This document shows, in pieces, positions 1-37,735 of a DNA stretch of 37,735 nucleotides (its first letter is position 1; every line of letters starts with the position of its first letter). The notes under the pieces are model-generated. The model saw only the letters and a program-made list of their open reading frames with translations. It searched no databases and was not told the DNA's origin. Both the position numbers and the translations under genes were made by a program. Source of the stretch: Lysobacterales bacterium (GTDB lineage Bacteria; Pseudomonadota; Gammaproteobacteria; Xanthomonadales; SZUA-36); assembly GCA_021648125.1 (NCBI GenBank), contig JAKITK010000029.1:1-37735 (forward strand), written 5' to 3'.

Positions 1-132
1 GAAGGCTCGAGCTGCCCACCCATACCCCAACCAGCGGTTGTGTGTTTGACTCGATGTAGGAGCCGTATGCGTTAGTAGCGCACGTACGGATCTGTGCGGG
101 GGGTACCGGGTAACCGGTATTCCTACCGTGAC
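1..132 (+). mobile_element. 3' end of a group II intron (domains V and VI)
   Basis: Bases 60-92 fold as intron domain V: GAGCCGTA pairs with TACGGATC (one mismatch), followed by a two-base bulge (C83, G84), an upper TGCG/CGCA stem and a small loop. The AGC catalytic triad is at 61-63. Bases 97-128 fold as domain VI, with an inner stem TACCGG/CCGGTA closed by a GTAA loop. An unpaired A at 125 is in the branch-point position, so the 3' splice boundary is expected seven bases on, after the C at 132. Both domains together, in this order, are diagnostic of bacterial group II introns. The rest of the intron, including any reverse transcriptase ORF, would lie left of the window. I could not assign the class. 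Confidence 0.82.
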
Positions 133-150
133 TCAAATAGAGCCATTCCC

Positions 151-171
151 ATTTTTGCCACTAGCAAAAAT
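151..171. repeat. Perfect 8 bp hairpin downstream of the intron
   Basis: ATTTTTGC at 151-158 and GCAAAAAT at 164-171 are exact reverse complements around a 5 base loop (CACTA). It lies 19 bases after the predicted intron end. It could be a weak bidirectional terminator in the disrupted target DNA, but the stem is mostly A-T. Confidence 0.5.
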
Positions 172-315
172 CTCACATTACCGACAATAGCGTGGGTAAA
201 TTTACTTAGTTTTTAAAGCAATAACGGGCTCAGGTCTTGCATTTTGCATATTAAAAAAATAAGTCAACCCACTGTAAGTAAATTTCTAAAGTTTTTGCAA
301 AAAAATTGACCCTAT

Positions 316-360
316 CAAATTACCATTCTAATTATGCGACATAGTTAGAATGGTAATTTG
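316..360. repeat. 16 bp perfect inverted repeat, long hairpin
   Basis: Bases 316-331 and 345-360 are exact reverse complements (arms begin CAAATTACCATT). Inside them, after a wobble at 332/344, four further pairs (333-336 with 340-343) leave a CGA loop, giving a nearly continuous 21-pair hairpin. It is too A-T rich and lacks the T-tract expected of a terminator. It resembles a palindromic insertion unit (MITE/REP class), but I do not recognise the family. Confidence 0.7.
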
Positions 361-437
361 GTGAGAAAGTGACCGTTTCTGTGATGGTGGAATGGGAAAT
401 AACACTTCGCCAATGGGGTTGAACCTAATCCTAATCC

Positions 438-803
438 TTAATAAGGCCTTCGCAGATCAGGAAACATGGGGAAATGCTTTATATTGAGCGTTGCCAGTTC
501 CAGTGAATTGATTGTTGCTGTAGCGGCAATTATGGCATCAATCAAGTCTAGTCCATGTGATGGTTGGTACTTTTGAAATATTTCTCCTGACTTTTCGGCG
601 GTTGAAATATCCAGATCATAGACATCAAGAGCCTCAACAAGTGATCTGAGAAGCTCCTGTTCTTTTATACCCCGAACACCTGAATATAATTCAGCAACGG
701 TCGCAGAAGCAATAGCCGGGACTGTGTTCAAGCTTTCCAGGAAGTCCACGGCATTTGGTTTTCCGCGCAAGTAATCAATAATGATACAGGTATCTAAAAG
801 CAT
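438..803 (-). CDS. vapC: VapC-type PIN-domain ribonuclease toxin
   Basis: The 121-residue protein is a complete PIN domain. VapC toxins of this class are Mg-dependent endoribonucleases that cut tRNA or rRNA when freed from their antitoxin. The acidic metal ligands are visible: D4 in the first strand, E38 in AELYSG, and D86/D89 in GLDLIDA, with N107 in the usual late polar position. Length and order match the family. The start codon overlaps the stop codon of the upstream antitoxin gene by one base (TAATG), so the two are translationally coupled. Nothing suggests inactivation. Target RNA cannot be told from sequence. Confidence 0.9.
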   Translation of the reverse strand: MLLDTCIIIDYLRGKPNAVDFLESLNTVPAIASATVAELYSGVRGIKEQELLRSLVEALDVYDLDISTAEKSGEIFQKYQPSHGLDLIDAIIAATATINSLELATLNIKHFPMFPDLRRPY

Positions 804-1066
804 TACTTAGAAAATAGACTTTTATGCCGAAGAGTAAGATCACGCCTTATGCTGGCTTGCCATTCACCCATATCTTCTCGATCTTTCCAGAGACCCTTGG
901 TGTTTCGTAAGGCCTGCTTCCAGTCATGGACTCGATTTTGTTCTTGCTCAATCATGAGGTCAACGCCTTGACGGATCAAGTCGCTTTGTTTACGGCCGGT
1001 GCATGAGGCAATAGACCGTAGAGATTGTTGCTGGTCATCTCTTAAAAAAACTTGTGCTCTTCGCAT
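803..1066 (-). CDS. vapB: Ribbon-helix-helix antitoxin of the VapBC pair
   Basis: An 87-residue protein that begins with a short strand (MRRAQVFLRDDQQ) followed by two helices, including a segment around GRKQSDLIRQGVDLM. This is the pattern of a CopG/Arc-type ribbon-helix-helix DNA-binding domain. Its charged C-terminal half would be the toxin-binding part. The frame is open to a further ATG at 1108, but those codons run through the operator palindrome at 1094-1114. The start at 1066 is therefore preferred, with GGAAA a few bases upstream. The product should neutralise the adjacent PIN toxin and repress the operon with it. The RHH assignment rests on pattern, not on a search. Confidence 0.82.
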   Translation of the reverse strand: MRRAQVFLRDDQQQSLRSIASCTGRKQSDLIRQGVDLMIEQEQNRVHDWKQALRNTKGLWKDREDMGEWQASIRRDLTLRHKSLFSK

Positions 1067-1093
1067 GGTCGTTTCCAATCTGGCTGCTTTAGC

Positions 1094-1114
1094 ATACACA
1101 TAATACATGTGTAT
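1094..1114. promoter_or_regulatory. Operator palindrome of the vapBC operon
   Basis: ATACACAT (1094-1101) and ATGTGTAT (1107-1114) are exact reverse complements with a 5 base spacer, 28 bases upstream of the antitoxin start. Position and symmetry fit the autoregulatory site bound by RHH antitoxins. That role is inferred. Confidence 0.6.
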
Positions 1115-1143
1115 AGAGTGGCCGTCAAACTGGAACTGCCGGG

Positions 1144-2124
1144 CTACTTTTCTATAAATTTCCTAAGTCGCTTGATCCTACCATAAAGTTTTTTCTGTTC
1201 AGGAGCGTATTGCTCATAGGTGGTGATCAAATTTTCCAATCGATCACTTAGGCCCGCTGCTTTCTCCAGAGACTGTAGGTACTTATAGTTATCTATTTGC
1301 ACTGGGAGTCCGATAAGGAATAGCTGCAATGCTAGGTCATATGCTTGCAAGCGATAGCAAACCCAGGCGAGAGAGACTGCGGTCTTTGGTTCCATGTTAT
1401 TTTCTTGCTCATTGATGAATTTCCGTGCAGTTTTGCCTTCGCCTTTCTCCAGCAAGCGTTGTAGATATGTAACCAGCATCTGTGGCGGAATTTCTTCACC
1501 CAACTCAGTCAGCATTTCCACCTCTGCAAGCAAATCTTCCGGTGGTAGAGTGTGCGAGCGCAGCCGTTGCAACTGGGCCTCGGCAAGAGGGCTATCTGTA
1601 TACCTGTCAAGATATCGCTGCAAATAGTGAAGTGCCCGCTCACTATTTCCCAGGCGTTCATATAGCCAAGCCAAATCCCGCCCGGTTTGTGGGTGAGAAG
1701 TATATAGCTCCAGCAATAGCGCTTCTGCCTCTGGGTATTTCCCAAGCTGAGTGAAGCTCTTACCACACCATAACCTGGCTCGCCAATGAGGGAATAGGCT
1801 GTTACTTTCGGTAAATCCGGCTAGTGCTTGTGGGTACCTTTTGGCTTGGTAGTCAACTCGACCCGCTAGGTAGTGAATTCGGGCGGAGTTGGGATAAAGG
1901 TGTAGCAACTGTTCAGCAAGAAGCTGGGCTTCCTTCTGGTGATCGGTGATCAACAAATATTCCAGCTCCAAGCCACGGCACTCTATAGAAAGTGGATCTT
2001 CTAGCTTGAGCCGTTGCAGCAAGCTGTCTGCCTGCTCCACATCCCTTGTTCTGATGGCCTGTCGCAGGTTTCGGCGCAGTACTTTAAGGAGATTTTGATT
2101 AATTAGCTTGTCTTGTGTTGTCAT
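1144..2124 (-). CDS. TPR-repeat protein of unknown function
   Basis: The 326-residue soluble protein consists almost entirely of helix pairs of the tetratricopeptide type. Typical repeat positions are visible around residues 70-100 (PNSARIHYLAGRVDYQAKRY), 105-135 and 145-180 (AWLYERLGNSERALHYLQRY), and again near 250-275. There is no signal peptide or catalytic motif, so a scaffold or adaptor role is likely. It is divergent from the large ATPase-PglZ gene across 124 bases and lies between it and vapBC. It may be a partner of the ATPase, but that is context only. The upstream ribosome-binding site is weak. Confidence 0.75.
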   Translation of the reverse strand: MTTQDKLINQNLLKVLRRNLRQAIRTRDVEQADSLLQRLKLEDPLSIECRGLELEYLLITDHQKEAQLLAEQLLHLYPNSARIHYLAGRVDYQAKRYPQALAGFTESNSLFPHWRARLWCGKSFTQLGKYPEAEALLLELYTSHPQTGRDLAWLYERLGNSERALHYLQRYLDRYTDSPLAEAQLQRLRSHTLPPEDLLAEVEMLTELGEEIPPQMLVTYLQRLLEKGEGKTARKFINEQENNMEPKTAVSLAWVCYRLQAYDLALQLFLIGLPVQIDNYKYLQSLEKAAGLSDRLENLITTYEQYAPEQKKLYGRIKRLRKFIEK

Positions 2125-2248
2125 CGCTACGATCGATTCAGGGCAGGAGCCTCTGATTTATTCTGGGTGAAGCAGATTGAAATTATAGGCTCAGGTTGCT
2201 CATTCATGAATAGATCAGAGCTTCCTATAGTATGCTAAAGTTTGCTCT

Positions 2249-5200
2249 ATGTCAGAGAAAATCACCAACATCGGCGACCTGCTGGAAGTCAGGCCACACC
2301 CAACCGTAGTGCGACTAACAGACCTGGAGGCTGAATCAGCGGACTGGTTAACGGATAGTTTTCTAATTACCGCGGAGATCAAAGCCCACCTCCAGGCATT
2401 GCGCCAACTGCTAAAGCGAAAACAGGGTGGTGGTGCTTTCCTTATCGGTCATTATGGTTCTGGCAAATCTCATTTCCTGTCCTATCTAACCCAGCAGCTA
2501 CGCAGCGGGCAGCTGGTTTCTGGGTCGGTACAAGTAATCCCGATCTCGCTAGTCAATTTTAGTGCCACCAACCGCCTAGAAGATATAGTTTGTTCTGCTT
2601 TGGGAATCGAGGTGGATAGTGGTGACCGTCGCCTGGCCTGGGATACATTGCAACCAGATGCTACTTTGCTGGTGCTGGATGAGCTATCTGAATTCCTGCG
2701 CTCTAAAAGTGATGCCCAAGCCTTCAACGAAGATGTACGCTTTCTCCAGTTTATCGGTGAGTGGTCGATGGATCGAAGTTTCTGGATTTTGGCAGCGATG
2801 CAAGAAGGGATTGAACACACCGGCGAGCTAGAACATAGCCTGTATCGCAAGATTAAGGACCGTTATCCACTGCGCCTGTTGCTGACACCAGCGCATGTAC
2901 AAACGCTGATCGCCGACAGTATTTTGATCAAAAAACCAGGGTACCAAAAGGCCGTACGCCGTTTAGGGCAACAACTGAGGGAGTCTTTCCCCTCTTTGTC
3001 ATTAGATTTGTCGCTACTACAGAGTATCTATCCGCTGCATCCTGCAACCCTGACTTTGTTAGAAGAAATTCGAGATCGCTTCTCGCAAACTCGTGGAGTA
3101 GTTGATTTTGTGGTAACCAGTTTACGCGGCGACCCAACTCGCGGGGTGGAGCCATTTCTAAACCAACCCTGGGGGGCACTGATTACACCCGACATGATTG
3201 TAGACCACTTTCTGGACCTGTTTGAACTCCAACCAGAATTTATCGGTTTGGCACAACAAGTATTTCCCTGGTATCGGCAACACTTGGATAAACTATTTGA
3301 GAAGTCAGCACTGCGCACCTTGGCTCAACGGGTGCTGAAGCTGTTGGTATTGGTACACTTATCCCCGGCACGAGATCATCTAAGTGCCAGTGAAGCGGCC
3401 AGCTGGTTGCTATTTAGTGCCACCCGAGTAGAGCCAACGCGCAACCTGAAAATTATCGAGAAAATTCTGCGTCAGTTTGCCGACCAGGGGCGTTTTGTAA
3501 GCAGCCATGGTGGCGGTTATCGTTTGGAACTAAATGATGACGGCAGCGCAGCTTTTGAGACGCAATTAAAAAGAGAGATGGGTGAGTTGCGCGGTCAATC
3601 AACCCTGATTTTGGAATTGCTCGTTCCGCTGCTGCCTGAGGGTGGCTTTAACCCTTTTACTCTACCTCGGGAGCAGTATCAGCATCGGTTATTACGCTGG
3701 CGCTTCCATGAACGCGGCTATGCTGTCTGGTCAGGTGAAACCGAACCACAGCCGGAAGAGGCTGAGATACGGCTCTGTATTCGCCTACCCTGGGGTGAGG
3801 CTAGCGCGGCGGTTGGGTGTTACACACTAATCCCCCTTCCCATTCAAGTGAACGAAGACCTGCTGGAGTTGGCAGCCCTGTCCCGAATACAAGCTCACCC
3901 CTTAGGGATAGAACACAAAAAACGCCTGATGCAGCGCATCCAAAGTCGTGTTCCAATGTGGCAAAATATGGTGCGTAATGCTTGGTTGGAGGCGGCGCTG
4001 GTGACGCCGGAAGGGCAGCGCGAAACCCCACCCCGTTTTAATATAAAGGGGCCGCCAGATAGCTGGTTAGAAGTGCTGGCATTGTGGGTGCTACGGCGTA
4101 CTTGGCCTAGGTTTGAACGCTTTGCGCCCGCTCACGGCCCTCTGCCTAAAGCAGCCTGGCGTCAGTTGATGCGATTTACCACAGATGCTGATCTACTCTC
4201 TGAGCACGCCGATGAATATGTGATGTTGATTCGTGAAGCCTACCTTGTGCCTATGGGTTTACTACGCCGTAAGGGGCGTGAATATATTATTCCCCGCAAC
4301 TTGGAAAAGCATGAGTTGATCGCTATGATCACCCCATTGCTAGAGCACAACCCATCCCCACAAACCATAGCTGAGCACCTGTCCAACCCTATCTATGGCC
4401 TGGTTCCAGACCAAACTAGGGCTATCCTGGTCTTTTTGCTGCTCCAAGGAGAGTTGGATATTATCAAGCAGGGGGTCTCATACCGGGATTCCTTCGAGAC
4501 CCTCCCCAACCTGTTGCAATATGACAAAGTGGTGCCAGGGAACTCTCTCAGTAGTAAACAATTACAGGCTATAGAGCTGCTTTGCACGGGTCTCAATATT
4601 CCGATCCCGCGCCAGTGGAGCGTGCTAGCGCAACGTCGTATTGCCAGATTAGCTCAGATAGCAGCAGCGGAGCTGGTCAACCGTATGCAGTCACTAGCGG
4701 ACAAATTACAATCCATTGCACAAAGTGAAGGTCTGTGGCAACGGCTCCGTAGTCATCTTGCTATATGGAAACTACTCACTGAGGATAGCGATGTGCTGCA
4801 AGGGCTGCAGCAATTTCTCTACGAAGCGGGTTCGGTACAAGCGCACCTGGCAGAAACAACTTCATTTACAAGCCTTGAAGAGCGACTTGCACGGCTGCTT
4901 ACGAAGATCGAGTTTTATCGCTATCTGTTACAACACCCTGCTCTGGCCGAGAGCCAGATTGTTAGCAAAATAGAGGCATTAGGTGAAATGCCAACATTAG
5001 AACAAGTTGATGAGCTCGATAGCTGGTTGCAGCAGGCTGGTGTTATCTATGCGGACTACAAAAGTGACTACCAAAGCGCTCACGAGCGTTGGTGGCAAAC
5101 CATTGACCAACACCCACTTTGGCAGTGGCAAGCCTCGACCCTGGCACACAGTCAGCATATAGGGCTGGGCCAGCAGTTGGCCGTGATTGCCTCATATCGC

Positions 5201-6547
5201 AAACAGGCTCTTGCTGTACGCTGCCGGGGCTTGGTTAATCTTGACTACCAGCCCATTTGCAGCTGTGGTTTTGATGGAGAATCGGCACCCATTTCTGAGC
5301 AATTGCAGGCCTTTGAAGAGCTGAGCGGAGAAATCGATGAACAGATTCGATTATTTTTCCAGCAAAAGAGCGTCAAAGCTCGGCTAGGAGAGTGGCAGCA
5401 ACAAGGGCTCGAGCCAGGCAGTTCAACCAGTGCCTATTTGGAGGGTCTACAGCCAATACCGGAAATCGCTGATATCAAACTACTTGACCAACACCTGGCA
5501 GGACTGAATTTAGTCAAAGAGGTTGATGATTCCGTAGTTTTGGAGTTGTTAGGCCAACGGGCCTGGAAACCAACGGAACTGTTGCAAAAACTGGAACAAT
5601 TATTTACCGGGCTGGGGGCGCGCCGCATCCGTTTTCGGGAAACTAAGCAAAATGCTGCTATTTCAGAGACAGTTATTAGCTGGTGCGGCCAACAGGCGGC
5701 TCGCTACGGCACACCATTACCGAAAGGTCTGGGTCAAGATGCTTTGCGTATTATTACCGAGCAATTGAGAGCCGATGAAATCAGCACTGCAATGCTACAG
5801 CGACTGGATGATATTGGTCTTGATAGGGCGGGCAGGAAATGCATTTTATCCTGGCTATTGGAGGGCCAAATTTCATTGCCGAAGGAGCGACTAATGGATA
5901 GCTCGGTATTGTGCGCAATACAACTTTTGCATAACCGTAGCCACCCCACAACGCCAACCGAACTGGCAACGATAAGCGCCACTGCGTATCGCCATTCTGT
6001 CAGCTTGCGGCCACTAGCGGGTACTAACTGGGCCGATTGGCTGAATGAGTTGGCAGAGATTCAATTGGCTGAGGTCTTGCCGCTGCCTGAGGCACTAAAG
6101 CAATACACCAGCTCCCAATGGCTACTGATTGACTGCTTGGGCCTACCTTTGCTGGAGCCGTTACAGCAGGTTATAGAAAAAGTTTTCTCTGCCTGGAAAC
6201 AACCCGTCATTTCTTTCGCCGAGGTCTCTTCTGATACCAGTACTGACGGCTGTTATCGGCTGTTACTGGATGCGGGAATTAACCACCCGTTGGAGAAAAT
6301 TGATGTTGTCGATGAGCAGGTTCACGCAGCCACCGCGGATTTTGATGAACTAGTAGCCAGAGTTACCGCCGAGCTAATCATCGCCGCTAAACAATTGTTA
6401 CCGCGCCTAGACCCTGGTAAACCTTTGCTTATTTTTGCAGATCATGGTTTCCGTATGAACACTGACGGCAAGGGTTACAGTCATGGCGGTGACTCCACGC
6501 TGGAGCGACTGGTTCCATTGTGGTACTGCAGCCCTCACGGAAGTTAG
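2249..6547 (+). CDS. BrxC/PglY-like P-loop ATPase fused to a PglZ-like domain
   Basis: A 1432-residue protein. The N-terminus resembles DUF6079/BrxC-type ATPases: an IGDLLEVRP start, a Walker A motif GHYGSGKS at 67-74, and a Walker B motif LLVLDE at 140-145. The middle is mostly helical with one Cys pair (CSCG) and no motif I recognise. The last ~145 residues look like the PglZ fold of the alkaline phosphatase superfamily: LLIDCLG with D1295 near the first metal site, FADHGFRM with D1398/H1399, and YSHGGDSTLE with H1412. In BREX and Pgl phage-defence systems the ATPase and PglZ are separate proteins; here they appear to be one chain. No methyltransferase of the PglX type lies beside it. The gene has a weak ribosome-binding site and is divergent from a TPR gene. 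Domain calls are from motif recognition. Confidence 0.75.
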   Translation: MSEKITNIGDLLEVRPHPTVVRLTDLEAESADWLTDSFLITAEIKAHLQALRQLLKRKQGGGAFLIGHYGSGKSHFLSYLTQQLRSGQLVSGSVQVIPISLVNFSATNRLEDIVCSALGIEVDSGDRRLAWDTLQPDATLLVLDELSEFLRSKSDAQAFNEDVRFLQFIGEWSMDRSFWILAAMQEGIEHTGELEHSLYRKIKDRYPLRLLLTPAHVQTLIADSILIKKPGYQKAVRRLGQQLRESFPSLSLDLSLLQSIYPLHPATLTLLEEIRDRFSQTRGVVDFVVTSLRGDPTRGVEPFLNQPWGALITPDMIVDHFLDLFELQPEFIGLAQQVFPWYRQHLDKLFEKSALRTLAQRVLKLLVLVHLSPARDHLSASEAASWLLFSATRVEPTRNLKIIEKILRQFADQGRFVSSHGGGYRLELNDDGSAAFETQLKREMGELRGQSTLILELLVPLLPEGGFNPFTLPREQYQHRLLRWRFHERGYAVWSGETEPQPEEAEIRLCIRLPWGEASAAVGCYTLIPLPIQVNEDLLELAALSRIQAHPLGIEHKKRLMQRIQSRVPMWQNMVRNAWLEAALVTPEGQRETPPRFNIKGPPDSWLEVLALWVLRRTWPRFERFAPAHGPLPKAAWRQLMRFTTDADLLSEHADEYVMLIREAYLVPMGLLRRKGREYIIPRNLEKHELIAMITPLLEHNPSPQTIAEHLSNPIYGLVPDQTRAILVFLLLQGELDIIKQGVSYRDSFETLPNLLQYDKVVPGNSLSSKQLQAIELLCTGLNIPIPRQWSVLAQRRIARLAQIAAAELVNRMQSLADKLQSIAQSEGLWQRLRSHLAIWKLLTEDSDVLQGLQQFLYEAGSVQAHLAETTSFTSLEERLARLLTKIEFYRYLLQHPALAESQIVSKIEALGEMPTLEQVDELDSWLQQAGVIYADYKSDYQSAHERWWQTIDQHPLWQWQASTLAHSQHIGLGQQLAVIASYRKQALAVRCRGLVNLDYQPICSCGFDGESAPISEQLQAFEELSGEIDEQIRLFFQQKSVKARLGEWQQQGLEPGSSTSAYLEGLQPIPEIADIKLLDQHLAGLNLVKEVDDSVVLELLGQRAWKPTELLQKLEQLFTGLGARRIRFRETKQNAAISETVISWCGQQAARYGTPLPKGLGQDALRIITEQLRADEISTAMLQRLDDIGLDRAGRKCILSWLLEGQISLPKERLMDSSVLCAIQLLHNRSHPTTPTELATISATAYRHSVSLRPLAGTNWADWLNELAEIQLAEVLPLPEALKQYTSSQWLLIDCLGLPLLEPLQQVIEKVFSAWKQPVISFAEVSSDTSTDGCYRLLLDAGINHPLEKIDVVDEQVHAATADFDELVARVTAELIIAAKQLLPRLDPGKPLLIFADHGFRMNTDGKGYSHGGDSTLERLVPLWYCSPHGS

Positions 6548-6600
6548 CCAGCTCCTATTTACCCTGTCCGCATGCTACTATCAGCAGCCTTTAACACCCA

Positions 6601-8709
6601 GTGTCGAATGTAATACCTATGCGTGAAACTAGATCAGTAAAACCCAATGACCAATCAGCCCACAACAAGCTTACGTTACCGGATTTTGAGTCTATTACGG
6701 CAACAACCATAGTAGCGGATGTTGAATGCCTGCTTGAGGCATATCAGCAATGTCTTGATTCACTGGAAAATATTGCCGCTGATGAACTGAGCTGGAAATC
6801 ACTGGTGATGCCGGAGTTGGCAATTTCACTGGAACTGGATGAATACTGGTCACCGGTTTCGCATTTGAATCATGTAGCAGATAATGAAAAATTGCGTGAC
6901 GCTTACGATAAGGCTCGGGAAAAAATTACTGCGTTTTTTGCCAGCAGAGGACAAAACCATAAGCTTTACCAACGCTGGCAACAGCTTATGGATAGTTCGG
7001 CATTTCAGCAACTGGATGCTGTGCAGCAGCGGATTATTGAGCATGAATTACGCGACTTTAAACTCTCCGGGGTGGCGCTAGAAGGTAAAACCGGTCAGCG
7101 TTTTCGTGAGTTGGTTGAAAAAAAGAGTCAGCTGTCATCTGATTTTTCCAATAATCTGCTAGATGCGACCAAACTATGGCGCAAACTTATTAGCGATAAA
7201 GATCAATTGGCGGGTTTACCGGAAAATGAACTATGCCTGCTGCAGGGTTTGGCTGAAGTTGCAGAGGAAGCGAGCGGTAGCTATTTACTCAATCTCAGTT
7301 ATCCGGCCTACATTGCGGTGATGACCTATGCCGATGATACCGGTTTGCGCGAAGAAATGTATCGTGCCTTCAGTACCCGTGCATCTGAAAATATGGAAAT
7401 TACAGGTAGCGAGAAATACGACAATAATCAAATACTACTGGATATTCTTAGCGTAAGGGAGGAAATGGCCGCACTACTGGGCTTTTCTGATTATGCAGAA
7501 TATGCCTTGGAAACCCGGATGGCTGATTCCTCAGCCGAGGTTATGGCGTTTTTACAGCAACTGGCAAAACAGGCTACCCCTGCAGCCAGGGTTCAGTTTG
7601 AAGAGTTACAGGCGTTTGTCCTAGCAGCAGGTGGCCCGCAACAATTACAAGCCTGGGATATTGGCTACTGGTCGGAAAAACTTCGCCAGCAGCGTTATTC
7701 AATATCAGAACAACAAATTAGACCTTACTTTCCCGCACCAGCGGCGGTCGAGGGCCTTTTTAGTATCGTAGAACAACTATACGGCATCAGTTTCAGGCTT
7801 GATGCTACCGTGAGCAGCTGGCATAGCGAGGTTGAATATTATCGGGTGTATTCGGCTGAGGGTAAAGAAATGGCCGGGCTTTACCTTGACCTTTATGCCC
7901 GCGATGATAAACGCAGTGGCGCGTGGATGGATGTTTGCCGTTCTCGCCATCAGCTGGAAGATGAAAAGCTCCAGTTACCGGTAGCATTCCTTACCTGTAA
8001 TTTTGCCCCGCCACAGGGCGATACCCCCTCTCTGCTGAGTCATAGCGATGTAGAAACCCTGTTTCATGAGTGTGGACATTGCCTGCATCACTTGTTGACC
8101 CGAATTGACTGGCCTCAAGTAGGTGGAATCAATGGCGTTGAGTGGGATGCAGTTGAACTACCCAGTCAGATACTGGAAAACTGGTGTTGGGAAAAATCAG
8201 CACTGGATCGCTTTGCCCGGCACTACCAGACAGGCGAGGCCCTGCCGGAAGAATTATTGGTACGGATGACTAAAGCCCGACACTTTCAAAAGGCTATGCA
8301 GTTGGTGCGTCAACTGGAATTTGCAATTACCGATATGCGCCTGCATCTGGAGTTTGATAGCCAGAGCCCGTTGGACCCCAACCAGTTGATGGCTGAAGTT
8401 CACAACCAAGTTGGCGTTACCCCGATGCCGGAATATAACCGCATGCTCTGTAGCTTCGGACATTTATTCGCCGGCGGATACGCGGCCGGTTACTATAGTT
8501 ATTTATGGGCGGAGTTGTTATCGGAAGATGCCTTTTCCCGCTTTTTGGAAGAGGGTATATTTAACCCCGAAACCGGCGCTGCCTTCCGCGATGAGGTACT
8601 TGCGGTGGGCGCTTCGCGCCCGGCGGCAGAGTCTTTCGCGGCTTTCCGCGGCCGTGCCCCGCGCATAGCGCCGCTGTTGGCTGCCTATGGAATAGGAGAA
8701 AACCAATGA
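6601..8709 (+). CDS. prlC: Oligopeptidase A, M3 family zinc metallopeptidase
   Basis: The 702-residue protein matches M3 family peptidases along its length. It carries the zinc-binding HECGH motif at 489-493, followed by the conserved NGVEWDAVELPSQ segment that supplies the third ligand. The enzyme is cytoplasmic and degrades short peptides, including cleaved signal peptides. It probably follows the GTG at 6601, but an in-frame ATG at 6619 is possible; neither has a strong ribosome-binding site, and the first ~20 residues are not family-like. Its stop overlaps the start of xthA by four bases (ATGA), so the two genes form an operon. The gene is intact and marks the resumption of ordinary chromosome after the defence genes. 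Confidence 0.93.
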   Translation: MSNVIPMRETRSVKPNDQSAHNKLTLPDFESITATTIVADVECLLEAYQQCLDSLENIAADELSWKSLVMPELAISLELDEYWSPVSHLNHVADNEKLRDAYDKAREKITAFFASRGQNHKLYQRWQQLMDSSAFQQLDAVQQRIIEHELRDFKLSGVALEGKTGQRFRELVEKKSQLSSDFSNNLLDATKLWRKLISDKDQLAGLPENELCLLQGLAEVAEEASGSYLLNLSYPAYIAVMTYADDTGLREEMYRAFSTRASENMEITGSEKYDNNQILLDILSVREEMAALLGFSDYAEYALETRMADSSAEVMAFLQQLAKQATPAARVQFEELQAFVLAAGGPQQLQAWDIGYWSEKLRQQRYSISEQQIRPYFPAPAAVEGLFSIVEQLYGISFRLDATVSSWHSEVEYYRVYSAEGKEMAGLYLDLYARDDKRSGAWMDVCRSRHQLEDEKLQLPVAFLTCNFAPPQGDTPSLLSHSDVETLFHECGHCLHHLLTRIDWPQVGGINGVEWDAVELPSQILENWCWEKSALDRFARHYQTGEALPEELLVRMTKARHFQKAMQLVRQLEFAITDMRLHLEFDSQSPLDPNQLMAEVHNQVGVTPMPEYNRMLCSFGHLFAGGYAAGYYSYLWAELLSEDAFSRFLEEGIFNPETGAAFRDEVLAVGASRPAAESFAAFRGRAPRIAPLLAAYGIGENQ

Positions 8710-9473
8710 AAATAGCCAGCTGGAATGTAAACTCATTAAATGTGCGCCTGCCGCATGTGCAAGCCTGGCTCGAAGTTGCTCAACCGGATGTACTTGCCTT
8801 GCAAGAAACCAAAATGACGGATGATAAATATCCCTTGGAGGCGATTTTAGAGGTCGGTTATCACTCAGTTTATGCCGGGCAAAAAACTTACAACGGTGTA
8901 GCCGTGTTAACTAAGCAGGAAGCGTTTGATCCGATAACGGATATTCCCGGTCTGGATGATCCACAGCGACGGATACTGGCAGTTACTGTTGATGATGTGC
9001 GCATAATTGATCTGTATGTGGTTAACGGCTCAGAAGTTGGCTCAGAAAAATTTGCCTACAAAATGCACTGGCTGGAGCAGGTGACTAAATTTATCGAGGC
9101 GGAAATGCAGCGCTTTGATAAAGTGGTGGTGTTGGGTGATTTCAATATAGCCCCAGAAGATGCAGATGTGCATGATCCGGAAAGCTGGAAGGATAAAATT
9201 CTCTGCTCAGTTGCAGAGCGAGCTGCACTGGAACGGATTATGGATATTGGGCTTACTGATACTTTCCGTATGTTCGAGCAAAAAGAAAAACAATGGAGCT
9301 GGTGGGATTATCGCCAAGCCGCCTTCCGACGCAACATGGGCTTGCGCATCGACCTGGTACTGGCATCAAAGGCAATGGCAGATGTATGCACCACAGCCTA
9401 CATAGACAAAGAACCCCGCCGCCAAGAAAGACCCTCTGACCACACCCCGGTTATTGCAGAGTTCAATCTCTAA
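8706..9473 (+). CDS. xthA: Exodeoxyribonuclease III
   Basis: The 255-residue protein is a full-length member of the exonuclease III/AP endonuclease family, which cuts DNA at abasic sites and degrades 3' ends during base-excision repair. Catalytic landmarks are all present: WNVNS (N7), LQETK (E34), GDFNIAPEDADVHD, and the C-terminal SDHTPV containing the active His. Translation is coupled to prlC by a four-base overlap. The last 76 bases of this gene are repeated, with eight differences, at 10367-10442 beyond parDE. This suggests that the 3' end is a site where foreign DNA has entered. Confidence 0.95.
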   Translation: MKIASWNVNSLNVRLPHVQAWLEVAQPDVLALQETKMTDDKYPLEAILEVGYHSVYAGQKTYNGVAVLTKQEAFDPITDIPGLDDPQRRILAVTVDDVRIIDLYVVNGSEVGSEKFAYKMHWLEQVTKFIEAEMQRFDKVVVLGDFNIAPEDADVHDPESWKDKILCSVAERAALERIMDIGLTDTFRMFEQKEKQWSWWDYRQAAFRRNMGLRIDLVLASKAMADVCTTAYIDKEPRRQERPSDHTPVIAEFNL

Positions 9474-9644
9474 GAAGAGGGGTCTGCTTGAACTCAACTT
9501 TCAAGTGCAACAGGGTATTACCTAAGTGGCCAAAACAAATTGAAAGTACCTAGGTATGGTAAGCCTGATTGTAGTTAATCCACCTATTTGATAGCACAGT
9601 ATTGGGGGGCAAGCAGGTTCAAAAAATCGATAGAGGCAATTGAA

Positions 9645-9675
9645 AGTGTTGAAATGTGTTAGTATGTGTTGAACA
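9645..9675. repeat. Tandem GTGTT repeats before the parDE cassette
   Basis: Three close variants of a TGTGTTGAA unit follow one another (GTGTTGAA, GTGTTAG, GTGTTGAA) at roughly 10-11 base spacing, about one helical turn. They could be binding sites for the RHH antitoxin encoded downstream, but a REP-like pair separates them from the gene, so the role is uncertain. Confidence 0.35.
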
Positions 9676-9679
9676 GTGC

Positions 9680-9779
9680 GTAGGGTGGGCATTTATGCCC
9701 ACGCGCAAAAGCCAACCAAGCCGAATTGTTTTCTTAAACATTTAAAATGTCGTTGCGTGGGCATAAATGCCCACCCTAC
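9680..9779. repeat. REP-like inverted pair (BIME-type element)
   Basis: Bases 9680-9704 and 9755-9779 are exact 25-base reverse complements. Each arm is itself a hairpin (GTGGGCAT...ATGCCCAC) flanked by the asymmetric tail GTAGG. Two REP units facing each other across ~50 bases is the layout of a bacterial interspersed mosaic element. Such units are moved by RAYT (Y1-type) transposases, none of which is in the window. The remainder of 9474-9828 holds no gene; an upstream in-frame extension of parD running through this repeat is spurious. Confidence 0.78.
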
Positions 9780-9828
9780 AAAAGAACGAGACATTGGTTT
9801 GGTTCACTTAGTTATGGGAGCATATCAC

Positions 9829-10080
9829 ATGCAACGCACAACCAGTATTACGCTTGGCTCACACCAACAGCAATTTATTAAATCCTTGGTTGAAAGTGGC
9901 CGTTATACTTCAACCAGCGAGATAGTAAGAGATGCTTTACGCAAGCTGGAAGAATCTCAAGGCCCTGAATGGTTGCTCAGTCAGTTAATTGAAGGCGAAA
10001 AAGGTGTAGCTGAGGCCTGGGGTAATGATGATCTTCTTGGTCACATTAAACGAGAAGCAACAAAGCGTGGCAATTTATAA
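9829..10080 (+). CDS. parD: ParD-type ribbon-helix-helix antitoxin
   Basis: The 83-residue protein begins MQRTTSITLGSHQQQFI and continues with SGRYTSTSEIVRDALRKLEE, the standard ParD/CopG ribbon-helix-helix domain. The tail (residues 50-83) would bind the toxin. The start at 9829 has GGGAG eight bases upstream. A longer reading frame exists but crosses a REP-like repeat. The gene overlaps parE by 14 bases. The product represses its own promoter and blocks ParE. The cassette is bracketed by xthA and a duplicated xthA 3' end, so it was acquired as a unit. Confidence 0.88.
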   Translation: MQRTTSITLGSHQQQFIKSLVESGRYTSTSEIVRDALRKLEESQGPEWLLSQLIEGEKGVAEAWGNDDLLGHIKREATKRGNL

Positions 10081-10354
10081 AATATCACCCACTGCAGAGC
10101 AGGATCTTATCGGTATTTATATCCGGGGTTTTCGTGAATGGGGTGACAAAAAAGCTGACGATTTCCAGATCCAACTGATTTCAAGTTTCCAAATGCTGGC
10201 TGATAACCCAGATATGGGGCGCGCAGTTGCTGTTCGACCACAATTACAACGCCATGAATTAAACCCCTATGTAATTTTTTATCGAAAGTTTAGCTACGGT
10301 GTGAGGGTTGCTAGGGTCTTATATAAAAATCGTGCAATGGAGAAATATCTTTAG
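10067..10354 (+). CDS. parE: ParE-type toxin (RelE/ParE superfamily)
   Basis: Starting from GTG at 10067, the 95-residue protein reads MAIYKISPTAEQDLIGIYIRG and ends with VRVARVLYKNRAMEKYL, the classic ParE fold boundaries. ParE toxins of this type poison DNA gyrase. The frame opens earlier (ATG at 10025), but those codons lie inside parD and do not look like ParE; GAGAAG precedes the GTG by about nine bases. Overlap with parD indicates coupled expression. It appears complete. Confidence 0.87.
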   Translation: MAIYKISPTAEQDLIGIYIRGFREWGDKKADDFQIQLISSFQMLADNPDMGRAVAVRPQLQRHELNPYVIFYRKFSYGVRVARVLYKNRAMEKYL

Positions 10355-10366
10355 TTATTTGATAGT

Positions 10367-10442
10367 CTATATAGACAAAGAACCCCGCCGCTAGGAAAGA
10401 CCCTCAGACCACACCCCGGTGATCGCAGAGTTTGATCTCTAA
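10367..10442 (+). pseudogene. Duplicated, diverged 3' end of xthA
   Basis: These 76 bases match 9398-9473, the end of xthA, at 68 positions. Read in the xthA frame they encode the same C-terminus (RPSDHTPVIAEF), ending at the same stop. Most differences are silent third-position changes (TCT/TCA, GTT/GTG, ATT/ATC, TTC/TTT); one is N to D, and one codon is TAG where xthA has CAA. The silent pattern shows it descends from a once-functional xthA of a related strain rather than from decay of the local copy. It marks the right boundary of the parDE cassette. Confidence 0.85.
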
Positions 10443-10527
10443 ACTTACAGCGGAGTGTTTTTTCTGGTTATTGGTTATTTCTACTCGTAACTCATCTATG
10501 CCGAGAACACCTAATTTAACCCAATAA

Positions 10528-10559
10528 ACTTGTCTTCCTAGGCTCAGAGCCGGGATATC
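10528..10559. repeat. Dispersed 32 bp repeat, copy 1
   Basis: These 32 bases (ending CTCAGAGCCGGGATATC) match 25381-25412 at 29 positions. The flanks do not match. The copy lies just downstream of the type III restriction gene. Family unknown. Confidence 0.7.
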
Positions 10560-10573
10560 GTTTTAGATGAATA

Positions 10574-13264
10574 TTAATTTAGATGCGGTCCAATTTGGAA
10601 CCATTCTCTATTTTTGATCATTACAAACCTACAACTATTATTAGATAACTCAGCCCAGAGACCACCAATCAGGCGATCATCTTCTGCCCCTACCCAGCGG
10701 TCACCACCTTTATATTCAACCACAAGAACAACCCCATTAGGCAGTTGACAAAGAAAGTCAGGATAGAAACGCCCATTCGCTTTTTGCAAGAAAAACGAAC
10801 AACCTTCACGGCGCACCAGATTCCTCACCCAGAAGTTAATCTTGCCTTTTTGTGCTTGAGTATCTAGCCAGCAGGCGCATTCAAATTCCTCCTTGCTATC
10901 AAAATCTCCAATACGACCATAAAAGTGTTTGCGGAAAGTGAATTGCCCGTAGCGGTCATCATAATCATTCGCTGGGGCATAAGCCTGCGGATGGTATTCA
11001 AACACATGTGTCGCAGAAACTGCCACATTTTCAGCAACAGAACCAGTAAATAGCGTCTGCTGGTACGCGTTTGTAATGGTATCCTGCCGCAGCTTGTGAA
11101 TGCGTCTCTCAATAAGATTGCGAATTTGAAACTTCAACAGATTAACCTGACTCAAGTTGATCTGAGGATTAGCCAACAGTGTGCCAATCCAGGCTGCCAC
11201 AAAAGCACTTTTCTGTGAATGTGTAGATTCCGGTTGCGGCAGGTTGCGGCAAATCCAGGCTACTAATTTAATTTTATCCCAGTTTTCTGGGGTATAAACC
11301 AGCCCTAAATCACGCTGCAAGTCAGGAAGAAAGCGGGTAACAACACGGCCTGAATCAGCATCCACATCAATCTCTCCAGCCTCGGAAATCTTCATGCTTT
11401 CGCCTAACCGACTGATATCATCAATTGATGGGGTTGCTGCATAGGTTGAAAGGTCCCAGGGGTAGTCCAACAGTTCAGGGTCGTCGAATAGTTGTAGCTG
11501 ACCGTTGACGCGTAACTCCATTTGTGGAACCTGAAAAGTCTCACCCAGCTCCGCGGGTGTTTGGAAAAACTCAAGTGCAGTAGTCCTACTAACTTCTGCC
11601 GCTTGGTTAATAGCTGCTACTGCAGCAGCGGTTGTAACTGTATTGCTTAGCGTTTCAGTTTCGTCGTCTGCCAGTGGCTTATTGATAATTAATGTTTGAT
11701 TTTTGTTATCCCACTTTATTTTAGCCCGCAGGGATTTAGGCAGGCCCTTAAAGTTAGGTTTTTCCGGTAGAGGGACTTCGACAGGGGTAATGATAATGCG
11801 ACCCTGATATGGATCAACATCCAGGCGCCCCTGTTCAGCTATTGCGGCCTTAACAAACTCTACCACCTCACGGCGTTCAAAGCCGGCACCGGTGACCAGG
11901 CGGTCACGTAAGGTGCTGGCGGTATCGGCAAAGTTACGCGAAACCACAAAGGCATAAGATTGATTCAACGCCCCACTGGTGCGGCGGCTAGCGCCCGGTT
12001 GACGAAGCACCCGCCCCAGAAGTTGCTCCACAGCAGTTGCAGAACGCAGAGAGGCCATACTCACTAGGATGTAGGCAAAAGGGCAATCCCATCCTTCTGC
12101 CAGTGCTTTTTGGGTAATCACATACTTAACAGGGCAGTCAGGATCGGCGATACCGAGTTTATAATCAGCATCAATTTGCTCTAGGCCTTTCACCTCACCG
12201 GTAGCAATAGTGATCTCCTCGGCGGGTATGTTCTGGTTATCGATTAGCTCTGTATAAACCTTATCAACACATAGGGTTTCGATATTTTTGCGTCGCGGCT
12301 CTGCCTGGATCAGTACCACAGGGCGCAAGTACTGTTCCCCAACGCGCTGTTCGGCCTCGGCGGCTGCCTGTAAGCTTTCACGCCGGGCAATCGCAAAGCC
12401 CAGGCATTGCTGCCAATCGGCCTCGGTCTCCAGTACCACCGGTAGCTTAATCATTTCCTCGGCTTTTAGCTCGGCGGCCGACACACTATGCAGCACATTG
12501 GAAGGTGTACGGACAAGGTCCGGGGTGGCGGTGAGTTCCATAACCCCGCTGGGGCGGAAACGCGCAAGCATTTCAAAGGCTAGTTCAGTGCGGCTGTTAT
12601 GGGCTTCATCGACAATAACAAATGGTCGGCGCATGCGTAACACATTGGCTAGGGAGAATGGTATGGCTTTATCCGCTCCTTCACCTTCGGTCAGTAATTC
12701 ATTCCGCAGTACTGGTGAAATATTATCGAAATGATGCATCAATGCGCCACTGGACTGGTAGACTTTGCGCGACTCTTCATTTTCAACCTGGAATGCTTGG
12801 CGGGTAGCAACAATGACGACAGTTGAAGTATCCAGCGTTGCCCGAGTAATGCTCTTAGCCTCATCCAAATCGAGCACTGTAACAGGACCTGCTTCACGCA
12901 GTGCTGCATGATAGGGGTGGTGGCGGTTTTTTAGAGCCCGCAGGGTTTGTTCACGGATAGGTTTGGAGGGTACCAGCCAGAGTAATACACTGTGTTCAAC
13001 CCGCAACAACTGGGTATTGATGAGGGCGGCGCTTTTAGCTGCCAACCATGTTTTACCACCACCTGTTGGTACCCGGAGGCAAAAATACGGCATATCATCG
13101 GGGAAGCCGGTCAGGGGGTTATAGCTCATGCCTTTGCCCCAAAGCTTTTCCGTGGTTGCATTAAAGGCAACGGAAGGGCTGGGCAATTGGTGACAGTATT
13201 TAAAGTACAGCTCAACCGTTTTCAGCACCTGGGTTTGGTAAATTTTTGCGGTAAAGCTACTCAT
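10574..13264 (-). CDS. res: Type III restriction enzyme, Res subunit
   Basis: An 896-residue superfamily 2 helicase/nuclease. It has Walker A PTGGGKT at 66-72, DEAH at 219-222, motif III TATPD at 245-249, the motif VI stretch QLLGRVLRQPG, and a C-terminal PD...EYK nuclease site (D836, E850, K852). Type III Res proteins translocate or diffuse along DNA in an ATP-dependent way and cut when two unmethylated sites are met. The start lies two bases beyond the stop of mod, so the pair is one operon. All motifs are intact, so the enzyme is probably active, but the recognition site cannot be predicted. Confidence 0.93.
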   Translation of the reverse strand: MSSFTAKIYQTQVLKTVELYFKYCHQLPSPSVAFNATTEKLWGKGMSYNPLTGFPDDMPYFCLRVPTGGGKTWLAAKSAALINTQLLRVEHSVLLWLVPSKPIREQTLRALKNRHHPYHAALREAGPVTVLDLDEAKSITRATLDTSTVVIVATRQAFQVENEESRKVYQSSGALMHHFDNISPVLRNELLTEGEGADKAIPFSLANVLRMRRPFVIVDEAHNSRTELAFEMLARFRPSGVMELTATPDLVRTPSNVLHSVSAAELKAEEMIKLPVVLETEADWQQCLGFAIARRESLQAAAEAEQRVGEQYLRPVVLIQAEPRRKNIETLCVDKVYTELIDNQNIPAEEITIATGEVKGLEQIDADYKLGIADPDCPVKYVITQKALAEGWDCPFAYILVSMASLRSATAVEQLLGRVLRQPGASRRTSGALNQSYAFVVSRNFADTASTLRDRLVTGAGFERREVVEFVKAAIAEQGRLDVDPYQGRIIITPVEVPLPEKPNFKGLPKSLRAKIKWDNKNQTLIINKPLADDETETLSNTVTTAAAVAAINQAAEVSRTTALEFFQTPAELGETFQVPQMELRVNGQLQLFDDPELLDYPWDLSTYAATPSIDDISRLGESMKISEAGEIDVDADSGRVVTRFLPDLQRDLGLVYTPENWDKIKLVAWICRNLPQPESTHSQKSAFVAAWIGTLLANPQINLSQVNLLKFQIRNLIERRIHKLRQDTITNAYQQTLFTGSVAENVAVSATHVFEYHPQAYAPANDYDDRYGQFTFRKHFYGRIGDFDSKEEFECACWLDTQAQKGKINFWVRNLVRREGCSFFLQKANGRFYPDFLCQLPNGVVLVVEYKGGDRWVGAEDDRLIGGLWAELSNNSCRFVMIKNREWFQIGPHLN

Positions 13265-13266
13265 GG

Positions 13267-14868
13267 TTAAACATCCAGTGCGTAAGGGGTTTGTTTAAAT
13301 ACGATGCCTTCGCGTGATAGTCGTGCGCCCATACGGCAGGCAGCGGCAAAGATCGTCTTTGGGCCGGCAAACGCGGGTAAAGTGTCAAATGTTGGGCCAG
13401 TTAGTACGTTGCCACCGGCAACGGATTTATCTTTCAGAATACCGTTGTAGAGCAGGTAAATCGCCCGGCCTTCATGTACACCTAATAAAGGAGAGTTACC
13501 GCTACCGCTATAGCCGCTGCCGGTTTCAACAAACCAGACAAATTCAGCTAACTGGGCAAAGCTGACATCGCGGCGGATTTGGCCATCGGCGGTGAACAGG
13601 GGTTTAGAAGATAGACGGCAAAATTGGAACCCGCTGCCTAAGCCGGGGATTTCCTTACCTTTAAAGTTTGTATACCCATAGGCTACTCGTTTTATTCGTT
13701 CGGCGGTAATATTCTTGGATACTACCTTGTCCATCTCAATGAGGATGAATCGACGGGCACCGCCATCTTCTGCGTTTTTCTTAAGCAATGCATGTGCGGT
13801 GGTACCAGAACCAGCGAAGGAGTCTAGAATTAAAGAGTCTTTGTCGGTCGAAATTTGTAGTATGCGTTCAATGAGTCGGCTTGGTTTGGGGGAAGTATTG
13901 AATGGTGACTCACCACCGAATATGCCCATTAATTCTTTTGTTGCTTCATCAGTATTTCCCACCTCATCATGTGGCCACCATGTCCAAGGTACAACACCTT
14001 CGACTTCCGACAAGTAACGGATTGTATTGGGTTGTGAGTTACCTGTTTTACCAAAGTAGACTTTCCCATCAGACCTTAGTTTTTCAAAAGTGGCTTTGGC
14101 AAACCCCCAGCATCGACCTTTTGGTGGCCGAAATGATTTGCCGGATGGAGCAATAATTTCATAGAATTGGTCAGGAGTCGCATGCCCTGCTTGTGCTGTC
14201 ATTGGAATTGGTCGCCAGCGCCCTTTTGGGTCATTGTTAGGGTTCCGGTATACTTTGGCTTGTTTCTCATTTATTGGGATTTTATGCCTAGATGCTTTGA
14301 AAAGAGCGGGATTCATGGCGTAAACGACAATGTATTCATGCACATCCCCGATAGCCTCACGATTCTCTCTTGAATATCGTTTTTGCCAAACATTGCATGC
14401 GATAAATTTCTCATTACCAAAAATTTCATTCATCAATATTCGCAAAAGTGTTACGGCTGCATCATCAATTGATATCCAAATTACCCCATCGTTCCGTAGA
14501 AATTGCTTCAATAGTAATAATCGTGGATACATCATGCACAACCAACGATCATGGCGGTCTAGAGTTTCACCTTCTTTACCCACTACTTCACCCAACCAGC
14601 GGCGAATTTCCGGGCTGTTAACATTGTCGTTATACACCCAGCCCTCATTGCCGGTGTTATAGGGCGGATCAATGTAAATGCATTTAACCTGTCCTGCGTA
14701 ACGCGGCAACAGGGCTTTTAGTGCATCAAGGTTATCGCCCTGTATAATCAGGTTGCCGGAGTCGGCATCGCCAGCGGAAAGTTCTTCTACCGGTTCCAGT
14801 AGACGAAAAGGTACATCTTTGTGGTGTTTAACGACGGCCTCTTTGCCGATCCAGTTCAGTGTTGGCAC
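13267..14868 (-). CDS. mod: Type III DNA-adenine methyltransferase, Mod subunit
   Basis: A 533-residue amino-methyltransferase of the beta arrangement: the catalytic DPPYNTG motif (DPPY at 67-70) precedes the SAM-binding DSFAGSGT at 349-356, with the target-recognition region between and after them. It methylates adenine in one strand of an asymmetric site and gives Res its specificity. The start is a GTG at 14868 with GGGGAG seven bases upstream. It is followed immediately by res. No simple repeat tract that would suggest phase variation was seen. hipA ends 72 bases upstream in the same direction, so read-through from hipBA is possible. Confidence 0.93.
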   Translation of the reverse strand: MPTLNWIGKEAVVKHHKDVPFRLLEPVEELSAGDADSGNLIIQGDNLDALKALLPRYAGQVKCIYIDPPYNTGNEGWVYNDNVNSPEIRRWLGEVVGKEGETLDRHDRWLCMMYPRLLLLKQFLRNDGVIWISIDDAAVTLLRILMNEIFGNEKFIACNVWQKRYSRENREAIGDVHEYIVVYAMNPALFKASRHKIPINEKQAKVYRNPNNDPKGRWRPIPMTAQAGHATPDQFYEIIAPSGKSFRPPKGRCWGFAKATFEKLRSDGKVYFGKTGNSQPNTIRYLSEVEGVVPWTWWPHDEVGNTDEATKELMGIFGGESPFNTSPKPSRLIERILQISTDKDSLILDSFAGSGTTAHALLKKNAEDGGARRFILIEMDKVVSKNITAERIKRVAYGYTNFKGKEIPGLGSGFQFCRLSSKPLFTADGQIRRDVSFAQLAEFVWFVETGSGYSGSGNSPLLGVHEGRAIYLLYNGILKDKSVAGGNVLTGPTFDTLPAFAGPKTIFAAACRMGARLSREGIVFKQTPYALDV

Positions 14869-14940
14869 TGAATGCTCCCCAATTTATTATTTTGTAATTT
14901 CAAAGAATATCCCATCCAGATAATAATAATTGTATTATTT

Positions 14941-16182
14941 TTACTCTGCCCAGTTTTCAAAGCAAAAAGGATTAAATACCGCACTTTGCCACAGGCGCTG
15001 GCGTTCAGCCTCAGGGAATTGTGCCTGATCACACACGCTGTCCCACTCGATTTTTATAGTGTTGATTAGTTGTTCGATTAGTATGCTTGCATCGGTAGGG
15101 GTGAGTTGGAAGCGTTCACAGACTGAGCGGAGATTATCAAGCGTGGATAAGTTGCCGCGCTTGCCGTCGATGCGCATGGCCTGGCTGGCTTCACCACCAG
15201 TTCTCGGTTGCGGGCATATATCATAAGCTGGGGTCAGGGTTAAATCTTTGCCATCCCAGAAGGCGGCATGGTTGCGCGCATGGTCGTCGGTATTGCCGAT
15301 CAAGATATTGAAGGCGATGCGTTGAAACAGTTCATGTAGAGTTTTTTGCGGTCGGGTAAAACGCTGGCGAATCAGGTCGGCAAGATCAATATAGCTGGCA
15401 TAACGAGCCTCCATTTCATCCAGTTGCAGCAGGCTTAATGCACTCAGCATTTGTCGTCGGCAGAGGCCGTTGCTGGTGTCGATACGGTCGAAGCGTTTAA
15501 CCAGAATAACATCCTTGTGTAGGGATCTTTTCAATGAAACACTGGCTGTATTGAGGCCGCAACGAGAAGCTAGGGTCATGGCGATAAATTCGGCTTTTAC
15601 CGCATTATAAGTATCCGCTGTTGAACTGAACTTGGCGATATAGTGATTCGGTTCTTCCTCAAGTATTGCTTTGGGCCGTGCCCCGCCTACACTGGTGCCC
15701 CGCAGCAGCGCATTTTCAAGCTCTACCGGAAGGGTTTGGTGATTTTCTAGCATTTCCGCAGCACGGATTAATTCGTGCAGTTGCGGGTGGCTCATCTCAC
15801 GCGCCACATACTGTTTACTACCGGTCTGGAAGTCGAGAGCACCAATTCTGTCACTGCCAGATAACAACAGATAGTCGAGTTCGTTAAGCCCAGTTTTAAC
15901 TAGGCTGCTTTCCAGTACTCTTCGACCCCAGGCATCCGGTCCGGCATCACGCAGGCACGAGGGCATAATACTCATGCCTAGAGTTTCCTGTATCCCGCCT
16001 TGTAGTGGTAATTCAAACGGTGATAGCGCGATAGCATTTTCCCGCGCGAGATAACTCCTGCCATAAGTGAAGCTGAATCTCTGCGGGCTGTTGCCAGTAT
16101 CAAAAAGTCTACCGGCCACCACGGGCATGTTTTCTTCCGGCAGCCATATCCAGACGAAGGCCTCAGTATTAAAAGTCATCAT
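14941..16182 (-). CDS. hipA: HipA-family serine/threonine kinase toxin
   Basis: The 413-residue protein has the HipA landmarks in order. There is an N-terminal HipA_N region (VAGRLFD, RFSFTYG), a Gly-rich GTSVGGARPKA loop at 162-172, the catalytic NTDDHARNH at 297-305, and the metal-binding YDICP at 320-324. HipA kinases phosphorylate aminoacyl-tRNA synthetases (GltX in E. coli) and induce dormancy. The gene overlaps hipB by 14 bases and starts at one of two adjacent ATGs. All catalytic positions are present, so it is probably active when not bound by HipB. Confidence 0.93.
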   Translation of the reverse strand: MMTFNTEAFVWIWLPEENMPVVAGRLFDTGNSPQRFSFTYGRSYLARENAIALSPFELPLQGGIQETLGMSIMPSCLRDAGPDAWGRRVLESSLVKTGLNELDYLLLSGSDRIGALDFQTGSKQYVAREMSHPQLHELIRAAEMLENHQTLPVELENALLRGTSVGGARPKAILEEEPNHYIAKFSSTADTYNAVKAEFIAMTLASRCGLNTASVSLKRSLHKDVILVKRFDRIDTSNGLCRRQMLSALSLLQLDEMEARYASYIDLADLIRQRFTRPQKTLHELFQRIAFNILIGNTDDHARNHAAFWDGKDLTLTPAYDICPQPRTGGEASQAMRIDGKRGNLSTLDNLRSVCERFQLTPTDASILIEQLINTIKIEWDSVCDQAQFPEAERQRLWQSAVFNPFCFENWAE

Positions 16183-16507
16183 CAGCTATCACTGTTTTTC
16201 GCCCGCTGCGTTGTGGCAAAATAGTGGTAAGTGCCGCCAGGCTTTTTGTCAATTGGTCCAGTTCACGCTGGTTTTTCGCCAGTAATGGGATGCCAACAAT
16301 TGCGGCAGCTTCAAAAACTGTGCCCACGGCAACTTTTAAATTGCCTTTTTCAATCGACCGGACAGTCAATAGGCTAACTCCGAGGCGTTCAGCCAAGGCC
16401 GCTTGGCTCATATTACGCTCTTTGCGGGCGGCTTTGATCATGGCGGCTAGAAGGGCCACCGCACGAAGGGTATGGTTTGAGCAGACAGAAAGAGACGCTG
16501 TTTTCAT
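16169..16507 (-). CDS. hipB: HipB-type Xre-family antitoxin/repressor
   Basis: A 112-residue protein with a helix-turn-helix of the Xre/Cro type around residues 32-60 (MSQAALAERLGVSLLTVRS). HipB proteins bind operators in their own promoter and hold HipA inactive. The tail after residue 85 is polar and overlaps the hipA start. The N-terminal ~20 residues are not typical, and an internal ATG (residue 23) is a possible alternative start. The upstream DNA is an extreme AT-rich set of imperfect palindromes, fitting an autoregulated promoter. Confidence 0.88.
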   Translation of the reverse strand: MKTASLSVCSNHTLRAVALLAAMIKAARKERNMSQAALAERLGVSLLTVRSIEKGNLKVAVGTVFEAAAIVGIPLLAKNQRELDQLTKSLAALTTILPQRSGRKTVIADDDF

Positions 16508-16565
16508 ATATATAATATAACATATATTAAATGGCTTTATATACTATATAATATATATAAATTAT
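16508..16565. promoter_or_regulatory. AT-palindromic promoter/operator region of hipBA
   Basis: This stretch is almost pure A/T, with overlapping imperfect palindromes of the ATATATAA...TTATATAT kind directly before the hipB start. It probably contains both the -10 region and HipB-binding sites, which I cannot resolve individually. Confidence 0.45.
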
Positions 16566-16594
16566 ATACATCTATGGGTTTGGTTATTTAGTTA

Positions 16595-16621
16595 TTTTGT
16601 GAGAATAAAGTCGTACATTTT
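16595..16621. repeat. Left terminal inverted repeat
   Basis: Twenty-seven bases, exact reverse complement of 17891-17917. It reads TTTTGTGAGAATAAAGTC, then GTACATTTT, inward from the edge. Confidence 0.85.
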
Positions 16622-16720
16622 TCAGCTATTTCATGATCATGCCTTTACTGTAGGGAACAGGTAAGTTGTGTGTAGAATATTAGATTAATACTCTGAAAAC
16701 TAATTTTTATCGCTTAAATT

Positions 16721-17695
16721 CTATAACTGGACAATGCCGCGTTTTGTGTTGTTTTTGATAAGATTCCGTAATTTTTTTTGAGATGCCTCGGTGACATCGG
16801 CATTTTTGTAGTCCCATTCCAACAAGTTGATTTCTTGCTTGGCTTGCTCACTGATGTCAAGTTTGATGAGTAGTATGAGGTTATCGTGCTGAAAAAATTT
16901 TCTATTGGCTTTTATCAGTTGTTCTGCTTCATTGAAAAGCAGCTCGATGTCACCGGCCCAGCGTGCGAACTTATTGAGTTTGGCTGTGGAAAGGTTGGTT
17001 TTGTCTGTCTGGGTAAGTTCGTTCAGGGGGTTTGTTAGTTTTTCGATCAGTATTGACCTGATGGATTGTTGGAATATATCCAAGCCAGCGAGGACGCCTA
17101 CCGGTATATCCTCATAAAGCCACTCTTCTCGTTTACTCCCAGGGTTGCTTGCGAGCATGTCACTAACCTCGGTTTCGGTGCGTTTTCTGGAATATGAAAT
17201 GGTCGCGTCATTACGTATTGCTCGTTGTTTCAGGTCGTCTATAGCTTGATTGGGATAGTGCTTGGAGAAGTTTTTATAGGCTTTTTGACACCAGCTTCCG
17301 CCATATTCCTGATGGATCAAGTCGTTTATACGAGAATAAATTTCGCACTTCTGCTCGATGATGCCATTAAGTTGTTCTTGTTTAGAGCGAATACGATGTT
17401 TTTTAGTGGCTTTATTGAAATGTACTACGAAATCGGGAAAATGTTTTTTACCACAATCCTTACCAATATTGGTTTCCGTATTGTCGGATGTTTTTATTAG
17501 GTAACCCTTGTAGTGTGGTGTATGGCAGGATTTGATACTGCAGCTGATTTTACCGCCTTTTTCCGGCAGGTTATAAGGCTCGATAACTTCGATTAAACGA
17601 GCGTTTTGTGTATCGACACTAGGTTTATACTGGAATCGATTTTTGATGTCTTCTATACAGGTAATCTTTACATAATTTTCAATCTGGAACTTCAT
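16721..17695 (-). CDS. Unknown protein with a putative zinc-binding site, in the inverted-repeat element
   Basis: I do not recognise this 324-residue protein. Residues ~50-87 contain C-x4-C-x-T-P-H, then a charged loop, then NIGKDCGKKHF. This resembles small zinc-ribbon-like domains found in uncharacterised phage and plasmid proteins. The rest is helical and Lys/Asn rich, with a basic stretch near residues 95-106 (KATKKHRIRSKQEQ) and no membrane segment. The start has AGGGG just upstream. The gene is alone between perfect 27 bp inverted repeats and is read away from a cluster of partial repeat copies at 17771-17840, which sit in its promoter region. A DNA-binding role is plausible but unproven. 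Confidence 0.65.
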   Translation of the reverse strand: MKFQIENYVKITCIEDIKNRFQYKPSVDTQNARLIEVIEPYNLPEKGGKISCSIKSCHTPHYKGYLIKTSDNTETNIGKDCGKKHFPDFVVHFNKATKKHRIRSKQEQLNGIIEQKCEIYSRINDLIHQEYGGSWCQKAYKNFSKHYPNQAIDDLKQRAIRNDATISYSRKRTETEVSDMLASNPGSKREEWLYEDIPVGVLAGLDIFQQSIRSILIEKLTNPLNELTQTDKTNLSTAKLNKFARWAGDIELLFNEAEQLIKANRKFFQHDNLILLIKLDISEQAKQEINLLEWDYKNADVTEASQKKLRNLIKNNTKRGIVQL

Positions 17696-17770
17696 AATAC
17701 CCCTTTAACTTTTGCCTTTTTAAATGCTGAAGCAGGCCATTTTACAAAAAATGTCAGTTAGTTAACCAAT

Positions 17771-17840
17771 AAACATTCGACTTTATTAATAAAATTGAGT
17801 AAGGCTTTCTAGTTTTCAGTGAGAATTGTACGACTTTTAC
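17771..17840. repeat. Subterminal partial copies of the terminal repeat
   Basis: Two partial copies of the terminal motif lie inside the right end. ATTCGACTTTATTAAT is at about 17774-17789, and GTGAGAATTGTACGACTTTT is at 17819-17838. The second combines both halves of the motif in opposed orientation. They lie upstream of the unknown gene and could be protein-binding sites for transposition or autoregulation. Confidence 0.6.
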
Positions 17841-17890
17841 TAAATATATCCACCAAAATCGTGCTGCAAACATCTTGTTTTATTTAGAGC

Positions 17891-17917
17891 AAAATGTACG
17901 ACTTTATTCTCACAAAA
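17891..17917. repeat. Right terminal inverted repeat
   Basis: Twenty-seven bases, exact reverse complement of 16595-16621, ending two bases before the stop codon of the neighbouring Grx fusion gene. Confidence 0.85.
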
Positions 17918-17919
17918 CA

Positions 17920-18843
17920 TTAGTACTGGGCCACCGAATCATCCACTTCCAGCGACCAGGCATTGATACCGCCGGTCACATTATGGATATTGGTAAAGCC
18001 CTTGCGGCGGAAGTGTTCAGCAGCTCCTTGTGAACTGTTGCCATGCTGGCAAATAAATGCCATGGCGGTGTCTTTGGGCATGTTTTCCAGTTTTTCCAAC
18101 ATGGCTTTGTCTAACGGTTCCGAACCGGAGATGCTTGCCAGTGCGCGTTCCTGTGGGTTACGGATATCCAGCAGCAGGATTTCATGGTTATCCAAACGCT
18201 GTTTAAGTTCACTAACCGACAACTGGTTGACCGGTTTGGGTGCGCCGGGCAAATCAATTTTCAGACCTTCGCCATCGAGAGTGTCTACCCAGTCGATAAC
18301 CGCGCCTTTGGCTTTTTGTGCGGTAGGCAGATCCATCAGGATTTTCATGCCGTTGGATTCAACTTCAATTTCGTGACCTTCGACCGCAGCTAACTGGAAG
18401 CGCGCCTGCCAGCTGTTATCGATACTAAAATGCAGTGCCAGGTCATCATGTCCGCTCATAGCTTCAGAAATATTTTTTACCGCCTGATCAGTAATGCTGA
18501 TTTCCGGCGGGCTGCGGTCAGGTTTAGGCTGGCCCAGCATTTCGTGTAATTCTCCGGAATTGAACATGCCGGTAATAATGTCGCAACCGCCAATTAGTTC
18601 ACCATCAATATACAACTGTGGAATAGTCGGCCAATCGCCATAGACTTTAATGCCTTCACGAATGGCTTCATCGGCGAGCACATTAATGCTGTGAAATTGC
18701 GGTAGCAATTGATTGAGCATGCCGATAGTCGTCGCAGAAAACCCGCACATGGGTTGTTCAGGTGTACCTTTCATAAATAGTACAACTTTGTTTTGTTGCA
18801 GATGGGTTTCGATAACTTCGCGAGTGGCGGTATCCAGGCTCAT
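17920..18843 (-). CDS. Monothiol glutaredoxin / A-type carrier-like / rhodanese fusion
   Basis: A 307-residue three-domain protein. Residues 1-105 are a monothiol glutaredoxin with the active site CGFS at 33-36 and the WPTIPQLY glutathione-binding segment at 71-78; such proteins bind [2Fe-2S] clusters. Residues ~114-200 resemble the IscA/HesB fold, but the three conserved cysteines of that family are absent. Residues ~208-300 are a rhodanese domain with catalytic C265 in CQHGNSS. The combination suggests Fe-S or sulfur transfer. The start at 18843 is chosen because GGAG lies six bases upstream; a further ATG at 18861 is less likely. The gene is intact and ends beside the inverted-repeat element. 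Confidence 0.87.
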   Translation of the reverse strand: MSLDTATREVIETHLQQNKVVLFMKGTPEQPMCGFSATTIGMLNQLLPQFHSINVLADEAIREGIKVYGDWPTIPQLYIDGELIGGCDIITGMFNSGELHEMLGQPKPDRSPPEISITDQAVKNISEAMSGHDDLALHFSIDNSWQARFQLAAVEGHEIEVESNGMKILMDLPTAQKAKGAVIDWVDTLDGEGLKIDLPGAPKPVNQLSVSELKQRLDNHEILLLDIRNPQERALASISGSEPLDKAMLEKLENMPKDTAMAFICQHGNSSQGAAEHFRRKGFTNIHNVTGGINAWSLEVDDSVAQY

Positions 18844-18991
18844 AAGTTTCTCCGGGTGCAAATTATTGTCTGTAGGAATGATTTGATTGTTTAAGCTCTA
18901 TGCAAATAAAGTGGGGTTGAATTAAAACTATTCAAGTGGGGGCGCTATCTCAAGGTACTGTTCCCCAGGTTTTTCCCGTGTTTTTCATAGC

Positions 18992-19324
18992 TTATTCTTC
19001 ATCATCCCACTGGTAGTCGAAGGTGATTTCCTCACCTACAGCGATGTTGCCTAGTGCATAGAGGTCGGTATCGTAGAATTCTGCATTAGGTTTGCTGGAA
19101 TGGTTAAGGAAGCGCATTTCATTGTCACCATCAACACCTACCCATTCCTCGTCTGCTTCATCCCAGGCCCATAGCACATGCATGCCGTTATCCATGGTTT
19201 TTTTGCCGGCGTAAGTACCGATAAAAACTTCTGCCGGGATATCTTCACGGGCAAATAATCCACGCCCGTGAATCGGAGAATTGGCGACACGCACGAGAGG
19301 GTTTTTGTTGAATGGTTTACTCAT
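18992..19324 (-). CDS. Small SET-domain protein
   Basis: The 110-residue protein is a minimal SET domain: SPIHGRGLFAREDIPAEVFIGTYAG at the start (the GRGLFA signature), RFLNHSSKPNAEF in the middle (the NHS motif that forms the pseudoknot), and GEEITFDYQW at the end. SET domains transfer methyl groups from SAM to lysine; stand-alone bacterial versions have poorly known substrates. It overlaps the upstream 372-residue gene by eight bases, so both are co-translated. The acidic C-terminus (WDDEE) is notable. No pre- or post-SET region is present. Confidence 0.88.
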   Translation of the reverse strand: MSKPFNKNPLVRVANSPIHGRGLFAREDIPAEVFIGTYAGKKTMDNGMHVLWAWDEADEEWVGVDGDNEMRFLNHSSKPNAEFYDTDLYALGNIAVGEEITFDYQWDDEE

Positions 19325-20435
19325 GGTTGGTGCTTAACTTCCGCTGATTTTGGTCTATACAGAGGCCAGTATACTGATTAACAGTGATAGTTTTGGGGTA
19401 ACGGGCGCTCAGTAAGACTTTTAGTTCTTCAATACCGGCAGGTTTAAGCGGGTAATAATTAAATTGCTTACCACCTACATTGGCACTGGTAGCAAGCAAT
19501 CCGAGTTGTGGATTGAAGTGATGAGTAATGCCCTCGCTGCGAGCATTGCCGGTGCTTGGCTCACAATAGAGCGAATCAAGTTGTTGCTCGCCTTTATTGC
19601 TTAATACCAGAATATTTACAGCCAGCCCGTGGGCTTCGAGCAGTAATGCCGATTGCCGATATAGGTTTAGCCAGGCAAGGTAATTTTCTTCAGGCTCTGA
19701 GAGCGCTGCCGCCCATTGGTCAAAGCTTAAAAAGTGAATGTTTACTGCGCCGTTACGGTATTCGATTTTCGGGCCATTCTCAAGACAGATATCAGCGCTG
19801 AAGTTTGGCTTGTGCAGCATTTTCTCTAGCCATTGCCACAGCGGGGCGAGACCGGCGGTTTCCAATTGCATATACAACATGGCTAGCAAGTCATTGAGGG
19901 TCATAAAACGGGCATGGACTATTTTTTGCCCCAGCTCTTCCTGCAGCCATTGGGCACTATGTGCAGATAATTGACCTTTTTCCAACAGCAGGTGTTCTAG
20001 TTGCTCTGCCAATGGCTCGATAAGTTCAGCGTTGGCACTCAGTTGCAGCGGAATTAGCTGGAATGAGCCGCCCAGGAGTTCACTTTCTGGCATTAACCCA
20101 ATAGCAGGTAGTTGCCCCTTATGTGCACCAAATGCCAGTAGGCGTGGTTGAAAATCTTGGCCGGCAAAGCTGGCTTCTAACAATTCTGAAAGAGTGCTAA
20201 AAATCGGCAGGTCAGGTCGTAATAACTGACTTTGGTCATATATTGCCGCACTCGTAGTCATCGCCGTTTTTTGTACATCCGGGAGTATTTCTGCGAGATC
20301 CACCGAAAGGTGGGCAAGCAACTGCCGGGCCATGCTTCTGGAAAACATAAACACTCCGGAATTGACGCTTGCCGCTTGGCTTTCAATAGCCACAAATAAT
20401 GGCAGGTGCCGGAGTGAGTTATTAGGGCTGGGCAT
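19317..20435 (-). CDS. Protein of unknown function, coupled to the SET gene
   Basis: I do not recognise a family for this 372-residue protein. It is soluble, Leu/Gln rich and evenly hydrophobic, without signal peptide, membrane segments or nucleotide-binding motifs. Cys occurs only three times. Its end overlaps the SET-domain gene, so it may be that enzyme's substrate or partner; this is inferred from coupling only. It is divergent from the acetyltransferase gene across a short intergenic region. Confidence 0.7.
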   Translation of the reverse strand: MPSPNNSLRHLPLFVAIESQAASVNSGVFMFSRSMARQLLAHLSVDLAEILPDVQKTAMTTSAAIYDQSQLLRPDLPIFSTLSELLEASFAGQDFQPRLLAFGAHKGQLPAIGLMPESELLGGSFQLIPLQLSANAELIEPLAEQLEHLLLEKGQLSAHSAQWLQEELGQKIVHARFMTLNDLLAMLYMQLETAGLAPLWQWLEKMLHKPNFSADICLENGPKIEYRNGAVNIHFLSFDQWAAALSEPEENYLAWLNLYRQSALLLEAHGLAVNILVLSNKGEQQLDSLYCEPSTGNARSEGITHHFNPQLGLLATSANVGGKQFNYYPLKPAGIEELKVLLSARYPKTITVNQYTGLCIDQNQRKLSTNHE

Positions 20436-20480
20436 GAGTTATGATGTTGATTATTTCGAGTGACTGGGAATTGTAACCGA

Positions 20481-20933
20481 ATGTCTGTGAATAATACGAT
20501 CTGGAACGAGTATTCGTTCACTGAACTTAACACCGGCACGCTCTATCAGATACTGGCTTTGCGAACGCAAGTATTCGTAGTTGAACAAGACTGCCCCTAT
20601 CAGGATATGGACGGTCTTGATCAGGCGGCTTGGCATCTTTGTGGAGTGCAGGGAAATGAGCTGGTAGCATACCTGCGCCTGCTCGCCCCGGAGGTGAAAT
20701 ATACAGAGCCTGCCATTGGCCGGGTTATTGTTAGTACAGGGCAACGCAGTAGTGGCCTTGGTCGAGAATTGATGGAACAGGGTATGCAGGCTGCCCAGCG
20801 GTATTATCCGGGCAAGGGTATTCGTTTATCGGCACAATTTCATCTGCAGAGTTTTTATGCCAGTCTCGGGTTTCAGCCCGAGGGAGATGAATACCTTGAA
20901 GATGGTATTCCTCATATTGAAATGCTCAGATAA
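20481..20933 (+). CDS. elaA: ElaA-type GNAT N-acetyltransferase
   Basis: From ATG at 20481 this is a 150-residue single GNAT domain with the ElaA pattern: LYQILALRTQVFVVEQDCPYQDMDGLD near the start, AIGRVIVSTGQRSSGLGRELM (the acetyl-CoA loop) in the middle, and SAQFHLQSFYASLGFQP near the end. The physiological substrate of ElaA is unknown. An in-frame GTG at 20460 could add seven residues, but GGGAA is better placed for the ATG. It is the only gene on this strand between 10 kb and 31 kb. Confidence 0.9.
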   Translation: MSVNNTIWNEYSFTELNTGTLYQILALRTQVFVVEQDCPYQDMDGLDQAAWHLCGVQGNELVAYLRLLAPEVKYTEPAIGRVIVSTGQRSSGLGRELMEQGMQAAQRYYPGKGIRLSAQFHLQSFYASLGFQPEGDEYLEDGIPHIEMLR

Positions 20934-21029
20934 AATCTGATGGGGTTTAATTCCGTTGGCAACAGCGACTGTATTTTTTGATTTCCCAGTATTTATGTTC
21001 CGCAAGAGAAAATAACTTGCCCCGTTAAT

Positions 21030-21578
21030 TTAATTATAGTTTTCATCCCTGTTTATGGCTTCATGATTGACCCGGCTACGATCCGAAACACCAGCCACGC
21101 GGAAATGTCCGGGTTTTCCGGGGACGGCAAAAACTTTACCGCGTCTACTGAAGGCCAGCTTTTTGTTGGTATCTAAGTTCATCATTTCACCGGTAGAGCG
21201 ATAGTCCAAGTCCCTGATGGTGCCCTCAGTCAGTTGCTTCAGGCTATGAATAGCTTCAGGATTAGCTTTTCCCCGCCAGCCAGCTTGTTCAGTACCGCGT
21301 CCATCGAGACTAAGATCGAGGGATTGAACTCCGTCAAAGACCGGTATATCAGCGAAATAAAACTCAAAGTGAATCCGTGCCTTAGGAATAGCTATGTTAT
21401 TAATATTTCGTATTTGTAACTGAAACTGGATGTCGTCACCAATGGTTTCAATATTGGCGATGAACATCTGTGGTGGCTGGTTAGATATTTTGTGCTGTTT
21501 TCCGCCGCAAGATGTGGCCAGCACAAATACTGCCAGTAACAGGAATATTTTAAAGCTAAATCGTATGTCAATTTTCAT
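21030..21578 (-). CDS. LEA14/WHy-like lipoprotein
   Basis: A 182-residue secreted protein with a lipoprotein signal ending LATSC (lipidated C24). The mature part has a beta-rich pattern, IGDDIQFQLQIRNINNIAIPKARIHFEFY, typical of the LEA14/WHy fold, in which a single strand pair resembles stress-protection proteins of plants. The C-terminal ~50 residues are Arg/Asn rich. It overlaps the end of the ABC ATPase gene by 11 bases and so is the last gene of the transporter operon, though a link to peptide uptake is not obvious. Confidence 0.72.
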   Translation of the reverse strand: MKIDIRFSFKIFLLLAVFVLATSCGGKQHKISNQPPQMFIANIETIGDDIQFQLQIRNINNIAIPKARIHFEFYFADIPVFDGVQSLDLSLDGRGTEQAGWRGKANPEAIHSLKQLTEGTIRDLDYRSTGEMMNLDTNKKLAFSRRGKVFAVPGKPGHFRVAGVSDRSRVNHEAINRDENYN

Positions 21579-22533
21579 AATGCAGGCATTTTACCCAATG
21601 CGGCGGAGATTTGTTGATATACCTGAGTGTGGGTGTTTGCTGGCTACATACGGCCATGCCGCGTAAACAGCCAGCGCTATAGCAACAACTACCGGTTAAT
21701 GGGGTTTTTCGTGGCGCTTGGTCGTGGGAATTCAGCCTTGCAGTTTGCATCCCGGCTCCCGCCGCCGCTAGTAAACTTTCAGTATAAGGATGACAAGGGT
21801 TGTTAAATAATGCCTCGTTATTTGCCTGTTCGAGCAGTTCTCCCTGATACATGACACCGACAATATCGGCGATAAACTGAATCACCGCAAGATCATGTGA
21901 AATAAATAGCATAGTAAAGCCAAGTTCGGCCTGTAATTCCCGCAGTAGGTTGAGGATTTGTGCCTGAATGGGAGCATCCAATGCAGATACCGGCTCGTCT
22001 GCGATCAAAAAGCTGGGCCGGCAGGCAAGTGCCCGGGCAATCATTACCCGCTGTTGTTGTCCTCCGGAAAGTTGATGTGGGTAGCGACTAGCTAAAGACT
22101 GGCTGAGCCCGACTAATTCGAATAAATTTCGCAGCTGTTGTCGGCGCTGTATGGCAGTGCCGATTTTATGTAGGGCGAGCGGTTCCAAAATAGCATTGTC
22201 TATCCGCTGTCGGGGATCCAGTGCTGCCAGAGGATTTTGAAAGATTAGCTGCATATGTTGGCGCTGTGCCCGAAGTTCAGCTTGGCTCAGTGTTTGAATA
22301 GCTTGGCCGTTGATCCATATTTCACCAGCATCTAGTTTAATTAGTCGAAGTAATGCCAGCGCAAGGGTCGACTTTCCACTGCCGGACTCACCTACAAGGC
22401 CATAGGTTTTTCCGGCTGGGATAATTAAATCTAGATTATTCAGACCAACCCGTGGGGCTTGTTTGTTAGAGGCTGGCCAAAGCTTCATCAAGCCATTGGC
22501 GTGTACCCCGGTTGATGTATCGGCAGGCTTCAT
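21568..22533 (-). CDS. Peptide ABC transporter ATP-binding protein (DppF/OppF type)
   Basis: A 321-residue ABC ATPase of the oligopeptide/dipeptide class: Walker A GESGSGKS at 48-55, signature LSGGQQQ at 155-161, and Walker B LIADEP ending at 181. It has the expected C-terminal Cys-containing extension (CCYSAGCLRGMAVC). It pairs with the upstream ATPase to drive the two permeases. The start overlaps the stop of the previous gene by four bases. Substrate specificity cannot be separated between dipeptides, oligopeptides and nickel; peptides are likely given the binding protein. Confidence 0.92.
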   Translation of the reverse strand: MKPADTSTGVHANGLMKLWPASNKQAPRVGLNNLDLIIPAGKTYGLVGESGSGKSTLALALLRLIKLDAGEIWINGQAIQTLSQAELRAQRQHMQLIFQNPLAALDPRQRIDNAILEPLALHKIGTAIQRRQQLRNLFELVGLSQSLASRYPHQLSGGQQQRVMIARALACRPSFLIADEPVSALDAPIQAQILNLLRELQAELGFTMLFISHDLAVIQFIADIVGVMYQGELLEQANNEALFNNPCHPYTESLLAAAGAGMQTARLNSHDQAPRKTPLTGSCCYSAGCLRGMAVCSQQTPTLRYINKSPPHWVKCLHYEN

Positions 22534-23501
22534 TTTCTCACCGTTGGCAAAGGCCTGGGGTTAAAGCAGGCAAAATGTTGGTTTTTCTCCAGTGTAGCGT
22601 TGAGCGGTGGGAGTTGTTGTTCACAGTATGCCTCCCGCCTGGGGCAGCGCGAAGCAAAGCCGCATCCACTTTGCTCTGTAGCGTGGTTTGCCTCACCCAG
22701 TAGCGTCTGCAGTTTGCGCGGTCTTTTTGGGTGGATTTTCGGAATGGCAGCTAGTAAGCCAGCACTGTATGGGTGACGGGGCTGAGTATAAATCAACTTC
22801 TGTGGAGCTTGCTCTACAATCCGACCCTGATACACGATTGCAACCTGCTGGCAGACCCTGGCAATTGCAGAGAGATCATGGCTAATGAGCAATAAACTAA
22901 GATTTTGCTTTTCCTGTAATTGTTTGAGCAGGTTGAGAATTTGTAATCGGGTGCCGGCATCCAGGGCGGTGGTTGGTTCGTCTGCTATCAATATACTGGC
23001 TTCACGCGCTAGCGCCATTGCCAATAAGACCCGTTGCTGCATTCCGCCGGAAAGCTCGTGTGGGTATAATTTTCCGCAATGATCCGGCAATCCAACCAAC
23101 ATCAGCAATTCGGCAAGTCGGTCCGGGATAGCTGATTTTTTTAAGCGACTATAACGCTGGATGATTCGATTGATTTGTGTGCCAATTGAAATAACTGGAT
23201 TTAAGGATGTCTGCGGATTCTGGAAAATCATGGCGCAATGATCACGCGCCGATGGCTGCCCTGGGCGCTGATAGAAATCCACTTTTTGTCCGGAAATAAT
23301 AATTTCACCCCGATGGTCGCAGCCGGGCGGCAACATTCCCATCAATGCCAGCGCGAGGGTGGTTTTTCCGCAGCCGGATTCCCCTACCAGACCCACTGCC
23401 TGGCCGGGTAGAATATCCATATTTATGTGCTTCACTGCGGATCTTGCCCCGGCACCGGGATAGCTAATGCTCAGGTTTCTGATGCTGACTATCGGGTTCA
23501 T
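22530..23501 (-). CDS. Peptide ABC transporter ATP-binding protein (DppD/OppD type)
   Basis: A 323-residue ABC ATPase with Walker A GESGCGKT at 40-47, signature LSGGMQQ from 150, and Walker B LIADEP ending at 176. The C-terminal oligo_HPY-type domain with spaced cysteines (CGFASRCPRREAYC) is typical of the DppD/OppD subunit. It overlaps the dppC-like gene by one base and the next ATPase by four, so the cassette is tightly coupled. It acts on the cytoplasmic face. Confidence 0.93.
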   Translation of the reverse strand: MNPIVSIRNLSISYPGAGARSAVKHINMDILPGQAVGLVGESGCGKTTLALALMGMLPPGCDHRGEIIISGQKVDFYQRPGQPSARDHCAMIFQNPQTSLNPVISIGTQINRIIQRYSRLKKSAIPDRLAELLMLVGLPDHCGKLYPHELSGGMQQRVLLAMALAREASILIADEPTTALDAGTRLQILNLLKQLQEKQNLSLLLISHDLSAIARVCQQVAIVYQGRIVEQAPQKLIYTQPRHPYSAGLLAAIPKIHPKRPRKLQTLLGEANHATEQSGCGFASRCPRREAYCEQQLPPLNATLEKNQHFACFNPRPLPTVRK

Positions 23502-24343
23502 TAGGCAATTCCCTGGCGCGGATCACTCCGGGTCTGCAGGCTATCGGTGATTAAACTAATGGAATAGATCAGCATGAATAATAAAATTGAGGCGCTAACG
23601 AAATTCATATAGTGGCCACTGATGACTTCATGGGTGCTTTCAGAAATCATTTGTCCCCAGCTGATGTTGCTGTTATTACCTAGGCCGAGGAAGCTGAGGA
23701 TGACCTCAGCCTTAATCGCAGCAATGAAAATCATGCTCAACTGCACTAGCAGCACCGGTAATGTGTTGGGCAGGATATGGGCTGTCAGGGTACGGCCGGG
23801 GCTTAAACCTATGGCGCGTGCGGAAAGAATAAAGTCGCGTTGTTTAAGCCTGATTACTTCGGCGCGAATCAGTCGGGCCATTGTTGTCCAGAAGGTAATT
23901 ACCATTGCCAGCTCCATAGACCAATTAAATTGCCTCAAGGCATAGGCTAGTGCAGCAACAAATAAATAGAAGGGAATAGCCTCCATTACACCGGTTAACC
24001 AGAGAATGACAGTATCCGGCCAACGCCCTGCATACCAGCCCGACAAAAGGCCTAGACTGACACCGAGTAAGCCCGCGCACAAGGCAACGAGGAAACCGAT
24101 TCTAAGGGAGTGCCAGCTGGCTTTTTCCGCGCGTGAGGCAATGTCCTGACCGAGTGCGTTGGTTCCCAACGGGTGTTCCAGACTGATACCGGCAAATCGG
24201 TCAGGGCTGATGGTCTGCCACTCCGCAAGCGGGTAGACGGCGAGGGTTAGTAATATGCCAATAAAACCGATAAAAATTAGCGTGCCTAATGCAGGTAACT
24301 TATATCGGGATGAAAATTTTGCGGATTTCAGGCTTGCTGTCAT
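23501..24343 (-). CDS. Peptide ABC transporter permease (DppC/OppC type)
   Basis: A 280-residue inner-membrane permease. It has an N-terminal hydrophobic anchor (residues ~17-38), the cytoplasm/periplasm segment LGTNALGQDI diagnostic of DppC-type subunits, and then about five membrane spans. The EAA loop ARAIGLSPGRTLTAHILPN contacts the ATPases. It overlaps the dppB-like gene by four bases. Confidence 0.92.
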   Translation of the reverse strand: MTASLKSAKFSSRYKLPALGTLIFIGFIGILLTLAVYPLAEWQTISPDRFAGISLEHPLGTNALGQDIASRAEKASWHSLRIGFLVALCAGLLGVSLGLLSGWYAGRWPDTVILWLTGVMEAIPFYLFVAALAYALRQFNWSMELAMVITFWTTMARLIRAEVIRLKQRDFILSARAIGLSPGRTLTAHILPNTLPVLLVQLSMIFIAAIKAEVILSFLGLGNNSNISWGQMISESTHEVISGHYMNFVSASILLFMLIYSISLITDSLQTRSDPRQGIA

Positions 24344-25296
24344 GGTGTTTCAGCCTGCAGGTTTATCCGCGGATCAAGGTATGGATAAATAAAATCGGCG
24401 AGCCAGGCAATCACGATAACCAGTATGGCCGAGAGCGAAACAATCGCATTCAGTACGGGTTGGTCGGCGTTAAAAATAGCATCAAAACTGACTTTTCCAA
24501 CGCCGGGGATGCCGAAATAACTTTCTAGCAGTAAGGAGCCCGATACTAAAATAGCGGGCAGGGAAAATAACAGGCGGGTAAGGAACGGAATCAGGGTGTT
24601 AGGTAACGCCTCCTTGAACATAATACTGAAGGGGCCTGCGCCATAAGCCCGCGCGGTGCGAATATAGTCTTGCTGCATCTCATCCAACAACAGTGCCCGG
24701 TAAAATCGCAAGTTGAAAAATACGGTGACTATGATCAGCGCCAAACTAGGCACGGTAGCATAGGTAAACCATGAAGCTAGGCTATCCACGCGCCAGCCCC
24801 TGCTGGGAAATAAATTCAGCCCCTGGGGTGTGCACAACCAGGTTGAGAGCAGAATAATAATGATTAAAAAACTGACGCTGACCCCGGCAAGCGAAAGGTT
24901 GGTGAGCAGTCGGTCTGGCCAACTGTGCCGGTACCAGGCGGCCACCATTGCTAATAGCAAAGCCAGCAGATTACCGACCAAAAAACCGGGCAACAATACC
25001 ATTAAAGAAACTGGTATTGTCTCTGCCAGCAGCTGTGATACCGGCTTTCCATTACTTTCCGACTGCCCGAGATTAAGGCTGGCGAGGTCTTTAATGTAAG
25101 TGAAGTAACGATTGAGGAATGGTTGATCATAGCCAAGTTGTTGACGAATTTCTTCTAGTTGGGCAGTGTCTGGGTTCTTACCTGCGATTGCATAACTACG
25201 GTCGGGACCAAAATACACCATTAACAAAAAACTGATGAAAGTAACCCCAAGAAGCAGGCTCAGGCTGTGAAGGGTTTTGCGAAGGTATATCGGCAT
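24340..25296 (-). CDS. Peptide ABC transporter permease (DppB/OppB type)
   Basis: A 318-residue inner-membrane permease with an N-terminal anchor followed by a periplasmic region containing LRKTLHSL, GPDRS and DTAQLEEIRQQLG, the usual DppB layout. About five further spans follow, with the EAA loop ARAYGAGPFSIMFKEALPN near residues 225-245. It is the first of the four transporter genes after the binding protein, separated from it by 133 bases that hold a dispersed 32 bp repeat. Confidence 0.92.
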   Translation of the reverse strand: MPIYLRKTLHSLSLLLGVTFISFLLMVYFGPDRSYAIAGKNPDTAQLEEIRQQLGYDQPFLNRYFTYIKDLASLNLGQSESNGKPVSQLLAETIPVSLMVLLPGFLVGNLLALLLAMVAAWYRHSWPDRLLTNLSLAGVSVSFLIIIILLSTWLCTPQGLNLFPSRGWRVDSLASWFTYATVPSLALIIVTVFFNLRFYRALLLDEMQQDYIRTARAYGAGPFSIMFKEALPNTLIPFLTRLLFSLPAILVSGSLLLESYFGIPGVGKVSFDAIFNADQPVLNAIVSLSAILVIVIAWLADFIYPYLDPRINLQAETP

Positions 25297-25380
25297 GTCT
25301 TAAGTTTAGCACCACCCTTGTATATATATGCACTGAGAAGTAAAGCAAAGGACACAATCAACACTCCATGGCTTTCCACG

Positions 25381-25412
25381 ACTTGTCTTCCCTGCCTCAG
25401 AGCCGGGATATC
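25381..25412. repeat. Dispersed 32 bp repeat, copy 2
   Basis: Matches 10528-10559 at 29 of 32 bases and lies in the gap between the binding-protein gene and the permease gene of the peptide transporter. The remainder of this 133 base gap has no gene. Family unknown. Confidence 0.7.
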
Positions 25413-25429
25413 AGTGGGAACCGCGAAGG

Positions 25430-27238
25430 CTACGGTGATTCCGGCTTGTTTCCAGCCGTATTAAGCGTAGCAAAGCGTAGGAAATATCCTCCGGTAAAAG
25501 CACGGTCGGGAATAACATTAGCGCGTTTGTTCCAGATAAAAATTCGCGTGCGTGCCAAGCCTGAAATAGTCACACAAGCGTCGGTAACGATTTGATTAAG
25601 CTGTGCTAGGGTGGTAGTTCGCTCTGGTGATTGCGGCATATACCGAGCTTTGCGAAACAGGCGATCATATTCTGGGTTATTAAAGTTGGCATTATTTGAT
25701 CCCGGTGTGCGATTGGGGCCGTAATACAGTTGTAAAGTATCGCTGGCATCTGGATAATCCATTTCCCAGCCGGAGGGAATAGTGTTGAGATTGTTTTCAT
25801 GCAATGCGCGTAGAAAGTCACCAAAATTTGCGAACTTTCGTGCTTGGATTTTTTCTGCAGGATAACCTATCTCGATTAGAAATCCGCGAAACTGTTCAAA
25901 CATCTGATTTTGAGTAACTGATACCGAATATCCGTAAGTAAGCATAGGCAGATTATCTGCATTCCAACCATGCTGGCGTAATAACTCGCGGGCACCGCTA
26001 GGGTCATGGCGAATAGATTCAGGAGAAAATTCCGGATCAAATTCGTAGACTATGGGTGGGATTATTCCGGCAAAAACCTGACCTGATCCCTGTGAAAATA
26101 TTTGGTTGCGGGCTTTCCAATTGTAGCTTTTACGAATCGCACAGCGCAACGCAAGATTTGCCTGGTTTCGCTCAGGGTCGGTGCTATAGCCGATGTTAGC
26201 ATCATCCATATTGAAATTAATGCGTACAAAGCCGGCTTCTCGGGCAGCAAGAAGCTCGTACTTTTCAGTTAATGCCGGCTTTAGTTTAAATCTTGTATTG
26301 GCTTCACTATCAGTTGTAAGTATCTGCGTTAATAAAGTAGCGGGTGCTAGTATGCTGTCAACAGCATCGCTTTCAAGCGCGTTCCAGCGAGCAACATCAT
26401 CTTTGATAAACAACAGCTCAATACGATCTGACAAGGGTAGTTTTTGGCCGTTATTCGATGCTAGTCTTGGGTGGTTTTCCTGGATTCCGCCTTCGGACTC
26501 TAGGGAAAAGAAATCTTCTCTGTAATTTTTGTTACGCACCAATACAGCTTGGCTGGTGTTAAATGATGCCAGTTGAAACGGGCCGCTACCAACCGGGCGA
26601 CTGGAAAATTCGCGCCCCCATTTGCTGATGGCCTCTACCGGCACAATCGCGGCAAAGCCCTGCGCCAATGAGTGAGTAAAATAAGGATTGGCATGATTAA
26701 GAGTAATTTTAATGGCGTATCTGCTGGGGGCTTGCAGGCCACTAACTGGCAAGCGGTAATCGGCACCAGCCTCTGACCAGGCTTTTAAGCCAGCGATGTT
26801 ATCTACCCATAACCAAGCACCTTGAGCGCGTGTTTGTGGGTCAAGTTGGCGTTTAATGCTATAGATGAAGTCTGCAGCAGTAACTTCACGACCACTGCCA
26901 TTGATAAATACTGGGTCATCCTGGAAATAAGTGCCTGCTTGAATTTGGATGGTGTATTCAAGTCCATCAGTGCTGATTTGCGGCAACGATGTGGCGAGGT
27001 TTGGAACTAACTCATAAGGACGCGCAAGATATTTATACCGGTAGAGGGTATCGTAGAGGTTAACCGCCAGAAATTTAGCACTGACTGTGGCGGCATGTGC
27101 AGGGTCAAGGCTGATGGGAGAATCCTCAAGCGCATGCCTGAAGACTACTTCCGTGGTAGCCTCTGAATCAGCGTTTTTGTCACACCCCCATAACAATGAA
27201 GTGCCCAACACAATTAGACACAATGTTCTTGGCAGCAT
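25430..27238 (-). CDS. Peptide ABC transporter substrate-binding lipoprotein (family 5)
   Basis: From ATG at 27238 this is a 602-residue extracytoplasmic solute-binding protein. The signal peptide ends LLWGC (lipidated C19), so the protein is membrane-anchored in the periplasm. The family 5 pattern SPISLDPAHAATVSAKFLAVNLYDTLYRY follows, and PNLATSLPQISTDGLEYTI near residue 90 is also typical. The protein is longer than the usual ~530 residues. The start is preferred over one nine codons upstream because GGGAG lies eight bases before it. It would deliver peptides to the permeases encoded downstream. Confidence 0.92.
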   Translation of the reverse strand: MLPRTLCLIVLGTSLLWGCDKNADSEATTEVVFRHALEDSPISLDPAHAATVSAKFLAVNLYDTLYRYKYLARPYELVPNLATSLPQISTDGLEYTIQIQAGTYFQDDPVFINGSGREVTAADFIYSIKRQLDPQTRAQGAWLWVDNIAGLKAWSEAGADYRLPVSGLQAPSRYAIKITLNHANPYFTHSLAQGFAAIVPVEAISKWGREFSSRPVGSGPFQLASFNTSQAVLVRNKNYREDFFSLESEGGIQENHPRLASNNGQKLPLSDRIELLFIKDDVARWNALESDAVDSILAPATLLTQILTTDSEANTRFKLKPALTEKYELLAAREAGFVRINFNMDDANIGYSTDPERNQANLALRCAIRKSYNWKARNQIFSQGSGQVFAGIIPPIVYEFDPEFSPESIRHDPSGARELLRQHGWNADNLPMLTYGYSVSVTQNQMFEQFRGFLIEIGYPAEKIQARKFANFGDFLRALHENNLNTIPSGWEMDYPDASDTLQLYYGPNRTPGSNNANFNNPEYDRLFRKARYMPQSPERTTTLAQLNQIVTDACVTISGLARTRIFIWNKRANVIPDRAFTGGYFLRFATLNTAGNKPESP

Positions 27239-27264
27239 GCAGATATCTCCCATAGTTAACCGCA

Positions 27265-27293
27265 AGAATATAAAAGCGTACTCTTTCTGGCAA
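27265..27293 (-). promoter_or_regulatory. Sigma70-type promoter of the peptide-transporter operon
   Basis: On the minus strand TTGCCA (27288-27293) and TATTCT (27265-27270) are separated by exactly 17 bases. The -10 box ends 26 bases before the start codon of the binding-protein gene. Matches to consensus are 5/6 and 4/6. Confidence 0.5.
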
Positions 27294-27437
27294 TCAGGTG
27301 CAACTACTCAGCTATCTCCCGATCCCCAGATAACGACTCTAGAGCTTGTTCGATATAGCGTAAACCCGCTGGCGTTGTTCAAGAGTTTGTTAATGCGAAT
27401 TTTTTTAGCTTGAATAAATCAACAGTGTCCAGATGAT

Positions 27438-28166
27438 TTAATCTTCCAAAAAGGCTTCATAATCCAGCGCCGGAGGATCACCGTTATAAATTTTAAACTC
27501 GCGATTTTGCAACCAGACATCACGAATAAAAACATAAGGGTCATTGCTGGATTCAATCAATTCTTCCTGGTCCATCAAACGGATGCGAACATGTAGTTTA
27601 TCCAAAACCCAAGGCGACCAGGTGCTTTTTTCTGCTGCCAGATAGGTAACCGGATCGAGGTATCTGTTCCCAAGTCGCCCGAAACCATCTCGAACGGTTG
27701 ATGGCCCAAAAAACGGCAACACAAAATAACGGCTATTATCCCAGCCCCACACGGCCAGTGTTTGACCTAAATCTTCATCGTGTAATGGGATTTCGGCGTT
27801 ACTGGCGACATCAAAGATACCAAAAATACCGACCGTACTATTGAATATAAAGCGCTCGGTGCTGATTAATGCCTTACGAAACTCGCCTTGCAGGAGGAGA
27901 TTAAAAATGGTGTTAGGGTAGGCCAGATTGTTAAGAAAATTACCTAATCCTTTGCGAACGGGTTCAGGGGTGATTTTTCGATAACCGCTTGCCACCGGTT
28001 TGAGTAGGGCTTTGTCAAAACCTGTATTGAATTTGTGCATTGAACGGTTATAGTTTTCCCAAGGGTCATTCTCAGAGTCAGATATTGGCCCGCTTGTGGC
28101 ACATGCACTAAGCAAAAATACGCATAACAGGATGCTCAGGAATTTATAGATTGATTTAGTTTTCAT
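27438..28166 (-). CDS. mlaA: MlaA outer-membrane lipoprotein
   Basis: A 242-residue protein with lipoprotein signal LLSAC (C22) and the MlaA core: DPWENYNRSMHKFNTGFDK, then the hydrophobic ISTERFIFNSTVGIFGIFDVA helix and the FVLPFFGPST segment. MlaA forms a ring in the inner leaflet of the outer membrane, through which mislocalised phospholipids leave the outer leaflet for MlaC. It overlaps mlaB by 11 bases, so here it belongs to the mla operon, unlike in E. coli where it is separate. The acidic tail is of ordinary length. Confidence 0.95.
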   Translation of the reverse strand: MKTKSIYKFLSILLCVFLLSACATSGPISDSENDPWENYNRSMHKFNTGFDKALLKPVASGYRKITPEPVRKGLGNFLNNLAYPNTIFNLLLQGEFRKALISTERFIFNSTVGIFGIFDVASNAEIPLHDEDLGQTLAVWGWDNSRYFVLPFFGPSTVRDGFGRLGNRYLDPVTYLAAEKSTWSPWVLDKLHVRIRLMDQEELIESSNDPYVFIRDVWLQNREFKIYNGDPPALDYEAFLED

Positions 28167-28482
28167 CGGGGCAGCAAACCATATTTAATACAAATGTAGC
28201 ACCACAAAGTGATGCAAGTTTCAAAAGTTTATCGGGTACATTGCAATAGCAAAAGCGGTGATCATGGGCCACCGCCCAGCTTTGCCATTCCAACAATAAG
28301 GCCAAGCCTGAGCTATCCACTCTGTTAACCTCTTTCAGGTCAATCAACTCGGGCAGTGCGGTCAGCTTTGCCAACGGCAGACTTTTCTGGTAGGTCGCTT
28401 TCACGGTGCTCAGGGTTAAATCGCCTTGCAAGTTGATCTTGCCATCGCGTATTTCGAAACTGGGGTTTGATTTATTTTCCAT
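28156..28482 (-). CDS. mlaB: MlaB, STAS-domain subunit of the Mla ABC complex
   Basis: A 108-residue STAS domain. The motif VDSSGLALLLEWQ at about 55-67 is the conserved STAS loop/helix that binds the ATPase MlaF. MlaB regulates and stabilises the MlaFE complex on the cytoplasmic face. It sits between mlaC and mlaA with tight spacing. Confidence 0.92.
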   Translation of the reverse strand: MENKSNPSFEIRDGKINLQGDLTLSTVKATYQKSLPLAKLTALPELIDLKEVNRVDSSGLALLLEWQSWAVAHDHRFCYCNVPDKLLKLASLCGATFVLNMVCCPDEN

Positions 28483-28495
28483 ACGATTTCGTTGC

Positions 28496-29110
28496 TTAGT
28501 CTTTCAGTTTAACGCTACCAGAACGCAGATTTTCAATCACAGCGTCAATGCCATCGGCCTGAACCATGGGGCCAATCTGGTTACGATAGGTGATGATATA
28601 GGAAATGCCTTCCGCTGTGACATCGAACATTTTCCACATATCTCCGACCTTATGAAATGAATACTCCACCGGTACCCACTGATTATTTGCGAGCGCGATT
28701 CGTGCGCGTACACGGGTTAACTTTTCTGTGTTTTTGCCACGCAATTTCAGAACTTCCAGCTGGTCTTTGCTTTTAAAACCCAGCATACTACTGGCATAGC
28801 GTTCAACCAGCAGGTCCTGCATGGCGCTAGCAAACAGTTGAATTTTATCTGCTGGAACACCGCGCCCGTGGCGGCCAAGGATTAATCTTGCCGCGTAGAC
28901 ATCATCAAACCACGGCATCAGTACATCATCTACCAGTTGTATGAGCTTTTCTGGGTTAGCCTCATAATCAGCCCGGTTGGCATTAATTTTCGTCAGCACC
29001 TCATGCGCGCTTTGCTGAATTATTTCTCGTGGTTCCATGGCTTGTGTCTGCAGGCTGAAACTCAGCAGCAGGAAAATCAGGGTAGCTTTAATTAGGGGTA
29101 ATCTCATCAT
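28496..29110 (-). CDS. mlaC: MlaC periplasmic phospholipid shuttle
   Basis: A 204-residue protein with a cleavable signal peptide (LIFLLLSFSLQTQA, residues ~11-24). The mature MlaC pattern follows: EYANPEKLIQLV-like helix ADYEANPEKLIQLVDDVLMP, AARLILGRHGR, and the C-terminal beta segment WKMFDVTAEGISYIITYRNQ. It carries phospholipid between MlaA and the inner-membrane complex. It lies two bases from mlaD. Confidence 0.94.
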   Translation of the reverse strand: MMRLPLIKATLIFLLLSFSLQTQAMEPREIIQQSAHEVLTKINANRADYEANPEKLIQLVDDVLMPWFDDVYAARLILGRHGRGVPADKIQLFASAMQDLLVERYASSMLGFKSKDQLEVLKLRGKNTEKLTRVRARIALANNQWVPVEYSFHKVGDMWKMFDVTAEGISYIITYRNQIGPMVQADGIDAVIENLRSGSVKLKD

Positions 29111-29112
29111 TA

Positions 29113-29577
29113 TTAACCTTTGTTATCAACACTAAACAAGTATTTCGCAATCAGTTGTTCGATACCGATAGCGGATTGAGTAATGGTAATTTCATCACCA
29201 TCGCTTAAAACTTCGAGTGCACCACCGGGTTCAAGGCCGACATACTTATCGCCAAGAATTCCGGTAGTAAGAATAGCGGCGCTGGTATCTGTTGGGATTT
29301 GATCAAACTTGCTGTTGATATCCATTATCACCAAGGCTTCAAAAGTAACCGGGTCGAGTTTAATTTTTCTGACGGCACCAATAGTGACGCCGCCAATCGT
29401 CACCGGGGCACGCGACTTCAGTTCGCCGACATTTAAAAACCGCATGCTCAGGCTGTAGTGTTCTTTACCCAACTTACTGCCCAAGTCGGTGGCAGTGGAT
29501 GCGAGGAACATCAGGGCAATGACGCCCAGTAGCAGGAACAGGCCTGCCATGATTTCTATTGAATATCGTGATCTCAT
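29113..29577 (-). CDS. mlaD: MlaD, MCE-domain subunit
   Basis: A 154-residue protein with a single N-terminal membrane anchor (residues ~9-27) and one MCE domain: FLNVGELKSRAPVTIGGVTI, then GILGDKYVGLEPGG. Six copies form the periplasmic ring of the Mla complex that takes phospholipid from MlaC. Length is typical of the short MlaD form. Confidence 0.95.
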   Translation of the reverse strand: MRSRYSIEIMAGLFLLLGVIALMFLASTATDLGSKLGKEHYSLSMRFLNVGELKSRAPVTIGGVTIGAVRKIKLDPVTFEALVIMDINSKFDQIPTDTSAAILTTGILGDKYVGLEPGGALEVLSDGDEITITQSAIGIEQLIAKYLFSVDNKG

Positions 29578-29590
29578 TGTCTTGCTTCTC

Positions 29591-30367
29591 TTAAGTCCAA
29601 GTCATTAAAACGGTAATTAAAAAATCAACTATCAGCACTACCACAGCGCTGACAACAACAGTTTGAGTGGTCGCCCGGCCAATGCCATCGCCGGTGGGGG
29701 TGGTGAAATAACCAGAAAACACCGCAATAAAGCTGGCGATGATGCCAAAGGCCAAGCTTTTCCAGAAACTCATCATAAAGTCACTTTGGAAGCCAACATT
29801 TGAAACCATATTACCCCAAAATATACCGCTGTCGACACCCATAATATTGATGGCATAAGTTGCACCGCCGGCAAGCGCAAGCAGTGTGAACAGCATAGAC
29901 AGTAGTGGCAGGCTGATTACTCCGGCAATAAAACGCGGAACAACTACCCGTTTCACAGGGTCTATTGCCATTAATTCCATCGCAGATAATTGCTCGGTGG
30001 CTTTCATCAAGCCAATTTCTGCGGCAATGGAGGTACCAGCCCGGCCTGAAAACAGCAGTGCGGTCAGTACCGGCCCCAACTCCCTGAATAACGACAGTGC
30101 CAGTACGACTCCTACTGAGTCGGTAGCACCAAATTTGCTTAGTTCAACATAGCTCTGCAGCGTGAGCACCATGCCAACAAAAAAGCCGCAAACCATGATG
30201 ATTACCAGCGAGCGGGCGCCGATAAAATAGACTTGCGCTAGAATCGCCCGGAACATTTTAGCATCGGGTCGGAATGCCGCCAGAATTTGTCCAAAGAACA
30301 ACACGCTGCGACCAAGGGTTGCCAATGGTTTGGTAATTGCATCCATATTTGAATTCGTTTTAGACAT
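29591..30367 (-). CDS. mlaE: MlaE inner-membrane permease
   Basis: A 258-residue integral membrane protein of the MlaE/YrbE family, with about five spans. Conserved stretches include GRAGTSIAAEIGLMKATEQL and the MAIDPVKRVVVPR coupling loop that follows it. It forms the membrane core with MlaF, MlaB and the MlaD ring. Spacing to mlaF is seven bases, within the operon. Confidence 0.95.
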   Translation of the reverse strand: MSKTNSNMDAITKPLATLGRSVLFFGQILAAFRPDAKMFRAILAQVYFIGARSLVIIMVCGFFVGMVLTLQSYVELSKFGATDSVGVVLALSLFRELGPVLTALLFSGRAGTSIAAEIGLMKATEQLSAMELMAIDPVKRVVVPRFIAGVISLPLLSMLFTLLALAGGATYAINIMGVDSGIFWGNMVSNVGFQSDFMMSFWKSLAFGIIASFIAVFSGYFTTPTGDGIGRATTQTVVVSAVVVLIVDFLITVLMTWT

Positions 30368-30374
30368 AGCAGCC

Positions 30375-31169
30375 TTAGCCTAACAGGTCTTGGTGGAGGT
30401 CGCTGGCGGGGTAATGGAAGGGCACCGGCCCATCAATTTCACCGTTCAGGAACTGCACAACTCGTGGGTCGGTATTCTCTCGTAGTTGTTCAGGTGTTCC
30501 CTGACCAACAATACTTTGGCTGGCGATTATGTAGGCATAATCTGCTAGCTCCATCATATCTTCAACACTGTGGGTAATTACCACGCTGGTCATTCCCATG
30601 GCATCGTTGGTATCCCGAATAAGACGCAGAATCGTGGATGCACCAATAGGATCGAGCCCGGCCAGCGGTTCGTCATAAAGCATAAGTGATGGATCCAATA
30701 CCGAGGCTCTAGCTAATGCCACTCTTCTGGCCATGCCGCCGGAGAGTTCCGATGGCATTAGGTCAACAGCACCACGCAGACCAACCGCTTCTAGTTTAAT
30801 TAAAACCAGTCGCCGAATCAGCGCTTCAGGCAAGTTGCTGTGTTCGCGTACCGGTACCGCAACATTCTCGAACACATCAAGATCAGTGAATAAAGCACCG
30901 TTTTGTAACAAAACACCGATATTACGGCGCATTTTGTAGAGGTTTTTATGACTCATGCTGGAAACGCACATGCCATCAACTTCCACAGTTCCTTTTGTGG
31001 GTGATAATTGACCGGTAATTAAGCGTAAAACGGTGGTTTTACCCACGCCCGATGGCCCCATAATAGCAACTACCGAACCTCGCGGAATGCTGAGGTTAAT
31101 ATCCTTGAGAATCACCTTTTCACCCCAGGCAAAGGAGAGATTGGCGAGTTTGATCAGGTCATCTGGCAT
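30375..31169 (-). CDS. mlaF: MlaF ATP-binding protein
   Basis: A 264-residue ABC ATPase with Walker A GPSGVGKT at 38-45, signature LSGGMARRV at 142-150 and Walker B LMLYDEP at 162-168. It is the first gene of mlaFEDCBA and powers phospholipid transport across the envelope. The C-terminal tail (residues ~235-264) is the part that swaps between ATPase subunits in this family. The gene lies divergent from proA, with a palindrome between them. Confidence 0.95.
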   Translation of the reverse strand: MPDDLIKLANLSFAWGEKVILKDINLSIPRGSVVAIMGPSGVGKTTVLRLITGQLSPTKGTVEVDGMCVSSMSHKNLYKMRRNIGVLLQNGALFTDLDVFENVAVPVREHSNLPEALIRRLVLIKLEAVGLRGAVDLMPSELSGGMARRVALARASVLDPSLMLYDEPLAGLDPIGASTILRLIRDTNDAMGMTSVVITHSVEDMMELADYAYIIASQSIVGQGTPEQLRENTDPRVVQFLNGEIDGPVPFHYPASDLHQDLLG

Positions 31170-31299
31170 GGTTTTATAGTCATTCTGGTACTTATGTTTT
31201 TCGCGTTACGCGTTTGATTTAAGTGATTATGTTGAAAAGCTTAGTCTATAGATCCATTCCAATGGCAAAACCATACAATAATAAGTTATGATTTTACCC

Positions 31300-31323
31300 T
31301 GAGCAGATGACTTCATCTGCTCA
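31300..31323. promoter_or_regulatory. 11 bp perfect palindrome between mlaF and proA
   Basis: TGAGCAGATGA and TCATCTGCTCA are exact reverse complements with a two-base centre. It lies in the divergent 264-base intergenic region, 131 bases from mlaF and 111 from proA, and has no T-tract. An operator is more likely than a terminator, since both genes are read away from it. The rest of the region contains a direct repeat TTAGATAAC at 31358-31378 and no gene. Confidence 0.55.
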
Positions 31324-31433
31324 ATCAAGTGTTCGAAGCAATGTTATGGTTGGTCGATTAGATAACTAATTAGATAACCATTTTCCTTGTAAGTGATATT
31401 TTACCGTAAATTCAGGCAGACAGAAAATATAAT

Positions 31434-32621
31434 ATGAATAGTGTGACTAAGAACCAAACATTATCTTCCCTGGCGCAACTGATTACACAGAACAGAGCGC
31501 AAATACTCGCCGCCAACCAAAGAGATTTGGCAGGGTGTGCAGCAATGGATCCCTCCTTATCTGATCGTTTGAAGGTGGATTCTGCCAAGGTTGATGCCAT
31601 GCTTGCTGCGATTGAGAAAGTCATTCTTCTCGAAGACCCGGAAGGTCGGGTGTTGTATCAGCATCAGCGCGAAGACGGCTTGTTGATCGAAAATCGCAGT
31701 GTACCTTTCGGCACAATTTTAATTATTTATGAATCGCGGCCGGATGTAACCATTGAGGCTGCGGTGACGGCTTTTAAGGCCGGCAACCAGATTTTGCTCA
31801 AGGGCGGGAAAGAATCATTACATACGAATTTAGTGCTGGTCGGGCTTTGGCATCAGGCGCTGGCGGACAACGGTGTGGATACAAGCTTTGTGCAATATCT
31901 GCAGATGGACCGCAGCCAGACTCAGGCGCTGATCTGTGATAACACCCACAATATTGATCTGATCATTCCCCGAGGTGGTGAAAAACTGATTGAATTTGTG
32001 CAAAAAAACACCTCGGTTCCTGCCTTGATCAGTGGCCGGGGTAATAATTTCCTCTATATTGATAAGACTTGTGACTTTGCTATGGCTAGCAGGGTTGCAG
32101 TAGATGGCAAACAACGGCTGAGTGTTTGCAATGCGCTGGATAAAATTCTACTGCATCTTGATCTACCGAATTTACCGGAAAAGTTACATGAGCTGGTACA
32201 ACAGCTGACTGATTTGGGGCTGAGTGTCTTCGGGGATAAGGAAGTCTGCGCTCTCAACCGGAATGTGTTGGCGATGCCGTCTGATGAAATGTGGTCTGAA
32301 GAATTTCTCTCAGAAAAAATATTAATTGGCCTGGTTGTGAACAGTAGTAGAGCAATTAACATGATTAACCAATTCTCTGGTGGCCATTCAGCAGTGATTG
32401 TTAGTGATAATCGAGCGCTGGCAGTGGATTTCCAGCAGCAGGTAGATTGCGCCGCTGTTTATCATAATGCTTCGAGTCGTTTCACTGATGGCGGTGAATT
32501 TGGACTGGGTGCGGAAATTGCTATATCTACCCAGAAACTGCATTTTCGCGGGCCTGTTGGCTTGGGTGAGTTGGTGACTAATAAATGGTTTATAGATGGC
32601 CAAGGGCAGATCCGTGAATAA
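31434..32621 (+). CDS. proA: Gamma-glutamyl phosphate reductase, Bacteroidota-like form
   Basis: A 395-residue aldehyde dehydrogenase-fold protein that reduces gamma-glutamyl phosphate to glutamate semialdehyde in proline synthesis. Catalytic C232 is in SVCNA; the NADPH-binding FGTILIIYESRPDVTIEAA and LLKGGKESLHTN are present. It is shorter than the ~417 residues of enterobacterial ProA, and the stretches RPDVTIEAAV, SGRGNNFLYI and CNALDKIL are those I associate with Bacteroidota ProA. It overlaps proB, with gene order A-B rather than the usual B-A. Probably acquired by transfer; a search would settle it. Confidence 0.92.
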   Translation: MNSVTKNQTLSSLAQLITQNRAQILAANQRDLAGCAAMDPSLSDRLKVDSAKVDAMLAAIEKVILLEDPEGRVLYQHQREDGLLIENRSVPFGTILIIYESRPDVTIEAAVTAFKAGNQILLKGGKESLHTNLVLVGLWHQALADNGVDTSFVQYLQMDRSQTQALICDNTHNIDLIIPRGGEKLIEFVQKNTSVPALISGRGNNFLYIDKTCDFAMASRVAVDGKQRLSVCNALDKILLHLDLPNLPEKLHELVQQLTDLGLSVFGDKEVCALNRNVLAMPSDEMWSEEFLSEKILIGLVVNSSRAINMINQFSGGHSAVIVSDNRALAVDFQQQVDCAAVYHNASSRFTDGGEFGLGAEIAISTQKLHFRGPVGLGELVTNKWFIDGQGQIRE

Positions 32622-33399
32622 TTCTCAAGATCACAAAGCGAAACAAAGATTAGTAATTAAACTGGGCTCTTCCACCTTAACTGCGGGCACAGAGCGTATC
32701 TCCCGGGGCAAGATAGAAGATATTTCTCGACAAATTGTCAGCCTGCAGGAGGATTACGAAATTATTCTGGTGTCTTCCGGAGCAATCGCGGCTGCGCGTC
32801 ATAATATTGCAGTTAATCATTGGCAAATGCTCGAATCCAAGCAGGCAATGGCAGCTATAGGACAACCTTTGCTGCTGCATATTTATCAGGAGGTTTTCCG
32901 CGATTTTGATATCCGTAGTGCTCAGTGTTTACTGACCTACCGTGATTTTTCTAATCCAATTGCGGAAGAAAATACCCGTAATACCCTCAATGACCTGCTT
33001 GCACATGGTTATTTGCCAATTGTGAATGAAAATGACACGGTAGCGACCGAGGAAATTGAATTTGGTGATAACGATAAGCTATCTGCCTATGTTGCTGGCT
33101 TGTTACAAGCTGATATTCTAATGTTGGCTTCTGATATTGATGGTTTATTTACCGCTAATCCCCACGAAAATCCAGATGCTGAGTTTATCAGTGAGGTCTC
33201 TGATCTCGTTGTTGCCCGGGAAATGATTGATGAGCGTGATTCCGATATTGGTACCGGCGGCATGACCTCTAAACTACAGGCTGCAGAAATCTGTCAGCAA
33301 GCAGGTATCGAAATGTGGATTGTAAATGGTGGTAGGGCTGATTTTATTACAGATTCCATAAGCGGTGCGCGGCGTTGTACCAAGTTTAAGTTCGCCTAA
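32596..33399 (+). CDS. proB: Glutamate 5-kinase without PUA domain, Bacteroidota-like
   Basis: A 267-residue amino-acid kinase. The ATP/glutamate-binding landmarks are VIKLGSSTLTAG, ISRGKIEDISRQIVSLQEDY, VSSGAIAAARH, NENDTVATEE and FGDNDKLSA. The C-terminal PUA domain of the ~367-residue E. coli enzyme is missing; such short ProB forms are usual in Bacteroidota. It overlaps the end of proA. The start at 32596 (ATG) or a GTG at 32614 with AGGG seven bases before it are both possible. It phosphorylates glutamate in the first step of proline synthesis. Confidence 0.92.
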   Translation: MAKGRSVNNSQDHKAKQRLVIKLGSSTLTAGTERISRGKIEDISRQIVSLQEDYEIILVSSGAIAAARHNIAVNHWQMLESKQAMAAIGQPLLLHIYQEVFRDFDIRSAQCLLTYRDFSNPIAEENTRNTLNDLLAHGYLPIVNENDTVATEEIEFGDNDKLSAYVAGLLQADILMLASDIDGLFTANPHENPDAEFISEVSDLVVAREMIDERDSDIGTGGMTSKLQAAEICQQAGIEMWIVNGGRADFITDSISGARRCTKFKFA

Positions 33400-33428
33400 G
33401 AAAAAGGCCGCCAGCAGAGTGACGGCCT
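33399..33428 (-). terminator. Intrinsic terminator downstream of the DUF6515 gene
   Basis: On the minus strand AGGCCG (from 33428) pairs with CGGCCT (to 33405) around a 12-base loop and is followed by TTTTTCTT. It lies between the convergent proB and DUF6515 genes and is oriented for the latter; on the plus strand there is no T-tract after the stem. Confidence 0.75.
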
Positions 33429-33449
33429 GGGTTCAGTTTGCTAAGGTGT

Positions 33450-34439
33450 TTACTCAGCAGCTTCCATCTCTACGACTTGGTACATATCCTTGCCGTTTTG
33501 TGAGAATGGTTTGAAATAAGTGTAGTTGTATACCACATACTTCTCACCACCAATCTCTTCTTCTTCGCCACCTTCTGGAATATTGGTTATAACTGCGCCA
33601 TCTGGAGCGTCTACAACTCGGTATTTACCATTTTCTTTAACATAAAAGGCACCGCCGAAATACATATAAGCTTTACCATCCAAGGTGATGTTTTCCACAC
33701 CCTCTGGCAGGCTGTTAACCACGATATTGGTTGGCGGGTTTACCACTGTATATCCACCAGAGCTTTGCGTGTAGTAGACCCCATTATCGTAATGATACTG
33801 TTGGTTATTTACAGAAACTATTATTGCGGTAACAGCCATGGTGGCAACAAAGAAACCAAAAGGATGCCAATATGAGCCATAGTGATATGGTCTATAAGCA
33901 TGGTGACGATAAGGGTAGTAACCGCGATGGCCGTTGTAATAACGGTTAGAATGCCCACCGTTCACCCTAACATTTTTGTTTATCCGAACATTTCTGCTGT
34001 TGTCTATATTTACATTTACATTTTTATTCCCGCCCTTCACATTAACCTTATTGCCAACTTTATTGCCAGAGTTCTTGATGGATTTATCACCACCCTTTAC
34101 TCTTAGGTTTTTGCTATCAACTCTTCCGCCACCTTTAGCTCGCACCTGGTTGCCTGAGTTTTTAGGGCGTGATTTTACAGCACTGGAGGGTCGTTTTTGT
34201 GATGTATATGATGGGCGCTTTGTAGTTTTCGGCCTACTGTAGTTTTGTGATTTCGGGCGTGTCGAAGAGCGTCTGGAGCCACCATTTATTGAACGGTTGT
34301 TAGCGCCTCGACTAAATTGACCCCCACCCCCAGCTTTTTTCATTCCGCCGCCATGCTTCATCCGCTGCGCCTGCAGATCCCCAACAGATAAAAAGGACAG
34401 TAAAACAATTGAAAATACTATACAGCTAAATTTTTTCAT
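33450..34439 (-). CDS. DUF6515-family secreted protein
   Basis: A 329-residue exported protein. The signal peptide covers about residues 1-24 (cleavage after LQA). Residues ~25-160 are low complexity: Gly/Lys/Arg/Asn rich with VKGGNK-type repeats. A His/Tyr-rich patch follows (RYYNGHRGYYPYRHHAYRPY), then a hydrophobic segment (residues ~196-210), then a repeated beta unit built on YYDNGVYYT, YMYFGGAFYV and YVVYNYTYF, as in DUF6515 proteins. The function is unknown. It follows a DUF2092 gene by 12 bases, and the two probably form an operon. A terminator lies downstream. Confidence 0.8.
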   Translation of the reverse strand: MKKFSCIVFSIVLLSFLSVGDLQAQRMKHGGGMKKAGGGGQFSRGANNRSINGGSRRSSTRPKSQNYSRPKTTKRPSYTSQKRPSSAVKSRPKNSGNQVRAKGGGRVDSKNLRVKGGDKSIKNSGNKVGNKVNVKGGNKNVNVNIDNSRNVRINKNVRVNGGHSNRYYNGHRGYYPYRHHAYRPYHYGSYWHPFGFFVATMAVTAIIVSVNNQQYHYDNGVYYTQSSGGYTVVNPPTNIVVNSLPEGVENITLDGKAYMYFGGAFYVKENGKYRVVDAPDGAVITNIPEGGEEEEIGGEKYVVYNYTYFKPFSQNGKDMYQVVEMEAAE

Positions 34440-34451
34440 AATGAATTCATT

Positions 34452-35180
34452 CTATTTGATGGTTTTAAGTTCGGTTTTTTCGGCGTTGCTCGGGGCATTA
34501 AACTCAAACAACATATCAGGTAAATCCGGATTCACTCTAAAGTTTGAAAATACTGCCTGATAATATTTATCTGGATTGCTTTTTGAGGCAAACAAAAACT
34601 TGAGCGGTAAATTAGTCGCCTTATCAATCCACACCTGTAGCGTTCTAGTGTCATTACTGGCAACGATAGAGGTAGTTTCAATAGCGTTTATTTGATCGTC
34701 CCCTAAAAACAACACCTGATCGTAAACATCCAAAATATCATCAGTTAAATTAGGATAGAAAAAATCTGCCGCAGGAAAATCTACACCGTATTTTTCATTG
34801 ACATAATCAATTGCCTTGATGGTATTGTCGGGGGCATCGACTGTTGAGTAGGTGTTTTTATCAAATGAGTACACCGATAAGGATTTTCCGTCATACCAGT
34901 AGCTTCTATTACCTTTGGTACCAACACTGTGTATGTACATTTTATCCGGGCCACGCATATATACATCGTGTTGATTGTAGAATTCATCACCCTGTGCATT
35001 CACGAATTCATCATCCAGCGTATAACTCACCGCTACAAGCTCGCCAATGGCATCGCTCATCGAATCCAGACTATCTATCGCTCTGGTGTCATATTGTTCA
35101 TTGTTTTCGGCTTCACAAGCAACTAGTACAAAGCTTGCAAGAACCACGAGAACTACATACGAAATTGTTTTCTTTATCAT
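34452..35180 (-). CDS. DUF2092-family lipoprotein
   Basis: From ATG at 35180 this is a 242-residue protein with a lipoprotein signal ending LVAC. The mature region matches the DUF2092 pattern: a predicted beta-barrel-like chain with RGPDKMYIHSVG, SYWYDGKSLSVYSFDKNTYSTVDAP, KYGVDFPAADFF, and a LPLKFLFA segment. It resembles LolA/LolB-like folds, so binding a hydrophobic ligand in the periplasm is plausible. A GTG three codons upstream is a less likely start. It is followed directly by the DUF6515 gene. Confidence 0.8.
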   Translation of the reverse strand: MIKKTISYVVLVVLASFVLVACEAENNEQYDTRAIDSLDSMSDAIGELVAVSYTLDDEFVNAQGDEFYNQHDVYMRGPDKMYIHSVGTKGNRSYWYDGKSLSVYSFDKNTYSTVDAPDNTIKAIDYVNEKYGVDFPAADFFYPNLTDDILDVYDQVLFLGDDQINAIETTSIVASNDTRTLQVWIDKATNLPLKFLFASKSNPDKYYQAVFSNFRVNPDLPDMLFEFNAPSNAEKTELKTIK

Positions 35181-35288
35181 AATTATCACTTTTTACTGTA
35201 ATCGAAATTTATTTATTAAGGAGCTTATTAACCGAGTAGTCTGCCAGATTACAAAAACCTGCAACAATAGTCAATGTTTATGCCGATA

Positions 35289-37508
35289 TTAAGGCGTATA
35301 CCAAATTGGCGAGCTCCAGGCGCGTTCCTGGATAGTAGCTGGAAAATCTTTTGGTGGATCAATGCCTAGCGACTTAGCGTCATAAGTAGACCAGCGTGGG
35401 GTTGGTATTTCTATTACACGCAGGTAATAAAATGCAGCCACCGATGGATCAAAGTCGGGATCTGTCCATACAGTTTGCAATTCGCTACTTCCGATTGTAT
35501 TAGTATAAGAGGCATCTGCAATATTAACGCTATTACCGACTGCGGGCAGTTTGCCATCAATGTCGATGCGGCGCTCGCCTGACCAGACAACATCATAAAT
35601 TTTATCGTGGGTGTTGCCATCAACATCCACCCAGCCCTTGATCACCTGAATACGATCAAGGTTGCCACTATTGGGACCTTTTAATGCAGCAATCATCAGG
35701 CTGGGGGCAAGCCCATCGATCGCCGAGGGTAAATCGCCCCCCATGGGCACGCCTTTTTCATAACCCAGTTTCACCCAGTCTGTATTTGCTGGTGTCATAT
35801 CACCAAATTCAAATCCAGCAAACACTCGAACGGTAATTCTTGAACCACTGGTGGCCCAGGTTTCTTTACGGTGCATAGCATCCCAGATGGCTTCACGGGT
35901 GTTTTCCTCCGCCCATACATTCGACAAGCCTGCAGTACCTTGTTCAATTTTTGATGGCTCATTTGGCAGTTGTTCAAGCAGTCTTTGATGCGGCGTTCCG
36001 GATTTTAAATTATGTTCGCCAGTATGCTGATATTCTTCATGGGAAACGATAGATGTGTGGATATCAGCACCACCGACCACACCGTATTTAAAGGGATTGA
36101 TGCCTATCTTCTGCTTAATTGCCAGGCCATTTCTGAAGGCGTTGCGGACATAGTTTGTCTCAACAACTTTAACCGCCCCAGGCCCTGCTACCGGCTTGGT
36201 CCAGATTTCAAAGCCAGCAAACTCATCATTCGGTGACATTAACGGATGGGTCTCTGATTGACCTTTGGTCTGGATAATTTCAGTCAGTCTTTCATTGCGC
36301 ATCCGGGTTTCAGCATAAGCTCTGCTAATGGGCTTGCCATCTGAGTCGGTGGTGGCAAACATGGTTCCATTACTGAGGTTGCCATTATGCGGTATTGCTA
36401 GTAGTTCCAGACCTTCATTGCGCTGCTTATCCATCCATGCCCAGAGGTCTTCAGCTTTTTGCGAGTCGAAATATGAAAAGGGTACGGGCAGGTTCTCGCT
36501 AGAGCGGAAGATGACATTTCTATGTTGATTAGACATATTAGGTTGAGAAGACCATTCATAGCCAACCAGGGTAGTAAATTTCCCAGGCTCATTAAAATCA
36601 TCTGTAATTTTCACATATTCATCCCAGATGGTTCGCTTCAATTCAGGGGTATTTAATGAGGGGTCTGGCTTGGTCGAACCATCAGCTTGGATGGTTTGCG
36701 AAACCAAGCCGTAAAATGCCTTAGTTGATGCTTCAATATCATTGCCGGAGCCAACAACTTGTTCTGCCATTGGGTGTTTTGATAATGGGTCGTTCGGGTC
36801 AAACATCCGTACCAGCACACCAAGATACTCGGAATGATCCGATACCACCATAAAGTCTAGCGGTAATTTAAGTTGAACTTGATAACCCACGCCACGCTCA
36901 ATGAAGAAAGGCATTACGCGTCTTGCAAGCGTAAAAATGAGTGCCATGATCAGATAAACGCCTGAAAACAAGCCCCATGAAACACCTTGATTCACAATGC
37001 GGAACACGCCGAGATAATAGAATACATTGGCAATCGTTAACAGCACTAATAGGGCTATAATCAATAATTGCCGCCACTGCTTTACTTTAATAATAGGATA
37101 AAGCACTGCCAGCGTTAGCCCTACTAAAAATAGAGTATCGAGAAAGGCAGCCCAAACAAACAGTACGGGTGAGTCTAATAAGGGTAATATCCTAGCGAGT
37201 AACCACGTTGAGCTGAGCAGGAGCAAGGGTAAGTTTTGAATGGTTTGAACCCCCGTCCAATTACGCACCGCAGTTAATAAAAAACCAGCAATTATGGCTA
37301 GGCTATAACCAAATACCATTTCGTGGCCATGCCATGCAAAGGGTGTAATTGTGCTAACGGGTAATATCCAGCCAAAGGTATAATTTGCCATCCAAATAGA
37401 AGTAGCGATAATTGAAAATAAGCTGGCGAGTAAGAAAAAAGGCCTAAAGCCTAGTTCGAATAACGCAAATTTTTTAACGGGTTGCGGGTTTAATATGGGT
37501 TGTTGCAT
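35289..37508 (-). CDS. Chimera: N-terminal half of NnrS joined to a truncated DUF3604 domain
   Basis: A 739-residue open frame of two unrelated parts. Residues 1 to about 206 are the start of NnrS, a multi-span heme/copper membrane protein linked to nitric oxide stress: FELGFRPFFLLA, FAWHGHEMVFGY, and RRVMPFFIERGVG, with about five spans. NnrS proteins are usually ~400 residues, so half is missing. From about residue 208 on the chain is DUF3604: LPLDFMVVSDHSEYLG, LVGYEWSS, GADIHTS, WATSGSRITVR. The usual signal peptide and GDxHxHT start, with the first metal ligands, are absent. The join falls in GYQVQLK (about 36867-36894), a segment both families can contain. Either a real in-frame deletion or an assembly join. 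Confidence 0.75.
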   Translation of the reverse strand: MQQPILNPQPVKKFALFELGFRPFFLLASLFSIIATSIWMANYTFGWILPVSTITPFAWHGHEMVFGYSLAIIAGFLLTAVRNWTGVQTIQNLPLLLLSSTWLLARILPLLDSPVLFVWAAFLDTLFLVGLTLAVLYPIIKVKQWRQLLIIALLVLLTIANVFYYLGVFRIVNQGVSWGLFSGVYLIMALIFTLARRVMPFFIERGVGYQVQLKLPLDFMVVSDHSEYLGVLVRMFDPNDPLSKHPMAEQVVGSGNDIEASTKAFYGLVSQTIQADGSTKPDPSLNTPELKRTIWDEYVKITDDFNEPGKFTTLVGYEWSSQPNMSNQHRNVIFRSSENLPVPFSYFDSQKAEDLWAWMDKQRNEGLELLAIPHNGNLSNGTMFATTDSDGKPISRAYAETRMRNERLTEIIQTKGQSETHPLMSPNDEFAGFEIWTKPVAGPGAVKVVETNYVRNAFRNGLAIKQKIGINPFKYGVVGGADIHTSIVSHEEYQHTGEHNLKSGTPHQRLLEQLPNEPSKIEQGTAGLSNVWAEENTREAIWDAMHRKETWATSGSRITVRVFAGFEFGDMTPANTDWVKLGYEKGVPMGGDLPSAIDGLAPSLMIAALKGPNSGNLDRIQVIKGWVDVDGNTHDKIYDVVWSGERRIDIDGKLPAVGNSVNIADASYTNTIGSSELQTVWTDPDFDPSVAAFYYLRVIEIPTPRWSTYDAKSLGIDPPKDFPATIQERAWSSPIWYTP

Positions 37509-37509
37509 A

Positions 37510-37731
37510 TTATCCTTCTCGAGCTAAGGGAAACTGACGATCATCATAATCGGTATCTTCATCACCAGTAAGCGTTTTACGCTGTAGTTCTAGATCTTTG
37601 AAATTGAATAATTTATTATCAGCCAGTTGTGATGGTGAAATATTTCGCAAACTTCGGAAAATGTTTTCTAAACGGCCGGGGTGTTGTTTCTCCCAACCTT
37701 GAAGCATTTCTTTAATGACTTGGCGTTGCAT
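37510..37731 (-). CDS. Short conserved-looking protein upstream of the NnrS half
   Basis: A 73-residue frame starting MQRQVIKEMLQGWEKQHPGR, polar and without signal or membrane segments. I do not recognise its family. The stop is one base before the ATG of the chimera, so both are co-translated. The frame may begin beyond the window edge, since the first ATG lies only four bases inside it. Confidence 0.6.
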   Translation of the reverse strand: MQRQVIKEMLQGWEKQHPGRLENIFRSLRNISPSQLADNKLFNFKDLELQRKTLTGDEDTDYDDRQFPLAREG

Positions 37732-37735
37732 ATTT

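Follow-up and report, generated by a model that had tools for sequence, protein, structure and literature searches.

A 1,327-bp one-gene unit behind a glutaredoxin-fusion gene, very probably a non-autonomous derivative of a Tn7-like transposon

In the window, i.e. the whole analyzed stretch of 37,735 nucleotides from a Lysobacterales bacterium (contig JAKITK010000029.1), a unit of 1,327 bp was delimited at positions 16593-17919, which is very probably a non-autonomous derivative of a Tn7-like (TnsA/TnsB-type) transposon. The assignment is based on the Tn7 layout of the ends, the spaced site copies at the right end, the flanking 5-bp repeat and the occurrence of the same end behind glmS in another genome. 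Neither tnsB nor tnsC was found between the ends, where the one long open reading frame has no match in Pfam, and the unit was therefore classed as a non-autonomous derivative and not as a full Tn7-like transposon. An earlier description of this DNA, made from its letters alone (the sequence-only reading), had proposed a transposable and non-autonomous unit, which is supported here. It had also considered a new class of element, which does not agree with ends of Tn7 type and with the same end at the glmS attachment site elsewhere.

Boundaries and insertion site of the element

The element is bounded by terminal inverted repeats of 29 bp with one mismatch (left, 16593-16621, plus strand; right, 17891-17919, minus strand) and is flanked by an exact 5-bp repeat, TTAGT, which represents the target-site duplication (16588-16592 and 17920-17924, both given on the plus strand). 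Within these repeats, the 27-nt arm 16595-16621 is, as had been noticed before, the exact reverse complement of 17891-17917. With a distance of up to 3 kb allowed, the longest perfect inverted repeat of the window measures 27 bp, compared to 12-15 bp in 30 simulated first-order Markov sequences.

The sequence-only reading placed the element at 16595-17917. Its arms are exact, and the element was found to be 2 bp longer on each side. Eight boundary placements were tried, and the 5-bp match TTAGT was obtained for one of them only, 2 bp outside each arm; the same placement also yields TGT at the right end. The single difference between the 29-bp ends is located in the second position (TG on the right, TA on the left), and the right terminus reads TGT and the left one TAT. 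The suggestion that perfect ends point to recent activity was not upheld, since the true termini differ in this position and a related Tn7-like system needed the terminal TG: in the tested CAST it was required for transposition in all cases (PMC10201428, in excerpt).

The target gene (17920-18861, minus strand) encodes a fusion of a glutaredoxin, a Fe-S_biosyn-like part just under the Pfam cut-off and a rhodanese. In minus-strand reading, its stop codon (17920-17922) consists of the first three bases of the right duplication copy. The element is therefore located directly behind the stop codon with zero gap, and the distance of two bases given earlier is corrected accordingly.

The glutaredoxin-fusion protein was matched in 37 of 39 family genomes. 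For five of 29 loci, all from other genomes (G127, G117, G082, G018 and G112), the first 250-330 bases 3' of the gene were read, and the element was absent in each of them, which provides the empty sites that had been asked for. Among the family genomes, the ends were found in the window's own genome (G000) and in G127 only, and those of G127 are located on contigs other than the glutaredoxin-fusion locus.

In G127, a convergent exonuclease III gene lies 104 bp beyond the glutaredoxin-fusion gene. The corresponding exonuclease III gene of the window was found at 8706-9473, and the stretch between the two genes (9474-17919) may be regarded as a composite island comprising a ParDE pair, a type III restriction-modification system and HipA with an HTH protein, followed by the element. 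A single transposon that spans the whole exonuclease III-to-glutaredoxin stretch and ends at 17919 was considered and rejected, since the partner of 17919 given by the duplication is 16593, and the exonuclease side showed no conspicuous end-like sequence. The 3'-terminal part of the exonuclease III-like gene (9425-9473) recurs behind the ParDE toxin-antitoxin pair (10396-10442), as if another element had integrated at the end of this gene and duplicated its attachment site. Outside this stretch, upstream of a peptidase gene, a protein of 1432 amino acids is encoded at 2249-6547, which matches DUF6079/NACHT and is weakly similar to BrxC/SspC.

Layout of the ends and their occurrence in other genomes

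Both ends consist of a 3-base terminus, 8 bases and an AATAAAG core. The terminal copies of the putative TnsB site, AATAAAGTCGTACA, begin 11 bases from the terminus at both ends (16604-16617, plus strand, on the left and 17895-17908, minus strand, on the right), and a spacing of about 8 bases between the terminus and the first site is thus common to the two ends. With a threshold of 10 out of 14 positions within 160 bp of the end, the terminal copy is the sole one at the left end. At the right end three copies were identified, spread across about 145 bp. The second (17827-17840) and the third (17774-17787), both on the minus strand, match in 11 of 14 positions and are individually weak, and shuffling gave a chance extra site at the 10/14 threshold in 1.5-15% per end. 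An array of putative transposase sites was therefore found at the right end (three sites) and not at the left end (one site).

The Tn7 end adjoining tnsA in plasmid R721 (NC_002525) has the same layout, with the terminus TGT, 8 bases and the core AATAAAGT. Tn7 is described, in the excerpts available, with four overlapping sites at its right end and with spaced sites at its left end; three spaced copies were reported for the latter, as at the right end of the element (PMC8649781 and PMC11406308, in excerpt). Arrays of site repeats are general in Tn7-like ends, where the median distance between the boundary and the outermost one is 12 bp (PMC8649781, in excerpt). Furthermore, the first site is preceded by an 8-bp end in many Tn7-like elements, and the spacing of about 8 bp is critical (PMC10201428, in excerpt). 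Tn7411 resembles the element in its 28-bp inverted repeats and its 5-bp duplication, with a size of 17.4 kb compared to 1.3 kb (PMC9603283, in excerpt). Unlike Tn7 and Tn7411, the element carries no tns genes, has the left terminus TA and one left-end site, and is not located at glmS.

For 30 TnsA-domain loci, a subset fetched from 49 TnsA_N matches, the 600 bp preceding the TnsA domain were also searched for the layout. The pattern TGT-N8-AAT[AG]AAG was identified in three of them. When the spacing was varied from 0 to 20, a spacing of 8 was found in three loci, 9 in one (among those three), 12 in one and all others in none. The core was absent from 27 of the 30 loci; many TnsA-domain proteins probably do not belong to Tn7 proper, and other Tn7-like elements probably use other sites.

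A 20-mer of the end with up to one mismatch was found in two of 398 order genomes and a 25-mer with up to three mismatches in two of 39 family genomes, in both cases G000 and G127, the latter being a metagenome-assembled genome (MAG) of the window's genus. The core search in related genomes proposed in the sequence-only reading thus led to other copies. The motif is thus rare, and no match was obtained with the backwards-sequence control. The exact 19-mer was found in three stretches of genome_contigs, two of which are contigs of G127 itself; viral_contigs gave no match to the end, and the right end was unmatched in plasmids. With a looser 14-mer (one mismatch), additional single matches were found in three genomes (G000:C1, G127:C74 and G398:C10), in numbers like those of the control, which matched in all three.

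Two further candidates were rejected as chance matches. One was found with an 18-mer (up to one mismatch) among 369 class genomes (G546) and the other with the Tn7-end pattern among the 398 order genomes (G078), G000 being the other match in both searches. Each is located inside a long open reading frame whose neighbors do not look like mobile genes.

The identical 19-base core was identified in a Comamonadaceae MAG (G398, contig CANCER010000006.1, here G398:C6) as part of the end TGTTTGGTGAGAATAAAGTCGTACA. This end begins 23 bp past the stop codon of glmS (TIGR01135, above cut-off), has the terminus TGT and is followed by a weaker second site 32 bp inward. The same ends are therefore found at the attachment site of Tn7. 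The island behind this glmS gene has a large multi-gene cargo, unlike the element. According to the open reading frames, it contains apparent defence-type genes (PP2C/kinase/vWA, helicases, SIR2-like, PLD-like and type I restriction-modification; L028 from 2063 onward, and L029).

A different Tn7-like end, TGTCGGAGAACAATGAAGTTG, was found on contig C96 of G127, 25 bp past glmS. It is followed by tnsA and then by an IS3-like transposase that is cut off by the end of the contig. This relic comes from the same genus and has the same end spacing as the element; its site sequence (ACAATAAAGTTGTTAAC) is different, and it is probably not the source of the element's ends.

Counting the Comamonadaceae copy, seven related ends are known, and five of them lack the terminal TG. 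All four ends with a TA terminus (the left end of the element and those on C52, C33 and C13 of G127) have one site each, at different places. The three ends with TG or TC termini have two or three sites (TG for the right end of the element and the Comamonadaceae end, TC for the end on G000:C8, whose second site matches in 13 of 14 positions).

With respect to neighboring genes, the right end of the element begins 0 bp after the stop codon of the glutaredoxin fusion, the C52 end 0 bp after a 131-codon open reading frame without family match, the C33 end 1 bp after a dihydrolipoyl dehydrogenase gene and the C13 end 53 bp after a PepSY-type gene. The left end of the element and the G000:C8 end are not located behind a gene. 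That ends lie close to stop codons was noticed in this small sample of seven. The solo TA-type ends of G127 are found at L016 4654, L017 6435 and L027 7668, and two of them sit 0-1 bp past stop codons.

Scans for an opposite end with a matching 5-bp duplication reached the contig end on C52 (19.2 kb), C33 (6.4 kb) and C13 (12.7 kb) of G127 and covered 47 kb of G000:C8 and 57.8 kb of G398:C6, where only chance-like candidates were found. As a control, the pair of the element was recovered from either side. The nearest candidate, G127:C52 +8300, has an exact 5-bp match and was not accepted, since its end matches in 10 of 19 positions only. G127 and G398 are MAGs, and G000 is an assembly of 111 contigs with 96% completeness and 4.2% contamination.

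Origin of the unit

In the preferred explanation, the sites would have been bound by a TnsA/TnsB/TnsC machine whose genes lay either elsewhere or, before an internal deletion, within the element. This machine would have cut at the termini and inserted the ends at the stop codon of the glutaredoxin fusion with a stagger of 5 bp. Repair would have produced the TTAGT duplication and left the stop codon intact. With TA in place of TG and a single site at its left end, the unit is probably no longer able to move. The layout of the sites, the duplication, the type of the ends and the lack of machinery in the unit are observations, and what is inferred is the transposase that acted, a movement at 1.3 kb or a shrinkage in place, and the present inactivity.

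In the collections searched (order, family and class genomes, genome_contigs, viral_contigs and plasmids), no complete element was detected that combines tnsB with exactly these ends, and a full-length relative with a recombinase, as envisaged in the earlier description, did not emerge from them. This speaks against the preferred explanation, as do the 27 TnsA-domain loci without the core, the terminus TAT and the single site of the left end, and the five of seven related ends that lack TG. The rve domain (PF00665) was matched in all five genomes tried, three times in G000, and had no match on G398:C6. Mu-transpos_C was not detected in five genomes including G398, where the controls were also silent, nor in G000 in another search, where the controls matched in 3 of 14 genomes, all below cut-off; both are weak absences. 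TnsA_N was found in 44 of the 398 order genomes, among them G127 and not G000.

The shrinkage in place can be put as follows. A complete Tn7-like transposon would have inserted behind the glutaredoxin gene and would later have lost the tns genes, most of its cargo and all but one of the left-end sites by internal deletion, never moving as a 1.3-kb unit. This variant is compatible with the preferred explanation, and its chances are judged to be a little below even. It is consistent with the single site and the TA terminus of the left end, with the other single ends in G000 and G127 and with the decayed tnsA element in G127. However, the four TA-type ends with one site each, at different places, suggest a common type of end rather than independent deletions, and no further recognisable gene or gene remnant was found between the ends.

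A derivation from a Tn7-like transposon could also mean a sub-lineage with asymmetric termini, i.e. a multi-site TG end and a single-site TA end, which travels as tiny one-gene units. The same reading would explain the solo ends right after stop codons by a target choice directed to the 3' ends of genes of any kind instead of a single attachment gene. We regard this as rather unlikely. If the single-site TA end is functional, this would contradict the need for the terminal TG in the related system and provide a simple test case.

An IS-like element of unknown type, with TG-type ends and a 5-bp duplication and unrelated to Tn7, is improbable. In its favor, the terminal TG is common to IS3, Mu and others (PMC10201428, in excerpt), no partner transposase was found in the collections searched, and G000 has three rve matches. 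The 19-base core at the glmS attachment site argues against it, as do the spacing and the core shared with Tn7 and TnsA-linked ends and the repeated internal sites.

In published surveys, Tn7-like elements are delimited from the transposase genes outward (PMC8649781, in excerpt). No natural miniature or non-autonomous Tn7 element was described in the titles or abstract openings among the matches listed from the open-licence literature; the MITE in PMC9603283 (in excerpt) is not a Tn7 element. Provided that the preferred Tn7-like derivation is right, the architecture of the ends alone (terminus, 8-bp gap, site core and 5-bp duplication) can reveal a cargo-only derivative, even one of no more than 1.3 kb.

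The enclosed gene

The sole long open reading frame between the ends comprises 324 codons (16721-17695, minus strand), as had been described. A plausible ribosome-binding site, AAAGGGG, is located 4 nt upstream of the ATG. A second recognisable gene or gene remnant was not found between the ends. The protein matches the profile of PHROG_7003, a family of uncharacterised function, with an E-value of 4.2e-44 over residues 9-286 of 324, which is the outcome of the homology search recommended earlier. In agreement with the absence of a known transposase signature noted there, Pfam, PADLOC and NCBIfam gave no match up to E 10, so that none of the known anti-phage defence models of PADLOC was detected at this limit. 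Weak and inconsistent matches only were obtained when six family members were scanned against profiles, and the PDB contained no sequence relative (best E 0.53).

Relatives were found in 19 plasmid records and 3 phage records, and the distant relatives that were aligned are 21-28% identical. In IMG/VR, one contig was found with the protein itself and nine more via the phage relatives. Peptide patterns of the protein were not found in genome_contigs. The residues C52, C57, H61 and C81 are invariant in the alignments of six and of eight sequences, and a zinc site at these positions is plausible. The gene thus belongs to an uncharacterised phage and plasmid family with a four-residue candidate metal site.

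In three phage loci, a repressor-type gene is located within about 3 kb of the relative. The relative adjoins an S24 peptidase with a CI-type HTH in L010, an annotated repressor is found in L106 and an S24 peptidase gene in L110. Phage repressor regions often hold accessory genes. The cargo may be a phage-exclusion or similar accessory gene, which is stated with low confidence. In L110 (4043-4843), a Pseudomonas-type prophage contig, the relative is followed by a bulb-type-lectin-like gene according to the open reading frames.

The structure model obtained from the single sequence had a pLDDT of 35.5, compared to a pLDDT of 80.0 and a pTM of 0.62 for the model from the 8-sequence alignment, which consists of a small beta part and long helices. 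For this fold, Foldseek found nothing at E <= 0.001 in PDB or BFVD. A second structural aligner gave Z values of up to 7.0 (helical proteins), with chromoshadow domains at 5.0-5.5 over residues about 25-107. Since middling Z values are common, no function was drawn from the structural matches.

After duplicate and partial loci had been left out, 13 loci with relatives were scanned for the element ends. None of them carries the ends; the best matches covered 12-13 of 19 positions, as did those of ten shuffles. Since its distant relatives are found on plasmids and phages without the element ends, the single gene is probably cargo. The occurrence of the gene elsewhere without the repeats had been named as a finding that would speak against the element. 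Such occurrences were seen for distant relatives only, and they argue for cargo and leave the interpretation as an element untouched.

The same observations bear on the proposal that the 324-residue protein mobilises the unit and thus defines a new one-gene class of elements, which is very improbable. In its favor, no other long gene lies between the ends, and four Cys/His residues of the protein are conserved. Against this stand the 13 scanned loci without ends, the location of the relatives on plasmids and phages and a model without firm structural relative, the last being a weak point as an unlisted fold is possible. That the repeats arose by chance or form a regulatory motif flanking genes can be dismissed in view of the exact 27 bp compared to a simulated maximum of 15 bp, the exact 5-bp repeat and the location at glmS, even though the motif also occurs in two solo copies 0-1 bp past stop codons.

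No Rfam match up to E 1 was found in 16300-18300. In the 3' region of the cargo gene, about 100 bp (16634-16735) are 75% identical to a second stretch of the same genome (L009 7828-7928, corresponding to G000:C62 39827-39927), without RNA structure beyond that of shuffles (z 0.24). The partner of this shared stretch on G000:C62 adjoins a lipase-like gene and what looks like a toxin-antitoxin pair.
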